From assembly GCA_024518585.1 (NCBI GenBank), contig JANIHI010000005.1, positions 1 to 64,000 on the forward strand: a stretch of DNA of 64,000 nucleotides, written 5' to 3'. Every line of letters begins with the position of its first letter. Position 1 is the stretch's first letter. Positions 1-64,000 of this stretch are shown piece by piece. This DNA comes from Methanolinea sp. (lineage in GTDB: Archaea > Halobacteriota > Methanomicrobia > Methanomicrobiales > Methanospirillaceae). The notes below the pieces were generated by a model that was not told where the DNA came from, searched no databases, and saw nothing but the letters and a program-made list of their open reading frames with translations. The translations under genes were made by a program, and so were the position numbers.

Positions 1-702
1 GAAGGGCAGCGGATCTTTTCCGCCCGCCGAGACGAGGGTGCCGGCACCTCCCTGCCCGGAAAGGACCCCCTCGAGGAGGGAGGGATCCCGGCCGTCAAGC
101 ACGAGCAGGGGTATCCTGCTCCGCTTCAATACCTTTGCCGCTACGAGATCGAGGACAGTGTTTGAGCCTGCCTCCAGCCCTGAAGCGCCAACGATTCCCA
201 GGAGCTCGTCATGCGTCATCCGGCTGAACCGTCGGGCATCGGGGTCACGCCGCGGGTCAGAGGAGTAGATCCCATCCACGGATGTGAGGTTGACGAGGAT
301 ATCTGCCCCCACCATCTCGGCGAGGACCGCTGCGACCGCGTCTGTCGTCTGCCCCGGGGTCACCCCGCCCATGACAACGATCTTCCCCTGTCCTGCGCAG
401 GACCGTGCCTGTCCGGGTGTCTGTGCCACCCCGGGACACGCCGAGTCTCCGAGGGCTGCAAGCAGGAGCGTCGCATTCAGACGGGTGACCATGATCCCGA
501 TCTCGTCGCAGGACGCCTCATCAGCCCCGCATTCCCGGGCAACCTGGATGTATCGCCGTGCCTCCCCGCCACCTCCCACGACGACAAAGAGCTCGAGGTA
601 CTGGGCCAGACGCTTCAGGACCGGTGCATAGGAAAGCAGCCTGTGCGTCTCGAGGGTGGGAAAGAGGACAGAGCCCCCGAGGGAGAGGACAACGCGTGCC
701 AT
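1..702 (-). CDS. pyrH: UMP kinase, archaeal type (C-terminus cut by window edge)
   Basis: This open frame has no stop before base 1, so the 3' end is missing; 234 codons are visible. It reads from an ATG at 702 into a start typical of the amino acid kinase fold (MARVVLSLGGS), then a glycine-rich VVVGGGGEARRYI segment, VVMGGVTPGQTTDAVAA, and an NLTSVDGIYSSDPRRDPDA stretch that matches UMP/UridylateK family members. The enzyme phosphorylates UMP to UDP in pyrimidine synthesis in the cytoplasm. Archaeal UMP kinases are about 220-235 aa, so only a few residues are probably missing. It is divergent from the zinc-ribbon gene at 748, and the 45-bp gap must hold both promoters. Family assignment is firm; it rests on motifs. 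Confidence 0.9.
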   Translation of the reverse strand, partial: MARVVLSLGGSVLFPTLETHRLLSYAPVLKRLAQYLELFVVVGGGGEARRYIQVARECGADEASCDEIGIMVTRLNATLLLAALGDSACPGVAQTPGQARSCAGQGKIVVMGGVTPGQTTDAVAAVLAEMVGADILVNLTSVDGIYSSDPRRDPDARRFSRMTHDELLGIVGASGLEAGSNTVLDLVAAKVLKRSRIPLLVLDGRDPSLLEGVLSGQGGAGTLVSAGGKDPLPF

Positions 703-747
703 ATCACTGAAACATTTCTCCATGCGCAACATATAGCTGTTGAAGGT

Positions 748-903
748 ATGATCCACTGTCCGGTGTGCAAGAGCAGGGAGGTCTATCCTGTCGCGGGGGG
801 ATACATTGGCCAGGTCTACCGCTGCAAGAGATGTGGCTACGTCGGATCCCTCGTCGTGGACTGCGGCGAGGACGACAAAAACCGCGATGACAGCGACCGG
901 TGA
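748..903 (+). CDS. small zinc-ribbon protein (51 aa)
   Basis: A 51-aa protein starting at an internal ATG (748) of a much longer open frame; the longer frame upstream is only the shadow of pyrH. It has two CxxC knuckles (CPVC near residue 4 and CKRC near residue 27) separated by a GGYIGQVYRC turn, and an acidic, charged C-terminus (DCGEDDKNRDDSDR). This is a typical rubredoxin-like zinc ribbon, seen in many archaeal proteins of unknown role. An AT-rich TATA-like stretch (acatatag) lies about 15 bp upstream. The function is unknown; nucleic acid or protein binding is only a guess. Confidence 0.7.
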   Translation: MIHCPVCKSREVYPVAGGYIGQVYRCKRCGYVGSLVVDCGEDDKNRDDSDR

Positions 904-921
904 ACCGGCTCCATCACTACC

Positions 922-929
922 TTTATATC
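922..929 (+). promoter_or_regulatory. TATA box of the radical SAM gene
   Basis: tttatatc lies 27-34 bp before the ATG at 956, the normal archaeal TATA distance for a transcript with a short leader or none. No strong Shine-Dalgarno sequence precedes the ATG. Confidence 0.5.
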
Positions 930-955
930 CATGCCCCCGTGAATGAAAGACTGCT

Positions 956-1978
956 ATGGGAAAGATGCACAGGGCTCTCCTGTGGTCACCGGAAGGGGAG
1001 GGTGCCGTCAGGTGCTCTCTGTGCCCCCACGGGTGCCTGATCAGGGAGGGTAAGACGGGTATCTGCAGGGTGCGGCAGAACCAAAACGGGCAACTCTTTG
1101 CCCTCACGTACGGCAGGGTGAGTGCCGAAGCGATTGACCCGATCGAGAAGAAGCCCCTGTACCATTTCCTGCCCGGGACCCTCTCCTATTCCCTCGGGAG
1201 CGTGGGGTGCAATTTTCACTGTGCCCACTGCCAGAACTGGCATATCTCGATGGCAGACACGGACATGCCCGGGCTCCGTGACCTCTCCCCCGGCGAAGGG
1301 GTGAGACGGGCGCGTGCCGCCGGGTGTGCGAGCATTTCCTGGACATACAACGAACCGACGATTTGGCACGAGTACACCCTCGATATGGGGAACCTTGCAC
1401 GGAGGGATGGGCTGGGAACTGTCTACGTGACGAACGGTTACATCACAGAGGAGGCACTCCGTGACCTCTCGCCCATGCTCACGGCGTACCGCGTGGACAT
1501 CAAGGCCTTCTCAGAAGAGTTTTACAGGAAAGTATGCGGGGCACACCTCCAGCCCGTCCTCGATTCCGCCGCCCTTGCCAGGGAACTGGGGATGCACGTC
1601 GAGGTGGTGACACTCGTGATCCCGGGAGAAAACGACAGTCCCGAAGAGATGGGAGGGCTCATCCGCTGGATCAGGGACACGCTGGGGCCAGACACTCCCG
1701 TCCACTTCACCCGTTTCCACCCGGATCACAGGATGCGTGACCGGGGACCCACTCCCATCCCCATCCTCGAGAGGATCTACCGCCAGGCAAGAGAGGAAGG
1801 ACTCCGGTTCCCGTACCTGGGAAATGTCTCACCCCACCCCTGGGAAAGCACCTACTGTCCTTCCTGCGGGGCACTCTGTATCGAGAGGCAGGGGTATTCT
1901 GTTGCGTTCCGCAACATCTCGGGACAGTCCTGCAGCCGGTGCGGGGAGAAGATCCCGTATGTCGCGACACTTTCCTGA
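956..1978 (+). CDS. amrS: AmmeMemoRadiSam system radical SAM enzyme
   Basis: A 340-aa radical SAM protein. The SAM iron-sulfur motif CxxxCxxC is visible as CNFHCAHC around residue 85, after an N-terminal CSLCPHGC / GICRVR cysteine segment and the GRVSAEAIDPIEKKPLYHF block diagnostic of this family. A C-terminal zinc-ribbon-like tail carries CPSC and CSRC pairs. The family is the radical SAM member of the conserved AMMECR1 / Memo / radical SAM triad; neither partner gene is in the window. The substrate is not established from the sequence. The last bases overlap the start of the Mut7-C gene by 20 nt, implying one transcript. A start 9 nt downstream (MHRALL) is possible. Confidence 0.92.
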   Translation: MGKMHRALLWSPEGEGAVRCSLCPHGCLIREGKTGICRVRQNQNGQLFALTYGRVSAEAIDPIEKKPLYHFLPGTLSYSLGSVGCNFHCAHCQNWHISMADTDMPGLRDLSPGEGVRRARAAGCASISWTYNEPTIWHEYTLDMGNLARRDGLGTVYVTNGYITEEALRDLSPMLTAYRVDIKAFSEEFYRKVCGAHLQPVLDSAALARELGMHVEVVTLVIPGENDSPEEMGGLIRWIRDTLGPDTPVHFTRFHPDHRMRDRGPTPIPILERIYRQAREEGLRFPYLGNVSPHPWESTYCPSCGALCIERQGYSVAFRNISGQSCSRCGEKIPYVATLS

Positions 1979-2462
1979 AGGGGCAGGGAAACGCCGGTTC
2001 CTCACCGACAGGATGCTTGGCACACTCTGCCGGTACCTGCGGTTCATGGGGTATGACACGGTGAGTGCATCGGAGTTGCCCGAGGGAAACGCGCGGGAGG
2101 ATACCCTCCTGCTCGCCCGTGCGAGGACAGAGGGGCGGCTCCTCCTCACGATGGACCGGGAACTCGCCCGGAGGGGAGGGCAGGACGCGTTCCTCGTCGG
2201 GGAGAAGGAGGTGACAGGACAGCTCCGCCTCCTTGCCCGCGAGGGACTGATCGTCCCGGGGCTCGCGTTCACACGGTGCTCGCTCTGCAATACCCTGCTC
2301 AGGCCGGCCCGGTACGACGAGGTCAGGAAGGCAGAGTACGCGCCAAGGAACGGGAGAGGAAAGCGGTTTTTCTGGTGCCCGCGGTGCAGGAAGCTGTACT
2401 GGCAGGGTTCCCACGGAAAGGACCTGGAAAAAAGGATACGGGATTACCTTTTGCAGGACTAG
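1959..2462 (+). CDS. Mut7-C RNase domain protein
   Basis: A 167-aa protein, starting at the ATG inside the end of the radical SAM gene. The N-terminal part (LTDRMLGTLCRYLRFMGYDT, then LLLTMDRELARR) is the Mut7-C domain, a PIN-fold ribonuclease-like module with conserved acidic residues D17 and D66-region. The C-terminal part carries a zinc ribbon (RCSLCNTLL and WCPRCRKLYWQGSH), standard for the family. Stand-alone Mut7-C proteins are common in archaea; RNase activity is predicted from the fold, and the RNA target is unknown. It ends in a 4-bp tail-to-tail overlap with the minus-strand gene at 2459. Confidence 0.88.
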   Translation: MSRHFPEGAGKRRFLTDRMLGTLCRYLRFMGYDTVSASELPEGNAREDTLLLARARTEGRLLLTMDRELARRGGQDAFLVGEKEVTGQLRLLAREGLIVPGLAFTRCSLCNTLLRPARYDEVRKAEYAPRNGRGKRFFWCPRCRKLYWQGSHGKDLEKRIRDYLLQD

Positions 2463-2875
2463 GCTGTTTTGGGAGGGACCCGCGTGCTGACCTGGGCCCT
2501 CTTCTTGAGCCATACCAGCTCTTTTCCCTCGTATCCAAAGCTCTGCATTGGCAGAACCTCGATCTCGGGGGGAATGCCCGTGGCCTCGGTCCCCTGGGGT
2601 GTCATGAGGATGAGGCGGGGGTTCGTGACACCCGGGAGGGGTGCCTTTGTAGCGAGGTCTTTGAGTGCAAGGACAGCATCTCTGGTCACCGTGCGGTCAA
2701 AATTGACGAGGACAAAAGCCCCCTCGAACCTTCCGAGAAGGCGCCGGGATATGGCAAAACCCGACCCTGCGCCTGTCTTTGGCACGCTCTTTATCTGCCA
2801 GCCGTCCACGCTTGGGTAAAGCCGCTTGAGCTCTTTTCTTACAAAATCGTGCATGATGTCTTCGTTGGATCCCAT
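2459..2875 (-). CDS. uncharacterised conserved-type archaeal protein (138 aa)
   Basis: I do not recognise this family. The protein is soluble, basic and without signal or membrane segments, and begins MGSNEDIMHDFVRKELKRLYP. An alternative ATG lies seven codons in (MHDFVRK). A LLGRFEGAFVLVNFDRTVTRDAV segment followed by TNPRLILMTPQG suggests an alpha/beta fold. The coding frame is supported by codon usage like the neighbours and by fitting exactly between ruvC and the Mut7-C gene, with a 4-bp convergent overlap at 2459-2462. Transcription would run toward the radical SAM pair, away from ruvC. Confidence 0.65.
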   Translation of the reverse strand: MGSNEDIMHDFVRKELKRLYPSVDGWQIKSVPKTGAGSGFAISRRLLGRFEGAFVLVNFDRTVTRDAVLALKDLATKAPLPGVTNPRLILMTPQGTEATGIPPEIEVLPMQSFGYEGKELVWLKKRAQVSTRVPPKTA

Positions 2876-3057
2876 GGCGAATCACAGCCGATGATAGGTA
2901 GACGCTGGAATGGTAAAACTGTTTTGTCATGTCCCGGCAAACGGCGAGCCTCTTTTTTTGCCCTGCCGCTCTTTCACACCGCGACAGAAAGGTATTTGTG
3001 CAAAATTCCCCGATAGATTGAATGAAAAATGAAATTACTGGTCATTTTCGCATTTGC

Positions 3058-3537
3058 ATGATCGTCATTGGCATTGATCCCGGCCTTGCGACCGTGGGCT
3101 ACGGTGTCCTCTCTGCAGTCCGGGGAAGCGTGACACCGCTCGCCTACTCGTGCATCAGGACGGCCCCCTGCCCCGGCGGGACCCCTGAACGGCTCGAACT
3201 GATATTTGACGAGGTGTGCCGCCTCCTCGATGAGTATTCGCCGACATGCCTCGCCATCGAGACGCTCTTTTTCTCCCGCAACGTGACATCAGCCCTTGGC
3301 GTTGCCGAGGTGAGGGGTGTGCTGATGCTTGCCGCACGCAAGCAGGGTATCCCCGTCGTCGAGTACACGCCTAACCAGGTCAAGCAGGCAATCACCGGTT
3401 CAGGGAAGGCCGATAAAAGGCAGATGCAGGAGATGATCACGCGCCTCCTCTCCCTCCCGTCCATTCCCCGCCCGGATGACGTCGCCGACGGGCTGTCGGT
3501 TGCACTCTGCCATGTCCACACCGCGAGGGTTCCGTAG
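3058..3537 (+). CDS. ruvC: Holliday junction resolvase RuvC
   Basis: A 159-aa RuvC endonuclease, which cuts Holliday junctions symmetrically. I chose the ATG at 3058 because it puts the first catalytic Asp at position 7 (MIVIGIDPG), exactly as in bacterial RuvC; an upstream ATG at 3022 would add 12 residues. The other acidic residues are visible: Glu68 (LAIETLFF) and the Asp cluster at 140-144 (PRPDDVADGLSVAL). GSGKADKRQM corresponds to the conserved region before the last acidic pair. It is followed directly by ruvA at 3538 and then ruvB, so the whole resolvasome forms one operon. Most archaea use Hjc instead; this is a bacterial-type system, probably an old transfer. Confidence 0.93.
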   Translation: MIVIGIDPGLATVGYGVLSAVRGSVTPLAYSCIRTAPCPGGTPERLELIFDEVCRLLDEYSPTCLAIETLFFSRNVTSALGVAEVRGVLMLAARKQGIPVVEYTPNQVKQAITGSGKADKRQMQEMITRLLSLPSIPRPDDVADGLSVALCHVHTARVP

Positions 3538-4137
3538 ATGATCGCGAGGCTCCGCGGACGGATCGTGGGGAGCGGGGAGGGATCCGTCATCATCGAGACC
3601 GGCGGGATTGGCTTTCAGGTCTTCATGCCGCGTCCCCTGGCAGAGGAGGTGGCTCGGTCACAGGGAGAAGTCACGCTCCACACCCACATGGTCGTCAGGG
3701 AGGACGGTGTGGCCCTCTACGGCTTCCTCGCCCCCGGCGAGCTCGAGATGTTCCGCATGCTCATCTCGGTGACCCGCGTCGGTCCGGCCCTTGCCTGTTC
3801 CATTCTCTCCCAGATGACCGTCTCGGAGCTTGCGGCAGCCGTGATCGGTGGCGACGAGGCGGCCCTCACCCGGCTCTCGGGAGTCGGAAAGAAGAATGCC
3901 GGGAGGCTGATCCTCGAGCTCCGTGACACGATGAAGAAGAGAGCAGACCTCCTTACAGGCAGCGGCCGCACCATACCGGACGACCCGGTGCGCCGGGACG
4001 CGGAGAGTGCCCTCCTTGCCCTCGGTTTCTCGGCCAGGGAATCACGGGATGCCGTCAGCCGTGCCATTGCAGGCATGAGTACTGCCGATGTCCCGGCCGT
4101 CGTCAGGGTCTCCCTCCGGTTATTGAGGGAACGGTGA
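3538..4137 (+). CDS. ruvA: Holliday junction branch migration protein RuvA
   Basis: A 199-aa RuvA, the tetrameric protein that grips the four-way junction and loads the RuvB motor. The N-terminal OB-fold start [10 protein letters not shown]...GGIGFQV, the tandem helix-hairpin-helix ([16 protein letters not shown] and [19 protein letters not shown]) and the C-terminal RuvB-binding helix region ([16 protein letters not shown]) all match the family, and the length is normal. The ATG directly follows the ruvC stop, with ruvB starting 4 bp after its own stop, so translation is probably coupled. Confidence 0.95.
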
Positions 4138-4141
4138 GTGC

Positions 4142-5140
4142 ATGGTGCGGGGAGAAGACCTGGCAGTTCCCGGAGAAGGAGAAGCAGACCTGGACGATGC
4201 GGTCATCCGGCCGGAGCGGTTCTCCGAGTTCGTGGGGCAGGATCTCCTCAAGGAAACGCTCCAAATTGCGATCGACGCTGCCCGGGCGAGGGGTGAACCC
4301 CTTGACCACACGCTCTTTTCCGGGCCTCCCGGCCTCGGCAAGACAACCCTGGCCCACATTATTGCACGGGAGATGGGAACGACTCTCCACTGCACGAGCG
4401 GGCCCGTCCTCGAGAAGCCCGGTGACCTGGCTGCAATCCTCACCCTCCTCAAGAGGGGAGACGTGCTCTTCATTGATGAGATCCACCGCCTCCATACCGT
4501 CATCGAGGAGATCCTGTACCCGGCAATGGAAGATTTCTGCATCGACGTCATGATCGGGGAAGGTCCCAGTGCCCGTTCCATCAAGATCACTCTCGAGCCC
4601 TTCACGCTGGTGGGGGCAACCACGAGGGTCGGCCTCCTTGGTTCACCCTTCCGTGACCGCTTCGGGATCGTCGTCCGGTTAAACCTCTACAGTACAGAGG
4701 AACTTGCCCGGATCGTCACCCGGAGCGCAGGGATCATGAAAGTCCCTATCCTCCCGGAGGGAGCGTACGAGATCGCAAAGAGGAGCCGGGGAACCCCCCG
4801 GATTGCCAACCGGCTCCTCCGCCGTGTCGGGGACTACGCACTAGTCAGGGGTGACGGGGTCATATCCCGGGAGGTCGCAGACCAGGCGCTCACGCTACTT
4901 GGGGTCGATGGGCTTGGCCTCGATGAAGTGGACAGGCGCATTTTGCATACCATCGTTCACCAGTTCGGGGGAGGTCCCGTCGGCCTCAAGACGATTGCCA
5001 TTGCCGTTGGCGAGGACAGCCGCACGATCGAGGACGTCCATGAACCCTACCTCATCCAGGCGGGTCTCATCAAGCGGACACCCAAGGGCAGGGAGGCAAC
5101 CCCGGCAGCGAGGGGACACCTCTCCCGGCAGTGGTGGTGA
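4142..5140 (+). CDS. ruvB: Holliday junction DNA helicase RuvB
   Basis: A 332-aa AAA+ motor, hexameric on DNA, which drives branch migration with RuvA. Walker [12 protein letters not shown] (about residue 59), Walker [11 protein letters not shown] (about 110), sensor/arginine region [10 protein letters not shown], and the winged-helix C-terminus ([30 protein letters not shown]) are all intact; the length is that of bacterial RuvB. Last gene of ruvCAB. The upstream 40 residues ([27 protein letters not shown]) are acidic, as in many RuvB proteins. Confidence 0.96.
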
Positions 5141-5174
5141 ACCTGCCGGATTTTTGACATTCCAGGGACGTAAT

Positions 5175-5182
5175 TATTTATA
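5175..5182 (+). promoter_or_regulatory. TATA box and long leader of the cohesin-like surface gene
   Basis: tatttata sits about 100 bp before the ATG at 5282. A start site near 5205 would leave a leader of about 75 nt. The leader ends with a strong Shine-Dalgarno (ggaggt at about 5269-5274) seven bases before the ATG, so this gene is read from a true leader rather than as a leaderless transcript. Confidence 0.45.
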
Positions 5183-5281
5183 CCAGGAGAGATCATCCGG
5201 AATTATACCATTTGCCGGTCGATCGGAGGGGAGTCTTTTCCGGAAAGGAAGAGCCGGTCGGCAGGCGGTGGAGGTAGTGCA

Positions 5282-7285
5282 ATGGACGAGGCATGGAGGC
5301 ATAACGACATTTGCCGACGTTTCAGTATTGTATTCCTTCTTGCCCTCACCTTCTCGTGTGCCCATGCAACGGCATTGACCGTCTCTGCCGGGGATTGCAC
5401 GATAGCTGCACCAGGAGAGGTGGGGGAGTGTGCGATCATGCTGGACGAAGTCACCCTCGGCTTCTCAGAATTTGAAGTCATGGTAAAGATCGAAGAGCCG
5501 GGCATGGGAACCATCACCGCGGTCCAGTTCCCTGCATTCGCCCGGCTCACCAGCAGGAGCAAGGTCCCCGCGGGGGCAGTGACTATAAAGGGTGCGGATA
5601 CCGGGAACCGGGTCCGCAACGGCGACCGCAACGTCCTCCTGGCCACCCTAAACATCCGGGGGGAAGCGGCAGGGACGTGCAGCATCCTGGTGACGGTGCT
5701 CGGATTGAAGGACGAGAATGGTTCACCCTACGTAATCCCTGGCAAAAATGGCCGGCTCGTCGTTCTTTCGTCCCCGTCGCCCCTGCATGATCCGCAAGCA
5801 AGTGGAACTGTTCAGGACGCACTTGAGCAGATGGCACCCACTCACCCGGATACTCTCCCGCCGGGGGGGTCATCCGGTCCGGACAGCGGCATCCCCGGAG
5901 CGCCGGGCGACCCGGGAACTGGACAGGAGGAGGCGATCCCGACCGTCACATCCACGGCCGTTCCGGGACCAGCGCCACCACTACCGTCTGAGACACCCCC
6001 ACCCCCTGTCCCGACGCCGACGCCCGCCGCCCCACCGGACACTCTCCCCGGTCAGGTGCTGCAGGAACCAGGCGTGACAGAGAATTCCCCCTCCCCCTCT
6101 CCCTCCGGCACGCCAGCGGATAGTCCCCTCCCTTCACCGACCGGAGAAAACCCTTCACCTGGTCCAGGACAGGGTGACATGTGCACCCTCTGTCTCTCCT
6201 CGGACCCCCCGTCTGCCCGTCTCGTCATCGACGGGATCGAGAGGGGTAAAACCCCCCTCTGTGTCCCCCTCCTGCCAGGGACACACCTTGTCAGTCTCTC
6301 TGCCGAGGGATATGTCAGCCGGGAGTTTGAGGTCACGACCGGGGGCGCGCAGACCCTCTCCCTGCCGGTTTTTTTCCTCCGGAGAATTCCGACGTGGGTC
6401 CTGACGGCAGGTTGCGGCCCTGGCGGAACAGTCTCCCCGCAGGGGAGCATCCAGGTCAGGGGAGGGGAAATGGCAGAATTCTTGTTTATGCCTGACAGGG
6501 GGTACGAGCTTGTCGATGTCCTCGTCGATGGGGAATCGACCGGGCCAACCTCTCCCCTCGTCTTTTCTGCAGTCTCTTCCAACCACGAGGTCTATGGGAT
6601 ATTCGCGCCCGTTCCGCCACCCGTGGCGAACTTTACGGCCAATACCACGGGAGGTCCTGTTCCCCTCGCTGTGCAGTTTGATGACAGATCCACGGGAAAT
6701 ATCTCGGGCAGGCTCTGGGACTTTGGAGACGGGACGTCGTCGACGGATACATCCCCTGTGCATGTCTACCGGCAGGATGGCACCTACACCGTTACCCTTG
6801 AGGTATGCGGGGAGGGGGGGTGCAACCTATCGGTCATCCCCTGCACCATTATCGTGGGAGGAGAGGGGATATCCCCGACGGACAATACCTCGACCCCTGC
6901 CGGTGATACGGAAGATACGGGTGAGCCGGTTTCCGGCGGAGAGGAACCTCTTATCATCGGAGGGAGTAAGGGGTACATCGAGGTCCGCTGCCCGGTTGAA
7001 GGAGCACGGGTCTCCCTCGACGGGAAGGAATGGGCAGAGATACGCAATGGTACCTGCACGATCCCCCTCTACCTGACAGGGACCCCCTGTCGGTTCATCA
7101 CGGTGAGGGCCTTTGGGTACCTGCCGTTGTCTGTCCCGCTCGCGGAGTACCCGGCCGAGGGAGAAACTCTCGTTATCGAGGTAGCCCTCCAGAGGTTCCC
7201 GGGAAGGGACCCCCTCCCTTCTTTCTTTAAGGTACCTGTCAGGATAGCAAACGTACCGGCGGAGTCCCCCACCACCCTCGTGTGA
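5282..7285 (+). CDS. secreted cohesin-like / PEGA / PKD surface protein
   Basis: A 667-aa exported protein. Residues 1-31 are a signal peptide. Residues 32-162 resemble a cohesin-type beta domain (alternating strands, VLLATLNIRGEAAGTCSILVTV, then DENGSPYVIPG). A Pro/Thr/Ser linker covers about 163-298. A PEGA domain (DPPSARLVIDGIERGKTP) runs 301-365, an InlB-like repeat 370-442, one PKD domain 443-525 (WDFGDGTSSTDTSPVHVY) and a second PEGA-like domain 564-635. No C-terminal membrane anchor or sorting signal is visible, so attachment may be through partners or glycans. Role in adhesion or envelope structure is inference. The gene stands alone, between ruvB and dtxR. Confidence 0.8.
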   Translation: MDEAWRHNDICRRFSIVFLLALTFSCAHATALTVSAGDCTIAAPGEVGECAIMLDEVTLGFSEFEVMVKIEEPGMGTITAVQFPAFARLTSRSKVPAGAVTIKGADTGNRVRNGDRNVLLATLNIRGEAAGTCSILVTVLGLKDENGSPYVIPGKNGRLVVLSSPSPLHDPQASGTVQDALEQMAPTHPDTLPPGGSSGPDSGIPGAPGDPGTGQEEAIPTVTSTAVPGPAPPLPSETPPPPVPTPTPAAPPDTLPGQVLQEPGVTENSPSPSPSGTPADSPLPSPTGENPSPGPGQGDMCTLCLSSDPPSARLVIDGIERGKTPLCVPLLPGTHLVSLSAEGYVSREFEVTTGGAQTLSLPVFFLRRIPTWVLTAGCGPGGTVSPQGSIQVRGGEMAEFLFMPDRGYELVDVLVDGESTGPTSPLVFSAVSSNHEVYGIFAPVPPPVANFTANTTGGPVPLAVQFDDRSTGNISGRLWDFGDGTSSTDTSPVHVYRQDGTYTVTLEVCGEGGCNLSVIPCTIIVGGEGISPTDNTSTPAGDTEDTGEPVSGGEEPLIIGGSKGYIEVRCPVEGARVSLDGKEWAEIRNGTCTIPLYLTGTPCRFITVRAFGYLPLSVPLAEYPAEGETLVIEVALQRFPGRDPLPSFFKVPVRIANVPAESPTTLV

Positions 7286-7301
7286 TCCCGCGGCCACCCA
7301 T

Positions 7302-7320
7302 TTTTGGTACCTGTCCAAAA
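7302..7320. promoter_or_regulatory. candidate DtxR-family operator (19-bp inverted repeat)
   Basis: TTTTGG-tacctgt-CCAAAA is a perfect 6-bp inverted repeat with a 7-bp spacer, centred 40 bp before the ATG of the DtxR-type regulator and next to the position expected for its TATA element. DtxR-family dimers typically bind palindromes of about 19 bp. Binding is inferred from position and symmetry only. Confidence 0.5.
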
Positions 7321-7326
7321 TTTTTT
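7321..7326 (+). terminator. T-tract terminator of the cohesin-like gene
   Basis: Six T on the plus strand, following another T5 run at 7301-7305, both just after the stop at 7285. Archaeal RNA polymerase terminates at such T-runs. The site overlaps the promoter region of the next operon. Confidence 0.4.
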
Positions 7327-7350
7327 CTGCTGCCCCACCCCATAATCACC

Positions 7351-7794
7351 ATGGATACCCCGACCTGGTCATTTCTCCCGCCCCGGAAGGTGGCTTACCT
7401 CAAGTTCCTGCGGGAGCAGGGGAATACCGCAAAGGCAGGAGAGATAGCGGCCCACTTCTCGGTCGACCCCTCGACGGTCACAAAGACCGTCCATGAACTC
7501 GCCGCCGCAGGCCTCGTCGACCACCAGCGGTATGGCAGGGTCACCCTCACGGAGGAGGGGATTGCACACGCCGACTTTCTCATCTGGCGTCACCGTATCC
7601 TTGGCCTCGTCCTGTCCCACCATGGTCTTGAGGGTGATGAGGCGTGCGAGGAGGCAGAGCGGTTCGAGTGTTACGTCTCGCACCAGGCAGTCCGAAAGAT
7701 GTGTTCATCGCTGGGGCACCCGAGGAGGGGAATATGCGGGGCCATCCACCACGAGGGGTGGTGCGGGGTTGAGAGAGAAAATGACGTCGCTTGA
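7351..7794 (+). CDS. DtxR/MntR-family metal-dependent regulator
   Basis: A 147-aa transcription regulator starting at MDTPTWSFLPP (ATG 7351); the frame extends 23 codons upstream, but that part is promoter DNA. The N-terminal winged helix (TAKAGEIAAHFSVDPSTVTKTVHELAAAGLVDHQRYGRVTLTEEG) and the dimerisation/metal-binding part (HRILGLVLSHHGLEGDEACEEAERFECYVSHQAVRKM) are typical of DtxR/IdeR/MntR proteins, with His, Glu and Cys ligands in place. It heads the operon with a metal ABC transporter and overlaps the next gene by 14 nt. It probably represses the operon when its metal (Mn, Fe or Zn) is plentiful. There is no SH3-like third domain. Confidence 0.9.
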   Translation: MDTPTWSFLPPRKVAYLKFLREQGNTAKAGEIAAHFSVDPSTVTKTVHELAAAGLVDHQRYGRVTLTEEGIAHADFLIWRHRILGLVLSHHGLEGDEACEEAERFECYVSHQAVRKMCSSLGHPRRGICGAIHHEGWCGVERENDVA

Positions 7795-8746
7795 GGGTGT
7801 TCCAGGAATGGAGGGCAAACAGGCAGACCACGGCACCGCTTCTTTCGTCCCGGTCATCCTGGTATTTGGCCTTCTCCTCGCGGGTATGGTACTGTCCTGC
7901 TGTTGCGTGGGAAAGGAGACGAAAAATGCCACCAGCGGGCAGGAAAAGGTAGCAGCAGTAACGATCCTGCCCCAGAGGGACCTCGTCCGGGAGATCGCTG
8001 GGGAGAACTGGACAGTCATGGTTGTCGTCCCTCCCGGTGCCGATCCCCATACCCATGAACCGACTGCCACCGAGATCGCCCGCCTGGGAAGGGCAGACGT
8101 GTACTTCAGGCTCGGACCCGGCCTCCTCCCCTTCGAAGATGTCCTCGTCGCACGCCTCGTGGCGCAGAATCCCGGGATGCTGATTGTTGATACGTCGGCC
8201 GGCATCCCCCTCATCCACGAAACCGGTGAAGAGACCGGGGGTGGTGCCGGTGAGCATGGCGCGGACCCCCACGTCTGGTTGTCCCCCTCCGGCCTGCGCA
8301 CCATGGCAGAGAATGTCTTCGAGGGTCTGTCAGGACGGGATCCCACCCACCGGGAGGACTACCGTGCGCGCACGGATGCGTACCTCCGCAGGGTCGATGC
8401 ATGTGAGGAATCGATCCGGAAAAGGATTGCAGGCCTCGAAGGGAGACCTTTCCTCGTTTCTCACCCGGCATGGGGTTATTTCGCAAGGGAATTCGGACTT
8501 TCCCAGGTCTCCATCAACGGGGAAGGAAGGGAACCGACCGCACGGGAACTCTTCCAACTGGTCTCGTATGCCCGGGAGGAGGGAATACGGGTGGTATTGA
8601 CCGAACCCGAGTTCAGCGCGAGGGAGAGCGAGGTCATTGCGAGGGAGGTCAATGCGTCCGTTGTCGTCATTGACCCCCTGGCACCAGACGTCCTTTTGAC
8701 TCTCGAGCGGATGGCAAAGGCAATTGCAGACAGCTACGTGGCCTGA
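7781..8746 (+). CDS. metal ABC transporter substrate-binding lipoprotein (ZnuA-like)
   Basis: A 321-aa solute-binding protein of the cluster 9 (Zn/Mn) family. An N-terminal hydrophobic stretch ends in LSCCC, a lipobox-like site, so it is probably tethered outside the membrane. Metal-ligand signatures are visible: PPGADPHTHEPT, the short His-containing loop HETGEETGGGAGEHGADPHVWLSP, FLVSHPAWGYFA and LTEPEFSARES with a final acidic VVIDPLAPD. The start was placed at ATG 7781, which overlaps the regulator gene; ATG 7808 is an alternative. The substrate (zinc or manganese) cannot be settled from sequence. Confidence 0.92.
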   Translation: MTSLEGVPGMEGKQADHGTASFVPVILVFGLLLAGMVLSCCCVGKETKNATSGQEKVAAVTILPQRDLVREIAGENWTVMVVVPPGADPHTHEPTATEIARLGRADVYFRLGPGLLPFEDVLVARLVAQNPGMLIVDTSAGIPLIHETGEETGGGAGEHGADPHVWLSPSGLRTMAENVFEGLSGRDPTHREDYRARTDAYLRRVDACEESIRKRIAGLEGRPFLVSHPAWGYFAREFGLSQVSINGEGREPTARELFQLVSYAREEGIRVVLTEPEFSARESEVIAREVNASVVVIDPLAPDVLLTLERMAKAIADSYVA

Positions 8747-8750
8747 CGGG

Positions 8751-8760
8751 AAGGGGTGAG
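8751..8760 (+). promoter_or_regulatory. Shine-Dalgarno that fixes the ACG start of the transporter ATPase
   Basis: aaggggtgag is a near-perfect match to the anti-SD of archaeal 16S rRNA and lies six bases before an ACG codon at 8766. In this frame there is no ATG, GTG or TTG between the stop at 8757 and a TTG at 8901, which lies beyond the Walker A motif. Confidence 0.55.
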
Positions 8761-8765
8761 AGCGC

Positions 8766-9536
8766 ACGGTTCCAGCAATCGAGGTCCGGAATGTCTCCTA
8801 CTGGCGGGGCAAAGAGCAGGTCCTGAACAACGTCTCCCTCGTTGTCAGGGAGGGGGACTTCTATGCCCTGATCGGGCCAAACGGCGGGGGAAAGACCACT
8901 TTGCTCAAGATAATTCTCGGTCTCTATGCCCCTTCCAGCGGCACGGTCAGGATCTGGGGGGAGCCACCCTGGAAGGGCAGGGAGAGGATAGGGTATGTCC
9001 CCCAGTTCCGGACCTTTGACTTCTCCTACCCTATCACCGTGAGGGAGATGGTGCTCTCCGGCAGGCTCTCGCGCATTTGCGGCGCGTGGAAGAGGTTCAC
9101 CACCGCCGACAGGAGGGCCGTTGAAGAAGTGCTCGAAAGGCTGGCACTTGCTCCGCTGGCCGACCGCCCCATCGCCAGCCTCTCGGGCGGGGAGCAGCAG
9201 AGGGCCATCCTCGCGCGGGCCCTGGTGGGAAAACCCGACATCCTGCTCCTCGATGAACCGACAGTCTTTATCGATGCCCCGACCGAGGTCCAGTTCTTTG
9301 ACCTGCTCGATGACCTCCGTGAATCCCTCACGATCCTCCTCGTCAGCCATGATATCGGGGTCATTTCGCGGCGTGTCACCCGGGTCGCCTGCCTCAACCG
9401 TACCCTCCATACGCACGACACGCCGGAGATCACAGAGGACATGCTCGAGGCCACCTACCACTGCCCCGTCGACCTCATAGCCCACGGGCTCCCCCACCGG
9501 GTGCTGAAACATCCCTGGGAAGGAGGGGGGAGGTAA
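8766..9536 (+). CDS. metal ABC transporter ATP-binding protein (ZnuC-like), apparent ACG start
   Basis: The frame encodes TVPAIEVRNVSYWRGKEQV, then Walker A IGPNGGGKTTLL, signature LSGGEQQRAILARAL, Walker B ILLLDEPT and H-loop LLVSHDIG: a complete 256-aa ATPase if translation begins at ACG 8766. The first conventional start (TTG 8901) would delete Walker A, so it cannot be the true one. A GTG at 8756 is in another frame. Either ACG is used, helped by the strong Shine-Dalgarno, or the sequence carries a substitution or an indel at the start. It energises uptake by the downstream permease and lies in the same operon. Confidence 0.85.
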   Translation, partial: TVPAIEVRNVSYWRGKEQVLNNVSLVVREGDFYALIGPNGGGKTTLLKIILGLYAPSSGTVRIWGEPPWKGRERIGYVPQFRTFDFSYPITVREMVLSGRLSRICGAWKRFTTADRRAVEEVLERLALAPLADRPIASLSGGEQQRAILARALVGKPDILLLDEPTVFIDAPTEVQFFDLLDDLRESLTILLVSHDIGVISRRVTRVACLNRTLHTHDTPEITEDMLEATYHCPVDLIAHGLPHRVLKHPWEGGGR

Positions 9537-9541
9537 GGCCG

Positions 9542-10387
9542 ATGGACCTTGGAATCCTCTCGTCAGGGTTTTTCCAAAACGCTCTCATGGCCGCGGTCCT
9601 CTCGAGCGTGGCGTGCGGAATCATCGGGAGCTACGTCGTCGTCAAGAGAATGGTCGCGGTCAGCGGGGGCATCTCCCACGCGGCGTTCGGTGGGGTTGGG
9701 ATAGGGTACCTCCTGTCGGTAGACCCCTTTGGAAGCGCTCTCGCGTTTACCTCTCTCGTCGGACTGGGAATAGGGATCATGAGGGAGAAGGCACACCAGG
9801 AGATTGACACGCTGATCGGGGCAGTCTGGGCAGCCGGGATGGCCCTTGGGGTGGTATGCATCAGCCTTGCCCCGGGCTATGCCCCAGACCTCTTCAGCTA
9901 CCTCTTTGGAAATATCCTCCTCGTGCCCTCCCAGGATATCCCGTTGATGGCGATCTTCTCCCTCATCGTTGTCCTTGTCGTCGTCTTCCTCTACGTCCCA
10001 CTCCAGGCAGTCACGTTCGACGAAGAGTATGCGCGGGTCATGAACCTCCCCGTGTCCGGCCTCTCCCTCCTCCTCCTCCTGATGGTCGCCCTGACCGTCG
10101 TGATGCTCATCCGCATCGTGGGCATCATCCTCGTGATCGCCCTCCTCACCCTGCCAGCAGCAACCGTTCGCTCCTACGTTTCCCGGCTCCCCGAGATGAT
10201 GGTCGCGTCCGTTGCCCTCTCCCTGGTCCTCTCGCTGGGCGGGCTCTTCCTCTCGTATGCCTGGAACATCCCCTCGGGTGCGACGATCATCCTCCTGGCC
10301 ACTCTTGTGTACGGTGTATCACTTGCCCTCTCCCGCCTCCCGATCAGCGGGGGCGGGGGAGGCGGCACTGGCAGCGGCCGATCGTAA
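9542..10387 (+). CDS. metal ABC transporter permease (ZnuB-like)
   Basis: A 281-aa integral membrane protein of the ABC-3 permease family, with about eight hydrophobic segments and the conserved GIIGSYVVVKRMVAVSGGISHAAFGGVGIGYLL motif region near the N-terminus, then LLTLPAATVRSYVSRLPEMM near the end. It starts 5 bp after the ATPase and closes the four-gene metal operon. The last 44 bp overlap tail-to-tail with the MFS gene on the other strand, a glycine-rich C-terminus ([13 protein letters not shown]) being the shared part. Confidence 0.93.
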   Translation: MDLGILSSGFFQNALMAAVLSSVACGIIGSYVVVKRMVAVSGGISHAAFGGVGIGYLLSVDPFGSALAFTSLVGLGIGIMREKAHQEIDTLIGAVWAAGMALGVVCISLAPGYAPDLFSYLFGNILLVPSQDIPLMAIFSLIVVLVVVFLYVPLQAVTFDEEYARVMNLPVSGLSLLLLLMVALTVVMLIRIVGIILVIALLTLPAATVRSYVSRLPEMMVASVALSLVLSLGGLFLSYAWNIPSGATIILLATLVYGVSLALSRLPISGGGGGGTGSGRS

Positions 10388-11441
10388 GGGCAACGAACAG
10401 GGCAAAGAACGCGATGATCGCGTACGCGACGGGAAATCCCCCCAGGTCAGCCGTCACACAGGCGATGAAGGGGAGGATGGTCATCCCCCCGTAGCTGGCA
10501 CAGTTGAAGAGGCCCATCAGTACACCCTGCCGGGTCCCTGCATCGGCAAGGAACGAGAGCTGGGCTATCATGACCATGCCGGCCAGCCACCCGATGACAA
10601 GGAATCCCCACGGGGAGACCGTGGTGAGGGCGACGCCGCCGGCCATGGCGATGGCTGCAAGCCGGATGGTCCTGACGGGCGGCAGGTGGGCGTGCGCCGT
10701 GACCAGGACAGAGGCAATCGTTGCAGCGTTCATCAGGGCCAGCTGTTCCGAGACGAGGCCCGGTGGGAGATCCGTGTACTCGGGGTGAAGGGCGGTGACC
10801 GCGCCCGTGACCCCGACCATGACCACCGCCGAGACCCAGAGCCAGAAGTACGTCGTGAATGCCCATTGGATCCTCGCCCGGGTATCCCTGACAGGCTCGG
10901 GCACAGAGACGGGGCCCTCATGGGGACGCAGGGTAAGGGACACGATGAGAGGCACCATGGATAGACCGGTAAAAAGGAATATCCCTGCCCTCGCCCCGCT
11001 CCCACTTCCGGCCACGAGCCACCCGGTCAGGAGGAGACCGACGATGAGACCGAGGTTCAGCATGCCCATGAAATACCCGCTCATCCTCTCGTGGTCCGGC
11101 CGGGCATTGAGGAATGCGAGGGCAGATGGGACAAAGAGCCCGGCACCGACCCCCTCGACGAAACGGGCACCGATGAACGTGACGGGGGTGTCTGCGAGGC
11201 AGAGGAGTATGCCGGAGGCCGCCGTGAGCAAAAGGCCGGCCCTGATCAGGGGGGTCTCTCCCACCCTGTCGGCAATGATCCCGGCAGGGAGGACGAGGAG
11301 GAAGGCACCGAGGAAGTATGCCGCGAAGATGGCTCCCTGTGCAGACGTCCCTGTCGCAAAAGAGGGAAGAACGGGGACGATGGCATTGGAGAGGGCCATG
11401 ACCGAAAAGACCCCGGCCAGGAGGATTATTCGTGTCCTCAT
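10344..11441 (-). CDS. MFS transporter
   Basis: A 365-aa major facilitator protein with roughly 11-12 hydrophobic segments. It shows the family loop [16 protein letters not shown] between segments 2 and 3 and [22 protein letters not shown] near segment 4-5. The substrate is unknown; the arrangement resembles drug- or sugar-type efflux members. Its ATG overlaps the FttA stop by 4 nt (ATGA), so it is translated from the psmB-fttA transcript. It is convergent with the metal permease. Confidence 0.85.
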
Positions 11442-13327
11442 ACCATCCGGTACGTCTCCAGGTTCATGGGTGAATGGGTCTCGATATGGTAGCGCTTGTA
11501 AATGGAACTGGCAAGGTCGATGGTATTGTTCTCGTCCCCGTGGACGGTGAAGATCTTCTCCGGGCGGGGCTGGATGTGGGCAATGTAGTTCATCAGCTGT
11601 TTCCTGTCAGAGTGCCCTGAGAAACCGTCGATGGTCACGATCTCGAGGTTGATGACGATGGTCCCCTTCCTGCCGATGGGGACCTCACGCCAACCTTTCT
11701 GGATCCTCCGCCCGAGCGTCCCCTCCGCCTGGTACCCGACGAAAACGAGGGTGTTTTTTTCGTCTGATGCGAGGTTGCTCAAGTATTCCATGACGGGACC
11801 CCCGTTGAGCATGCCGCTCGTCGTGATGATGACGCAGGGGTCCCCGAGGATGACCTTCTCGCGCAGGTCAGGCGAGTCGACCGAGACGAAGCACTCCGCG
11901 AGGAAGGGGTTGTTCCCTTCCTTGAATATCTGTGTCCGGAGCTCGCTGTTCAGGTACTCGGGGTATGTCGTGTGGATCGCCGTGGCTTCCCGGATCATCC
12001 CGTCGAGGTAGATCTTCACGGACGGGATCTTCTCCTTTCTCATCCCCTCTTCGAGTGCAAGCATCACTTCCTGGGAGCGACCGACCGCAAAGGCCGGGAT
12101 GATGACCTTGCCACCCCGCCGAATCGTCGTGTTCACCGTCTCGTAGAGTTTCTCCTCGGCCTCGGCCCTCGTCGGCTGGACATCACCGGATCCCCCGTAG
12201 GTGCTCTCCATGATCAGGGCCTCGAGGCGGGGGAAGTTGCAGGTCGCTGAATTGAAGAGGCGGCTCTTGCTGAAGTTGAAATCGCCGGTAAAGGCAATAT
12301 TGTAGAGGCCGTCGCCGACGTGGAAGTGGGCAATCGCAGACCCGAGGATGTGGCCGGCGTTGTGGAAGGTCAGCTTGATATCGGGTGCGATGTCTGTCAC
12401 GCTCCCGTAGTTGAGGGTGATCGAATGCCGGATGTAATTCTTGACCTCGTTTGAGCTGTAGGGTATCTTGCGGTCTTCCTTGCTCACGACGTCAAGGTAG
12501 TCGAGCTGGAGCATCGCGGAGAGGTCCCGGGTGGGTGGCGTGCTGTAGACCGGCCCGTCGTATCCGTACTTGAAGAGGAGCGGGACGAGGGCGCAGTGGT
12601 CGAGGTGGGCATGGGTGAGGACAACGGCGTCCAGCTGGCTCAGGGGATGGATCTCGGGGACGTAGAGGTAGGGGGTGCTGTTGCTGTTGTCAGGTTTCTC
12701 CCCGCAGTCGATGAGGATCCGGGATTCGGGGGTGGATAAGAGGAATGCTGCCCTCCCCACTTCGCGGCAGCACCCCAGCATCGTGACCCTCACCCACTGG
12801 TCGCGTGCGGTGACGTCCCGGTGGATCCTCCGCCCGATTGCCCTTAAAAACTCCTTCCTCTCCTCGTTGACCGAGCGCAGGTACTGCCTGATCTGCTTGA
12901 CGGTCGTGCTCTCGAGGGGCGGTGTGCGGACGACCTTGGGTGTCCACCCGATGTGGCGTGTGATCTCCCGCAGCGTGGCACCGTTTTTTCCAATCACCAC
13001 GCCGGGTTTCTCCGCCTCGATGAGGACCTCGCCGGTATCGGCATCAAAGAAGATGTCCGTGATCCCGGCGTTCTCGGCAACCACTTCACGGATGTCCCGG
13101 ACGGCCTTCTCGGGGTCCTCGAGGACATTGGGACGGACCACAATCCGCTTGCGAAGGTCCCGTGCCAGGACCTTGATCAGGTCGGCCTGGTCGGCGAACT
13201 TCTTGGGGTCGTCCGTGTAGATGACGAGTTCGGGTCCTTCAAACTCCACGTCCGAGACCGTGATCCCGGGGGGAACTTTCTCGTTTATCTTGTCCTTGAG
13301 TTCCTTGAGCCTCTCTTCGATGAGCAT
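11438..13327 (-). CDS. fttA: beta-CASP ribonuclease / transcription termination factor FttA (aCPSF1)
   Basis: A 629-aa archaeal CPSF1. Residues up to about 180 form the KH-like region ([21 protein letters not shown] and [27 protein letters not shown]). The metallo-beta-lactamase core follows with [12 protein letters not shown] and [11 protein letters not shown], then the beta-CASP insert ([34 protein letters not shown]) and the closing [10 protein letters not shown] and FTVHGDE. This factor cleaves the nascent RNA and terminates transcription in archaea. It follows psmB by 24 bp, a pairing common in Euryarchaeota, and overlaps the MFS gene. A TTG one codon upstream is a possible start. Confidence 0.95.
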
Positions 13328-13351
13328 CAAAAACCTGCCTGGAAAAAAGTA

Positions 13352-13993
13352 TTATGCAGAGGCGACGGGGTGGATTTTTTCAATTTCCCTGTCCGTTAGT
13401 TCCCTGTATGCCTCTTTGGTGATCACGACGACGGCGATCCCCTCGCCTGACCCCGCGTCTCTCTTCATTGCCGAACGCACGGCCCGGACAGCCAGGGAGA
13501 CCGCCTCATCCTCGGAGAGGTCCTTCCGATAGCGATCTTCCAGGACACCGAATGCCATGGGTGATCCGGAACCTGTTGCCACCATCTCTTCCTCACGGGA
13601 TGCGCCCCCAAGTGCGTCAACGGCATAGAGTTTGGGCCCCCCCTCGTCAACCCCCCCGACGAGGAGCTGGACGTAGAACGGGTAATACCTGTTTGCGTTC
13701 AGGATATTCGACAGGAGTGTTGCGACAGCACCGATGGTGATCGGTCGTCCCCTGCGGATCTCGTAGAGGCTGCACTCAACGGTCATGAGGCGGGCGATCT
13801 GCTGCGCGTCTCCCACGCCCCCTGCCGTCGTCATCCCGATGCGGTCGGCGATCTGGTATATCTTCTTGGCCTTCTTGGAGGCGATCAGGTACCCCATCGT
13901 GGCCCTCATCTCGGAAGCGAGGACAACGCCCCCGTCAAAGACAAGCCCGACGGTGGTTGTCCCTTTCAGTCCTTCCTGGTATTGTTCATTCAT
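13352..13993 (-). CDS. psmB: proteasome subunit beta
   Basis: A 213-aa 20S proteasome beta subunit. A short propeptide of 11 residues ends in Lys-Gly before the catalytic Thr (mature start TTTVG). In mature numbering the partner residues Glu17 and Lys33 are present, as in Thermoplasma. The [25 protein letters not shown] stretch contains the usual substrate-pocket and Asp elements. The alpha subunit and PAN are not in this window. It is first in a psmB-fttA-MFS operon, with a GGGGTG Shine-Dalgarno five bases before the ATG. Confidence 0.96.
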
Positions 13994-14064
13994 GGAAACA
14001 CCCCAAAATATTGGAAAACGCCCGTAAATTGTTCAAAAGCGCTTCAAACTATACAATGTCATCA

Positions 14065-14077
14065 TAAAATTTAAACA
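14065..14077 (-). promoter_or_regulatory. AT-rich TATA region of the proteasome operon
   Basis: Read on the minus strand, a tttaaattttat stretch lies about 75 bp before the psmB ATG, in a 90-bp gap. It is the only AT-rich block of the gap besides a weaker one nearer the gene; use as promoter is inferred. The gap also has to hold the end of the CBS-gene transcript. Confidence 0.35.
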
Positions 14078-14083
14078 TTTTTA

Positions 14084-14929
14084 TCAGGGATTGTCCCGGC
14101 ACAGGGCCCGGATCAGCTCACGGTCAAAGAGCATCGCCACGAGCTTGCGGTCGCCGTTCACAACCGGGAGCTGGTCAACCCGTGCCCTCTTCATCTTGAG
14201 GGCGCACTCGCTCACTTCTGCGTTCAGTGGCACGGATATGACGTTCTTTACCATGGCGGTCTTGACCGGCCGGTTGGGGAGCTGGACCTTGGAGATGCCG
14301 TAGCTGATGGTGTGCATGTCCCGGATGCTCTCCCACGTCCACTCGTCGTCGTCGGTGCCATTCGAAAAGTCGCTCACCTCGACCATGTCCTCGATCGAGG
14401 AGTGGCGGATGAGGTCTCGTTCAGAGATGATCCCCTGGAGCGTGCTCTCCTCGTCGAGGACAGGGATCGCCTCGAACCCCGAGATCTCCATGATACGCCC
14501 GACGAGGGGAAGGGGGGTCTCTTCCCAGATGGCAAAGGTCTGGCTGATGTATGCGTCCTTTATCTCGTCTTTTATCTTCAGCTGGGCCAGGGCGGCGACG
14601 AGGTCGGCGACCGAGATGAGTCCGACGAGCCTGCCATCTTCTACCACGGGGAGACGGCGGACAGATTCCCTTATCATCAGGGATGCGGCTTCCCGGATCG
14701 AGGCATCAGGACCAATCGTGACAGGGTCAGGAGTCATCAGGAGGCCGAGCTGGGACTCCTCGGCTTTCCGGAGGAGGTCTTTTCGGGTGATGATGCCGAC
14801 GAGCTTATTTTTCTTGAGGACAGGAACCCCCGAGATACCCGTCCGCTTGAGGATCTTCAGCACGTCGTCGCGGTTCCCCGGGATCTCCACGGAGACCACG
14901 TCGTTTGTCATGAACTCTGAGACTTTCAT
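14084..14929 (-). CDS. protein of four CBS domains
   Basis: A 281-aa protein built from two CBS pairs: MKVSEFMTNDVVSVEIPGN, LLMTPDPVTIGPDAS, a third repeat around ISQTFAIWEETPLPLVGRIM, and VKTAMVKNVISVPLNAEV near the end. CBS pairs bind adenine nucleotides or SAM and act as sensors; no catalytic domain is attached. The ATG overlaps the stop of the universal stress protein gene by 4 nt, so the two are co-translated, and a joint energy or stress-sensing role is plausible but unproven. Confidence 0.92.
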   Translation of the reverse strand: MKVSEFMTNDVVSVEIPGNRDDVLKILKRTGISGVPVLKKNKLVGIITRKDLLRKAEESQLGLLMTPDPVTIGPDASIREAASLMIRESVRRLPVVEDGRLVGLISVADLVAALAQLKIKDEIKDAYISQTFAIWEETPLPLVGRIMEISGFEAIPVLDEESTLQGIISERDLIRHSSIEDMVEVSDFSNGTDDDEWTWESIRDMHTISYGISKVQLPNRPVKTAMVKNVISVPLNAEVSECALKMKRARVDQLPVVNGDRKLVAMLFDRELIRALCRDNP

Positions 14930-15363
14930 TTCTGTGATGGTCTCACCACCAGGACTGCCACTTTGCTGTTACCTACCACAAAAGAGCTCACGCTCCCGAG
15001 GAGGAGCCTGTCCACCTCGCTTTTGCCGTGGGAACCCACGACGACGAGATCAGCCCCGATCTCTTCGGCTGCCTTGACAATCTCGCTTCCGGCATGGCCC
15101 TGCCGTATCTGGGTATTGAGGGTTACCCCAGATTTTTCAGCCTGCTCCCGTGCCCGTTCGAGGGTTTCCTGCCCCTCTTTTTCGAGCATGGAAAACATTA
15201 TCTCCCAGGTGCTGTCCATGGGCAGGGATGAAAAAAGCCCTGTCTCGACGACATAGATGACATGGAGTTTTGCCTTCCAGACCCGGGCCTCCTCGAGGGC
15301 GATATCAAGAGCCCTCTTTCCCATTCTGGACCCGTCAACAGCGACCAAGATCTCCGAGAACAT
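14926..15363 (-). CDS. universal stress protein (UspA family)
   Basis: A 145-aa UspA-fold protein: MFSEILVAVDGSRMGKRALDIAL at the start, and the ATP-binding signature near the C-terminus, VVVGSHGKSEVDRLLLGSVSSFVVGNSKVAVLVV, matching G-2x-G-9x-G-(S/T). It is the first gene of the USP-CBS pair. The Shine-Dalgarno GGAG lies about 7 bases before the ATG, and an AT-rich block (ttattaattt) in the 37-bp gap upstream likely holds the TATA element. Confidence 0.93.
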   Translation of the reverse strand: MFSEILVAVDGSRMGKRALDIALEEARVWKAKLHVIYVVETGLFSSLPMDSTWEIMFSMLEKEGQETLERAREQAEKSGVTLNTQIRQGHAGSEIVKAAEEIGADLVVVGSHGKSEVDRLLLGSVSSFVVGNSKVAVLVVRPSQK

Positions 15364-15400
15364 CAGTACACTCCAAAACAGTCTCCTTATCTAATGTCTT

Positions 15401-16450
15401 TTACAAATTAATAACTTTTCTTACGATATCTGCCGGGCCCGCCCTGTTTACGAGGGTTCTTGGGATGTCCCGGCTCAGGCAAAGGTTCGAAATACGGGGA
15501 TCGATAAGGAGAAAATTCGCCCTGTTTCCCTCTGCAATGAAGGAAGGACGAGAGAATACCGATGCACCGAGCATGGCCGCGCGCAGGACATCGCGGGCCG
15601 GGATGCGATAGACGGTGGAGAGAAAAGACATCTCCCGCCACATGTCCGGCTGGACGCACATGACGTTGTCTGTCCCGAGGAGGACGGCAGACCCAAGGGT
15701 GAGGAGGTGGCGGACGGGTGGGTGCCGGGAGGAGGATGCGACGCGGAATGTCCAGTTGGCACGAGGGCAGACTACAACCGGTATCCCAAGGTCGGCGATC
15801 CGCCTGAGCTGGGGCCGTGTTGCGTGCGTGCAGTGGATGAGCAGGTCGGGTTCATACTCCAGCGCGAGGTCGAGGTCTTCTTGATCCTTCTCCCCGGCAT
15901 GGAATGCGACGAGCCTTTTCGCCTGCCGGGCCCGGGAGACCAGTTCATCGAGCCCACCCGGGATGTCCCGGGCACTGCTGATCCCAAGGCCATGGGCGAT
16001 ATCTTCCCCCCCGTCCCGCCCGAAGACGATGGTTGTGCACGGAATGCCCTCTGCTGCTGCACGCAGGGCTAAAACCCCCGCGGTGCCCCCTTCACGGAAG
16101 TCTGCACACCCCGCCGTCCCGCCAAAGACCATCGTCTTCAGTGTCAGGCGCATTCCCCGGACAAGATCCTCGCGGGAGGCGGACTGCAGGATCCTGTGCT
16201 TGAGGCCGTCCGGTGGTTTTACGAGGTCATCGAGCGTCCCCTTCGAGGGCATGTCCATCGCGATGCTGTCCCCGAGGTGGGTGTGCGCATTGAAGAAGGC
16301 AGGGATGATCCAGGGCAGCGTGTCCTGGTTTGACGGCAGGTCCTCGATATTGCAGATAATGCCGTCCCTGACCACGATCCGCACGGGGGATTCCTCGAGG
16401 TCCTCGGTGAGGAGTGCCCGACCTTCTACCAGGAGTTCCCCCGCGGTCAT
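15401..16450 (-). CDS. amidohydrolase family protein
   Basis: A 349-aa metal-dependent hydrolase of the amidohydrolase/deaminase superfamily. The start is ATG 16450 (MTAGELLVEGRAL), because the 32 upstream codons of the open frame cover the Sec61 beta promoter on the other strand. The metal motif is visible as FFNAHTHLGDS, then AFHAGE, HCTHATR and VLLGTDNVM. The family includes guanine/cytosine/adenosine-type deaminases such as those acting on chlorohydrolase substrates; the substrate here is not known. It is divergent from Sec61 beta, with a 46-bp shared promoter region. Confidence 0.87.
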   Translation of the reverse strand: MTAGELLVEGRALLTEDLEESPVRIVVRDGIICNIEDLPSNQDTLPWIIPAFFNAHTHLGDSIAMDMPSKGTLDDLVKPPDGLKHRILQSASREDLVRGMRLTLKTMVFGGTAGCADFREGGTAGVLALRAAAEGIPCTTIVFGRDGGEDIAHGLGISSARDIPGGLDELVSRARQAKRLVAFHAGEKDQEDLDLALEYEPDLLIHCTHATRPQLRRIADLGIPVVVCPRANWTFRVASSSRHPPVRHLLTLGSAVLLGTDNVMCVQPDMWREMSFLSTVYRIPARDVLRAAMLGASVFSRPSFIAEGNRANFLLIDPRISNLCLSRDIPRTLVNRAGPADIVRKVINL

Positions 16451-16465
16451 GCGTGTTGACAGGCT

Positions 16466-16473
16466 TTTATATA
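16466..16473 (+). promoter_or_regulatory. TATA box of Sec61 beta
   Basis: tttatata is 24-31 bp before the ATG at 16497. The predicted start site falls on or within a few bases of the ATG, so the mRNA is probably leaderless; no Shine-Dalgarno precedes it. Confidence 0.6.
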
Positions 16474-16496
16474 CCGAGAATGAGAAATATGTTTGT

Positions 16497-16655
16497 ATGG
16501 CAAAGAAGCAGGGAGGACGGCTGATATCCTCGGCCGGGCTTGTCAATTACTACGAGAGCGAGGACAAGAGGGCGATCCATATCAGCCCGTACGCGGTTAT
16601 CGTCGTGTGTGCTGCAATCGGGGTCGCCGTGCTCGTCCTGAATATCATCTATTAA
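16497..16655 (+). CDS. secG: preprotein translocase Sec61 subunit beta
   Basis: A 52-aa single-pass membrane protein, MAKKQGGRLISSAGLVNYYESED followed by a C-terminal hydrophobic helix (PYAVIVVCAAIGVAVLVLNIIY). The soluble SAGL..YYE motif before the helix is the archaeal Sec61 beta signature. It belongs to the SecYE-Sec61 beta channel, which exports the many surface proteins of this window. Correct start is the ATG at 16497, supported by the TATA box; the longer upstream open frame lies over the amidohydrolase. Confidence 0.9.
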   Translation: MAKKQGGRLISSAGLVNYYESEDKRAIHISPYAVIVVCAAIGVAVLVLNIIY

Positions 16656-16811
16656 ATTCTGTCTCTCCCTTTTTTAGTAAACCCCGGCGTTTCGCCTGGA
16701 TTTCTGTGGCCGGTCCCACCGTGCAGCGAGGGAATGGCATTCCCCCCGTGAGCATTTCCGGCCGGCACGTCGCACCTGTGCCTCCGAAAGGACGGGGTGC
16801 AGTCGTCGATA

Positions 16812-16819
16812 TTTATATA
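16812..16819 (+). promoter_or_regulatory. TATA box of the DUF1922 protein
   Basis: tttatata, identical to the Sec61 beta TATA box, lies 29-36 bp before the ATG at 16848. Confidence 0.55.
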
Positions 16820-16847
16820 CCCGAGGAGTTGTAATCACCAATTGCCG

Positions 16848-17114
16848 ATGTTCCTGATCATCCGCTGCCCGGGGTGCCGGACTTTTTCTTACGTTGACCG
16901 GTTCCAGCAGTGGAAGTTATGCCCGGTCTGTGGCGAGGCAATAGAGGTGAGAAAGGCACCTGCCTACATCGAGGTCGACGAGTACCAGGTTGCCGAGCGG
17001 ATCGTTACCCAGCTCGAGGAGTACCTCCACAGGAACAGGAAAAAGGACCTCTCACCCGAGGAGATCGCGACCCTGCGCGAGCAGTACGCAGAATGGCTGC
17101 GGACACGGGCCTGA
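16848..17114 (+). CDS. DUF1922-like zinc-ribbon protein
   Basis: An 88-aa protein: MFLIIRCPGCRTFSYVDRFQQWKLCPVCGEAIEV, a zinc ribbon with two CxxC pairs, then a charged helical tail (VAERIVTQLEEYLHRNRKKDLSPEEIATLREQYAEWL). The start and ribbon resemble DUF1922 of methanogens. Function unknown; a small nucleic-acid or ribosome-associated protein is only one possibility. The ATG was chosen over an upstream GTG/ATG because of its distance from the TATA box. Confidence 0.75.
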   Translation: MFLIIRCPGCRTFSYVDRFQQWKLCPVCGEAIEVRKAPAYIEVDEYQVAERIVTQLEEYLHRNRKKDLSPEEIATLREQYAEWLRTRA

Positions 17115-17123
17115 CGGTGACGC

Positions 17124-17273
17124 TCACCATTTCTTCCCGCACCCCGGGCAGACCAGGGTGATCTCCCGGCCACACTTAGGGCAGTGGAGACCTATCCTCC
17201 CACTGTAGGCAACAGGGGAACCACACTTGCGGCACAGGATCTCCTGCTCGTACCCGCACTCGTGCCGGACCAT
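17124..17273 (-). CDS. very small zinc-ribbon protein (49 aa)
   Basis: Starting at ATG 17273 the frame encodes 49 residues dominated by zinc-ligand pairs: CRKCGSPVAYSG, LHCPKCGREITLVCPGCGKKW. Three CxxC pairs plus a further Cys (HECGYEQE) and glycines at the knuckle positions make chance unlikely. The frame stays open upstream into the end of the RLI gene and would add another CSC motif (FCSCHTLFMV), but no ATG, GTG or TTG is available there. It lies 82 bp downstream of RLI on the same strand and may be co-transcribed with it. Confidence 0.6.
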   Translation of the reverse strand: MVRHECGYEQEILCRKCGSPVAYSGRIGLHCPKCGREITLVCPGCGKKW

Positions 17274-17355
17274 GAAGAGGGTATGGCAGGAGCAAAATGA
17301 AAAAGGTTCCCGTGGGAATGCCGATTCGGCCCTTTTCCCCGGAAAGGCAATCCAC

Positions 17356-19137
17356 TCAGGGCCTGCCCTGTTCCCTGTCGACGTAGTAGTAATACTCTCC
17401 GGTCGATTTCTGTTCCCGGTCGAGGTACGAGCCGGGCTTGTTGATCCGGGGCCTCCCCGTCTTGTCCCGCCGGAACGTCACCTTCAACCGGGAGAGGAAC
17501 CGGTTCATCCCCTCCCGCATCTCGAACGGCCCGGTCGCCTCTCCCTCGACGCCCGGCATGCCGTCAAAGACGAGGATCCTCTCGCTGATCATGTCGATGA
17601 GGTAGATGTCATGGTCGATGACAAGGATTGCTGCATCTTTCCCGTCCACGTGGTGGCGGAACATGCGCGTTATCTTGACCCTCTGCTCCACGTCGAGGTG
17701 CGCACTGGGTTCGTCGAGCACGTAGAGGTCCGCAGGCCGCGAGAGGCACGCGGCGATTGCGACCCTCTGGAGCTCTCCGCCGGAAAGGGTGTCAAGTGGT
17801 GACTGGAGGAGGGGCGAGAGGGAGAGGGGCTCGATGATGTCATGCTGGTAGAGCGAGGTATCGAAGTTCTTCGTGCAGGAGCGGAGGTAGAACTCGACCG
17901 TGTCAGAGTTCTCTGCCTTGATATACTGCGGCTTGTATGAGACCTTCGCGGAGATCTGCACCGGTCCCCCGTCCGGGACCTCATCACCGGCGAGGAGACG
18001 GGCAAAGGTGCTCTTCCCGATGCCGTTTTGACCCAGGACGCCGAGGACCTCTCCTGCCCGGATATCACCTCCCCCGACGTTGAGCCGGAACCGGGGGTAC
18101 GTCTTTGTCATCGCGGGGAATTCAAAGAGGGTTGCCCGTTCGGAGCCCTTGGCGTGAGCCCTTTTCTCGAAGACGACAGGGTACTCCCGGAAACGGACGT
18201 TTTCTTCCGGGAGATACCCCTCGAGGTACTCGTTGATTCCCACCCGGACACCCTTGGGCTGCGTGATGACACCAAACACGGCAGGCTTTCCGTAGGCCAC
18301 GTGGACCACGTCGGCAAGCATGTCCAGGACGGCGAGGTCATGCTCCACGATGACGAGGGGACGGCGGGCAGCAGTCTCCCTGATCAGGTTTGCTGCCGCG
18401 ACCCTCTGGTAGATGTCCAGGAACGGCGTGATCTCGTCGAGGAAGTAGAAGTCAGCGTCCCGCGCAAGGCAGGCAACGATTGCGACCCTCTGGAGTTCTC
18501 CCCCCGACAGGGTGGTGATGTCGTTGTCAAGGATGGAGGCAAGGCCCATCGCCTCGATGGAGGAGGAGAGAGCCCCCCGCTCGTCGGTATTCTTCAGGAG
18601 TTCCCGGGGTGTCCCGGAAAAGACGCGGGGGATGTAGTCGATGTACTGGGGCTTGACGGCGACGCGGAGCTTCTTCTGGGAGATCGTCTGGAGGTAATCG
18701 AAGAGCTCGGTCCCGGTATAGAGCCGCAGGACATCCTGCCAGTCGGCTTCCCTGTGCAGGATACCCAGGTTCGGCCGGAGCTGGCCCGAGAGGATCTTGA
18801 TGGCCGTCGTCTTGCCGATCCCGTTAGGGCCAAGGATGCCGGTCACCCTCCCCTCGGCAGGGATGGGCAGGCCGTAGAGGGCAAACCCGTTCTCCCCGTA
18901 CCGGTGGGTGGGGTGTTCGAGTTCCTCGGGCAGGCTGACGATGTCAATGGCCTCGAAGGGGCACTTCTTGACGCATATCCCGCATCCGACGCAGAGCTCC
19001 TCTGATATGTGAGCCTTCCCGTCTTCCCCGATGATGACGGTCTCGTCGCCGGTCCGGACACGCGGGCAGTAGATGATGCATTCGGTCCCGCATTTCCTGG
19101 GGTGACACCGATCCCTGTGGACGACTGCGATCCGCAT
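17356..19137 (-). CDS. ribosome recycling ATPase ABCE1/RLI
   Basis: A 593-aa ABCE1. The N-terminal two-cluster ferredoxin domain shows HPRKCGTECIIYCPRVRTG and CVGCGICVKKCPFEAIDIV. Two nucleotide-binding domains follow, each with Walker A (LGPNGIGKTTAIKIL; LGQNGIGKSTFARLL), LSGGELQRVAI signature and Walker B (FYFLDEITPFLD; LYVLDEPSAHLD). With pelota or aRF1 it splits ribosomes for recycling. Length is normal for archaea. It is transcribed toward the small zinc-ribbon gene; an EMC6-like gene lies just upstream on the same strand. Confidence 0.97.
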   Translation of the reverse strand: MRIAVVHRDRCHPRKCGTECIIYCPRVRTGDETVIIGEDGKAHISEELCVGCGICVKKCPFEAIDIVSLPEELEHPTHRYGENGFALYGLPIPAEGRVTGILGPNGIGKTTAIKILSGQLRPNLGILHREADWQDVLRLYTGTELFDYLQTISQKKLRVAVKPQYIDYIPRVFSGTPRELLKNTDERGALSSSIEAMGLASILDNDITTLSGGELQRVAIVACLARDADFYFLDEITPFLDIYQRVAAANLIRETAARRPLVIVEHDLAVLDMLADVVHVAYGKPAVFGVITQPKGVRVGINEYLEGYLPEENVRFREYPVVFEKRAHAKGSERATLFEFPAMTKTYPRFRLNVGGGDIRAGEVLGVLGQNGIGKSTFARLLAGDEVPDGGPVQISAKVSYKPQYIKAENSDTVEFYLRSCTKNFDTSLYQHDIIEPLSLSPLLQSPLDTLSGGELQRVAIAACLSRPADLYVLDEPSAHLDVEQRVKITRMFRHHVDGKDAAILVIDHDIYLIDMISERILVFDGMPGVEGEATGPFEMREGMNRFLSRLKVTFRRDKTGRPRINKPGSYLDREQKSTGEYYYYVDREQGRP

Positions 19138-19153
19138 GGAAACCTACGCCTTT

Positions 19154-19672
19154 TCAGACGCCCTGCGTGAGGAGGATGGTCCAGGTGATGAACCAGAGAG
19201 CAAAGGTGATGAACCCCTGGTACAGCCAGTCCTTGGCCCCCATGGACGGTGTCCCGAGGCCGAGCAGGACAAAAAGGTGCCTCTGGACCACGACTCCCGC
19301 GACCATGATGAGGAACGCAAGGATGGTGTAACTCTGCAGCCCGGTCACGTGTGTGGGATCGATGAGCAGGAAAGAGATAATACCGGTCAGGATACCGATG
19401 ATGCAGGCAACGAGGGTCTTTTTGATCTTTCCGAGGTGTTCTGCCTGCTTCTCTTCCCGCGTCTTCTTCCGGGGCTTCTCGGTGACTTCTGGCGTCTCCT
19501 CTGGTTCTTCTGCGGTCTCCTGCTCTTCCTCTCCTCTCCCAACGGACCGAAGCTTCTGCTGTCTCTCCCTCTCGCGTGCTGCCTTCTCCCGCTCGAGGTT
19601 TTCCCGATACCTCTCCATGAAGGTCTTCTTCTCCGGGTTTTTGCCTTTCCTGCCAGAGGGGTTTGCACTCAT
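19154..19672 (-). CDS. EMC6-like archaeal membrane protein
   Basis: About 172 aa from ATG 19672 (MSANPSGRKGKN); an ATG at 19711 (MAQAPK) would add 13 residues. A long charged, Glu/Arg/Lys-rich helical region, probably coiled coil, is followed by three hydrophobic segments (TLVACIIGILTGIISFLLI, TILAFLIMVAGVVVQRHLF, FITFALWFITWTILLT). The last part, KDWLYQGFITFALWFITWTI, matches the EMC6/archaeal EMC6-like family, a component of Oxa1-superfamily insertion complexes. GGTG lies five bases before the chosen ATG. It shares strand with RLI, 16 bp upstream of it, and is divergent from rqcH. The function in archaea is not established. Confidence 0.75.
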   Translation of the reverse strand: MSANPSGRKGKNPEKKTFMERYRENLEREKAARERERQQKLRSVGRGEEEQETAEEPEETPEVTEKPRKKTREEKQAEHLGKIKKTLVACIIGILTGIISFLLIDPTHVTGLQSYTILAFLIMVAGVVVQRHLFVLLGLGTPSMGAKDWLYQGFITFALWFITWTILLTQGV

Positions 19673-19729
19673 CAGTACACCAGTAGTCCTATTTTTAGGT
19701 GCTTGAGCCATATCTAATTTGGTATAACC

Positions 19730-21634
19730 ATGGCAACTCTCCAGGGAGTGAGCGGAATCGACGTGCGGGCACTCGTCGCCGAGTGGGAACGCCTCCTCCC
19801 TCTCTGGGTCTCCAAGGTCTACGAGGTAACCCCGGGGACTGTCCTCGTCAGGCTCCAGGGCAGGGACCATGCCCGGTACCAGCTCCTTGTCGAGCCTCCC
19901 CGCAGCGCCCACCTCACGACGAGACCCATCAGGGTGCCACAGATGCCCTCCGGTTTTGCCATGCTCCTGCGCAAGTACCTCTCGGGGGGGCGTGTCCTTG
20001 GTATCCGGCAGCACGGTATCCAGCGGATCATTGTCATGGACGTCGGGAAGCACGACCACCTCTATCACCTGGTCATCGAGCTCTTCGACCGGGGAAACAT
20101 CATCCTGTGCGACAGGGACTGGACCATCATCCAGCCCCTCTCACGGTACCATTTCAGGGAGAGGGATATCGCTGCCGGGGCGGTCTACTGCCTCCCCCCG
20201 CCGGGGCCGGCGACAGGGACCCTCGAAGAATTTGCCCGGTTCCTCGGGGAGGAGTCCCGCGATATCGTGCGGGCCCTTGCCGTCGGTGCAATGCTTGGCG
20301 GTCCCTATGCCGAGTACCTCTGCCGGAGGGCAGGTATCCCCAAGAATCTCCCCGCCCGCGATGTCGCGGCAGCACCCCTCTTCCAGGAGGTGGAGAGGCT
20401 TCTGGAGAGGGCGGAAAAGGGGATAGAACCGCACCTGTTGCCGGAGACCTGTCTCCCGTTCCCATTGGAGGGGGAAGAAAGGCAGGGAACACCAACGGGA
20501 CTTGCGTTCAACCTTGCCCTCGACCAGTTTTTCCCGCCTCCCGAGACGCGGGGGGACGGAAGTGAAGCAGCGAAGGCAAAGAAGGTATCCCGCGAAGAAC
20601 GGGTCAGGGTCCAGCAGCAGCAGGCAGTAGAGAAGTTCCAGAAAAAGATTGCCCAGTGTGAACGTGCCGTCGAGGCAATCTTTTCCCACTACCCCCTCGT
20701 GACGCAGGTACTGGAGGCACTCCGGCAGGCCCGCGAGACGCACTCGTGGCAGGAGATAGAGGCATTTGTGATGGGACAAAAGGAAGGGCCTGCTGCCCGG
20801 ATCGTTGCGGTCTACCCGGACCGCGGTGCAGTCGACCTGGACCTGGGGGAGAGGGTGACGCTATCCGTCGGGGAGAGTATCGAGAAGAATGCTGCCACGT
20901 ACTACGAGGAGATAAAAAAATACAGGAAGAAGATAGCGGGGGCAGAGGCCGCCATGGAAAAGGCCCTGGCCCCCCGCTTTACGAGGCCATCCCGTCGGGT
21001 CGCAGGCAAGAAGAGGTGGTACAACAGGTTCCGTTGGTTTTTCACCTCGGATGGGACCCTCGTCGTCGGGGGGAGGGATGCATCCCAGAACGAGGAACTG
21101 GTCAAGAAGTACATGGAGGGAGGGGACCTTTTCGTCCACGCTGACGTGCACGGCGCATCCGTCGTCATCGTCAAGGGAAAGACCGAGCGCATGGACGAGG
21201 TCGCGACATTTGCCGCGTCGTACTCGGGGGCCTGGAAGAGCGGGCACCTTGCGGCTGACGTGTACTGCGTCCGCCCCGACCAGGTGAGCAAGACCCCCGA
21301 GGCCGGTGAATTCGTGTCCCGGGGAGCATTCATCGTCAGGGGTGAACGGACGTATTTCCGGAATGTTCCCCTTGGTGTTGCCATCGGGTTCCAGCGGGAG
21401 CCGGAATTGGTCGTGATCGGGGGTCCCCCGTCGGCAGTCCGGGCACGCACCCCCCTCTTCGTCGAGCTCGAACCGGGCAGGTTCGAGCCTAACGACGTGG
21501 CGAAGAAAGTTCTCCGGGTGCTCAGGGAGAAAGTCCCGGAAGGGGACGCAAAGGACCTCAAAAATATCCTCATTACCGAGGCGGTGGCAGCATTTGTCCC
21601 GGCCGGGGGGTCGGACATCCGGGAGGCCCCATGA
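19730..21634 (+). CDS. rqcH: RqcH/NEMF-type ribosome quality-control protein
   Basis: A 634-aa NFACT protein. The N-terminal NFACT-N domain begins MATLQGVSGIDVRALVAEW, with the HHxxR-like turns and glycine segments around 90-150. A helix-hairpin region and coiled coil span about 275-400 (VQQQQAVEKFQKKIAQCERAV and EEIKKYRKKIAGAEAAMEKAL). NFACT-R follows: RWFFTSDGTLVVGGRDASQNEELVKKYM and FVHADVHGASVVIVKG. In bacteria and eukaryotes this family binds stalled large subunits and recruits tRNA for tail addition. It overlaps pelota by 4 nt, so both rescue factors are made together. Confidence 0.93.
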   Translation: MATLQGVSGIDVRALVAEWERLLPLWVSKVYEVTPGTVLVRLQGRDHARYQLLVEPPRSAHLTTRPIRVPQMPSGFAMLLRKYLSGGRVLGIRQHGIQRIIVMDVGKHDHLYHLVIELFDRGNIILCDRDWTIIQPLSRYHFRERDIAAGAVYCLPPPGPATGTLEEFARFLGEESRDIVRALAVGAMLGGPYAEYLCRRAGIPKNLPARDVAAAPLFQEVERLLERAEKGIEPHLLPETCLPFPLEGEERQGTPTGLAFNLALDQFFPPPETRGDGSEAAKAKKVSREERVRVQQQQAVEKFQKKIAQCERAVEAIFSHYPLVTQVLEALRQARETHSWQEIEAFVMGQKEGPAARIVAVYPDRGAVDLDLGERVTLSVGESIEKNAATYYEEIKKYRKKIAGAEAAMEKALAPRFTRPSRRVAGKKRWYNRFRWFFTSDGTLVVGGRDASQNEELVKKYMEGGDLFVHADVHGASVVIVKGKTERMDEVATFAASYSGAWKSGHLAADVYCVRPDQVSKTPEAGEFVSRGAFIVRGERTYFRNVPLGVAIGFQREPELVVIGGPPSAVRARTPLFVELEPGRFEPNDVAKKVLRVLREKVPEGDAKDLKNILITEAVAAFVPAGGSDIREAP

Positions 21635-22656
21635 AGGCGGAGATGTCCGGGCTGAAGAACTCAACGGGCGAGATACGACTCTTCCCCGAGAATGCCGATG
21701 ACCTCTGGCACCTCTCCCACCTGGTCGGCCCCGGCGACCTCGTCTTTGCAACAACGTTCAGGACGGTCGATGCACCCTCAGACAAGATCCGACCCGAGAA
21801 AATGGAAAAAAGACCGGTCCGCCTTGGTATCCGCGTTGAACGGGTGGAACTCCACGAATATGCGAACCGCCTCCGGGTATCGGGCACGATCGAGCACGGG
21901 ACCGACATGGGTGCCCACCATACCTTAAACGTCGAGCCCGGCTACGAGATCTCGGTGGTCAAGCCCTGGAGGACCCACGAACTGGAAAGAATCGAGCGGG
22001 CAGTGAAAGCCTCCGTCCACGGCCTCGTGCACGTCCTTGCCATCGAAGAGGGGGAGGCAACACTCTTCCGGATGCGCCAGTCCGGCCCCGAAGAAGTGAC
22101 AACTCTGGTCGTAGGCAGCGGAAAAGGGAGCGATGCGAGTTCGCGGCCCGCATTCTTTGAGAAAATTGCAGAGGAACTCTCGTCCCTCCCGGGTCCCCTT
22201 GTCATCGCCGGGCCGGGTTTTGTCAAGGATGATCTCATGCAGTTCCTCGCGTCCCGGAGCCCCGGCCTGGCAGAGAGGGCGATCGTTGTCGAGACACGGC
22301 GCACCGGTGCCGGGGCCGTGCAGGAGGTGATTGGGCTTGGGGTCCTTGACCGGGTCGCAGAAGACGTGCAGCTTGGTCGGGAAGTGAGGGCCGTCGAGGA
22401 ACTGGTCAGGCGGATCGCGATGGACCTGCCGGTCGCGTACGGGCAGGGGGAGGTCGAAAAGGCAATCGACTATGGGGCCGCCGAGGAAGTCCTGGTCTGC
22501 GACTCCCTCCTGCGCGTCGACGGGGTGGTCAGGATCCTCGACCGGGCCGAACACCAGAAAGCCCGCGTCATCGTCCTGTCGGAATATTTTGAACCGGGAA
22601 AACAGCTCCTGGCCCTTGGTGGTATTGCGGCCCTTCTCAGGTTCAGGGTGAGATAG
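21631..22656 (+). CDS. pelA: mRNA surveillance protein pelota
   Basis: A 341-aa pelota/Dom34, close to the usual archaeal length of about 350. It has the N-terminal Lsm-like domain (GEIRLFPENADDLWHLSHLVGPGDLV), the eRF1-like middle domain and C-terminal domain (EEVLVCDSLLRV), and lacks the GGQ loop of release factors, as expected. It enters the A site of stalled ribosomes and with ABCE1 splits them. The ATG overlaps the rqcH stop (ATGA). It converges with the surface-protein operon at 22759. Confidence 0.95.
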   Translation: MKAEMSGLKNSTGEIRLFPENADDLWHLSHLVGPGDLVFATTFRTVDAPSDKIRPEKMEKRPVRLGIRVERVELHEYANRLRVSGTIEHGTDMGAHHTLNVEPGYEISVVKPWRTHELERIERAVKASVHGLVHVLAIEEGEATLFRMRQSGPEEVTTLVVGSGKGSDASSRPAFFEKIAEELSSLPGPLVIAGPGFVKDDLMQFLASRSPGLAERAIVVETRRTGAGAVQEVIGLGVLDRVAEDVQLGREVRAVEELVRRIAMDLPVAYGQGEVEKAIDYGAAEEVLVCDSLLRVDGVVRILDRAEHQKARVIVLSEYFEPGKQLLALGGIAALLRFRVR

Positions 22657-22691
22657 GGAGCCATTTTTGGGACGTTGAAAGATCTCCCGGC

Positions 22692-22708
22692 GAGAGCACC
22701 GTGCTCTC
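22692..22708. terminator. 17-bp palindrome between convergent genes, followed by T-runs
   Basis: GAGAGCAC-C-GTGCTCTC is a perfect palindrome between pelA and the surface-protein gene. It is followed on the plus strand by ATTTTT (22725-22730), and on the minus strand the surface-gene transcript would meet T-runs at 22732-22744. It may act as a terminator in one or both directions; a protein-binding site is the alternative. Confidence 0.45.
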
Positions 22709-22758
22709 CGCAGGCTGTATCTCCATTTTTGAAAAATAAGAAAAGTGGCCCGGAGTTT

Positions 22759-24645
22759 TTACTTCAGTCCCTTGATCTCCCAGTCCTCTCCGGGGGCTTC
22801 TGCAGGACCGGAAGCAGCAGGCCCCTTCTTCCGCCGGAGGAAGAAGAGGACGGCCGAGACTGCAGCAACCACGATGATCACAATGATAACGATCTTGATC
22901 ACCAGGTCCATCGGGATTCCCGCTATCGCGGGGGCCATGGGGGTCGGGACTGTTGTCACAACTTCAGTTGCAGCAGGCTGCGGGGGCGGACTGGCGACGA
23001 AGAGGGCAAATGTGCTCGTGTGGGTGACCTTGGCACTGACTGTGCGCGCGTCGCTGTTCACCGTTGTCGGGATGTCCTCCCAGGCCCTCGTTGCCGGGTT
23101 GAACCACTTGATGGAGAGGGCCCTTCCCCCGAGGCCCTGCCACCCGTCCTCCGGGACTGTGATCGAGAGCGTGATGTACGGGTCAAAGGTTGCACCGCCG
23201 GGCTCGATCTCGTAGGCATAGCCTGCAAACGAGAACCCTGCAGCCCCGATATTGGGCACCTCACCGGTCGGCAGTCGCCTGATGCTCAACGTGACGAGGG
23301 GTGCGCCGGACGAGTCCTCCGGCCTCATCCCGTTGGGGAGGAAGAGGGACCCGATCCCGTCTTCTGCCACGATTGTCACTGACTGGGAGAGCGAGAGGCC
23401 TGAGTTCAGGGGCAGGACGCCACCGGGTCCCGGCGGGATACCGGGAGTTGCCGGGGTCGGCGTGGGAGTCGGGGTCGGCGTTGCGGTTGCACCCGATACG
23501 GCAAAGAAGCCACCGCCTCCGCCGCCACCGCCACCTCCGCCGCCGCCGCTTGCGCTGCTGCGGACGTCGATGTAGTCGATCTTCTTGAGGGTGCCGCTCA
23601 CGTCCTCGTTCCAGGCGGTGAGGGTGACTGAGTATCTCCCATACATGTACCTGTGCGTGGGGTTCTGCTCGGTCGACGACGTGCCGTCACCAAAGTCCCA
23701 GAGCCAGTTGTCGGGGTACCCGATGGTCAGGTCACTGAATTTGACTACAAGTGGTTCAGTACCATACGTGGGATTCGCGGTGAAATCCACGATCATGCCC
23801 GTGCGGTTGGTCCTCAGGTTCAGCTGGGTGATCTGGCCGGAATGGTAGGGATACGTACTTGTCCATGGTCCCCCGGCCAAAACATCCTGGCATTCTGCCG
23901 GGATCCTGTCGACAAAGAACTGTATCGGAGCCCCCTCCTCGATACACCCGTATACCTGGAGTTTTGCATCGTACTTGTTGGGCCCGCCATAGAATCCCGG
24001 CGTCACAACAAAGAACGGGTTTCCGGAACCTGTCTGGACGCCCGTTACCCGGGCCTCGATCTGCGACCCTTCCGGTGCCGGCTGGTCTCCGCGGACAATC
24101 ACCTCACCATAGAACTGGTGGGGAACAGATGGAATACAGCTTGTCGTCGGTGTGGGGGAGACCGTTGGAGAGACCGTGGGGGAGACTGTTGGCGAGACTG
24201 TCGGAGTGGTGGTTGGGGTCCGGGTCGGTGTCACGGTCGGCGTCACGGTCACGATTGGGCCTGGGCCCGCTGCTGTCAGGTCAAGCCGCGAAAGTCCCCC
24301 CTCTTCAAACACAGCAGTCTGCTGGGCTTTTTTCCCGCCGACATAGAACTCAATGATAATTGACTGGCCACAGGGGGAACAATAACTGGCATATTCCGAT
24401 TCGGTCATGGAGACCTGGAGTTTTTGATCAAATGTCCCAGGCCCGCCGTATACGCCCTCCTGCGTTGTTATTATCCTCCCGTGGTCAATGCCACCAATTT
24501 TTGCGACGATCTCCGTGCCGACCGGGGCAGGCACTCCGCCGATGGTTACTGAACCCCAGAATGCACACGGTTTTGGGGGAGCCGCTCCGGCCACTCCCAC
24601 GAAGAGGAGAAGAAACACAAAAAAGAGGACTTTGTGTCTTTTCAT
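22759..24645 (-). CDS. PKD surface protein with duplicated N-terminal domain and C-terminal anchor
   Basis: A 628-aa exported protein. Residues 1-21 are a signal peptide. Two copies of a domain of about 100 aa (FWGSVTIGGVPAPVGTEI...EGVYGGPGTFDQKLQV and FYGEVIVRGDQPAPEGSQI...GFYGGPNKYDAKLQV) are separated by a Thr/Pro/Val linker (TPTVSPTVSP repeats). One PKD domain follows (WDFGDGTSSTEQNPTHRY), then a run of 13 Gly, a TP repeat, a conserved beta domain ending THTSTFALFV, and one TM helix with a basic RRKK stop. A GGAG Shine-Dalgarno precedes the ATG; it lies 25 bp after the 1078-aa surface gene and is probably in its operon. Confidence 0.85.
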   Translation of the reverse strand: MKRHKVLFFVFLLLFVGVAGAAPPKPCAFWGSVTIGGVPAPVGTEIVAKIGGIDHGRIITTQEGVYGGPGTFDQKLQVSMTESEYASYCSPCGQSIIIEFYVGGKKAQQTAVFEEGGLSRLDLTAAGPGPIVTVTPTVTPTRTPTTTPTVSPTVSPTVSPTVSPTPTTSCIPSVPHQFYGEVIVRGDQPAPEGSQIEARVTGVQTGSGNPFFVVTPGFYGGPNKYDAKLQVYGCIEEGAPIQFFVDRIPAECQDVLAGGPWTSTYPYHSGQITQLNLRTNRTGMIVDFTANPTYGTEPLVVKFSDLTIGYPDNWLWDFGDGTSSTEQNPTHRYMYGRYSVTLTAWNEDVSGTLKKIDYIDVRSSASGGGGGGGGGGGGGFFAVSGATATPTPTPTPTPATPGIPPGPGGVLPLNSGLSLSQSVTIVAEDGIGSLFLPNGMRPEDSSGAPLVTLSIRRLPTGEVPNIGAAGFSFAGYAYEIEPGGATFDPYITLSITVPEDGWQGLGGRALSIKWFNPATRAWEDIPTTVNSDARTVSAKVTHTSTFALFVASPPPQPAATEVVTTVPTPMAPAIAGIPMDLVIKIVIIVIIVVAAVSAVLFFLRRKKGPAASGPAEAPGEDWEIKGLK

Positions 24646-24670
24646 GATATCTCCGTTACAGGTTCCATGC

Positions 24671-27600
24671 TTATGAAAGTACCCATGGCGGGTTCTCGCC
24701 GTTCATGAACAGCCAGTAGCCCTTCGTGGGGTACATGAGTGCGGTGCTGTCCGGGTACACGTTTGCAATCGGTGTGTCGTACGATTGTATTAGAGCGTTC
24801 CAACCGACGACCTGTGCCCACTTCTTCCTTGGTTCGTCGTTCACCGTTGCAAGGGCAGCCTGGGCAGACCGTGCCTCCTCACCGGCAAAGCCGATCGCGT
24901 TCCATCCCGGGTAGACGTTCTTGGTCGGTGGCGTGGATGCGCCTCCTGCCTTGAAGACGAGGTTCACCTGCTTTGGTGTTGTGGAGTAGACCCATATCCC
25001 GTCGAGCGGCTTGAAGAGGTCAGTTGCAGTCATCGCATTCCAGCTCCCCGTGGAGGCGTCGTAGAGATAGATGGAGCGCCCTCCTGTGTCAACACCGGCA
25101 AAGACCGTCCCGATGGTGTTACTCCCATCGGCAAGGACTCTCGGAGTCGAGATGAAGTTCCATCCCGGGTTCAGGACGATTGTGCTGACGGGCGGCATCG
25201 TGGGAGTCGGGGTCGGTGTGACCGTGGAGGTGGGACCGGCCGTGACGGTGATGTACCCGTTCTTGGTCGTGGAGGATGTTCCCGAGACACCCGTGATGGT
25301 GAGGGTCACTGCATAGGTCCCGGGGCTCTCGTACACGTGGAGCGGGTTTTCATCGGTGGAGGTATATCCGTCGCCGAAGCGCCACTCCCAGGACGCTGGG
25401 GAACCCGTCGAGATATCCGTGAACTGGACGGAGAGTGGGGCGGGTCCGTACGTCGGTGACCCGGAGAAGTCTGCCTGCAGCGCAGTGTTGCTCTCGACCT
25501 TGAAGGTCAGGACGAGGATATTATCATCGATGTTGGGATCGTCAAACCCTCGGAGAAGGGCATTGAGTGCCTCCGTCCCGGCCAGCCTGTCAGGTCCCTC
25601 GATGACGAAGAGCTTGCTCCAGCGAACAGGTGTTGCGGTGACAACGAACTTCTTGTTGATGTCCGGGTACCAGACTTCGTCCCTCAAGACGGCAGGGTCG
25701 AAACGGAGCCACGGGCACCAGTCGGACTGGTCACAGATCTTGGTTTCAGGGATGATGTCCAGCCTGTGGTTGTACATGGGGTGCTGGACAACGACAGTAT
25801 ATGTCCCCGGCTCAAGGGCAAGCGTATTGACGTAGTTTGCAAGGTTTATGGTGAACTGCCCGGTGTTACAGTCCGGGAACACGGTGTCAAACACGTACTT
25901 CTGCCCGGCGACCTTGTTCTCTCCAAACACCCAGAACCCAAGGGGTACCGTGTTATACTGCTGTCCGATTGCCTCTCCCCTCATACCCGTTACTGTTCCA
26001 CTAACAGTAATTGAGGGCGGTACACAGCAGACGATCTTTAACACCTTTGGACTTATTGTTCCGGTGATGGTTGGCTCGAGGAACGTGAAGGACTTCTTTG
26101 CCCATGCGGCACACGTCACGCCCACCCCGCTGCACTCGGTGCAGGGCACTCCTTCGAGGGTCGGGGCATCGTTGGGCATGCTGGTCGCATAAATCGTGTA
26201 CTCGCCAAGGTCAATCTGCAGGTTTCTCGTAACCCACCGGTACTCCCAGGACCCGTCTGATCTGACCGGTACAGCCGTGAATGTCGAGGCATTTCCATTT
26301 ACAACGGTCTTTGTTGCGTTCATGTCCTCCCCGGCACAGCTCTGGCAGGGACCGGTGATGAAGAGGTAGGTCGTGCGGGAATCCGTGTTTGTCCCAAAAA
26401 TCCTGATGGTTTCACCAAGGTAGCCTTCGCTCGAAATTTCGCCGCATACGTCCGTGTTGATGGTCACAACACCCTTCAGCACATTCACGCATGCTTCTGC
26501 ATAAGGCCTGGTGGGGTCAATCTCGCAGACGTCGTTTTTAATCCACCGCTGTGTGTGTATCTTGTACGAAGACGGGGCGGTGCACGTGCTCGTCTGCCAT
26601 TCAATGGTCCGTTCGCCTTTCTCGTCAGTGTAGACAAGGGCATAGTAGTATTTCCCGCCAGCGGGGTTGTGTGGAATTATTTCATACAATTTTTTAGTGC
26701 AATAGCATCCACACCACTCGATGAGGGTATCACCGATGGTGTAGTAGTCCCCGCCATCCGTACCTCCATCCCCTGGCCGCCATTGCCCGCATCCACAATC
26801 AACACACATCGTGTACATATCACAGACACTGCCAGTAGTGTGGGGGCAGGAAGCCCGAAAGGGAGCATACTGGTCACTAAAGACGACTCCTTCCTGCCCG
26901 GGGGTAATCATGGGTGGCTGGTCACAGCAGGCACCTGACATGGGGTCACCGCAGCACCCGTTGGGACAGGCAATACAATCTTTGATCCAGATGATGTAGT
27001 AGGTATTGGGGATTCCCTTCACAGTTGTATAAAATTTATTTCCGCGGATGAGTGACGCGGGGCTGACTGTCAGGACAGGCTGTTCCTCTTCGAGTGTCAC
27101 TGTCTTTATTGTCCCACTGAAGGCGAGTTTGTTCTCGTTGCATTCAATTGAGACCTGGTACTCTCCCGGGCTGTAAACAGGGAAACTTGTTACAGGGTCA
27201 ATAGCATTTGTCTTCCACCCGTTATTCTTGAAATGGACAGTACCATTTCCTGATGACCAGTACCAGGGTGAAGAATTAACGGCAAGGTTTGTCAGACTCC
27301 TCTGTGTACTGGTCGGGGGTGTCGGAGACCATAATTTATTATACGTAACACCTCCCGGTCCCCTCACGACAATCTTACAGTTAAATGTTGCAGTGGGGTC
27401 ACGGAGGAAGATATAATGGAGAGATGACTGGGTGAGCTCAAAGTCGAGAATATCCCCGATGAGTGCAGTGCTGTCGGTAACATCGGTGTTATAAACGACA
27501 GCACTCGGACCAAGGTCCTTGATTCTTAAGATTGCCTCGGGGGCAACGACTTTAAATGCAGGTTCTGTTGGGTTTGTCTGGCCAGGAGAATACAATCTCC

Positions 27601-27907
27601 ACCAGAATCCTTTTCCCTCCGTACCGAGGAATGGCGAGGTCGGACCATCATCTATGTTGAAATTTGTGAGAACATACCCGGAAAGATCTATCTGCCGGTC
27701 GGGTGGGTTACTCATGCTTGATGTTGAATCCCACCATGCGATATACGAAGCACTCCCTATGGCACCGGTGACGTCAAGCCCCTCCTCTCCAAGGAGTACA
27801 GTCCCGTTTTGGGGGACCACATTCAATTGCGCCGATACCGGCATCGCGACGGTGAGGAGTGCGATACCTATTACTAACGAGAAGAGCACAGAGTGTCGAA
27901 GCTTCAT
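24671..27907 (-). CDS. large DUF3821/PKD surface protein with Cys-rich insert
   Basis: A 1078-aa exported protein from ATG 27907, preceded by a strong Shine-Dalgarno (ggtggtg); 22 upstream codons of the frame are not used. Signal peptide 1-27. The first domain (NVVPQNGTVLLGEEGLDVTGAI...YIAWWD) is DUF3821-like, typical of methanogen surface proteins. About residues 310-404 contain 14 cysteines. Beta domains follow, then one PKD domain (WRFGDGYTSTDENPLHVY), a Thr/Pro linker and a C-terminal domain with repeated PGWNFISTP / PGWNAIGFAG turns ending ENPPWVLS. No TM anchor is seen. The neighbour encoded 25 bp downstream does have one, which suggests that the two may form a complex. S-layer or sheath role is inference. 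Confidence 0.85.
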   Translation of the reverse strand: MKLRHSVLFSLVIGIALLTVAMPVSAQLNVVPQNGTVLLGEEGLDVTGAIGSASYIAWWDSTSSMSNPPDRQIDLSGYVLTNFNIDDGPTSPFLGTEGKGFWWRLYSPGQTNPTEPAFKVVAPEAILRIKDLGPSAVVYNTDVTDSTALIGDILDFELTQSSLHYIFLRDPTATFNCKIVVRGPGGVTYNKLWSPTPPTSTQRSLTNLAVNSSPWYWSSGNGTVHFKNNGWKTNAIDPVTSFPVYSPGEYQVSIECNENKLAFSGTIKTVTLEEEQPVLTVSPASLIRGNKFYTTVKGIPNTYYIIWIKDCIACPNGCCGDPMSGACCDQPPMITPGQEGVVFSDQYAPFRASCPHTTGSVCDMYTMCVDCGCGQWRPGDGGTDGGDYYTIGDTLIEWCGCYCTKKLYEIIPHNPAGGKYYYALVYTDEKGERTIEWQTSTCTAPSSYKIHTQRWIKNDVCEIDPTRPYAEACVNVLKGVVTINTDVCGEISSEGYLGETIRIFGTNTDSRTTYLFITGPCQSCAGEDMNATKTVVNGNASTFTAVPVRSDGSWEYRWVTRNLQIDLGEYTIYATSMPNDAPTLEGVPCTECSGVGVTCAAWAKKSFTFLEPTITGTISPKVLKIVCCVPPSITVSGTVTGMRGEAIGQQYNTVPLGFWVFGENKVAGQKYVFDTVFPDCNTGQFTINLANYVNTLALEPGTYTVVVQHPMYNHRLDIIPETKICDQSDWCPWLRFDPAVLRDEVWYPDINKKFVVTATPVRWSKLFVIEGPDRLAGTEALNALLRGFDDPNIDDNILVLTFKVESNTALQADFSGSPTYGPAPLSVQFTDISTGSPASWEWRFGDGYTSTDENPLHVYESPGTYAVTLTITGVSGTSSTTKNGYITVTAGPTSTVTPTPTPTMPPVSTIVLNPGWNFISTPRVLADGSNTIGTVFAGVDTGGRSIYLYDASTGSWNAMTATDLFKPLDGIWVYSTTPKQVNLVFKAGGASTPPTKNVYPGWNAIGFAGEEARSAQAALATVNDEPRKKWAQVVGWNALIQSYDTPIANVYPDSTALMYPTKGYWLFMNGENPPWVLS

Positions 27908-28471
27908 TTTGCACCACCTTGATTGCATATAACAAGAGAGGTATCCCGGACGTCCACCTTGGGGATGATCCACTCTTTTATATGGTGAGGGTTAAGGTGG
28001 ATTTATTTATATATTTTTCCATCGCTCCTTTTGGTGAATGACCCTCCGTGCTCACCGGGACTCCGATTCCGGGGGGAGTCCGGAGAAATCGGGAAGTCTA
28101 ATTCCTATATAAATTTATCTCATTTACAAACCCGTCCCGCTTTTTTCGGGCAATCTCAAAAGTTCGTCATTTTCTCATTAAATGAAAAAATAACAGTAAT
28201 ATTCGATTTTTTGGGAAGGAAAACAGTCCGTGCTGGTAGTATAGGAATGGAAGATTCCGGAAAGGATGACCCAAAAGAGGGGAAAACAATTTTCCTGCGC
28301 TCTCAACGATCTGAAAAAACCTGACGGTCTCGCTACACCCCATGGGAATGGTGCCCCCTGCTCCTGCGAATGCAATACCCGGATATTTCAGCCGGGTGGA
28401 ATTTTTCTGTCTTTTATAGTGGATTGAAAAGACGGAAAAAAAGGAGTCCTGGTCTATTGCGTTAACCAGCC
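27908..28471. other. 564-bp AT-rich intergenic region between two surface genes
   Basis: No convincing gene: the open frames here have AT-rich composition and no family resemblance. The right end has the terminator of the 1154-aa gene. The left end holds the promoter of the 1078-aa gene, with TATA-like blocks read on the minus strand at 27975-27983 and 28004-28014. In between is an imperfect hairpin at 28055-28083 (ccgggactcc / ggagtccgg arms) and an isolated TATA-like ctatataaattt near 28115. A small RNA cannot be excluded. Confidence 0.5.
28436..28442 (-). terminator. T7 terminator of the 1154-aa surface gene
   Basis: Seven T on the minus strand, 30 bp after the stop codon at 28472, followed by a second T4 run. 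This is the usual archaeal intrinsic signal. Confidence 0.55.
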
Positions 28472-31400
28472 TCACTCAGGAGGGCTGCCACCCCTCGGCC
28501 TTATCCTGAAGAGGTAGACAGCGGCACCTGCGACAACGGCGACAACAACGGCAACGATGACCAGGAAGGATCCCGGGATCTGTGGGCCTGCCGGGGTCGT
28601 GGGGATTACAGGTGTCTCTGTCGGGACTGGTGTCCCCTTCGGGGCCCAGGCGAACAGGCCATAGATACCACCATGGGTAAGGGGAGCGCTCACTGTGTGG
28701 CGAACCTGGTCCACGGTCGTCGGGAGAGGTACCCAGGTCCCGACCGCCGGGTCAAACCGCATCAGCACGAGTTCGCGGCCGGCAAGCTCACTCCACTCAT
28801 CAGGCGTAAAGGAGAACGTCAGGACTGCACCCGGGTCAAAACGAGCCGTATCAGGCGTGACCCTGCAGGCATATCCCATGAACGCGGGGTCTTGGGGCAG
28901 GGGGGGCAGTTCGCCGCCGGGAACCATTGCCATCCCGATGTCGGCGAGGCGCTCGCCACCGGCACCGGTGACCTCAACACCCGTGCCGATGGTGAGGGTA
29001 ACCCTGCCGTCCGATGAACCGATCGTGACCGGCTGCGTCGTCCTGTTGTCCGGGCCGAGCGGGAGGGGACCACTGCGGGTGACGGTCGGGGTGGGTGTGA
29101 CTGTCGCTGACGGAGTGGGGGTCCCGGTGATCATAAAGACGCCACTACCGCCCCCTCCACCACCGCCGCCACCTCCACCGCCCCTGCGGGATGCGATGAT
29201 GTAATTGGGCCTCGCGAGGGTATCTGTCGCTGTGCCGTTCGAAACGGTGAGCGTTACCGAGTACCCGCCGGGCTCATTGTAAACATGCACCGGGTTCTGC
29301 TCCGAGGAATACGTCCCGTCCCCGAACGTCCAGTTCCACGAGGTCGGGTGTCCGGTCGATGCGTCAGCAAAGATGACACTCAAGGGAATGAACCCGGAAG
29401 TCGGGGCCCCTGCAAAGTCGGCACGGAGTCCGGGAGGTGGTGGAGTAATCCCCGAGACGTTGATGTAGCCGGTCCTGACCCGGGTGTGTGTGCCATAGTC
29501 GTTGGCCACCGTCAGGGTTACCGTGTAGCGACCGGCGTAGCTGTAGACGTGGACCGGGTTCTGCAGCGTCGAGATACCACCGTCACCAAATGTCCAGGAC
29601 CATACCGTGGGTCCGCCGGATGAGAGATCCTCGAAGGCAACGTTGAGAGGTGCATCGCCGGATGTGACGTTTGCGGTGAAATCAGCGACCGGCGGAAGGC
29701 CGAATGCCCGGATGAAACCGGCCTTTGTCTCGGTATCGATACCTCCCAGTCCCCTCACGCGGAGGGAGACGGTGAAGTTACCGGGACCGGTGTAGATGTG
29801 GACCGGGTTCCTCTCCGTCGAGGTCCCGCCGTCGCCAAACGACCAGACCCATTCGTAAATTGACCCGCTGGAGAGGTCAGTGAACTGGACAGGCAGCGGC
29901 ACGGGCCCGGATGTCACATTGGCTGCAAACTCCGCGACAGGCGGGGGTGGGACGGCCACGACCGTGATGTAGTCCGTCCGCGTCTTTGTCGAGGGAGTCC
30001 CGTTTCCCTGCCGGACTGTCAGGAAGACGGTATATTTGCCGACAGAGGTGTATGTATGCGTTGGATTGGCCGCCGTTGAGGAGCCACCGTCACCGAATGA
30101 CCATGACCACGTATCATGGGCACCGGTGGAAGTGTCCGTGAACTGGACCGTCAGGGGCACGAACCCCGCAGTGGGGTCCGCCGTGAAGTCTGCCTGGAGG
30201 GGCAGGGGAGTGGGAGTCGGTGTCGGAGTTGTCGGAGTCGGAGTCGTCGGAGTCGGAGTCGGGGTCGGAGTCGGTGTCGGTACCGGTGCCGTCACGTTGA
30301 TGTACTGGACCTTCTGCCCGGTATCGGCGCCGAAAGCGTTGGTTACCGTCAGGGTGACGTTATAGAGGCCGGGAGAATTGTAGGTATGGGTTGGGTTGAC
30401 CACAGTGCTGTTGGAAGACCCGTCGCCGAAATTCCATTGGCTAGTCATCGGGGGCGTCCCTGATGACATATCCGTGAACTGGACGGCGAGGGGGGCCGGC
30501 CCCTCGGTCCGGTTCGCAGTGAAGTTGGCGAGGGGTGAACTCCCGAGTGCTATTCCTGCACGGTCGAGGGCAACAATTGTGTTATTACTGTCTGACCCGA
30601 GGGCATAGAGGGAGAAATTGCCATCGAGGAGTCCCTGGAGGTCACCGTGGGGGATGGTGACCTGGCTGCTGTGGAGTGCGTACCCGGACGTCCCATAGCC
30701 CGGGGTAATATTGATCTTTGAGAAATGGGTCGAATGGGGGGGTGTTGCGTTCCCGACGGCAAAGATGGAGTAGGAGACCACTTTTTTGAAGTCATCGGGA
30801 CCAAGGCCGTTCTCCCTGAGTATCGTGAGGAACGGATTCCCGGAGAGGATATGTTCGGGGCTTACCGAACCGCCAACTTCCTCGAGGGCCGTCATGTTCA
30901 CCCGGACGGTGGCATCATAGGTCTCGTTGTCCTTGACAAGGAGGTAGCTGATGTTGTGCACCGGGGCCGGGTTGCCGAAGGTGAGGACGAGATCCGCCCC
31001 GGACCTCTTGTCGTAGGTGTAAGGGGCTGACTTCCCGACCAGGGAGAGGGGATTGTCACCGTCAGTAATCAGCACCGGCCAGGCGGCATAGGTGGAGGCA
31101 TTTTCATCGGAAGGGGAATACCTGAAGGCAAAGAGGATGTAATCTCCCGGTGTTGGAGGTGCACCTGTTACATTCGGATCCAGACCGGATACCCATTTGG
31201 CATACGTGGGATTGAGAGTCCAGTCTGTAAAGGAAAATTCGTTGCGGACGAGTGTATATCCAAAATCAGATTCATTGTAATCGGTTGGGTGACTCCAGGA
31301 ACCATACGCCCCCACTACGAGAGGATGCTGTTGGATCGCAAGAACGCCCCGCCAGTCATGCATGAGGTATGCTCTTTCTGTTGATTGGATGAGATCGGAG

Positions 31401-31936
31401 ATATCCTTGTGACGGGTAGATGCATTGACTTTTAAGAAGAAAACATTCCCATAAGCTTCCGGGACCTGAACCCGGGTTCTTGGAAGGTATGGCCTGATAA
31501 AAAATGCATATTCTGCAAGTCCGCTCCCCGACACGTTTGTATCAATACCACCGAGTATCGTGAGGGTGTTGCCCTGCCAGCTTGCAGTATTTTTTGAAAA
31601 AATGCGGCGGATATTGCCAATATCCGGGAACGGTATCTTTTTTAGGTCAGAATTATCGCCGACCGTCGAGAAGAGCGTAACCCGCGAGACGGAGAGGTCC
31701 ATGGTATCGACGACCTCCAGTGATGAAACTGTCATGTTCTTGTAGGCCTGGGTCTGGTTCAGGTCGAGCCGTGCAAAAGCAGGGGGTGCTGCACTGGTGG
31801 ACTGGACAGCCAGTAACCCCAGCACGAGGACGAGGACCAGGGCACCCCCTATACCCTTGCCGTTTCTTTCCCGTCGTGTTTTGAAAGAGCACGTCCCTTC
31901 AACATGAGGTACGAGACCTCTGTCAGTGTATTGCAT
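28472..31936 (-). CDS. five-PKD surface protein with C-terminal membrane anchor
   Basis: A 1154-aa exported protein from ATG 31936 (MQYTDRGLVPHVEG), preceded by GGAGG; the frame extends 27 codons further. A twin-arginine-like but probably Sec signal ends near ALVLVLVLGLLAVQSTSA. Residues of about 50-470 form an N-terminal beta region that I cannot assign. Five PKD domains follow (each with a WxFGDG core: NFGDGSSNS, SFGDGGSST, SFGDGGTST, TFGDGGIST, TFGDGTYSS), a TP-repeat linker between the first two, then a Gly-run, a TP linker, a beta domain ending THGGIYGLFAWAP, and a TM helix with RIRPRGG tail. Its C-terminal half is organised like that of the 628-aa protein. Role in the outer envelope is inferred. 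Confidence 0.85.
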   Translation of the reverse strand: MQYTDRGLVPHVEGTCSFKTRRERNGKGIGGALVLVLVLGLLAVQSTSAAPPAFARLDLNQTQAYKNMTVSSLEVVDTMDLSVSRVTLFSTVGDNSDLKKIPFPDIGNIRRIFSKNTASWQGNTLTILGGIDTNVSGSGLAEYAFFIRPYLPRTRVQVPEAYGNVFFLKVNASTRHKDISDLIQSTERAYLMHDWRGVLAIQQHPLVVGAYGSWSHPTDYNESDFGYTLVRNEFSFTDWTLNPTYAKWVSGLDPNVTGAPPTPGDYILFAFRYSPSDENASTYAAWPVLITDGDNPLSLVGKSAPYTYDKRSGADLVLTFGNPAPVHNISYLLVKDNETYDATVRVNMTALEEVGGSVSPEHILSGNPFLTILRENGLGPDDFKKVVSYSIFAVGNATPPHSTHFSKINITPGYGTSGYALHSSQVTIPHGDLQGLLDGNFSLYALGSDSNNTIVALDRAGIALGSSPLANFTANRTEGPAPLAVQFTDMSSGTPPMTSQWNFGDGSSNSTVVNPTHTYNSPGLYNVTLTVTNAFGADTGQKVQYINVTAPVPTPTPTPTPTPTTPTPTTPTPTPTPLPLQADFTADPTAGFVPLTVQFTDTSTGAHDTWSWSFGDGGSSTAANPTHTYTSVGKYTVFLTVRQGNGTPSTKTRTDYITVVAVPPPPVAEFAANVTSGPVPLPVQFTDLSSGSIYEWVWSFGDGGTSTERNPVHIYTGPGNFTVSLRVRGLGGIDTETKAGFIRAFGLPPVADFTANVTSGDAPLNVAFEDLSSGGPTVWSWTFGDGGISTLQNPVHVYSYAGRYTVTLTVANDYGTHTRVRTGYINVSGITPPPPGLRADFAGAPTSGFIPLSVIFADASTGHPTSWNWTFGDGTYSSEQNPVHVYNEPGGYSVTLTVSNGTATDTLARPNYIIASRRGGGGGGGGGGGGSGVFMITGTPTPSATVTPTPTVTRSGPLPLGPDNRTTQPVTIGSSDGRVTLTIGTGVEVTGAGGERLADIGMAMVPGGELPPLPQDPAFMGYACRVTPDTARFDPGAVLTFSFTPDEWSELAGRELVLMRFDPAVGTWVPLPTTVDQVRHTVSAPLTHGGIYGLFAWAPKGTPVPTETPVIPTTPAGPQIPGSFLVIVAVVVAVVAGAAVYLFRIRPRGGSPPE

Positions 31937-32236
31937 TCCCCTCCATCTCCTCCGTCTTTGGAACCCTCCCAAAAGGGCCCCTACACATTTATATATGGTG
32001 CTTGTACGAGGATACATTTAAATGTATGGGAAAAAAAGTCATTTTTGGACCTGAATTTCCCTTTGGAGAGGTACTAAAGGAGCGCGCTACTAACCATAGT
32101 CCAGGAGTGGATCCCCCGCGGTCTTGTCTCCCCTGTTCAACGAAAAATTCTCCTTCCCGGCAGGGAGAGGAGAGGTCTATTGTTTCATCCCTGGAAGAGC
32201 ACCGGATTGATAATAACGAACCGGTAATACTACACT
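31937..32236. promoter_or_regulatory. divergent promoter region of two surface genes
   Basis: This 300-bp gap has no gene. Minus strand: a TATA box (atatataaat, 31988-31997) for the 1154-aa gene. Plus strand: a TATA-like gataataa (about 32208-32216), 25 bp before the ATG at 32237, giving a nearly leaderless start. Between them is the perfect 16-bp palindrome reported separately. Confidence 0.5.
32012..32027. promoter_or_regulatory. perfect 16-bp palindrome upstream of surface gene
   Basis: ATACATTTAAATGTAT, perfectly symmetric, lies 15 bp upstream of the minus-strand TATA box of the 1154-aa gene. The position suits a regulator site; no factor can be named. Confidence 0.45.
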
Positions 32237-33178
32237 ATGAAAAGAGAGCAGAAAAGTTCCAGAAGACTGTATCCCCTGGCAGTTATTGCCGTCCTCTTTC
32301 TTTTTCCAGGTGCCCTTGCCCTTGGCATCAGCGTTTCCCCGGACCAGATAGAGAGGGGTGACCAGGTCACGATCACCATCGCAGGACTTCCCGACAACAG
32401 CACGTTCTCCCTCCAGATTGAAGGTTCATTTGCCGTCTCACCCGGCGGGACGTTCTCGTTTGCGACAGAAGACCTTGTCATGCCTTTTGCCCTGGAAGAG
32501 GGGACCCTCTCGGCGAGACTGACGAACACAGAGACAAACATCCTTTCGGTGAGGAGAGGCGATACGGAGGTACGCAAGGTTGGATCTTCCACGAACGGTG
32601 TCTTCTCCACCAGCGATTCGGGGTCCATTCCTGCCGGGACATACGATTCTGTCTCGCTGAGTGGGACGGCGGCCCCTGATGCAACCTCCATCATCGCACG
32701 CATGGTCTTTGAAGGAAAGAAGAAGGGCCCTGCCGATTCTCAGATGACCTTCGTCGTTGAAGGAGTCACGAGCGGGCTTGTCACCGTGACAGTCCGGGTG
32801 GACGGGACAACAGCCCTGTCCCGGACAATCGTGGTAGGGACATCTCCGACGGCAACAACCGTCCCGACAACGAGCCCGCCGGGAGGAAGCGGGAGCAGCA
32901 GTGGAGGTGGTAATCCGGTTTCCGGGTCATCTCCGGTGAGTGGCACGACAGGGAGCACACCGGTGCCGACCCCCACGGTCACCCTGGTGACACCGACCCG
33001 GACTATCCGGGAAGTGACAGCGGCTCCGACTGCCGGACCAACGGGTGTCCCGGTGGAAATGACCAAGCAGGAAACAGAAAAGGCGACACCCGCGCCAACG
33101 AAGGCCCAGCTCCTCCCTGCCCTTGCGGGGATTTCCCTGGCGCTTGGAGCTATTGCCATCGCACGCCGCCGTCGCTGA
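32237..33178 (+). CDS. secreted Thr/Pro-rich surface protein with C-terminal hydrophobic tail
   Basis: A 313-aa exported protein. Signal peptide about 1-28 after a basic KREQKSSRR start. One beta domain of about 170 aa (ISVSPDQIERGDQVTITIAGLPDNSTFSLQIEG...) is followed by a Ser/Gly/Thr/Pro stalk (about 205-290) and a hydrophobic segment ending in an RRRR stop (LLPALAGISLALGAIAIARRRR). This tripartite tail resembles archaeosortase substrates but lacks the PGF motif, so simple membrane anchoring is more likely. Six bp before the DUF1616 gene; probably co-transcribed. Confidence 0.75.
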   Translation: MKREQKSSRRLYPLAVIAVLFLFPGALALGISVSPDQIERGDQVTITIAGLPDNSTFSLQIEGSFAVSPGGTFSFATEDLVMPFALEEGTLSARLTNTETNILSVRRGDTEVRKVGSSTNGVFSTSDSGSIPAGTYDSVSLSGTAAPDATSIIARMVFEGKKKGPADSQMTFVVEGVTSGLVTVTVRVDGTTALSRTIVVGTSPTATTVPTTSPPGGSGSSSGGGNPVSGSSPVSGTTGSTPVPTPTVTLVTPTRTIREVTAAPTAGPTGVPVEMTKQETEKATPAPTKAQLLPALAGISLALGAIAIARRRR

Positions 33179-33184
33179 TCCGGC

Positions 33185-34189
33185 ATGGACGAGAGGCCCC
33201 CCCTCTCCGCCCTCGGAGAGGTCTTCCTGGCATTCACGCCGGAAAATACCCCGGCTGACCTTGCCCTTGTTTACCTCTGGACGGTACTTTCTGCCTGCGG
33301 TATTTACCTCCCCCTCCTGAATACAAGCCCTGTACGCGTGGTCCTTGCTCTTCCGATGGTCCTTTTTGTACCCGGTTATGCCCTGATCGCGGCGCTTTTC
33401 CCGGCGAAGGGCGAGATCGACGGTCTGGAACGCGTTGCCCTCTCCTTTGGCCTCTCGATTGCGGTAGTCCCGCTCATCGGGCTCGTGCTCAACTACACCC
33501 CGTTTGGCATCCGTCTCGACCCGGTTGTCCTCTCCCTTGTCATATTCACGGTCGCAATGGCAATTATTGCGCAGGTCAGGCGGGCCCAGCTCCCCCGTGG
33601 GGAGAGGTTTTCTGTCCCGTTCCGGGCGATTTGGAGGAGCATTGCATCCGAGCTCTTTCCGCCCGCTGCCACGCGTCTTGACCGGGCCCTCTCCCTTCTT
33701 CTCATCGTTTCCATCGTCGCGGCCGTCGGAACGACTGTCTATGTCATCGTTGTCCCCAAGGAGGGGGAAAAGTTCACCGAGTTTTACATCCTCGGAAAAG
33801 AGGGAAAGGCAGCAGACTATCCGACCGAACTGGTCCTGTTTCGGCCTGAATCGGTCATCATCGGTATCGGGAACCATGAGTACAGGAACGTGACGTATTT
33901 CGTCGAGATACTCCTCCTTGACCAGCAGTTCGATCCCGTGACGAACACGAGTTCCATTCTCTCCATGGACAGGCTTTCGTCATTCTCTGTCACCCTCCCC
34001 CACAACGCGACCTACCAGGAACGTTATACGTTTGTTCCGGAGAACCCGCAGGGAAACCAGGTCAAGTTCCTGCTCTTTATGGATGGGACGCCGCCCGATA
34101 CTGTCTGGGGCACGGACCGCATCAACGCGAGTTACCGGGACCTCCACCTCTGGGTCCGTGTGAAGGAAGGCTCCGGTAGATCACTGTAA
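33185..34189 (+). CDS. DUF1616 membrane protein
   Basis: A 334-aa membrane protein. The N-terminal half has four to five hydrophobic segments with the PVRVVLALPMVLFVPGYALIAALFP block that marks DUF1616, and GLERVALSFGLSIAVVPLIGLVLNY. After another TM helix near 180 comes an extracytoplasmic beta domain of about 140 aa (EFYILGKEGKAADYPTELVLFRPESVIIGIGNHEY), which is characteristic of the family. DUF1616 genes often sit beside polysaccharide or surface-protein genes; function unknown. The 3' end overlaps the minus-strand gene at 34122 by 68 bp. Confidence 0.85.
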   Translation: MDERPPLSALGEVFLAFTPENTPADLALVYLWTVLSACGIYLPLLNTSPVRVVLALPMVLFVPGYALIAALFPAKGEIDGLERVALSFGLSIAVVPLIGLVLNYTPFGIRLDPVVLSLVIFTVAMAIIAQVRRAQLPRGERFSVPFRAIWRSIASELFPPAATRLDRALSLLLIVSIVAAVGTTVYVIVVPKEGEKFTEFYILGKEGKAADYPTELVLFRPESVIIGIGNHEYRNVTYFVEILLLDQQFDPVTNTSSILSMDRLSSFSVTLPHNATYQERYTFVPENPQGNQVKFLLFMDGTPPDTVWGTDRINASYRDLHLWVRVKEGSGRSL

Positions 34190-34934
34190 TCGTGTTCTTC
34201 CCCTCATCGAGGGAGACATGGGCTGCCTGCCATGGGATATTCAACCCCCGGGCCAGGATGCAGGCCACCAGGCTGCAGATACCGCAGGGGTGCATGCTGC
34301 AGCACTTGGGAGACTGCCCGGCAATGACCCTGCAACCGGCAGACAACCTGTACCCCCGGACGGACATGACGAGTGTATCCCCATCCCGCACGATCTCGAC
34401 CCTGTCCGCGAGTTCGAGGGCGTCCTCGCACAGTTCCCGCACGGCAGAGATGACCTCCCTCTCCGTGGAGGGAATCGAGAGGGACAGCTCTTTTTCAGAG
34501 TAGTCGAGGAGGGCGGATGCGGCCGGGACGAAAAGGACTCCCTTCGCCCCGTCGCCAGTCACAAAGGAGAAGTCCGGCAGCGATCCAGGGAGGTCGTTTC
34601 CACCGACAGGAACAAACTCGCGGATCGGGCCATCACCACCGGGTGACGGCAGGAACCACGCATCACCCCGCACACCGAGGTCTGCACAGACGCGGCACTG
34701 GTTCACCATGCCGGGAACACCCAGGAGAGATGCAACACGCGGGTCCAGCGGCTCGGCCTGCGAGAAGCTGAACATGAAGATACCTGCAAGGAATGTCGCG
34801 AACCCGCAGAGGAAGAGGGTCGCACTGGTCAGGTCCCCCCTGTTGGTCAGGGTTGCGACGAGGATGACGGTCGCGGCTGCTCCGAGGAGGACGACCCCGG
34901 GAACGGCATAGTCACCTTTCTTTTGTCTCACCAT
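34122..34934 (-). CDS. membrane protein with Cys motif, last gene of MoxR operon
   Basis: A 270-aa protein from ATG 34934 (MVRQKKGDYAVPG). Two TM helices (about 12-60) are followed by a cytoplasmic or external domain of 200 aa with scattered Cys (NQCRVCADLGV) and a compact CCSMHPCGICSLVACILA motif near residue 220. I do not recognise the family with certainty. It overlaps the previous gene by 23 nt and closes the seven-gene operon. The Cys cluster could bind metal or form disulfides; this is a guess. The tail overlaps DUF1616 on the other strand. Confidence 0.65.
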   Translation of the reverse strand: MVRQKKGDYAVPGVVLLGAAATVILVATLTNRGDLTSATLFLCGFATFLAGIFMFSFSQAEPLDPRVASLLGVPGMVNQCRVCADLGVRGDAWFLPSPGGDGPIREFVPVGGNDLPGSLPDFSFVTGDGAKGVLFVPAASALLDYSEKELSLSIPSTEREVISAVRELCEDALELADRVEIVRDGDTLVMSVRGYRLSAGCRVIAGQSPKCCSMHPCGICSLVACILARGLNIPWQAAHVSLDEGKNTITVIYRSLPSHGPRGGGPGNSR

Positions 34935-35397
34935 GGGAACCCCCGGCCACGCGGGTGACGAGAAGGGATGCGATGCCCAGGATGACGAGGGCGGCAAGTC
35001 CGGCAGTGCTGGCAGTGATTGCGAGGGGGATAGCCACGTGCCTGCTGGTCATCAGGAACAGTACAAGCCCCCCGAGCAGGAGGAAAAAAAATCCCAGTGA
35101 TGGAATATCCCCCGGCGTTGCCAGGTATCCCTGGGCGGCAAGGAAAAGGACAAGTACCCCTATCTCGAGGAACAGGCTGACGATTGGACCAATTTCCCAG
35201 GAAGTGAATACCAGTGGCTGAGCAAGGAAAAAAAGGGCCAGTTCATCCGGCCACGCGAGGGCGACGAGCAGGCCGCAGGCGGTACATACCATCCCGCAGG
35301 CCAGGGCAGGAACGAGCAGGGGCGACTCCCGGAGAAAAATACCTGTAATTGCAGCGTACATGCCGATGAGCCCTGCCATTGCCAGGGGGTATCTCAC
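34912..35397 (-). CDS. polytopic membrane protein of MoxR operon
   Basis: A 161-aa protein with about five hydrophobic segments and hardly any soluble part; starts with GTG overlapping the DUF58 stop (GTGA). No family signature recognised. Translation coupled to both neighbours. Confidence 0.65.
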   Translation of the reverse strand: MRYPLAMAGLIGMYAAITGIFLRESPLLVPALACGMVCTACGLLVALAWPDELALFFLAQPLVFTSWEIGPIVSLFLEIGVLVLFLAAQGYLATPGDIPSLGFFFLLLGGLVLFLMTSRHVAIPLAITASTAGLAALVILGIASLLVTRVAGGSHGETKER

Positions 35398-36689
35398 CCG
35401 ATCACCTTCACGCCTGAATACCCCATCCCGGTAAGTCTTCCCGCGAGCGAGGCAGTCCCTGCCGTCTCCGGGATCCCAAGGTACGCTTCTATCCCCCGCC
35501 GCCTGGCCTGCAGGCCGAGCAGGACGAGATGGCTGGGATCTCCCGTTCCGGTTGTAAGGACGTGGAGGACCACGTCACTGCGCCGGGAGAGTGCCCGTGC
35601 ACACTGGACCTCGAAGGGGAGGGGTTCGATAGCGGGGATAAAGCGGGAATAGATCTCACGGAGCCCGAGGGAGAACGTGTCACCCTCCCCCTCCCCTTCG
35701 ATTCTCTGCCTGAAAGACTCGGCGATGGCAGGATCCAGAGTCCTGTAACACTGTATGACGCGCCGGGGAGAGTGGAATTCCCGGAGTACCTTTTCCACGC
35801 GTGCAAATGACCTCTCGTCGGGGAGGTAGGAGAGGAGGTTTGCACCTGAAATGACCATGAGGCTGCAACCACGCGGCGACCGGCACATCTCCCGCGAGAC
35901 ATCGAGAGCTGCGCCGATGACAGCATCACGGAGATTTTCCGGGCAGGAAACAGCACCATCCGGGAGATCCACGACGAGGAGAGGACTCTTCCCGGCAAGA
36001 CCTGCATATTCCCTGATATACAGCTTCCCGTGCTTCGCAGAGAGCTTCCAGTCGATGGACCGGGTATCGTCACCCGGCAGATATTCACGGAATGACCGGA
36101 TCCCGTACCCCCTGAAGACCTGCCGGGATTCGACTTCCCTCTCCCCGAAGACACCCGGCCCGGTACTGCTCCTGTACCTCCCCACCGGGTCCACGCACAG
36201 GGTGGGCCCTTTGAAATCCTTTCCCCGGAACGGGAGGGTCAGGGAGAAGAGACCGTTGCAGAGGGTGAGATCGACCCCCCAAAAGGACAGCTGCCCGCTC
36301 GAGAGGCACGAGATGGCGTAAGAAAGCTCGATTTCGTGTGTTCCGGCGGACAACAGGGGACTGTGGGGCGAGCCCTTGACGACCGGTGCACCGGGAGGAG
36401 GGATATCAGAGACCCTTGCGGAGAGACCGGGAGGAAGGGCGAGGATCACCCGTGAGGTGACGGCAACGAGGCCACCCTGCTTGAGGATGAAAGGTGCAGC
36501 TGTCCGGGATACGTGGAGGGTGGCACCCGCAACCCGGATTGACAGGGTAAACCGGGCAGCACACAGGAGGAGCAGGCCGGCCGCAGTCCCGGCCAGGAAA
36601 AGCGCAGGTAATGAATCGAACAGCCACGAGAAGAGGAAGAGCAGCAGCGATGCAAGAAAGAGCCCGGCAGAACGTGGTGTGGCCTTCAC
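35394..36689 (-). CDS. DUF58 domain protein
   Basis: A 431-aa protein, GTG start. Two N-terminal TM helices (about 8-48), a beta domain of about 150 aa, then the DUF58 motif YLPGDDTRSIDWKLSAKHGKLYIREYAG around residues 200-230. The following vWA-like part has PLLVVDLPDG where the family usually carries a DxSxS metal site, so the MIDAS appears degenerate. DUF58 proteins are the standard partner of MoxR AAA ATPases; here moxR ends 3 bp upstream. The pair is thought to act in maturation or assembly of protein complexes. Function here is inferred only. Confidence 0.88.
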   Translation of the reverse strand: MKATPRSAGLFLASLLLFLFSWLFDSLPALFLAGTAAGLLLLCAARFTLSIRVAGATLHVSRTAAPFILKQGGLVAVTSRVILALPPGLSARVSDIPPPGAPVVKGSPHSPLLSAGTHEIELSYAISCLSSGQLSFWGVDLTLCNGLFSLTLPFRGKDFKGPTLCVDPVGRYRSSTGPGVFGEREVESRQVFRGYGIRSFREYLPGDDTRSIDWKLSAKHGKLYIREYAGLAGKSPLLVVDLPDGAVSCPENLRDAVIGAALDVSREMCRSPRGCSLMVISGANLLSYLPDERSFARVEKVLREFHSPRRVIQCYRTLDPAIAESFRQRIEGEGEGDTFSLGLREIYSRFIPAIEPLPFEVQCARALSRRSDVVLHVLTTGTGDPSHLVLLGLQARRRGIEAYLGIPETAGTASLAGRLTGMGYSGVKVIG

Positions 36690-36692
36690 GGT

Positions 36693-37661
36693 TTACGGCA
36701 CCTCAATGCGGTCCAGGATCTCGCCGATGATCTTTGAGGGAGTGATATCACTGATCTCGGCCTCCCGCGTGAGGATTACCCGGTGCTGCAGGACCCGTGG
36801 CGCCAGCCACTTGATGTCATCCGGAATAACGTAGGTCCTCTCCCTGAGTGCGGCCAGGGCTTTGCTGCCTCGCACCAGTGCAATCGAGGCCCGCGAGCTC
36901 GCACCGATGTGCACGTCGCTATGGTTGCGGGTCGCGACAACCAGGTCCCGGATGTAGGATAGGAGTTGTCCGTCGATGTGCACCTGGGCTACCGACCCCA
37001 TCAGGGAAAGGACCATTGAAGGGTTCATGACCGGGCCCAGCTGCGAGTAAAACGCTTCCCAGTCAAGCCTTCCGGTATGTTCCCTCCGGATGATCTCAAG
37101 TTCCCCCTCGGCATCGAGGTGGGAGAGGGTCATCGAGAACATGAACCTGTCCTTCTGGGCCTCGATGAGGGGAAATGTCCCCTCGAACTCGAACGGGTTC
37201 TGGGTGGCGATCACGATGAAAGGCGGGGAAATCGGCATGGTGATCCCATCGATGGTTGCCTGCCTCTCGCTCATCGCCTCGATAAACGCACTCTGGGTCT
37301 TTGGCGCGAGCCGGTTGATCTCGTCGATGAGGAGGAAATTGGAAAAGATGGGGCCTTTTCGCAGGTAAAAGTCACGGGACTCCTGGTCGTAGATCCTCAC
37401 CCCCAGGATATCTGCCGGCTGGCTGTCGACGGCACACTGGAACCGGGAAAAACCGCACCCAGTCAACCTGGCAAGCGTCTTGACCATCGATGTCTTTCCC
37501 GTGCCGGGTGTCCCTTCCATCAGGAGGTGTCCACCTGAAAGCAGCCCGATCATGCAGAGGTCAACGAGGGCCTCGTTCCCGACGATGAACGTGCCGAGCC
37601 TCTGTGTGATCTCCCTGTAGCACCGGCCAATGAGGGCAAGGTCTTCTGCCGGGAGACTCAT
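36693..37661 (-). CDS. MoxR-family AAA ATPase
   Basis: A 322-aa AAA ATPase: Walker A MEGTPGTGKTSMVKTLA (about residue 48), Walker B FLLIDEINRLAPKTQSAFIEAMSE, sensor 1 IATQNPFEFEGTFPLIEAQKDRFMF and the lid domain up to 320. All ATPase motifs are intact. MoxR proteins work as chaperone-like motors with vWA/DUF58 partners. It overlaps the DUF4350 gene by 4 nt and is followed by DUF58 after 3 bp. Confidence 0.94.
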   Translation of the reverse strand: MSLPAEDLALIGRCYREITQRLGTFIVGNEALVDLCMIGLLSGGHLLMEGTPGTGKTSMVKTLARLTGCGFSRFQCAVDSQPADILGVRIYDQESRDFYLRKGPIFSNFLLIDEINRLAPKTQSAFIEAMSERQATIDGITMPISPPFIVIATQNPFEFEGTFPLIEAQKDRFMFSMTLSHLDAEGELEIIRREHTGRLDWEAFYSQLGPVMNPSMVLSLMGSVAQVHIDGQLLSYIRDLVVATRNHSDVHIGASSRASIALVRGSKALAALRERTYVIPDDIKWLAPRVLQHRVILTREAEISDITPSKIIGEILDRIEVP

Positions 37662-38572
37662 GGCCTTTTCCTCCCGGTCAGGAGAAGGAGGGTCATTGCG
37701 AGCATGACGAGCGTGATAATACCCATTTTGATAGATGTACTGTCCTTTACCAGATTAACCACTCGGATCACAACTCCTGCCTCCGCGGTGCGGGAGATAC
37801 CCTGGTCAACGATGGGGACCGGTTTGTACGAAAGGATCTTTCGGATAAATTCCTCGTTCCCCGTGCGGGGATTTGATGCAAGCATCCCGTTGATGAAGAT
37901 ACCGGCGTCAGAGATGACGTAGAGGGTCCCGTTCCCGATCCTCTCCACTGCAACGACAGGCAGTTTTTCAAGCACTTCCCCCCTGCCCAGTCGCCCGTCA
38001 CCATCGATGTCCCTGAACGTCAGGACCGAGGTTGAAAAGACAGGGCTTCCCCCTTCGATGAAGGCAGGAGAGTTCAGGACAACCCTCGCAATCCCGGAAA
38101 AGAGGGGGTCTTCACCGGAAGGAAACGCGAGAACAGACGAGGGATGGTCCACGAGGCGGTCGAGACTGATGATGTCAGCATCCTTTATCCTGACGGTACT
38201 GCCGATTTCCCGGAGCAGACTATTGCTCCCCTCGCTCTCGGTTGCAATCACAACACAGTTGCCCCGGGAAAGGAAGTCCCGGATTTCCCCGTACACTTCC
38301 TCCGGGACATCGTCCCGCGGGGCAACAACGAGCAGGAGAGCGTCACCCTCCCATATAGGGCCGGGAAGGTCAGAAAAAATCGCACCTCCGTGCTCGTCGA
38401 TCATCTCAAAGAGGCGTGATGTCCCGTTCCACTCGACATTATACCTGCTGTAGTCGGCTGTCGTGTGGGAGAGATGTGCAAGGACTGCTGCACCCCCGAG
38501 GATGCAGAAGAGGAGAGCGACGAGGACTGCACGCCTAATTGTCTTCTCCCCCCAGGAGGTGCATAGCGGCAC
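37658..38572 (-). CDS. DUF4350-type membrane protein
   Basis: About 304 aa if read from GTG 38572, which lies inside the 3' end of the previous gene. TM helix near the N-terminus (AVLVALLFCILGGAAVLAHL), an extracytoplasmic domain (about residues 30-265) with DALLLVVAPRDDVPEEVYGEIRDFLSRGNCVVIATES typical of DUF4350, and a second TM helix at the end (GIITLVMLAMTLLLLTGRKRP). The start is uncertain: an ATT 32 nt downstream has a much better Shine-Dalgarno (gggggag), and no ATG exists before residue 60. DUF4350 proteins accompany MoxR/DUF58/DUF4129 genes elsewhere. The far longer upstream frame is the shadow of DUF4129. Confidence 0.78.
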   Translation of the reverse strand: MPLCTSWGEKTIRRAVLVALLFCILGGAAVLAHLSHTTADYSRYNVEWNGTSRLFEMIDEHGGAIFSDLPGPIWEGDALLLVVAPRDDVPEEVYGEIRDFLSRGNCVVIATESEGSNSLLREIGSTVRIKDADIISLDRLVDHPSSVLAFPSGEDPLFSGIARVVLNSPAFIEGGSPVFSTSVLTFRDIDGDGRLGRGEVLEKLPVVAVERIGNGTLYVISDAGIFINGMLASNPRTGNEEFIRKILSYKPVPIVDQGISRTAEAGVVIRVVNLVKDSTSIKMGIITLVMLAMTLLLLTGRKRP

Positions 38573-40304
38573 GGAATGACTGGAAGAGGCCCATCTCCTC
38601 GTCCCCCGGGAGGGCCTCTCCCGAATACCTGAATCGTTCGTACGATCTCGTGAAACGACAGACCACATCCCCCGCCGGGAAGTTGCGGCACAGGGAACAG
38701 ACCTCGCGGGGCGTGAGGGACTGGGGATAACGGACCGGCACGTACCGGGAGACTGCCCGGCGAAGCCGCATGAAAAGGTCAGGTAATTGCCATGCCTCTC
38801 CTTCCCCTGGCAGACCTCCCGTGTGATCGGTCCCTTCTTCCCCATTGGTTTTTCCTGCAGTGTCTCCTGCCTGGACGGGTGCCGGGACAGAATCTGCTGC
38901 TTCCATGGTCTTTGGTATCCCGGCAGCCGCCCGGGGGACCCTCCCCCTGCGGCGGAGGTAGAAATAGGCACCGGCTCCTGACGCACACAGGACAGCCACG
39001 AGAACGCCGGCAAGGAAGGGATCCCAGGACCCTCCGTCCCGGGCAGGAATGGCCGCACTGGCAACGGTCACCTCAAAGACGGCACTCCTCGAATAGTCCA
39101 GGGGGAAGCCCTCCCCCATGAACTCAGCACTGACCCGGTACGTGCCGGGGGAGAGCCGGGCACGGGAAGAGAAGCTGCCATCTTTCGCCGTCTCCACCGT
39201 CGCAACTTTTCTCCCGCCGGCAATGATGGTAACAGGAGCACCCCCAACGGGGATTTGCCCGGATGAGAGCCGGCCACGGAAGAGGACCTGTCCGGAGCTG
39301 ATCGTGGGGGGGTCGAGGGTAAGCGAGGTCGGAGACCCTTCAACGATGAATGTCTCGATATCCGAGAACCGGGAGTCATCGCTCGTGGCAAAGACAGTAT
39401 GGGACCCCCGCGGGATTCTCTCCACCTGGTAGAGGTAGGAAAACGAGTCGTCGGGGGAAGCCCTCACTGTCGTGACCTTTCGCGAGTCGATGAAGATCGA
39501 AACATCAACGGGGGTCTTGCCTGCACCCGACAAGATAGCACCGTCCATCCGGATGGTGTCCATGTAGGAGACCCGGGAAGGAGAGAGACGGAGAAAAATA
39601 CCTGGTTCCGGAACGGGCAGGGTGCTCTTGTCTGAAACCTGATCCCGGGCATCTTTTCCATCACGGCTGATACTGTTGACGATCTCGCGGAAATCCGAGA
39701 TACTCGAACGGTAGGCAGAGGTATCGAGATCAAATTTTTTGCCGGTACCGATGATGGCATCATCCTGTTCCACGTACTCACGGTAAAGGTCCTGGAGACG
39801 CCTCCTGAGGCTCTCACCCTCGTACGTGATACTCGTGACAGTACCAGAGTCCCCTGATTCCCGGAACCTGACCTCAAGGGTTTTCAGTTCATCCCACCTC
39901 TCCGTCCCGTTCAGGAGTTCGGAAAGGATGAGGTAGTTCTGTCGCCCTGCCCGGCGGAACTCCTCCAGTTCCCCCTCGGTCAGATCAAGCTGGATGACGA
40001 CTGTATCGAGGTTCTTGACGGTCTCGCCGTACTCCCTAAGGTCACGGGCAGCAGCAGCAAAATCCTTCGTCTTTATATTCAGGACAAGCGAGCCCGGGGT
40101 GCTGATAATATCGGCGATGAAAGGGACCAGTCGGCCGGTCCGGTCACCTTTTACCTGTTCAAATGCCTCCGGGTTTGCATGGTCTTTCGCCACGGCATCA
40201 GAGAGGGGTGAGTAGAGGAGGGGGTTGCCCGCATGCAGGGCAAGTCCGTAAAGACAGATCCCTGCAAGGAGGGCACCGGTAAAAAAAAAGACGGACCTTC
40301 TCAT
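38535..40304 (-). CDS. DUF4129 membrane protein with beta-sandwich ectodomain
   Basis: A 589-aa protein. Signal/TM helix 1-25; an extracytoplasmic helical region of about 50-230 (EFRRAGRQNYLILSEL, RRRLQDLYREYVEQDD); two Ig-like beta domains at about 235-420 (LRLSPSRVSYMDTIRMDGAI; SLTLDPPTISSGQVLFRG); a TM helix at about 435-455 ending YLRRRGR; and a cytoplasmic DUF4129 domain at the end (LFMRLRRAVSRYVPVRYPQSLTPREV...RSYERFRYSGE). In related operons DUF4129 is fused to or beside transglutaminase domains; none is present here. ATG overlaps the preceding stop. Confidence 0.8.
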   Translation of the reverse strand: MRRSVFFFTGALLAGICLYGLALHAGNPLLYSPLSDAVAKDHANPEAFEQVKGDRTGRLVPFIADIISTPGSLVLNIKTKDFAAAARDLREYGETVKNLDTVVIQLDLTEGELEEFRRAGRQNYLILSELLNGTERWDELKTLEVRFRESGDSGTVTSITYEGESLRRRLQDLYREYVEQDDAIIGTGKKFDLDTSAYRSSISDFREIVNSISRDGKDARDQVSDKSTLPVPEPGIFLRLSPSRVSYMDTIRMDGAILSGAGKTPVDVSIFIDSRKVTTVRASPDDSFSYLYQVERIPRGSHTVFATSDDSRFSDIETFIVEGSPTSLTLDPPTISSGQVLFRGRLSSGQIPVGGAPVTIIAGGRKVATVETAKDGSFSSRARLSPGTYRVSAEFMGEGFPLDYSRSAVFEVTVASAAIPARDGGSWDPFLAGVLVAVLCASGAGAYFYLRRRGRVPRAAAGIPKTMEAADSVPAPVQAGDTAGKTNGEEGTDHTGGLPGEGEAWQLPDLFMRLRRAVSRYVPVRYPQSLTPREVCSLCRNFPAGDVVCRFTRSYERFRYSGEALPGDEEMGLFQSFRAAMHLLGGEDN

Positions 40305-40561
40305 CGGGCGAGTATCTCCATGATTTTTCTTGCAACAATAGCACCAAAGAGGAGCACTCCGGCTGCGATGATATACTTCTGCGCCCGGAGGTAGGGTGGT
40401 GTAGCAAAATGGTCTGATGCAAGTTCAACGACGATGAGGATTCCTATGAGCCAGAGGACAAAATAGACCTCGAGGTCGAGTCTCCGTGCAAGGATCATGA
40501 ACCCGATGACCAGGAGGGCCCAGGCCGCAAGCATGCAGACGGCCAGGTGTTTCTTTCTCAT
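40301..40561 (-). CDS. small three-TM membrane protein, first gene of MoxR operon
   Basis: An 86-aa protein with three hydrophobic segments (LAVCMLAAWALLVIGFMIL, VYFVLWLIGILIVVELA, IIAAGVLLFGAIVARKIM). No family recognised. ATGA overlap with DUF4129 shows coupling. It is divergent from the secreted protein at 40688. Confidence 0.7.
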   Translation of the reverse strand: MRKKHLAVCMLAAWALLVIGFMILARRLDLEVYFVLWLIGILIVVELASDHFATPPYLRAQKYIIAAGVLLFGAIVARKIMEILAR

Positions 40562-40687
40562 GGATATGCTCTGTTATTGGACTGCTCCGTAAAGAGGGTA
40601 TCGAAGGAATGAAAAAGAATGTTTTCCCCGGCGAGGAGAAGGTTTATCCCAGAGTACACACCACCCTCCCTCGCAGGAGGTCAGAAA

Positions 40688-41179
40688 ATGGAAAAAAGTC
40701 CGCTTCTCATTGCACTCATGGTTCTGGTACTTGCAGCTGCCCCTGCAATGGCGATGACCTCGGACACGCTCGACATAACCGTGAGCCCGGACGGAAGGGC
40801 GGATATCGAGTTTACGTACCACCTCAACTGGATCGAGTACATCTCGGTGTATCTCCGGCTCGTAGACCCTGCGGCCGAGCTGAAGAAGGCACTGGAGTCC
40901 AACTTTGGCAAACCAGTGCAGGTGGTATCTGTTGACAGCAACAGAGTCCGTTTCTCAGTCGATACTTTTGCGACAGTGGGAACAAAAGAGGGAAAAAAGA
41001 CGATTCGGACGCCGGGGCTGTCATTCGCCGAAGGAGAGAAGATCCTGAAGTCCTACTGGTTTGCACCCTTTGTCACAGCCGACCTCTCGCCATCGGTGAC
41101 AAGGATACGGTTCCCTGACGGGACTACCAGGGAATTTTACGATGCCCTGGAAATACCGCCCCAGGTCATTTCGTGGTGA
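40688..41179 (+). CDS. secreted protein of unknown family (163 aa)
   Basis: Starts at ATG 40688, four bases after a perfect Shine-Dalgarno (ggaggtc). Signal peptide about 1-22 (LLIALMVLVLAAAPAMAM), then one soluble domain (DTLDITVSPDGRADIEFTYHLNWIEYISVYLRL...). No TM anchor. Family not recognised; divergent position next to the seven-gene MoxR operon makes a link plausible. A T5 run at 41229-41233 probably ends the transcript. Confidence 0.75.
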   Translation: MEKSPLLIALMVLVLAAAPAMAMTSDTLDITVSPDGRADIEFTYHLNWIEYISVYLRLVDPAAELKKALESNFGKPVQVVSVDSNRVRFSVDTFATVGTKEGKKTIRTPGLSFAEGEKILKSYWFAPFVTADLSPSVTRIRFPDGTTREFYDALEIPPQVISW

Positions 41180-41304
41180 CGGGGCGGAAGAAAAAGAAGG
41201 GTGACTGATCCCCGGACCATCCCGGAAATTTTTCCCTCTTCGCATCTGTCCCGATCTTTCCAGGGGCTTTTGCTTATCTCTCTGGAAGTCCAAGCGTAAC
41301 AGGT

Positions 41305-42651
41305 ATGGACGTCGAGGAGTTTGCACGCCGGGCACTCTCTGCAGGGCTCCCTGAGGAGGAGGCAAGGAAGCGACTGGCCGAACGCATCAGGGAGTTTAAG
41401 CCCGGTGCCCCGGATGCATACATCGATTCTTTTGCAACTGCCGTCATGAAAGAGGTGCGCAATACCACGGGCCTTTCCGGTGACCTGCTGAGCTTCCGGG
41501 GATCCGGGGTAAGCATGGGGGAGTTCGGGGTGGGTTCCCGGGGTACGGGAGACTTTTTTGCCCACCGGCAGATCGCCCGGATCATCGGGAGGACGTCTGC
41601 AGCAGTGGGGGTGGAGGAGATGGACGATGCCGGCGTCGTCACACTCCCCGGGGGGCAGGGCGGGCCTCTCTTCCAGCTCGTCTGCACAGTCGACGGCATG
41701 CACTCCCGGCTCTCTGACTTCCCCTTCCTCGCCGGGTTCCACGTGACCCGTGCCACACTCCGCGACGTCTACGTCATGGGTGCCCGCCCCCTCCTCCTCT
41801 TCTCTGATATCCACGTGGCAGACGATGGCGACGTTGCCAAGATTTTCGAATACACCGCCGGTATCTGTGCCGTGGGAGAGACGATCGGAGTCCCGCTGGT
41901 CTCGGGGTCGACCCTCCGGATAGGGGGGGACATGGTGCTCGGCTCCCGGATGACAGGATGCGTGGGGTCCGTGGGGGTGGCCGAACACCTCACCGCACGC
42001 CGTGAGGCACGGCCCGGCGATGTGATACTCATGACGGAGGGTGCAGGGGGGGGCACTATCGCAACGGCAGCCCTTTACTCGGGGTTCCCGGAGGTCGTCG
42101 AACATACCATCAACCTCCACTTCCTCCAGGCATGCGAGGCGCTCCTCGCAAGCCCGGTCCTTCGTGAGATCCACGCCATGACCGATGTCACGAACGGCGG
42201 CCTCCGCGGTGACGCCCATGAACTGGCCTCGACCGCCGGGTGCAGGGTAGTCATCGACGAGGAGAAGGTCAGGCCCCTCGTCAAGAGAGAGGTAGGGGAA
42301 CTCCTTGACGAGCTCTCCATCGATTTCCTGGGAGTCTCCCTCGATTCTCTTCTGATAACGACCTCCCCCGGGGCGGCGGGCAAAATATGCAAGGTGATAG
42401 AGGGGGCAGGAGTCAGGGTACAGGAGGTTGGGCGCGTGGAAGCGGGAAGTCCGGGAGCGTTTCTCCGTTCGGGAGGAGAAATTAGCGATTTCTCGCCGCG
42501 TTTCAGGGAATCAGCCTACACGCCCGTGAAAGTCGTCGTGGACTCAACGCACCGCGACATCCGGCAGATGAAGAAGGCCGTTGAGGAGGCTGCTACCGCC
42601 GCCCTCGAGAAGAAGGAGAGGATAAAGGCGAGGTTACGGCAGGAAAAGTGA
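41305..42651 (+). CDS. AIR synthase-related protein
   Basis: A 448-aa protein with an N-terminal helical extension (about 60 aa) and a PurM/SelD/HypE-type ATP-binding core: DDAGVVTLPGGQGGPLFQLVCTVDGMHS, AGFHVTRATLRDVYVMGARPLLLFSDIHVADDG, GGDMVLGSRMTGCVG, and DVTNGGLRGDAHELASTAGC at the start of the C-terminal domain. Lacks the Cys/Sec of selenophosphate synthetase. It belongs to the methanogen-rich AIR synthase-related group; the substrate is unknown. The gene stands alone between divergent operons. Confidence 0.85.
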   Translation: MDVEEFARRALSAGLPEEEARKRLAERIREFKPGAPDAYIDSFATAVMKEVRNTTGLSGDLLSFRGSGVSMGEFGVGSRGTGDFFAHRQIARIIGRTSAAVGVEEMDDAGVVTLPGGQGGPLFQLVCTVDGMHSRLSDFPFLAGFHVTRATLRDVYVMGARPLLLFSDIHVADDGDVAKIFEYTAGICAVGETIGVPLVSGSTLRIGGDMVLGSRMTGCVGSVGVAEHLTARREARPGDVILMTEGAGGGTIATAALYSGFPEVVEHTINLHFLQACEALLASPVLREIHAMTDVTNGGLRGDAHELASTAGCRVVIDEEKVRPLVKREVGELLDELSIDFLGVSLDSLLITTSPGAAGKICKVIEGAGVRVQEVGRVEAGSPGAFLRSGGEISDFSPRFRESAYTPVKVVVDSTHRDIRQMKKAVEEAATAALEKKERIKARLRQEK

Positions 42652-42697
42652 GTGGTTTTGTCTCACTGTGGCATGGCGGAAACGCTGCCCGCCCCCC

Positions 42698-43441
42698 CTA
42701 CCTGTTTCCTGGTTTTTTCCCCCTGATCACAATATTGTAGGCGAGGGCAGGCAGGTTCTCCTCCACGAAAGGTTCTATCCTCCGGGCGAGAGAAAAGAGG
42801 GGAGGTGCAAGTCTGTGGTGCGCAAATGAGCACCTCCTGGCCTGCACGTCCACGAACCCTGCCGTTTTGAGCATCTCCTCGAGTTCTCCGGGAGTATAGT
42901 AGCGCTCCCCGAAATCCCCGACACCAACTTTCTTGATTCTCATGACCTCCCCCAGCGTATAGACTGCCGGGAGTCCTGACGTCAGGAGGTTCCTTCCCAG
43001 GGTGCAGATAGCGAGGGCGCCTCCCGGTTTGAGGACGCGATAGGCCTCACTGCACATTTTTTCAGGGAACCTGAGGTACGAGAACGCAAGCAGGCTTGAC
43101 ACGGCATCAAACGTGCCATCACGGAATGGCAGGACCTCTGCGGTCCCCCTGCAGAAAAGGGACCCCCTTCTCCGCATCCGGGCCCGGGTAACCATTCCCC
43201 TCGATATATCGAGACCAACGCCCCGCCCTCCCCGCTGGATGTACCTGCTCACGAAGAGGCCGGTCCCGCACCCGAGGTCAAGGAGAAACCCACCCGGCGG
43301 CAGGCATGACATGACGTGCCGCGCGATGTTATCGTAATAGGAGCGTCCCCGGCTGGCATCGTACCATGCATCGTAGATATCTGCCACCTCGTCATAGTGG
43401 CGCTGGACTTTATACAGTGGAATCTCCGATGTACCGTTCAT
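42698..43441 (-). CDS. class I SAM-dependent methyltransferase
   Basis: A 247-aa UbiE-like methyltransferase. Motif I is LLDLGCGTGLFVSRYI, followed by GVGLDISRGMVTRARMRRRG, the post-motif EVLPFRDGTFDAV and YRVLKPGGALAICTLG. The C-terminal part (YYTPGELEEMLKTAGFVDVQ) is also typical. Substrate unknown. Last gene of the long minus-strand block; 32 bp overlap with the RFC-like gene. Confidence 0.88.
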   Translation of the reverse strand: MNGTSEIPLYKVQRHYDEVADIYDAWYDASRGRSYYDNIARHVMSCLPPGGFLLDLGCGTGLFVSRYIQRGGRGVGLDISRGMVTRARMRRRGSLFCRGTAEVLPFRDGTFDAVSSLLAFSYLRFPEKMCSEAYRVLKPGGALAICTLGRNLLTSGLPAVYTLGEVMRIKKVGVGDFGERYYTPGELEEMLKTAGFVDVQARRCSFAHHRLAPPLFSLARRIEPFVEENLPALAYNIVIRGKKPGNR

Positions 43442-44435
43442 CCCCGATTATCCTCCCCATTTTGACGACGAGGGCATTCAACTGGATAAATTCATTCTGG
43501 CTGTGTACCAGATCGGCGTCGGAATCAGCAAGAACGGACACGATCCGGGGGTCATTGAACTCTCTCTTTGCAGCTGATGCAAGGGTCCCGATGACTTCCC
43601 GGGCCGACAGCCCGTACTCGATGACAAGGTTCTCGACTCTCCTGCATGCTGCACGGGCATCCCCCCCACGGAGGGCCGAGAATACTGCGGAGGCGACCTT
43701 GTCCGTTTCGCTCTGCGAGAGGGCAGAAAGACCGGTCTCCCGGCCCGCTACTGCGATGACCTGGAGGAGCATGACAGCCTTCCGCAGGTCTCCCTGGGCT
43801 CCTGCCACGATGAGATCGATGTCATCGTCCAGGACAGCAGGTCCATTTCCCGTCTCTTTCGACCTGATCATCCGGAGGTGGGACTGAACGAGCGGGTCAG
43901 GGAGGGGAGAAAAGAAGAGGGGGAAGCACCGCGATGAGATCGCCGGGATGATCGCCGAGGGGTGGCAGGTACAGTAGATGAACCGGCACGTCCGGGACGA
44001 GCGTTCCATGATCCGGCGGAGTGCCTGCTGGGCCTCGCGGGGAAGGGAGGAGGCGCCCTCGAAAACAAGGAGCTTGAACTCTGCATCGAGCGGGCGCAGG
44101 CTTGCGTACTCCCGGATTATTCTCTTGAAATTCGAAAGAACGCTCTCTTCAGGCCTGTAGAGGTGGGCGTACTTCTCCTCCCTCTCGAGGAACTTCCTCC
44201 CCTGGGCGAAGAGGTCGGACGTGGGGACAAGGGTGAAATTTTCCTCGGTGAATTCCCCGTAAAGGGCATGGGCAAGGCATTCGATACTTGCACTCTTCCC
44301 TGTTCCCGGTGGCCCGGCCAGCATCATGTGGGGAACGGACCGTCCCCTGGCAAACTGGGAGAGGCGTTCGACCACCTTCTCCTGCCCGATTACTTCCGGA
44401 AAGGTCCGGGGCCTGTACTTTTCAATCCAGAGCAT
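43410..44435 (-). CDS. RFC small-subunit-like AAA protein with altered Walker B
   Basis: A 341-aa clamp-loader-like protein from ATG 44435 (MLWIEKYRPRTFPEVIGQ). Walker A AGPPGTGKSASIECL is intact and the SRC motif remains (AISSRCFPLF). Walker B reads LLVFEGASSL where RFC has a DEAD-type LFLDEADAL, so the catalytic acid is lost. The rest aligns well along the length with the canonical RfcS at 52943 (for example EAQQALRRIMERSSRTCRFIYCTCHPSAII). Methanosarcina and haloarchaea have two small RFC subunits; this is plausibly the second. Overlaps the phosphopantothenate gene by 14 nt. Confidence 0.82.
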   Translation of the reverse strand: MLWIEKYRPRTFPEVIGQEKVVERLSQFARGRSVPHMMLAGPPGTGKSASIECLAHALYGEFTEENFTLVPTSDLFAQGRKFLEREEKYAHLYRPEESVLSNFKRIIREYASLRPLDAEFKLLVFEGASSLPREAQQALRRIMERSSRTCRFIYCTCHPSAIIPAISSRCFPLFFSPLPDPLVQSHLRMIRSKETGNGPAVLDDDIDLIVAGAQGDLRKAVMLLQVIAVAGRETGLSALSQSETDKVASAVFSALRGGDARAACRRVENLVIEYGLSAREVIGTLASAAKREFNDPRIVSVLADSDADLVHSQNEFIQLNALVVKMGRIIGDERYIGDSTV

Positions 44436-45153
44436 GGGACAACCTTTCCTGTATCTCTTCAAGGGCCTGGGACAGGAACCACCGGTTATCGAACGAGGCA
44501 GCGAGCCTCCCTGCCTCGTCCCGGGAGAGCGTGGTGCAGAAGTCCGTGATGTGCGGGAGTGCCCGCGTGAGTTCGTCGACGATAGTGAGGCTCGCGGTGC
44601 GGGCCGTCCGGGAGAGGGGGTTGAGGTCAATGGCGATGATGGTCTTTCCCATTGCACGGAGTGCCGCGCACCTGTCCCCATCCTCGAGTGGGACGAGCAC
44701 GACATCAGCCGCGTAGATACCGTGGCGGAGGCAGAGTGCACGGTCGTGCGAGAGGGGTAAAAGCCTCTCGGCCACCCCCTCCTCGACCCTGACCCCCGCG
44801 TCGGCGAGCAGGGACCCAATCTTCCGGATGCGTTCCTCGCTCCTGTGAAAGAGGTTGACCTCGACGCGGGCCCCGGACTTTTCCTGGAGGGGTGCCAGGA
44901 GGTCGGCGGCAAGGGCAGCTGTGTTCCCATTGACGGAGATGAGGGGTCTCTCTGCAGACAAAAGGAGTGCCGCCGCAGTCTTTTCGGCCTGGAGAGCACT
45001 TATTGTTGTCTTCTCCCCGATGAGGTAGTCGAATGCCTCTCCCCTCCCGTGGGCGGTCAGTCCCTCGAGCGTCACGATACCACTCGCGGCGTACTGCGCG
45101 AGTCTCTCGCGTGCAACCAGTGACCGGTAACGCGGGTGGTCGGGAGGTATCAT
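44422..45153 (-). CDS. 4-phosphopantoate--beta-alanine ligase (phosphopantothenate synthetase)
   Basis: A 243-aa enzyme of the archaeal CoA route, joining phosphopantoate and beta-alanine. Start is ATG 45153 (MIPPDHPRYRSLVARERL), which overlaps the pantoate kinase stop by 4 nt. Diagnostic segments: RLAQYAASGIVTLEGLTAHGRGEAFDYLIGE, ISVNGNTAALAA, VEVNLFHRSEER, IIAIDLNPLSRTARTASLTIVDELTRALP. Works after pantoate kinase, encoded just upstream, and before CoaBC. Confidence 0.94.
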   Translation of the reverse strand: MIPPDHPRYRSLVARERLAQYAASGIVTLEGLTAHGRGEAFDYLIGEKTTISALQAEKTAAALLLSAERPLISVNGNTAALAADLLAPLQEKSGARVEVNLFHRSEERIRKIGSLLADAGVRVEEGVAERLLPLSHDRALCLRHGIYAADVVLVPLEDGDRCAALRAMGKTIIAIDLNPLSRTARTASLTIVDELTRALPHITDFCTTLSRDEAGRLAASFDNRWFLSQALEEIQERLSHALD

Positions 45154-46058
45154 GCATTCACCCCGATCAGGTGTGCCCCATCCCGGGCGGGGTGCAGGAG
45201 GAAGACGTCTCCCAGGGGTGAGAGGAGTGAAGGGGCTTCTCTCCCGCAGGCAAAGATGCCGTTGCCAAGCATCGTCATGGTCGCGGGGACTCCCGCCCGA
45301 TCGCAGACCTCGAGGGCCATGTGCACTTCCGGGGTGATAAGGCCGCTCTTTTCTGCAAACTGGCGGGAGAGCCGGAAGAAATCCTCCGCGTCCCGGGGGC
45401 ACCTCCCCGGGAAGGCCAGGGTGACCTTTTCCATGGCGTCCGGGGATACGAGGACCCCGGGAGAGGGAAGAGGCGAGAATACGATGGCACAGAGCGGGTC
45501 GGTGAGGTCAAATGAACGCTCGATGGGAGCATCAATCCCCGGACCCTTCCGGCAGTCCCGTCCCCCTCCCAGGCACGCCGCAACATCCCCGAGGCCCGTG
45601 TGGAAGGTGATCTCGGTCTCGTGGGCGAGGCCTGCCCATCCGGAATCTGAAAGCCCGAGGTCAAAGAGGGCATCCGCGGCAATGGCAGTCGAGAGGAGAG
45701 CAGCCGCGGAAAGGCCAAAACCCGCACCGATGGGGAGGGTACAGACAGTCCTCACCCGGGCGGTGACTCCCAGGCGGGAGAGCAGGTGGGTGACGGGTGG
45801 AGATGAACCGAGAACCTCGACGGTCTTCCCGGTCCGGGGGTCTCTTCGCTCCACCGTCACCTGCGTCTCACTCGCCGGCCAGAGCGTGGCAGTAACACCC
45901 TCCTCGATCACGATCCCCGCACCAAGGCTGCCTGTCTGTGCTGGGACACTCCCGTATACCGGCCGGAAATACCCGGAGAGGTGGCCGGGGCTGAATGCAG
46001 AGGCAGAAAGGGTCATGGGAGCCAGACTCACGGGATGGGGTTCTTCTCGCCTTCTCAT
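45150..46058 (-). CDS. pantoate kinase (GHMP family)
   Basis: A 302-aa GHMP kinase: SAFSPGHLSGYFRPVYG, glycine-rich ATP loop LPIGAGFGLSAAALLSTAIA, and THTGLGDVA-like FHTGLGDVAACLGGGRD. It phosphorylates pantoate in the archaeal CoA pathway. Start either at 46058 or at the ATG 14 codons later (MTLSASAFSP). Coupled by 4-nt overlap with the ligase and 36 bp after CoaBC, giving three CoA genes in a row. Confidence 0.92.
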   Translation of the reverse strand: MRRREEPHPVSLAPMTLSASAFSPGHLSGYFRPVYGSVPAQTGSLGAGIVIEEGVTATLWPASETQVTVERRDPRTGKTVEVLGSSPPVTHLLSRLGVTARVRTVCTLPIGAGFGLSAAALLSTAIAADALFDLGLSDSGWAGLAHETEITFHTGLGDVAACLGGGRDCRKGPGIDAPIERSFDLTDPLCAIVFSPLPSPGVLVSPDAMEKVTLAFPGRCPRDAEDFFRLSRQFAEKSGLITPEVHMALEVCDRAGVPATMTMLGNGIFACGREAPSLLSPLGDVFLLHPARDGAHLIGVNA

Positions 46059-46094
46059 TTTGTCCCGGCAGGTTATTAAGTGACCCGAAGTACT

Positions 46095-47279
46095 TCAGGA
46101 ACTGGCCCGGGTGGCGGGCTTTGAGAGGGAGAAGGTCTCGATCGCCGCTGCAAGTATCTCTGCTGCAACCTTCTCCTTGCTGCCTTGTGCCTGGCGCGAT
46201 GTGCCGTCGCGGGAGATGATGGTGACCTCTGTGTGTTCTTTGCCCATCACGCCCGGCTTATTTGCAACCACCAGGCCGATAGCTCCCCCTATCAGGTCTC
46301 CTGCCCGCTCTTGCGCGTCGTGGCCAAGCTTGAAAGCGACCGTGGGTATTCCAAAATCCCCCGCGACCCGCGTGATGATCTTTGGGAGGGGCCGGAGTGT
46401 GAGCGTGACCGGTTTACCACTCGGTATCTTGCCAGGAGTGGGTTCGGGGGCAAAGTCCGAGACCGCAGCCGCAGAGATAAAGAGGTCCGGGGGGTCTTCC
46501 TGGCAGACGGTCATGACCGCGTCCATCATCTGCCCGGCGCTGGTGGCAGGGATGTTTGTCACGAGGGGGATGGACGAGCCATGGACGACAGTCACCCGTG
46601 CCCCCAGGCGGAACGCCTGCAGGGCGATGGCCTGTCCCATCAGCCCCTCCGACCGAGTCGTCAGGACGCGGACATCATCGACCTTCTCCTGGCATGGCCC
46701 GCTCGTTACCAGGACGTGGCGGCCGGCAAGTGGTTTCCCGGAAAGTTCCCGCTCGCATGCAAGGACGATCTCCTCGGACAGGGCGATCTTTGCCCTCCCC
46801 TCCTCCATCCGCGGTCCTATGATGATAACCCCCCATTCCTCCAGGGTCCTGATGCATCTCACAACGGCAGGGTGGCGGAACATGGACTCGTGCATGGCAG
46901 GTGCGACGATGAGGGGCATCCCCCGTCCGAGCGCCGTCGTGGCGAATGTCGTAACGGGGGTGTCGTCAATGCCTGATGCCATTTTACAGAGGGTATTTGC
47001 GGTTGCCGGAGCGACCAGGAGAAGGTCTGCACTCCCCCCTTCCCCGCAGAAGCGCACGTGCTCGACCATGCCGCCAATCGTGGTGATAGCCGGTGTCCCG
47101 GTGGCATAGGTCAGCGCATCGGGGTGGATGATGCGGCAGGCCGCAGGACTGATCACGGCCTGGACACGGGCACCCCTGCGCTGGAGTGCGCGTGCGAGCC
47201 GGACGGTCTCAACAGCGGCGATACTCCCACAGACGCCAAGAACAACCAGCTTCCCTTCAAGGGGAGAAAATGAACTCAT
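46095..47279 (-). CDS. coaBC: bifunctional phosphopantothenoylcysteine decarboxylase / phosphopantothenate-cysteine ligase
   Basis: A 394-aa fusion. The CoaC flavoprotein half spans about 1-180 (VVLGVCGSIAAVETVRLARALQRRGA, LLLVAPATANTLCKMASGIDD with the active-site region, PLIVAPAMHESMF), and the CoaB half follows (HVLVTSGPCQEKVDDVRVLTTRSEGLMGQAIALQAF, FISAAAVSDFAPE). CoaBC adds Cys to phosphopantothenate and decarboxylates it to phosphopantetheine. Length is normal. The ATG overlaps the taw2 stop by 4 nt. Confidence 0.96.
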   Translation of the reverse strand: MSSFSPLEGKLVVLGVCGSIAAVETVRLARALQRRGARVQAVISPAACRIIHPDALTYATGTPAITTIGGMVEHVRFCGEGGSADLLLVAPATANTLCKMASGIDDTPVTTFATTALGRGMPLIVAPAMHESMFRHPAVVRCIRTLEEWGVIIIGPRMEEGRAKIALSEEIVLACERELSGKPLAGRHVLVTSGPCQEKVDDVRVLTTRSEGLMGQAIALQAFRLGARVTVVHGSSIPLVTNIPATSAGQMMDAVMTVCQEDPPDLFISAAAVSDFAPEPTPGKIPSGKPVTLTLRPLPKIITRVAGDFGIPTVAFKLGHDAQERAGDLIGGAIGLVVANKPGVMGKEHTEVTIISRDGTSRQAQGSKEKVAAEILAAAIETFSLSKPATRASS

Positions 47280-48151
47280 TCGATGGTCACGTCCTGCACG
47301 TAGTGCCAGGTATGCGGTCCGAGCTTTTTTACCCTCCGGGCAACGGTCCGGGCACAGAGACTTCGGGCAGAGAGGACCCGTTCTATCTCACCGGTTGCAT
47401 CCCCTGCCGTATGGACGTGAATGACAGAACCAGGGTGAACGTGTGCAAGGGCGTCCCCAAGGTAGCGGAGGGAATCGAAGTGCCCCATCACGATCCTGTC
47501 GTAGACCCCAAAGAGGCATGCGCGACAGTCACCGAGCTCGGGTGAGACGATGGCACGGACCCTGTTGAGTTCGATGTTCCTCTGCAGGTATTGGAATGCC
47601 AGGGGGTCTATCTCCATGGCATGGACGTGTGCACCGGCGAGGGCAAGGGGGAGGGTGAAGTACCCGATCCCGGCAAACATGTCTGCGACCTTTTCCCCGG
47701 GCTGGACCAGTGCCCGCAACCGTTCCTTCTCGACCCTGTTGCCGGCCGAGAACATGACGCGGGATGGGTCGAGCAGATACCGTATCCCGCATTCCCGGTG
47801 GATGACCTCCCCGGGGGTCCCGATCAGTACTTCAACGCGCGGTTTCCTCCTCGACCCCTCGCACGAGGGGATCCAGAGGATTGCAGTGGGTTTTTTCCAT
47901 TCCCAGAGCGCCCGGATATCGTCGTCTTCCGGTCTCATCCTTCCATGGAAGATAGCAATGGAACCAAGCATCGTGTAACCCCTGCCACGGTAGGGCACCC
48001 GCCGGGGAAGGAGAGAAGAAAACGAATACCCCTCACGCACCGGGACGTAGGCAATACCGTCCCGGACAAAGGGCCGGCGCGAACGGTCGACCCATTCCTG
48101 GCCACTGACCGAGGGGAGTTGTGTGACGGGGATCTCCCGGACTCTCATCAT
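47276..48151 (-). CDS. taw2: Trm5/TYW2-family tRNA modification enzyme (probable Taw2)
   Basis: A 291-aa SAM-dependent enzyme of the Trm5/TYW2 fold. VIHRECGIRYLLDPSRVMFSAGNRVEKERL, then motif I VADMFAGIGYFTLPLALAGA and the acidic loop AMEIDPLAFQYLQRNIELNRV. The FSAGN signature fits TYW2/Taw2, the 3-amino-3-carboxypropyl transferase of wybutosine synthesis on tRNA-Phe, better than Trm5, which usually shows a FSPRL variant. The alternative would be the m1G37 methyltransferase. Located directly after NMD3. Confidence 0.85.
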   Translation of the reverse strand: MMRVREIPVTQLPSVSGQEWVDRSRRPFVRDGIAYVPVREGYSFSSLLPRRVPYRGRGYTMLGSIAIFHGRMRPEDDDIRALWEWKKPTAILWIPSCEGSRRKPRVEVLIGTPGEVIHRECGIRYLLDPSRVMFSAGNRVEKERLRALVQPGEKVADMFAGIGYFTLPLALAGAHVHAMEIDPLAFQYLQRNIELNRVRAIVSPELGDCRACLFGVYDRIVMGHFDSLRYLGDALAHVHPGSVIHVHTAGDATGEIERVLSARSLCARTVARRVKKLGPHTWHYVQDVTIE

Positions 48152-48155
48152 CCTC

Positions 48156-49196
48156 TCATTCGAGTATCACGGGTTTATCTTTATCCAGGAACACGCGGAC
48201 TGTCGTCCCGGGCGGGTAGTCTGCGCGGAGGGGAGCAGGAATTTCCCGGGTAAGGCCTGTCGCGGGATCCATCACGCCAACGAGGTCCCGGTCACGGAAG
48301 ACCACGAGCCATGGCGTTGCATCGCTCCGCTTCCCCACGAGCCTTTCCACCTGGGCCTCCGGGACGAGTTTTTGAGCCCCCGAGTCCAGGTCCGTGCATC
48401 GGAAGAGCCGCCCTTCAATCCCTGTGACTTCAGCGTATCTCCCCCTGACGACCACGAGGTCACCACGGGAGTAACGGGGAAGGCGCACCGAGTACGTCAC
48501 CCGATAGATCTGCTTTCCTGCCTTTTCCCCGACAAGTTTGGGGTGAGTTGTGAACCTCCCCCCCAGCGCACGGGTGACAGCCGATGCAATCTCCTGGCCG
48601 AGGCGCTGGGAACCAACGGTGATATCAACGCCGTCACGGTGCTCGTCCCACTCCGAGATGAATGCAAGCCTCTCTCCCGCGGCAACCAGGGACTCGAGAA
48701 TCCCCTGGCTGATCACCCGTGTCTCCTCCACCTCGCGGGACGAGAGTCTCCTGCCCGTACCCCTCACCTGGACGATCCCCTCGTAATAACTCCCGCTGAT
48801 CCGCGAGCACCGGTCACACTGTTCCTTCTTCCACTCGACCTCGATGGTGCAGGATCCTTCAACTGGCTCGGAGTAGAGAGTCCCCCGGACCGTGCAGTCA
48901 ACGCGGCTCCGGTTGCTGCTCATATCATGGATGACCATCTCGACAGCAGGGTGATGGAGATCCGGGTGAAAGAGGATCGACCTGGAAACGAGTGACCGTA
49001 CCACCTCCTCCCTCTCCTCTCCCCCGTCCGACCAGACCCCGGCGTCCTTCCGGGCACCGCAGGTGGGGCAGGCCGTGATCGGGATCCGCGGGGGGCAGGT
49101 AAACCAGCAGGTCGCCTTTACCCTGCATCTCCCACAGACAGCACCCTGGGGAGAGGGATTCCCGCATAAGGGGCAGATTGACTCCTGGATAGGCAT
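48156..49196 (-). CDS. nmd3: NMD3-type ribosome assembly protein
   Basis: A 346-aa archaeal NMD3. The N-terminal zinc region has four Cys pairs (CPLCGNPSPQGAVCGRC and CWFTCPPRIPITACPTCG), then a domain with EWKKEQCDRCSRISGSYYEGIVQVRG, an OB-like region (DITVGSQRLGQEIASAVTRALGGR), and a final SH3-like domain. The protein binds the large subunit; the archaeal homolog lacks the eukaryotic export tail. Confidence 0.93.
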   Translation of the reverse strand: MPIQESICPLCGNPSPQGAVCGRCRVKATCWFTCPPRIPITACPTCGARKDAGVWSDGGEEREEVVRSLVSRSILFHPDLHHPAVEMVIHDMSSNRSRVDCTVRGTLYSEPVEGSCTIEVEWKKEQCDRCSRISGSYYEGIVQVRGTGRRLSSREVEETRVISQGILESLVAAGERLAFISEWDEHRDGVDITVGSQRLGQEIASAVTRALGGRFTTHPKLVGEKAGKQIYRVTYSVRLPRYSRGDLVVVRGRYAEVTGIEGRLFRCTDLDSGAQKLVPEAQVERLVGKRSDATPWLVVFRDRDLVGVMDPATGLTREIPAPLRADYPPGTTVRVFLDKDKPVILE

Positions 49197-49265
49197 GGCA
49201 CCGTCACAATGGCTTTGGACCTTTCATTCCGTGTCTCTCTCTCACAAAGGATTCCCCACGGGCCG

Positions 49266-49571
49266 TTATATCCGCAAGACCAGGGCGTGCGGGACGTTGC
49301 CAAGCATGATGCAGGATGACCTTTCGATTAAGCCCATCTCCTGCGCGAGGGCAATTGTCCGCTCGCCCATCAGGTTTGCGTTCTCGGCCTTCCCAAGGGC
49401 TGCACGGACCTCGTCGATGCTGACGACGCGGTCTCCATAAAAAGTCTGCCGTATGTGTACCTCCACCCCGTCCCGGAAAAGGGTCGTATCCATGAGTTCA
49501 CGGTCACACACCGCAACAACCTCTTCGCCCTTGGCAGAGCGGTGGATCTTCATGTACATTGCATATCTCAT
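49266..49571 (-). CDS. DUF424 domain protein
   Basis: A 101-aa protein, MRYAMYMKIHRSAKGEEVVAVCDREL..., with YGDRVVSIDEVRAALGKAENANLMGERTIALAQEMGLI, the DUF424 signature. DUF424 proteins are archaea-wide, often near aIF2 or NMD3 genes, with a structural role in translation suspected. No function known. A start five codons in (MYMKIH) is possible. Confidence 0.9.
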   Translation of the reverse strand: MRYAMYMKIHRSAKGEEVVAVCDRELMDTTLFRDGVEVHIRQTFYGDRVVSIDEVRAALGKAENANLMGERTIALAQEMGLIERSSCIMLGNVPHALVLRI

Positions 49572-49610
49572 GGAGTTGGATCGGTATTAATACTGCAACA
49601 GGGGGTATCT

Positions 49611-50438
49611 TCAGAGCGTTATCTCGACACCGTAGACCCGCGACGGTGTCCCGGCATGGATCCCAAACGCGGCCTTCTCGTCTATCTGCCCCGTTTCGAG
49701 GAGCTTTCGCGTGATCCGCGGGACGGAACGCGGGCCTATCACGGCACCCGGCCGGGAGAGCTCGTCCATGTAATCACTCTCCATCATGAATTCGCGCCCT
49801 CCCCTGGCGAGGTCCCCGATCCCGGGGTGCGTTGCGATGAGGGACGGAACGAGGGGTGTTGTGGGGATCGCATAGTGTTTGACAAGGCGGTCCGGCGAAA
49901 GGCCGGCAGCCCTGGCCATTTCGAGCATGTCGGCACAGTCCCCGCTCTCGGCATGGACCTGGACCGCACACCCGATCTCGCCCGCCCGTTCAAGGGCAAA
50001 GGAGAGCACATCGCAGGAGGCCTCCCAGACCTCTGGCGATACAGGGTAGTGCGGTCGTCCGCTTTTGAGGGCAACTGCAAGCCCCTCTTCAACAAAGCGT
50101 GCGGCGAGTGCAATCCCCCCCTTCATGACTTCAACGACCCTTTCGAGGGGCATGTACTCCTGCAGCCGCGTGATCTCTGCGGGGTGAACGCCGAGAACGG
50201 GAAAGACAACGAGGCCAGCTTCAGAGACCAGTTTCGCAACGGCAAGGGTCTCCTCGAAGGCAGGACGAAAGTCCTCGCCCCTGGCAGGGACAATTCCAAA
50301 CGATCCCGAGGGTTTACTGACAAGGAACATATGAGTTCCCCCGGACCGCATGAATTCCCTTGCAGCCACGAAACCCCTGCCATTCCGGGGGTCGATGTGG
50401 ATGTGGTCATCCGTGATGGGCAGGGGGTTTGGTGACAT
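49611..50438 (-). CDS. TatD-family metal-dependent hydrolase
   Basis: A 275-aa protein with the TatD metal site start TDDHIHIDPRNGRG, then FPVLGVHPAEITRL, VQVHAESGDCADM and MESDYMDELSRPG. Acidic and His ligands of the two-metal site are present. The archaeal branch is of unknown substrate; bacterial TatD is a 3'-5' DNase. ATG is adjacent to the mptD stop. Confidence 0.87.
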   Translation of the reverse strand: MSPNPLPITDDHIHIDPRNGRGFVAAREFMRSGGTHMFLVSKPSGSFGIVPARGEDFRPAFEETLAVAKLVSEAGLVVFPVLGVHPAEITRLQEYMPLERVVEVMKGGIALAARFVEEGLAVALKSGRPHYPVSPEVWEASCDVLSFALERAGEIGCAVQVHAESGDCADMLEMARAAGLSPDRLVKHYAIPTTPLVPSLIATHPGIGDLARGGREFMMESDYMDELSRPGAVIGPRSVPRITRKLLETGQIDEKAAFGIHAGTPSRVYGVEITL

Positions 50439-50762
50439 TTATTCCACGATCTCCATGAGGGGATAGTCACCCTCCCGCCGCAACCGTGCCCGGCAGCACG
50501 CACCCTCGACGCGGGTGGTGATATCAACGTTCAGCATGAGGCCCGAGAGCTCCGAATACCCGAATGCGTTTGGGGACATGAGACCCCTGTCCAGCCAAAC
50601 ATGGATCTCCTCCACGAAAGGCTGGAGCCCGACACTCTCTTCGATAGCCCTTTCGAGGGACCCTGCAGTCCCCGGACTGACCGGCGACCCGACCCACTGG
50701 TGGTAGAGGGCACCGAGCTTTATTCCCGCTTCCAGGATGGCCCTTTCCCGCGCTGTGACCAT
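50439..50762 (-). CDS. mptD: archaeal dihydroneopterin aldolase MptD
   Basis: A 107-aa protein matching MptD: ERAILEAGIKLGALYHQWVGSPVS near the start, SLERAIEESVGLQPFVEEI in the middle and YPLMEIVE at the end. It cleaves 7,8-dihydroneopterin to 6-hydroxymethyl-dihydropterin in tetrahydromethanopterin synthesis, the C1 carrier of methanogenesis. Placed between MCM and TatD with a 42-bp gap after MCM. The position in a replication/translation operon is of unclear meaning. Confidence 0.85.
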   Translation of the reverse strand: MVTARERAILEAGIKLGALYHQWVGSPVSPGTAGSLERAIEESVGLQPFVEEIHVWLDRGLMSPNAFGYSELSGLMLNVDITTRVEGACCRARLRREGDYPLMEIVE

Positions 50763-50804
50763 GTTCTGTTGTATGGGCCTCCCATGGCAAAAAAGGGAAT
50801 GATA

Positions 50805-52946
50805 TCAGATGAGCTTGATGAAACCACTCTTTGGTTCCATCGCTTCGCCTTCCCGGAGGAAAAGCTCTATCTGGGCCTTGATCTCTTCCCGGGAAAATCC
50901 CTGGGGCGTGATGATGTCCATCAGCTCGGCCACGGCGACGCGATCATTCCCGGTATCCTTCTGGATCTGGCGGATTGTCTGCTTGATGGTCCTGATGAGG
51001 TCCCTCCTACCCTTGGAAATACCGCTTGATACCCTGTCAATATCGAAGGTCCCCGTCTTGGGATCGTACGCCACCTCGCGCAGGCAGGAGTCAACGATCT
51101 TGATGACGCGTTCTGCGTCATCCTTTGTGATCTCAGGGGAGAGGCGGATCCGTGCACTTGCCTCTGCAAGCCGGACAAGTGCCTCGAGTTGCCGGGCCGT
51201 GATGGGGACGGGCTTGTCAGAGCCGGTCGCTATGTCACGGAGTTTCATGTAATACGCGGATAGGGCCTCCCGTGCATCATCCGTCAGCCGGGGGAAACAG
51301 GTCCGTCGTGCGTAGGCCACGTATTTGCGGAAGAGAGAGGGGTCGATCTCCGGGGTCACTGGAGTGAGCTGCTCCTCGATGTACTTCTCGTCCACACCAG
51401 GGATCGGGTTCTTTTTGTGCTGGGCTATCGTCTCCCCGATACTGTGGGCCTTGAGGATGTGGGCAGCAATGGCGCTGTCCCGCGTGTGGTCTGGCCTGTC
51501 ACTCATCTTGAAAATGAGGTCAAACCGGGAGAGGAGCGACCCTGGCATGTTGATCTGGTCATGGATCGGGGTATAATCATCAAACCTCCCCAGTTTGGGG
51601 TTTGCGGCACCGAGGAGGGCACAGCGGGACTTGAGGGTTGCCGTGATCCCCGCTTTTGCAACGGATATCGTCTGTTGTTCCATTGCCTCGTGCAGGGCTG
51701 AACGGTCCTCCTTCTGCATCTTGTCCATCTCGTCGACGGCAGCAATGCCCATGTCTGCAAGGACGAGTGCCCCTGCCTCGAGCGTCCAGCGGCCGTCCCC
51801 AAACTCGTCCTTTACTGCCGTTGCCGTGAGGCCTGCCGAGGTGGAGGACTGCCCGCTGGTATAGATCGCACGGGGAGAGAGCTTGACGACGTACCTGAGC
51901 AGCTGGCTCTTGGCAACCCCCGGGTCCCCAATCAGCAGGACGTGGATGTCCCCCCGCAGGTGACTTCCGTCAGGCATCTCTTTGCTGATACCTCCAAAGA
52001 GCTGGAGGGCGATAGCCTCCTTGACATCCTCGTTCCCGTAGATCGTCGGGGCGATGGAGTGGATGATCTTGCGGTAGACATGGGGATCGCGGGAGAGGGC
52101 AAGGATGACCCCCTCGTCCTTTTCATCGATCTGGACCTCTTCAAATTCCTTCTCGGCGATCTCGATGGAGTTACACTCAAGGTAGATGTCAAAGATGGTA
52201 TTTTTCTCCCCGTGGGTGACCCGCTGGACCGATCGCAGGATCCCGTTGATGATCACGCGGTCCCCCGGTGCAACTTTGCCCGTCAGGTCATCGGTAACGT
52301 CCACGTCGAGGGTCTGGGGTTGCTCTCCACCCCGCAGGCCTTCCGGAGACTCCTGGATCCGTATTTTCTGGGAGTCAACGAAACGGGAACGGCGGGGCAT
52401 CAATTCCAGTTTCTTGAAAGTACACCCCTCGGTTGCACACCCCTCCGGCTCCTTGAAGCGCCCGTATCCCTGTTCCTTTATCGTGATGTGGCCGGCGGGA
52501 CACCGGAATACTGCCTGCACGATACGGGGCCTGACTTCCGTGGTCTTTCGCAGGATCCCTTCCACGCTGATGAACTTGTTGATATGGTCTGAGCGTATCT
52601 GCCGTATCCCGATCTTGCGGGGCAGGTTGAAGAACCGGACGTTGACGTCACCGGTGGGCTTTCCATCCCTCCCCTTAATGAGCTGGTGGTTCTTTATGGC
52701 TGATTTGACATCTTCGATGACCTTTCCGGGGTTTTCGAGGAGTTCATCAGCAAGCTGGAGGCCGGTTTTACCATAGCTCTCCAGCTCCCGGTAGTCGATC
52801 TCAAGGGAGCGCCGGTAGGGGTATTCCCTTGCCAGTTCTGAGAGGTGCTTCCTGTACCTGCTCTTGAGGAACTTGCTCCAGTCTGCATCGCGATCGATGA
52901 CCTCGGCATCCAGCTCAGGCCCGGGGGCGGTCTCTTTTCTCTTCAT
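50805..52946 (-). CDS. mcm: replicative minichromosome maintenance helicase MCM
   Basis: A 713-aa MCM. The N-terminal domain has a zinc site with CPAGH...CATEGC, and the AAA domain Walker [15 protein letters not shown], Walker [20 protein letters not shown] signature and arginine finger [15 protein letters not shown]-terminal winged helix ends the chain ([22 protein letters not shown]). No intein interrupts it. It unwinds DNA at the fork as a hexamer. The ATG overlaps the rfcS stop by 4 nt, tying clamp loader and helicase production. Confidence 0.97.
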
Positions 52947-53908
52947 TTTTTCCGCGAGAGGAGAACGAACCGGGCAACCATGGCTTCCATCTGGATGTCA
53001 CTGCTGGCACCTTCCGAGAGTCGGAAATCGGTGGTGCCCAGCTGGTCGATGAGGGCGACACGGACCTCCGGGTCCATGTCCCGCTTGATGATTGCACGGT
53101 AACACTGGTTAATCAGTTCATTGGGCGCGATACCACGGTCATCGAGCAGCCTGTGCATGACGGCGACTGCACCGTCAAAGTCACCCGAGAGGGAGGTGGA
53201 GAGGAGTTCCTCTATCTCGGCGGGACGGGCTGTTGCGGTAATGGCATAGACCCTGTCGCCGGTGATCTCGGGGGAGAGGATGGCAGCGCCCTGAAGGGCG
53301 TTGATGGCTTTTCTCATGTCGCCCTGGGCGATATCAACAATGGCATTGATTGCTTCTTCCGTCAACCGGAGGTTTTCCCTGTCGGCTATCCGCAGGATCT
53401 CCTTCGTGATTGCTTCGGGGGAGAGGCTCCTGAACCTGTAGATGGCACAGCGGCTCTGGATGGGGTCGATGATCCGGGACGAGTAATTGCAGGAGAGGAT
53501 GAACCGGCATGTCGATGCATAGCTCTCCATCGTCCTGCGCAGAGCTGCCTGGGCATCAGGGGTGAGAGCATCGGCCTCGTCAAGGAAGAGGATCTTGAAC
53601 TGTGCCCCCCCGAGCGGGGACGTCCGTGCGAATTGCTTGATCTGGTTCCTGACAACATCAATCCCCCTCTCGTCCGACGCATTCAGTTCCCGGAAGTTCA
53701 TGTGCCAGGACTCCCCGAAGAACTCCCGCGCCAGTGCAACGGCAGCCGTCGTCTTTCCGACACCTGCGCTGCCGGTAAAGAGGAGGTGGGGAAGGTTCCC
53801 GGTCCGGACGTAGGAAGAGAGCCGCTCGACGATCTGGTCCTGTCCCACGATATCGGCAAGCCTGACGGGGCGGTATTTCTCGATCCAGATCATGGTATTT
53901 TCGTCCAT
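52943..53908 (-). CDS. rfcS: replication factor C small subunit
   Basis: A 321-aa clamp-loader subunit: [25 protein letters not shown], Walker [18 protein letters not shown], Walker [19 protein letters not shown] motif [10 protein letters not shown] and the C-terminal collar. Loads PCNA with RfcL, whose gene is not here. Start at ATG 53908; an ATG five codons in also fits. First gene of the 12-gene minus-strand block, with a possible TATA (acataattc) in the 250-bp gap before it. Confidence 0.96.
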
Positions 53909-54130
53909 TAGCCAGCCCTCACCGGATGATCATCTGACAGAATTATGTCTCCAGTATATCGGTGATGCCAGGAGAAATGTGTTGTGTTCAGGTTTTTCTG
54001 GCCAATGAAATGCGCAGGGGACTGGGGGGTCGCATGCCTTCCCGGAGGAAGAATACGGACCCGGTTTCATACCAACCGCCATGACCGCCGGGCATTCAGG
54101 GATACAGAGTGAAAATTGCGATCCAATATC

Positions 54131-54136
54131 AAAAAA
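54131..54136 (-). terminator. T6 terminator of the giant surface gene
   Basis: Six T on the minus strand, 24 bp after the stop at 54160, in an otherwise GC-rich 250-bp gap with no gene. Confidence 0.5.
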
Positions 54137-54159
54137 GCAGGGGAGGGGGAAAGGGGAGC

Positions 54160-57100
54160 CTACTCTTCAAAGAGGGCCGCCTCGGCCTGTTGTCTCCTCC
54201 AGAAATAATACCCTATACCGGCAAGCGCCAGGATGATGATAATCAGCAATATAAGCCAGTAGAGGGAAAAGCCAGTCCACAGGGGGGTTGCCGGCGGGAT
54301 GGTCTGGGTGGGGCTGACGGGGATGGGCGTCTCTTCGGGGGTGATTTCGGGCGTCATGGTCACCGTGGGGGTTACATTGCCCCCTCCGCTCTCAAAGCCT
54401 CCGGACTCAACCGTGCCGACAATAGGTGTGACCGTGGGGGTCGGTGTGCTGATGGGCACTATCCAGCCCCCGCCACCGCCACCGCCCCCGCCACCGCCCC
54501 CGCCACCGGACGGGCCGAAGGTCGCGGAGATGGTGTGGTTCGAAACGACATTGGTAAACGTCCACTCCGGGAGCCCGCCCTTGCTGTCACCATCAACCAT
54601 CACGTTCCTGACCGAGAAGCCGGGATTGGGAACAATGGCAAACGTGATATTGGTGCCGGCAGGGACACTGACGAGGCCGGGAGGAATGATGGCCCCCCCG
54701 TCACCGGCGATGGCATTGATGTAGTACGTAACTGAACCTTCCGGCAGGAATACTGCTGACAGTGTGTGGTTCTGGGTCACGTTGGCAAATGTGTACTCGG
54801 GCGCCGGCGCAACACCCAACCCGTCGACGAGCAGACCGGCCGTGAAGTACCCTTCATGGGGGACTATCTGGAGGGTGAGGCTCCCCCCGTAGGGGACGAG
54901 GGTGACTCCCGGGGGAATGATTGTGCCGTTGGGAGAGGATAGAGCGGTGATGCTGAATGTGGCCTGTTCGAACTCGGCATGGAGGGTATGGTTGGCGGAA
55001 ATATTCGAGAGCCGGTAGCTCCGGAGTGCACCGATTCCTGTACCGTCGAGGAACAACTGCTTCACGTTATAGCCGGTACCCGGGATGACAGTGAAATCCT
55101 GGCTTGACCCGGCCGGGAGGGAGAGTGTCCCGTTCGGGATAATGGTCCCGTTTGGTCCGGCCGTTGCATTAATCGTATAGTTCACGGAGGGAATCGGTTC
55201 AAGGGTCGCATACAGGTCCACGACCTGGTCCCTGGACGGGTAGGTGGTAATGGGCTGTGTTACCGGGAAATAGCCCTCCTTTGCCACTGTAAAGGTGGTA
55301 TACGGCGCTGCGGTAACGTAGACCATCACGAGCAGGGTCCCGTTCTCTATCTGGCCCTTGTAGTCCTGGTTGAAGTGAACCGTTGCCCCGTCAACATTGC
55401 AATGTACCCTGAAGTAACCCCGGTCTCCACCGATACTGCCAAAGGCGTTGATGTAGCCTGACCGGGTATATGTCGAATTACCGTACTGATTGCTGACGGA
55501 GAGGCTCACGCTGTAGACTCCGGGGATATTGTAGACATGGACGGGGTTTCGCTCATTCGAAGTTCCACCGTCCCCAAAGTTCCAGGACCAGGTATCAGGG
55601 ACCCCTGTTGACCCATCCACGAACGCAACTGGCAGGGGAACAAACCCACTCGTTGTATTGGCAAGGAAATATGCCGATGGAGGCCCTGGCGGAGGCGAGG
55701 CAGATACTCGGATGTATCCCTGCTTGACCTTGCTATCGGATCCGCTCGCGTTTGTCACGGTCAGGCTGACGGTATAGTTTCCAGGTTGCTGATAGATGTG
55801 GATAGGCTCCTGTTCTGTGGAGGAGTATCCATCACCAAAGTCCCAGCTCCAGGTGAAGATGTCTGTTATGGAACAATCGCAGAACTGGACCTCCACGGGG
55901 GCATTCCCTGTAAGGGGATGGGCATAGAAGCAGGCAATGGGGGGATTTTCCGGTGGGGGGGACACGTGGACGAACTCGGGTTTGGTGGTGGAGTTGGAAC
56001 CACAGTCGTTCGTCACGGTGAGTGTGACATTGTATGTCCCAGGTGATATGTAGACGTGGGTGGGTGACTGTTCGGAGGACGTGCTGTCATCACCGAAGTC
56101 CCAGAGCCATTCGGTGGGGTTACCGGTGGAGAGGTCAGTGAACGAGACGTTGAGGGGCGCCTGTCCCGACGTTGGACTTGCAGAGAAGTCAGCGACCGGT
56201 GGGACACAGGGTGGATTGACGTGGACGAACTCGGGTTTGGTGGTGGAGTTGGAACCACAGTCGTTCGTCACGGTGAGTGTGACATTGTATGTGCCAGGTG
56301 ATATGTAGACGTGGGTGGGTGACTGTTCGGAGAACGATCCGCCGTCACCGAAATTCCACAGCCAATGCGTGGGGTTACCGGTGGAGAGGTCAGTGAACGA
56401 GACGTTGAGGGGCGCCTGTCCCGACGTTGGACTTGCAGAGAAGTCAGCGACCGGTGGGACACAGGGTGGATTGACGTGGACGAACTCGAGTTTGGTGGTG
56501 GAGTTGGAACCACAGTCGTTCGTCACGGTGAGGGTGACATTGTATGTGCCAGGTGAAGTGTAGACGTGGAATGGTTCCCGTTCGGAGGATGTGCTGTCAT
56601 CACCGAAGTCCCAGAGCCATTCGGTGGGTTCACCGGTGGAGAGGTCTATGAACGAGACGTTGAGGGGCGCCTGTCCCGACGTTGGACTTGCAGAGAAGTC
56701 AGCGACGGGGGGCACACAGGGTGGCTCGACATGGACGAACTCGAGTTTGGTGGTGGAGTTGGAACCACAGTCGTTCGTCACGGTGAGTGTGACATTGTAT
56801 GTCCCAGGTGATGTGTAGACGTGGAATGGTTCCTGTTCGGAGGACGTGCTGTCATCACCGAAGTCCCAGAGCCATTCGGTGGGGTTACCGGTGGAGAGGT
56901 CAGTGAACGAGACGTTGAGGGGAGCCAGTCCCGACGTTGGACTTGCAGAGAAGTCAGCGACCGGTGGGACACAGGGTGGATTGACGTGGATATACTCCTG
57001 TTTCGTAGTAGAGTTGGAACCACAGTCGTTCGTCACGGTGAGTGTGACATTGTATGTGCCAGGTGATATGTAGACGTGGGTGGGTGACTGTTCGGAGGAC

Positions 57101-60100
57101 GATCCGCCGTCACCGAAATTCCACAGCCAATGCGTGGGGTTACCGGTGGAGAGGTCTATGAACGAGACGTTGAGGGGCGCCTGTCCCGACGTTGGACTTG
57201 CAGAGAAGTCAGCGACGGGGGGCACACAGGGTGGCTCGACATGGACGAACTCGAGTTTGGTGGTGGAGTTGGAACCACAGTCGTTCGTCACGGTGAGTGT
57301 GACATTGTATGTCCCAGGTGATGTGTAGACGTGGAATGGTTCCTGTTCGGAGGACGTGCTGTCATCACCGAAGTCCCAGAGCCATTCGGTGGGGTTACCG
57401 GTGGAGAGGTCAGTGAACGAGACGTTGAGGGGAGCCAGTCCCGACGTTGGACTTGCAGAGAAGTCAGCGACCGGTGGGACACAGGGTGGCTCGACATGGA
57501 CGAACTCGGGTTTGGTGGTGGAGTTGGAACCACAGTCGTTCGTCACGGTGAGTGTGACATTGTAGGTTCCTGGTGTTGAGTAGACGTTGAAGGGTGACTG
57601 TTGAGAGGATGTGTTTCCATCTCCAAAGTCCCAATACCAGGTAGTGGGTTCACCGGTGGAGAGGTCAGTGAAGGAGACGTTGAGGGGCGCCTGACCCGAC
57701 GTTGGACTTGCAGAGAAGTCAGCGACGGGGGGCACACAGGGTGGCTCGACGTGGACGAACTCGAGTTTGGTGGTGGAGTTGGAACCACAGTCGTTCGTCA
57801 CGGTGAGTGTGACGTTGTATGTCCCAGGTGATATGTAGACGTGGAATGGTTCCTGTTCGGAGGACGTGCTGTCATCACCGAAGTCCCAGAGCCATTCGGT
57901 GGGGTTACCGGTGGAGAGGTCAGTGAACGAGACGTTGAGGGGAGCCAGTCCCGACGTTGGACTTGCGGAGAAGTCAGCGACCGGTGGGACACAGGGTTCG
58001 ACGTGGATATACTCATGCCTGACCGTCGTGTTGTACCCGCATTCGTTTGCGACTGTAAGTGTAACTGTATATAGTCCAGTCTGGGTATAGAGGTGGACAG
58101 GATTTCTGTCAAAGGATGTGCTGCCGTCCCCAAAGTCCCATTCCCAGATGAGGGGGTCACCAGTAGAGAGGTCAGTGAAGGAGACGTTGAGGGGCGCCTG
58201 TCCCGACGTGGGAGTTGCGGAGAAGTCAGCGATGGGGGGTTGGCAGGGTGGCGGGCATGGCCCCGAGAGTAACTTTGCGATGAAGCCTCCCGAACCCTTT
58301 GCCCCGAACGCCGGAGGATAGGGGTCTGATACCGGGAAGTTGGGGGAATCTGTAAAGCCCGTAATGTATGCCCCGCCGAATCCATCCCCGGCAACTGCTG
58401 CCCCGATATCGGTCATGTTTCCGCCCAGGTAAGTACTGTAACTGGGGATCCTGTTTCCGGGGCAGAACTTGACGACAAAGGCATCGGAGGCCTTGGGATC
58501 ACCGCCGCCAAAGACTCTCTGGTAGGGATCTACGAGGGGGAAATTGATAGAAGCCGTTGCACCGGTTATGTAAACCGTGTTCGTCGGGTCAGCAGAGATG
58601 CCCAGCCCCCTGTCATTGCACGAGCCGCCGAGGTAGGTTGAATACAGCAGGTCATCTCCTCCGGGAGACAGGTAACAGTAGAATGCATCCATTGCACCCC
58701 CTGAAACCGGCTGGAATGCATTTTTGACGGGAAATACACTGAGCAATGTCGACCCGGTGACATGGGCCCGCCCGGCCAGGTCAACGGCAATGCCATTTCC
58801 GGAATCTATCTGGGGGCCGCCAAGGTATGTTGAGTAGACGAATACTTCCCCCTCTCCCTTTGGGCTCACCTTCGTGACAAATGCATCGCTCCACTGGTCT
58901 CCCGCGAGCGAGGACTGGTAGGCGTTTTTCACCGGGAAATTCCTGGAGGAGGTCTCACCCGTGATGTATGCGTCTCCCAGGTAGTCGACAGCGATACCAT
59001 TCCCTGCGTCCATACCGCTGCCGCCCAGGAAGAGCGAGTAAATGAGTTCTTTTCCATCACCCCGGAGGTTGAGAACGAAAGCGTCCTGGTTTCCCCCGTA
59101 GGTCGTCAGGTTTGTATGGCTCACCGATGGGAAAACCGCCGATGTTGTGTTTCCCGTGATATATGCATTCCCGAACCTGTCGAGGGCAATGCCATTCCCT
59201 GAGTCAATGCCCACGCCCCCGAGATAGGTCGAGAATTCAAGTGCGGAGCCGTCAGGGGAGAGTTTGGTCAAAAATGCATCCGAATTTCCGGCCAGGAAAT
59301 CCTGGAGGGCGCCGGTCAGGGGGAAATCAGGAGAATCTGTCTCTCCCGTGACAAAGACCGAGCCATTCCTGTCGACGCTGATCCCCTTTCCCGTATCATT
59401 CCCCATTCCTCCCAGGTACGTCACGTACAGGGGTGTTGTCCCGTCAGGGTCAATTTTGGCAACCACGACGTCTGTTTCGGCACCCATGGTCCCGTAGGAA
59501 TCATCATAGGGAGTGTATGGTGCCGGGAACGTGGACCCTGTGACATAGGCGTTGTGGTCACTGTCAACGGCAATTGCCCTGCCGTAGGCAATACCAATCC
59601 CCTTGAGGTAAATCCCGTATTGAAGGGTCGGGTCGATCACAAGGGGGTATGCAGGGTCATAGTCTCCGACCGAGAAGCCGACGGTTTCATCGCCAATCAA
59701 AACAAAAGATGAATCCACAGGGACCTCTCTCCCGTTGATGGTCTGGTAACAGGCCGGTGCGTCCTCGACAAGTTCCCCTGCCGGGGTATGGATATGCAGT
59801 GCACCGTTTTCATCGATCGTGAGCTTTTCTGCACCCCAGTATTTCATGAGAATGGTATCCGGCTTTGTTCCGGGTTCCAGGGAAAAGACACTCTTGAGTC
59901 CCCCCGGGCCTCCCGTGTAGGTGAGGCAAACACCAGGGTAAAGTCCCCTGTAGGATATTGAACGAAACGTGGGGACATTCCTGTGCCACGAAGAGGGATC
60001 CCGTCCGGATATGAAACTGACATGGCATTCCAGGGGTTCACGCCCACTGATCTCCGTTTTCCGATCAGCCCCCACGAAAGTATATCCCACCCGTGTCGTC

Positions 60101-60429
60101 TCGAACGTCTCACCGTTCAGGGTGACAAGTTTCATGGTGACGCCGTCGGGAGAGAAAAAGAGTGAGCCCGTATCCGCAATGATCATGAACCCGACATGGT
60201 CTGGGCCCTGGCCGACATTTTCAACAAACCGGAGGGGTATGACCTCCAGGTCTCCCCGTACCTCTGTACAACCCCCTTCCCCACCGGGAAGAACGGGGGT
60301 GCTCCCGGTCACCGGTAGCAGGGACTGAGCCCCGGGGCGTTCGCCAGGAATGGAGAAGGCCGAGGCGGAGGCACCGGTACCAAGGAGCAGGACAAGTATA
60401 ACTAACCACGTGAGCCTTTTCGTCCTCAT
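54160..60429 (-). CDS. giant surface protein: beta-propeller repeats, 11 PKD domains, membrane anchor
   Basis: A 2089-aa exported protein. Signal peptide 1-24. A DUF7948-like domain (LRFVENVGQGPDHVGFMI...) runs to about 280. Seven SBBP-type beta-propeller repeats follow (GNAYVTG-like cores), to about 725. Eleven PKD domains at about 726-1660; numbers 2-9 are nearly identical 85-aa units. Then a PEGA-like domain, three InlB-like repeats (about 1745-1965), a Gly-run of more than 10, a TP linker, and a TM helix (about 2058-2080) with WRRQQ. Probably a long stalk projecting from the cell, for adhesion or an outer layer; inferred. TATA box on the minus strand at 60464-60473. Confidence 0.9.
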   Translation of the reverse strand: MRTKRLTWLVILVLLLGTGASASAFSIPGERPGAQSLLPVTGSTPVLPGGEGGCTEVRGDLEVIPLRFVENVGQGPDHVGFMIIADTGSLFFSPDGVTMKLVTLNGETFETTRVGYTFVGADRKTEISGREPLECHVSFISGRDPSSWHRNVPTFRSISYRGLYPGVCLTYTGGPGGLKSVFSLEPGTKPDTILMKYWGAEKLTIDENGALHIHTPAGELVEDAPACYQTINGREVPVDSSFVLIGDETVGFSVGDYDPAYPLVIDPTLQYGIYLKGIGIAYGRAIAVDSDHNAYVTGSTFPAPYTPYDDSYGTMGAETDVVVAKIDPDGTTPLYVTYLGGMGNDTGKGISVDRNGSVFVTGETDSPDFPLTGALQDFLAGNSDAFLTKLSPDGSALEFSTYLGGVGIDSGNGIALDRFGNAYITGNTTSAVFPSVSHTNLTTYGGNQDAFVLNLRGDGKELIYSLFLGGSGMDAGNGIAVDYLGDAYITGETSSRNFPVKNAYQSSLAGDQWSDAFVTKVSPKGEGEVFVYSTYLGGPQIDSGNGIAVDLAGRAHVTGSTLLSVFPVKNAFQPVSGGAMDAFYCYLSPGGDDLLYSTYLGGSCNDRGLGISADPTNTVYITGATASINFPLVDPYQRVFGGGDPKASDAFVVKFCPGNRIPSYSTYLGGNMTDIGAAVAGDGFGGAYITGFTDSPNFPVSDPYPPAFGAKGSGGFIAKLLSGPCPPPCQPPIADFSATPTSGQAPLNVSFTDLSTGDPLIWEWDFGDGSTSFDRNPVHLYTQTGLYTVTLTVANECGYNTTVRHEYIHVEPCVPPVADFSASPTSGLAPLNVSFTDLSTGNPTEWLWDFGDDSTSSEQEPFHVYISPGTYNVTLTVTNDCGSNSTTKLEFVHVEPPCVPPVADFSASPTSGQAPLNVSFTDLSTGEPTTWYWDFGDGNTSSQQSPFNVYSTPGTYNVTLTVTNDCGSNSTTKPEFVHVEPPCVPPVADFSASPTSGLAPLNVSFTDLSTGNPTEWLWDFGDDSTSSEQEPFHVYTSPGTYNVTLTVTNDCGSNSTTKLEFVHVEPPCVPPVADFSASPTSGQAPLNVSFIDLSTGNPTHWLWNFGDGGSSSEQSPTHVYISPGTYNVTLTVTNDCGSNSTTKQEYIHVNPPCVPPVADFSASPTSGLAPLNVSFTDLSTGNPTEWLWDFGDDSTSSEQEPFHVYTSPGTYNVTLTVTNDCGSNSTTKLEFVHVEPPCVPPVADFSASPTSGQAPLNVSFIDLSTGEPTEWLWDFGDDSTSSEREPFHVYTSPGTYNVTLTVTNDCGSNSTTKLEFVHVNPPCVPPVADFSASPTSGQAPLNVSFTDLSTGNPTHWLWNFGDGGSFSEQSPTHVYISPGTYNVTLTVTNDCGSNSTTKPEFVHVNPPCVPPVADFSASPTSGQAPLNVSFTDLSTGNPTEWLWDFGDDSTSSEQSPTHVYISPGTYNVTLTVTNDCGSNSTTKPEFVHVSPPPENPPIACFYAHPLTGNAPVEVQFCDCSITDIFTWSWDFGDGYSSTEQEPIHIYQQPGNYTVSLTVTNASGSDSKVKQGYIRVSASPPPGPPSAYFLANTTSGFVPLPVAFVDGSTGVPDTWSWNFGDGGTSNERNPVHVYNIPGVYSVSLSVSNQYGNSTYTRSGYINAFGSIGGDRGYFRVHCNVDGATVHFNQDYKGQIENGTLLVMVYVTAAPYTTFTVAKEGYFPVTQPITTYPSRDQVVDLYATLEPIPSVNYTINATAGPNGTIIPNGTLSLPAGSSQDFTVIPGTGYNVKQLFLDGTGIGALRSYRLSNISANHTLHAEFEQATFSITALSSPNGTIIPPGVTLVPYGGSLTLQIVPHEGYFTAGLLVDGLGVAPAPEYTFANVTQNHTLSAVFLPEGSVTYYINAIAGDGGAIIPPGLVSVPAGTNITFAIVPNPGFSVRNVMVDGDSKGGLPEWTFTNVVSNHTISATFGPSGGGGGGGGGGGGGGWIVPISTPTPTVTPIVGTVESGGFESGGGNVTPTVTMTPEITPEETPIPVSPTQTIPPATPLWTGFSLYWLILLIIIILALAGIGYYFWRRQQAEAALFEE
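55955..57995 (-). repeat. tandem array of eight 255-bp PKD repeats
   Basis: Eight direct repeats with a period of 255 bp (85 codons) lie within the giant surface gene. Two unit types are seen: A (GNPTEWLWDFGDDSTSSEQEPFHVY) and B (GNPTHWLWNFGDGGSSSEQSPTHVY). Sequence identity is so high at the DNA level that whole 81-82 codon shadow frames recur at steps of 255 and 510 bp. One unit has an A front and a B back, a hybrid. Confidence 0.9.
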
Positions 60430-60463
60430 AAAAACCCTGTATAGTCAACTGGAGTAAGTCACC

Positions 60464-60473
60464 CTATATAAAA
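60464..60473 (-). promoter_or_regulatory. TATA box of the giant surface gene
   Basis: ttttatatag on the minus strand, about 35-45 bp before the ATG at 60429, implying a leader of about ten bases. Confidence 0.55.
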
Positions 60474-60684
60474 CTATTGCGAAATATGAAAGATCCTGAC
60501 GTAATTTTTTGATTGGACTGCAATAGATACAGGAGGGTTGGGCGGATTGTCCGGGCGTGCCCTGGCCCTTCCCGGGCAGGGTAATTCCCCCAGGAATACG
60601 GATAAGAGTGTTCCCGTCATATACAGTGGTAGGGAAAACCCAAAGAGACCAAAAAAAATAGTTATTGCTGTTTCCGCACCGACC

Positions 60685-61452
60685 ATGACATTCCAGAGAG
60701 TTTTTGCCGCGGAGCTGAATATCACAAAGGCACAGCTGACCACAGGGAAGAAGGGAGAGAAACCCCTCCTCACTCCGGGTGGCGCCCTCCTCTCGCGGGT
60801 CTTCTGTGCAGGAGCACTCATCGAACGTCACGGGTGCGGTGATGAGACTGCATATGCCAGGTTGGCAGATCCCACGGGGGCCTTCTCCCTTCAGGCAGAC
60901 CGACAGTCAATGGATGGAAAAACCATCCTCTGTGGACTGGAAATTCCCTGTTTCGTGACAGTAACCGGGAGACCGTTCCTCATCGGGTCAGGTGATTCGT
61001 CGCGTTGCATCATCAGGATCGAGGACATTCGGGCCGTCGACAGGTACGTAAGGGACGTGTGGGTTCTCCACACGGCGGGTCTTACCCTCAAAAGGCTTGC
61101 CGCGTTGGACACTGAACTTGGGACCGGAAACGGTGACCCCCGGATCGATGCCCTCCGGAGATGCTATAACCTTGATGGGGCACTCTTAAGGGAGATAGCA
61201 GGCCGGATCGCCGAGGCGGTCAGGTCAGTCCAGGTGAAACAGGTCTCCGTGCCGGTGCAGGCCAATCCCGCATCGGTCGTCCTTGGGATAATAAGGGAAC
61301 ACGGGGGAAAGGCAGGGATATCCCTCGACGAGATCACGAGGAGGGCGGTGGCCCATGGCCTCTCCCCGGACGAGGTAAAATCTGCCGTCGAGGTACTTTG
61401 CCGGGAAGATGAATGTTACCAGCCAGGAAGGGGTATTTACAAGGCCCTATGA
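60685..61452 (+). CDS. RPA-family OB-fold protein
   Basis: A 255-aa protein from ATG 60685 (MTFQRVFAAELN); the 49 upstream codons of the frame are promoter. It resembles the RPA family proteins of archaea (COG3390 type): RVFAAELNITKAQL...TPGGALLSRVFCAGALIE, ETAYARLADPTGAFSLQA (OB strands), and a C-terminal winged-helix-like domain (SLDEITRRAVAHGLSPDEVKSAVEVLCREDECYQPGRGIYKAL). Binds single-stranded DNA as part of the RPA complex. An A-rich/TATA-like stretch lies about 25 bp before ATG. Overlaps the next gene by 4 nt. Confidence 0.82.
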   Translation: MTFQRVFAAELNITKAQLTTGKKGEKPLLTPGGALLSRVFCAGALIERHGCGDETAYARLADPTGAFSLQADRQSMDGKTILCGLEIPCFVTVTGRPFLIGSGDSSRCIIRIEDIRAVDRYVRDVWVLHTAGLTLKRLAALDTELGTGNGDPRIDALRRCYNLDGALLREIAGRIAEAVRSVQVKQVSVPVQANPASVVLGIIREHGGKAGISLDEITRRAVAHGLSPDEVKSAVEVLCREDECYQPGRGIYKAL

Positions 61453-62219
61453 AACTTGAATTCATTGCCGATGGACCGGCGCTCCTCGTGAATCATTCCC
61501 AAAAGGTCCTTGTTGCGGCTGACCTTCACCTGGGAATAGAGCAGTTTCTCTCCGGCCGCGGCGTCCATATCAGGAGTCACAGCAGGGAGAGAATTGACCG
61601 TCTCACTCGCTGCATCAGCGCGGTTAAACCAGACATGCTTGTTCTCCTCGGTGATGTGAAACACAGCGTGCCCTTCCTGAGCCGGCAGGAACAAAAAGAA
61701 ATTCCCGGGTTCCTTGAAGAGCTCAGGGCACTCGTCCCCCTGGTTGTCCTTCCGGGGAACCATGACCCCGGCCTTGAGGAATTCCTCTGCCCCGGCGAGG
61801 TACTTCCCCGCGAAGGGGCAATCATTGACGGCATCGGCTATATCCATGGCCATACCTATCCGCACCCCGACCTCCAGGGGCACCTGATCGTCTCGGGCCA
61901 CCACCATATCCTCGTTACCGTCTGCGATGAAGTCGGATGCTCTCTCCGGTCAGCGGGATACCTCCTTGCACGTGGTCGGGATTCCTGCCTGCAGTTCCCC
62001 CCCGCAGGGGGGGATGACGGAGCGGGGACCCGTGTCCTCTTCATGCCTGCATTCAACGAACTTGCCGGTTACGATGTCGTCCGGATCGCGAGAGATCCCA
62101 TAAGCCCCCTTTCCCGCTGCATTGACACGTCCACCTCGGAGGTTTTCCTGGCGGACGGGACGTTTATTGGTCCTCTCTCGTCCCTGGAGGAGAATGGAGC
62201 TGATACAAACTCTCGATAA
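61449..62219 (+). CDS. helicase-associated metallophosphoesterase
   Basis: A 256-aa calcineurin-like phosphoesterase from ATG 61449. Motifs: VAADLHLGIEQ, VLLGDVKHSVPF, VVLPGNHDPGLEEF, and LIVSGHHHILVTV; both metal centres are complete. This COG1407-type group is found next to Lhr-like or DEAD helicases, as here. It overlaps the RPA gene by 4 nt and the helicase by 26 nt. A nuclease role in DNA repair is likely but unproven. Confidence 0.9.
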   Translation: MKLEFIADGPALLVNHSQKVLVAADLHLGIEQFLSGRGVHIRSHSRERIDRLTRCISAVKPDMLVLLGDVKHSVPFLSRQEQKEIPGFLEELRALVPLVVLPGNHDPGLEEFLCPGEVLPREGAIIDGIGYIHGHTYPHPDLQGHLIVSGHHHILVTVCDEVGCSLRSAGYLLARGRDSCLQFPPAGGDDGAGTRVLFMPAFNELAGYDVVRIARDPISPLSRCIDTSTSEVFLADGTFIGPLSSLEENGADTNSR

Positions 62220-64000
62220 GCGGGTCCAGGATGCCATCCGCGCCCGGGGCTTCTCCCGCCTCTCTGCGATCCAGGAGGCTGCCATTCCCCTTGTCAGGGA
62301 AGGCAGAAACCTGCTGCTCATTGCACCGACAGGGACTGGAAAGACAGAGAGCGCCATGATACCTGTCTTTGATGCGATGCTTTCCGGGAAGGGCCAGGGG
62401 ATCTCTACCCTCTACATCACGCCACTGCGTGCCCTCAACAGGGACATGCTCTCCCGCCTCTCCTGGTGGTGCCGTGAACTGGGTTTTTCCGTGGGGGTCC
62501 GGCACGGGGATACGTCCCAGACGGAGAGGAGGAGACAGGCACTTTCACCCCCCGACCTCCTGATCACGACCCCCGAGACACTGCAGGCCATCCTCATGGG
62601 AAAGGTGATTCGCAAGCACCTCGCGGGGGTGAAGTACGTCGTCGTGGATGAGATCCATGAACTGGCCGGGAGCAAGAGGGGAGCGCAGCTTGCGGTTGCC
62701 CTCGAGCGGATCCGGGAATATTCGGGAGAGTTCCAGAGGATCGGACTCTCTGCAACGGTCGGAAACCCGGAGGATGTCGGGCGGTTCCTCTGCGGCACGA
62801 GGGAATTCTCCATCGTGTCCGTGCCGGTGGCAGAGAGCCTTGACATATCCGTGGAGTTTGCCGGTGAATCCTTTGAATCCCAGTGCGAATGGGTATCCCG
62901 GGCAATCAATACGCATTCTTCCACCCTCGTCTTTGTCAACACACGCGTCACCGCGGAAGCCCTAGGGCATGTCCTCTACCCGAGGGGCGACGTGGAGGTG
63001 CACCACGGGTCCCTTTCCAAGGAAGTCAGGATAGATGCAGAGGAGAGGTTCAAAAAGGGGGAGGTCCGGTGTCTGATTGCCACTTCGTCGATGGAACTGG
63101 GGATTGATATCGGCCGGATAGAACACGTGGTTCAGTTTGGGTCACCCCGCGAGGTCATGAGGCTCGTGCAGCGGGTCGGCAGGGCCGGTCACCAGATGGA
63201 CATGCCCTCACGGGGAACCGTGCTTGCGACAGGTTTTGATGACCTCCTCGAGTCGCTCGTGATAGCGGGCAGGGCACGCAGGGGGCAGATCGAGGAGGTG
63301 ACCGTGCACCTGAAAGCCGCCGATGTCCTTGCAAACCAGATTGCGGCACTTGCGGTGGAATACAGGGAGATTGAAAAGTCACGCATCATGGAGATCGTCT
63401 GCAGGAGTTACCCCTTTTCCGGTGCAGAGGACCTCATCGATGCCGTCTGTGCCCAGATGGCCGAGCATCGACTGGTCAGGGTGGAGGGGGGACTGGTCCG
63501 GTCAGCGCAGCGGTCCCGCCGGTACCTCTCGTCTAACCTCTCCATGATACCAGACGAGCGGAAAGTGACGGTTTTTGACATGGTTTCCCGGAGGACTGTG
63601 GGCACCCTGGACGAGTCTTTCGTCGCGGGTTTCCTCCACACGGGAATCGTCTTTGTCACCAAGGGGCAGTTATGGAGGGTCCTTGATATCGAGGGGGGGA
63701 GGGTGACCGTGGAACCTGCACGAAAAATGAGGGGAGAGATCCCCTCGTGGGAAGGGGAGCAGATCCCGGTCCCGTTTTCGATTGCACGGGAAGTGGCCCT
63801 GCTCCGGAGGACGCGGGACTTTTCGTCGTACAAGGCAGCACCTGATGCCACGGCGTTTGCCTGCGGGGTGCTCCAGGAGATGGAGAAAAACCGGACACCG
63901 ATCCCGGAGGACACGCTTATCACTCTCGAAAATGTCCCTGATGGCGTCGTGTGCAATGTCTGTGCCGGTCACAAGGCAAATGAAGCCCTTGCCCGTGTGC
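62194..64000 (+). CDS. Lhr-type DEAD/DEAH superfamily 2 helicase (C-terminus cut by window edge)
   Basis: 602 codons are visible and open to the window end. ATG 62194 follows a GGAGG. Motif Q/I: FSRLSAIQEAAIPLVREGRNLLLIAPTGTGKTESAMIP; Ia YITPLRALNRDM; Ib TTPETLQAIL; II VVVDEIHELAGSKRGAQL; III GLSATVGN; and V-VI IATSSMELGIDIGRIEHVVQFGSPREVMRLVQRVGRAGHQ. The winged-helix region typical of Lhr follows. Lhr proteins are 3'-5' helicases in repair or RNA-DNA hybrid removal; full-length members are 850-950 aa. Confidence 0.94.
   Translation, partial: MELIQTLDKRVQDAIRARGFSRLSAIQEAAIPLVREGRNLLLIAPTGTGKTESAMIPVFDAMLSGKGQGISTLYITPLRALNRDMLSRLSWWCRELGFSVGVRHGDTSQTERRRQALSPPDLLITTPETLQAILMGKVIRKHLAGVKYVVVDEIHELAGSKRGAQLAVALERIREYSGEFQRIGLSATVGNPEDVGRFLCGTREFSIVSVPVAESLDISVEFAGESFESQCEWVSRAINTHSSTLVFVNTRVTAEALGHVLYPRGDVEVHHGSLSKEVRIDAEERFKKGEVRCLIATSSMELGIDIGRIEHVVQFGSPREVMRLVQRVGRAGHQMDMPSRGTVLATGFDDLLESLVIAGRARRGQIEEVTVHLKAADVLANQIAALAVEYREIEKSRIMEIVCRSYPFSGAEDLIDAVCAQMAEHRLVRVEGGLVRSAQRSRRYLSSNLSMIPDERKVTVFDMVSRRTVGTLDESFVAGFLHTGIVFVTKGQLWRVLDIEGGRVTVEPARKMRGEIPSWEGEQIPVPFSIAREVALLRRTRDFSSYKAAPDATAFACGVLQEMEKNRTPIPEDTLITLENVPDGVVCNVCAGHKANEALARV

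Follow-up and report, generated by a model that had tools for sequence, protein, structure and literature searches.

The ATP-binding subunit of a metal-type ABC transporter in a Methanolinea-like archaeon is probably translated from an ACG codon by near-cognate initiation. This reading of the sequence was the core of the original prediction. It is supported by the start sites of relatives, the Shine-Dalgarno spacing, the onset of coding character, and the intact conserved protein. Taken alone, an ACG start is a rare case of a known type. It is valuable because it pointed the way to the gene of initiation factor aIF1A, which seems, from sequence comparison, to start at a CTG codon in many related archaea.

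The metal transporter locus

The gene lies in the window, which is the whole stretch of 64,000 nucleotides that was analysed. The window belongs to contig 12 of a Methanolinea-like draft genome (G000; 1,777,328 bases, 27 contigs). The gene order is DtxR/MntR-like regulator, ZnuA-family binding protein, ABC ATPase, and ABC-3 permease (Table 1). PF00005, PF01297, and PF00950 all scored over the cut-off in one gene run, which identifies a metal ABC transporter of the ZnuABC/MntABC kind. The ATPase resembles the ZnuC, AztA, and MntA-type ATPases in its domain, motifs, and gene neighbourhood; however, it differs in scoring below all the curated NCBIfam equivalog cut-offs listed, namely AztA (166.7 versus 220), MntA (166.5 versus 400), and ZnuC (148.5 versus 306). 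The metal of the transporter was therefore left unassigned.

Table 1. Genes of the transporter locus and sequence elements at the ATPase start (window coordinates).
Feature	Position	Strand	Remarks
DtxR/MntR-like metal-dependent regulator	7351..7794	+	PF02742 and PF01325 over cut-off; listed ORF begins at GTG 7282
ZnuA-family substrate-binding protein	7781..8746	+	PF01297, 204 bits; start 7781 or 7808
Shine-Dalgarno GGGGTGA	8753..8759	+	six-base spacer to ACG; pairs with 16S 3' end; score 6.5
In-frame TGA	8757..8759	+	blocks any start farther upstream
Proposed ATPase start codon ACG	8766..8768	+	ATG/GTG/TTG aligned in 7/11 genus relatives, ACG in G006
Metal-type ABC ATPase (ZnuC/MntB-like), 256 aa	8766..9536	+	Walker A, Q-loop, LSGGE, Walker B, and H-switch present
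First canonical start in ATPase frame, TTG	8901..8903	+	after Walker A
ABC-3 family permease	9542..10387	+	PF00950, 240 bits

Sequence features of the ATPase start region

After the TGA, the ATPase frame reads GAG CGC ACG GTT CCA GCA ATC GAG. As originally described, no ATG, GTG, or TTG precedes Walker A (GPNGGGKT, residues 37-44): none occurs between the TGA at 8757 and the TTG at 8901. The protein from ACG also has the expected length, with 256 residues plus a stop at 9536 and 771 bases open. The 3' end of the G000 16S rRNA is GGATCACCTCC, so that GGGGTGA can form an uninterrupted run of seven pairs, including one G-U pair. Calling this Shine-Dalgarno sequence near-perfect was fair (GGGGTGA versus GAGGTGA), and it does lie six bases before ACG. 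A sequence as strong at a suitable distance was found at 847 of 97,081 internal in-frame codons (0.9%), and at 15 of the 1,950 internal ACG codons; ACG makes up 1.9% of the codons sampled. When the best canonical start of each sampled G000 gene was scored, 7% of these starts scored as high.

A special RNA structure at the start was rejected, as both regions folded more weakly than their shuffles (199/200 shuffles of 8700-8820 and 194/200 of 8740-8800 folded at least as well). The weak folding suits an open ribosome site.

The start site in related genomes

The ATPase was found in 12 of 13 genus genomes, and the 11 relatives other than G000 were compared. Aligning the same site in related strains had been proposed as a check on the prediction. 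The codon aligned with ACG 8766 is ATG in G010, G008, and G005, GTG in G002, G011, and G009, and TTG in G012; six of these seven relatives have no other canonical start upstream to the in-frame stop. Three others (G007, G001, and G004) have a non-start codon at the aligned site, with an ATG farther upstream instead, at a distance of seven, two, and two codons, respectively. Because the canonical starts align codon for codon, the relatives fix the initiation site, and G000 has ACG there.

The remaining relative, G006, is a different species (74% protein identity) and also has ACG at the site. Its ZnuA stop and ACG are as far apart as in G000, and its Shine-Dalgarno sequence is GGGGGTGAT. Its frame is open upstream of ACG, where a GTG preceded by GGAG stands ten codons away; thus, the ACG in G006 need not be the start. 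Among the 11 relatives, ACG occurs at the site once, in G006 with its alternative GTG upstream, beside seven canonical codons and three shifted starts.

In a tree of the three transporter proteins, the clade of G000, G006, G010, and G007 has 100/100 support, with G000 branching as the sister of the other three, and the grouping of G006 with G010 is weak (31.9/59). One ACG inherited by sister species is unsupported, since G000 and G006 are not sisters in the tree. Because G010 has ATG, the ACG may have arisen twice, or may be ancestral and then reverted, or its presence in G006 may be a coincidence. G006 and G010 (L011 and L012) also show further starts, ten and eight codons upstream, which overlap the end of the ZnuA gene. 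The start of the ATPase may accordingly move between species.

The main rival explanation is that the true codon is ATG, with the C due to an error in the consensus of the draft or to a minor variant. This is consistent with a draft genome of 27 contigs and with relatives that mostly have ATG, GTG, or TTG at the site, and a single base would restore an ordinary start. However, a different species has ACG in the same place with the same geometry, and the gene is otherwise open over its whole length. Such an error is considered unlikely.

The original prediction had also raised an indel that would put the GTG at 8756 in frame. The G006 sequence makes this unlikely, as it keeps the stop-to-ACG distance and a similar Shine-Dalgarno sequence. 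This GTG also sits inside the Shine-Dalgarno sequence, without a good one of its own ahead, and the indel was rejected.

Integrity of the gene and other explanations

Between the ATPase genes of G000 and G006, the differences at codon positions 1, 2, and 3 are 0.205, 0.157, and 0.449. Over the comparisons with G006, G010, and G007, they range from 0.205-0.252, 0.138-0.160, and 0.444-0.480, respectively. The divergence pattern is like that of the permease, and the change is slower than in the binding protein. This comparison shows an intact protein under purifying selection. The lack of a canonical start could mean that the start codon has been lost and that the ATPase, in early decay, is no longer made in useful amounts. 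This explanation is improbable, as the frame and all the ABC motifs are intact, the change is biased to the third position like that of the permease, the neighbouring genes are intact, and the strong Shine-Dalgarno sequence has been retained.

A start elsewhere was judged slightly less probable still. The ATC at 8778 is a candidate, since ATC is known as a weak start of infC in Streptomyces (mentioned in the accessible text of PMC5472188), but it is 18 bases from the Shine-Dalgarno sequence. Use of the TTG would delete Walker A, and the relatives begin exactly at the ACG position. Reinitiation past the ZnuA stop is favoured by its short distance (the stop ends 19 bases upstream of ACG), but it would still require a start codon, most likely the same ACG. 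Archaeal mRNA is not known to undergo C-to-U editing, and conversion of ACG to AUG in the mRNA, as in some chloroplast genes, is hardly credible here.

Initiation at ACG is thus the preferred reading, and the following mechanism is proposed. The strong Shine-Dalgarno sequence would place the 30S subunit at the ACG. The initiator Met-tRNA (anticodon CAU) would read this codon as near-cognate, with a single mismatch in the middle position, so that the ATPase would begin with Met. On general grounds, ACG would be read as methionine less often than ATG. We infer the reading as Met, a yield below that of ATG, and any regulatory use. The ACG most likely goes back to an ATG in this position, through a single T-to-C change. 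It is possible, as the original prediction suggested, that the ACG would limit synthesis of the ATPase relative to its partners. The strong Shine-Dalgarno sequence and the weakly folded site could compensate for it.

Census of genes without an early canonical start

The census covered 464 kb of G000 (26% of the genome), made up of the window and a further 400 kb, in which 351 genes were called by codon usage. The first canonical start lies at least 12 codons past the coding onset in 15 of the 351 genes. Ranked by the coding score ahead of the first canonical start, the ATPase is first of all (12.8), and the gene of aIF1A is second (11.0). The presence of this second gene without a canonical start in the same genome was counted in favour of the ACG reading.

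Ranks three and four are interrupted genes (scores 9.6 and 4.3), and both were rejected as cases of non-canonical starts. The first, at L102:641-1561 (+) on contig 8, is a UDP-GlcNAc 2-epimerase-like gene broken by TAG, with transposase-like remains upstream (both named by eye, without a family search); it looks like a pseudogene. The second, at L105:8326-8811 (-) on contig 14, is a prenyltransferase-like gene, presumably UbiA, which is cut by TAA and has no clean upstream frame; it is likely a pseudogene. The other 11 genes, with scores of at most 3.0, were taken for onset noise.

A conserved CTG at the proposed start of aIF1A

The aIF1A gene is on the minus strand of G000 contig 1 (27853-28221; L100:7853-8221). 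From the upstream stop as far as codon 47, which is inside the conserved core, its frame contains no ATG, GTG, or TTG; GGAGTTGATTGG is followed by CTG. All ten genus copies of this paralog (L120-L129) have CTG at the site. The conserved CTG behind GGAGTTGAT or GAGGTGAT was also found across the order and at many other loci of the phylum. For the order, 120 genomes were searched (118 with a match) and 69 loci were read; for the phylum, 148 genomes were searched (145 with a match) and 50 loci were read. These are the loci returned per search together with regions picked for genus spread, not all matches. With 24 genus loci added and duplicates taken out, 136 aIF1A loci were obtained; as far as judged, none belongs to the halophile families (Haloarchaea).

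When any codon was allowed behind the best GGAGGTGAT-like 9-mer, CTG came next in 69/136 loci, and in 48 of the 59 loci without a canonical start in reach. With start-like codons only and a pairing score, CTG was chosen in 54/58 loci without a canonical start. When the 9-mer rule was applied to 350 G000 genes, ATG was the commonest codon (40), and CTG was outside the first ten. In several loci (L187, L189, L196, L197, L198, and L205), TAA stands directly before the CTG. The same site has TTG in some lineages (such as L216, L230-L232, and L271) and ATG in L225, L226, L233, and L234, as expected if it is the start. Three aIF1A matches each were seen in the family genomes G022, G105, G112, and G126, pointing to repeated duplication. 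An unusual start of aIF1 was rejected, as an ordinary ATG is at the expected place in all 6 loci counted out of 12 in the genus, including G000; the other 6, which lay in the opposite orientation, were left out of the count.

A second aIF1A paralog was found in G000 (L141; contig 21, 63196-63510) and at ten further genus loci. It has a conserved ATT at the matching start place, and most copies have an in-frame TGA close before it. A leader motif lies just before GGAG in 11/11 loci. Most leaders contain the predicted stem GGGGAU...AUUGUUCCC, and the predicted folds vary. The ATT is a candidate only, because in many copies translation could also begin at an internal ATG or GTG located four codons ahead of the core.

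By analogy, the CTG of aIF1A resembles the ATT start of the bacterial infC gene, which is autoregulated; to our knowledge, IF3 is not homologous to aIF1A. We infer that aIF1A would autoregulate in a similar way, and that the ACG gene would answer to the same stringency. In a wider and tentative form, the aIF1A genes of this phylum might keep a conserved CUG start (perhaps AUU in some paralogs) behind a strong Shine-Dalgarno sequence and tune their own synthesis through start-codon stringency, as the archaeal counterpart of infC; genes such as the ACG-started ATPase might then rely on the same relaxed initiation for their translation and be made in larger or smaller amounts as it changes.

The non-canonical start of aIF1A, being conserved far beyond the genus, would matter more than the ACG gene. 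Deep conservation of a non-AUG start in an initiation-factor gene suggests that the start-codon check may have come to govern its own synthesis in each of the two domains, archaea and bacteria. Cultured members of the phylum would allow this reading of aIF1A to be tested directly. The ACG start in an archaeal chromosomal gene, if true, widens the range of natural starts used by the eukaryote-like archaeal initiation machinery. Because gene finders assume ATG, GTG, or TTG, genes of the ACG or CTG type would be truncated or missed.

Comparison with known systems

Neither an ACG-started archaeal chromosomal gene nor a non-AUG start of aIF1A was found in the open-licence literature searched. A survey of start-codon changes in 36 genome groups started from 61,358 ancestral AUG starts, and the changes were 363 to GUG, 113 to UUG, two to CUG, and one to AUU; the word ACG is absent from the accessible part of this survey (PMC5622118). 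The factor aIF1 reportedly helps S. solfataricus to discriminate against non-canonical starts (PMC6237735). An ACG-started gene should therefore be sensitive to the levels of initiation factors.

The chloroplast genes rpl2, psbL, and ndhD have ACG where ATG is expected, like the ATPase here, and in those genes RNA editing turns ACG into AUG (PMC9845219); the making of starts in plant chloroplasts by this route is what speaks for editing as an explanation. Two features of infC and sigR-kind genes were found in the ATPase, namely the lack of a full-length product from ATG, GTG, or TTG, and a suitably spaced Shine-Dalgarno sequence. Like the ATPase, sigR of Streptomyces is an ordinary protein-coding gene with a non-canonical start and a strong Shine-Dalgarno sequence (extended AGGAGGTG in sigR). 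Its GTC start is repressed by IF3, as proven by experiment, and is conserved across species (GTC in 32/34), according to the accessible sections of PMC5472188. It differs from the ATPase in being bacterial, in having an experimentally proven start, in using GTC instead of ACG, and in its demonstrated regulation by IF3. The infC gene of E. coli starts at ATT and is autoregulated by IF3 (described in the available part of PMC5472188). Because it encodes a translation factor and its non-canonical start is conserved, it parallels aIF1A and not the ATPase; autoregulation is known for infC, whereas for aIF1A it is hypothetical.

Follow-up and report, generated by a model that had tools for sequence, protein, structure and literature searches.

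A homogenised tandem array of PKD domains in an archaeal propeller surface protein, probably shaped by recombination among its units

Archaeal surface proteins that combine a beta-propeller with PKD domains are known from Methanosarcina, where they belong to the surface layer (PDB 1l0q; Jing et al. 2002, cited in PMC6749651). Coding satellites with repeats of about 246-264 nt occur in this genus (PMC6749651), and archaeal surface proteins with tandem repeats have also been described (PMC2447325). In the parts of these sources considered, both groups of repeats are in-frame units of about 85 aa in surface-protein genes, and the 255-bp unit of the protein analysed here lies in this size range, whereas its host is of a different family, Methanoregulaceae. 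The protein shares the pairing of propeller and PKD with the 1l0q type, but its propeller is of the SBBP kind with DUF7948, not YVTN, and its PKD domains form a long homogenised array. The passages covered of PMC6749651 and PMC2447325 contain no analysis of homogenisation or mosaics.

The window, i.e., the whole stretch of 64,000 nucleotides that was analysed, belongs to a 1.78-Mb archaeal genome in 27 contigs, whose closest named relatives are Methanolinea MAGs. From the N- to the C-terminus, the 2089-aa protein consists of a signal peptide, DUF7948, the SBBP propeller, 11 PKD domains, a conserved C-terminal part bearing three repeats, a Gly run, a Thr/Pro-rich linker and a TM segment, with hydropathy peaks at aa 6-29 and aa 2047-2079. 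Both DUF7948 and SBBP were found by Pfam, as in SBBP/DUF7948 surface proteins, and as regards an S-layer lattice, a signal peptide and a TM anchor are the only relevant features seen. PF18911 matched in 11 stretches (Pfam, 709.5 bits, above the curated cut-off), and counting with our own HMM also gave 11 PKD domains. A 255-bp array of 8.9 copies was detected by TRF at 55964-58232 with a score of 3244, far beyond chance. In codon register it comprises nine units, the first diverged and units 2-9 of exactly 255 bp each, spanning 55954-57993, and two more diverged PKD domains follow unit 9. The features of the gene are listed below.

54160..60429, minus strand: surface-protein ORF, 2089 aa (ORF and translation, Pfam, hydropathy)
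59626..60228, minus strand: DUF7948 domain, aa 68-268 (PF25778, E=8e-53)
58270..59562, minus strand: SBBP beta-propeller repeats, approximately aa 290-720 (PF06739, E=3.9e-44, 4 stretches; limits approximate)
57994..58245, minus strand: PKD unit 1, diverged edge unit, 252 bp; pS 0.60 to unit 2, nearest to unit 1 of other species
57739..57993, minus strand: PKD unit 2, type A; 98.4% to units 4 and 6
57484..57738, minus strand: PKD unit 3, own type; 82-87% to all others
57229..57483, minus strand: PKD unit 4, type A; 100% to unit 6, the 348-bp exact repeat starts here
56974..57228, minus strand: PKD unit 5, type B; 94.5% to unit 8
56719..56973, minus strand: PKD unit 6, type A; identical to unit 4
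56464..56718, minus strand: PKD unit 7, mosaic of a unit-5-like front, A-like middle and back, and 5/8-like tail (triplet test p=5e-5)
56209..56463, minus strand: PKD unit 8, mosaic of A-like first columns and a type B middle (site pattern, mosaic tests)
55954..56208, minus strand: PKD unit 9, mosaic with an A-like front, B-like from about 56067, with later switches (informative sites)
55702..55947, minus strand: PKD domain 10, diverged edge unit, aa 1495-1576; nearest to the penultimate units of other species
55444..55686, minus strand: PKD domain 11, diverged edge unit, aa 1582-1662; nearest to the last units of other species
57142..57489, minus strand: 348-bp exact repeat, copy 1 (unit 4 and front of unit 5)
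56632..56979, minus strand: 348-bp exact repeat, copy 2 (unit 6 and front of unit 7), 510 bp from copy 1
54193..54291, minus strand: C-terminal TM segment with short basic tail (hydropathy; conserved in orthologues)

The eight 255-bp repeats that an earlier note on this DNA had described are present, in frame, as units 2-9 of the 11 PKD domains, and its limits match ours within 2 bp. It had called the repeats nearly identical, which is true of units 2, 4 and 6 and of units 5 and 8 but not of the other pairs, the pairwise DNA identity among units 2-9 being 82-100%. The alternation of types A and B that it had described is approximate only, not strict, as units 2-9 run A, own type, A, B, A, mosaic, mosaic-B, mosaic. 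The likeness of blocks 510 bp apart is real, with the longest exact repeat, 348 bp, at this lag (57489..57142 versus 56979..56632), but the effect is modest compared with other lags, the mean identity being 0.882 at 255 bp, 0.914 at 510 bp and 0.908 at 765 bp. Unit 9 does broadly join an A front to a B back, as the note had it, with sites 95-130 of type A and sites 141-160 of type B, but there are further switches on both sides.

Several results point to exchange of sequence among the units. In a PHI-type test with permuted site order and windows of 5 and 8 sites, compatible informative sites were clustered along the unit (p=4e-4), and the best mosaic triplets lay at the permutation floor (p=5e-5; 20,000 permutations, 336 triplets); the triplet values are uncorrected and bounded by the number of permutations, and the PHI result is the safer figure. 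Units 4 and 6 are identical at every synonymous site. The mean pS within units 2-9 is 0.193 (range 0-0.34), one third of the 0.596 found to the units of another species, genome G010, which supports recombination among units; for the same genome pair, pS is 0.578 in MCM, close to the value between the units, and 0.718 in the N-terminal domain. Unit 1 differs from unit 2 with a pS of 0.602, as large as between species. Across the orthologous arrays, 30 of 43 interior units had their nearest neighbour in the own genome, against 2 of 20 edge units, defined as the first and last two of each array (Fisher p=9e-6), and 18 of the 20 edge units were nearest to other species. The locus therefore displays the marks of a concerted array: within-species likeness of interior units, mosaics, and edge units that escape. 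Recombination among units, which the earlier note had read as unequal crossing over and gene conversion, is supported by mosaic tests, interior homogenisation, within-array pS and between-species differences in unit number, while independent diversification of units, which it had set against that reading, is true of units 1, 10 and 11 and rejected for units 2-9.

A five-PKD paralogue in the window, at 28472-32017, was available as an internal control, and its units are 25-58% alike in DNA. The lack of homogenisation there indicates that homogenisation is not general to PKD genes here, and the possibility that all PKD genes of the genome are homogenising was ruled out by this neighbour. Further PKD proteins of the window, at 22759-32017 (minus strand) and 5282-7285 (plus strand), have 628, 1100, 1181 and 667 aa; one carries DUF3821, one carries PEGA, and the five-PKD protein has strongly diverged units.

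Throughout the genus the orthologues lie at one syntenic position, with Lhr helicase/phosphoesterase on one side and RFC/MCM on the other, and much of the family shares this arrangement. The conserved neighbours in the window are as follows.

50805..52946, minus strand: MCM helicase gene (Pfam, synteny)
52943..53908, minus strand: RFC small-subunit-like gene (Pfam, synteny)
61413..62219, plus strand: metallophosphoesterase gene (Pfam, synteny)
62122..63999, plus strand: Lhr-type helicase gene, continuing past the window (Pfam, synteny)

The N-terminal domain of the surface protein is 60% identical to that of G010, and the adjacent MCM and RFC are 90-93% identical. Between these two genomes, the pN of this domain is 0.26 versus 0.05-0.06 for MCM/RFC, which indicates that the surface gene evolves fast. 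Complete arrays, i.e., those without a gap or contig end, with one genome per species compared, contain 11 PKD domains in the host (G000), 13 in G009, 9 in G002 and 7 in G005a, which between species contradicts the constant copy number that the earlier note had named as evidence against its reading. Genomes G009 and G002 are close relatives (Lhr 92% identical, fourfold-site difference 0.31). Units 1 and 9-13 of G009 pair one to one with units 1 and 5-9 of G002, and units 4-8 of G009 are mutually closest; judged from this pairing, the two arrays differ by units gained or lost in the middle. A search of the genus for another close strain of the host species found none. Genome G005 has two copies of the gene (L036/L059 and L037/L060) on separate contigs, one carrying the upstream and the other the downstream neighbours, and one of the copies is cut within its PKD array. 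At L064, two copies of the SBBP-PKD gene stand in a row, and the whole gene thus seems to undergo tandem duplication here as well.

The array is a difficult region for assembly. In relatives, N-gaps lie within it in G003, G007, G010, G019 and G035, and contig ends in G001, G005b, G011, G012, G021 and G025; gaps or contig ends in the PKD array were seen at L029, L030, L031, L032, L034, L039 and other loci. Because of these interruptions, the open-frame lengths of relatives were dropped as PKD counts, and gene length is under-recorded in short-read MAGs. The contig G000:C4 begins inside another PKD gene (match at bases 3-188), possibly another repeat-caused break. The 348-bp exact repeat exceeds the common short-read length and the host assembly has 27 contigs, so the host copy number may be wrong, and exact copy numbers, possibly including that of the host, are soft. 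That the repeat copies were made up, merged or wrongly joined in short-read assembly is nevertheless very unlikely as an explanation of the array. Such an artefact would agree with the difficulty of the exact repeat for short reads and with the breaks in the relatives' arrays, which make up 11 of 16 breaks in the gene against an expected 45% (p=0.045), a value for which we did not accept contig breaks as strong evidence of repeats. However, the window contains no N, the frame is open throughout, most units have private differences, and independent assemblies of other species also hold homogenised tandem arrays; an artefact would alter the count, not the phenomenon.

Serial tandem duplication, once or twice, followed by point mutation and with no gene conversion, could account for the exact recurrence of 348 bp at a 510-bp distance, which resembles a single two-unit duplication, and also for the extra middle units of G009 relative to G002. 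We consider this account improbable, since the clustering of compatible sites is what recombination predicts, and the conflicting blocks of different types in units 7, 8 and 9 do not fit a simple duplication tree and refute duplication alone. Least probable of all, and close to negligible, is purifying selection alone, under which every PKD domain would need the same sequence. That the WxFGD core is strongly conserved, as are two Cys in each of units 1-9, would accord with it, but synonymous sites are homogenised as well (pS 0-0.34 within the array versus about 0.6 between species), and units 1, 10 and 11 and the five-PKD paralogue tolerate wide divergence. Protein-level selection could add to the likeness of the units, though not at synonymous sites.

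We therefore hold it very probable that this is a surface protein with a propeller head, whose PKD stalk is an array recombining by unequal homologous recombination and gene conversion. A model of three units was predicted with a mean pLDDT of 96.6 as all beta, while its pTM of 0.64 does not fix the inter-domain angle. Its PDB matches include Ig-like chains and 1l0q, the archaeal YVTN-propeller/PKD S-layer structure, and the model and fold matches together assign the PKD units to the Ig-like beta-sandwich fold. Whole-chain TM-scores are low, 0.2-0.4, for this query, searched as one chain of three units, and we attribute them to differing domain angles. The two Cys kept in each of units 1-9 possibly form a disulphide stiffening the stalk. 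The 11 Ig-like PKD domains would form a stalk that bears the SBBP head and is anchored by the C-terminal TM helix, and from domain content and fold the likeliest role of the stalk is to hold the propeller off the membrane, the number of units setting its length. As for the mechanism, we infer that the in-frame 255-bp units would exchange by unequal homologous recombination and gene conversion, which would keep units 2-9 alike within a species, create mosaics and add or remove whole domains without a frameshift, while the units at the array ends (1, 10 and 11) would mostly escape. On this reading, array length would still vary today. In Haloferax, a polyploid archaeon, there is ample documentation of gene conversion (PMC8223754, PMC11276520), and homogenisation of the array thus needs no special machinery.

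The window also encodes a ruvCAB set, to which the earlier note had drawn attention.

3022-5140, plus strand: ruvC-ruvA-ruvB, bacterial-type, complete (Pfam)

The ruvCAB set is intact, as claimed, but uninformative for the array. Of 120 genomes sampled from the order, 59 have RuvC, and strong RuvB matches appear in every genus member, so the presence of these genes does not mark this array, and RuvCAB was rejected as evidence for an active one. RuvABC had been noted earlier in two Methanomicrobiales (PMC3403352). No Hjc was detectable in the host genome. Among the 120 genomes, 8 have both RuvC and Hjc, 51 RuvC only, 47 Hjc only and 14 neither (Fisher p=9e-13, a value that overstates independence as the genomes are related, and several Hjc matches are weak). 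RuvC and Hjc thus come close to excluding each other, which suggests that RuvCAB may have displaced the archaeal resolvase Hjc, a sensible hypothesis given that in Haloferax hjc deletion nearly abolishes gene conversion (PMC11276520). Only tentatively do we propose an active length-variation locus, with stalk reach differing from cell to cell and exchange resolved by RuvCAB in place of Hjc. If cells of one culture do differ in stalk length, the array would count as a contingency locus, in a lineage for which most knowledge comes from metagenomes.

With its controls by synteny, by edge versus interior units and by a paralogue, the locus provides a well-controlled archaeal example of length change by recombination of domain-sized repeats, and it carries a warning that short-read methanogen assemblies often break in the SBBP-PKD gene. 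The top fold match, GhpA of Aureispira (PDB 9flw), is likewise a long chain of beta-domains on the cell surface, but it is much larger, and at 15% identity the likeness need not reflect homology. As far as the cited passages go, the array resembles the WD-repeats of Podospora HNWD recognition proteins (PMC2873952) and the SD repeats of staphylococcal surface proteins (PMC3324548) in its in-frame units and changes of copy number, whereas those systems belong to other organisms and folds and strain variation is reported there, the comparison here being at the species level. Concerted evolution of a domain array is thus a known phenomenon, and this propeller/PKD surface protein illustrates it clearly for archaea.
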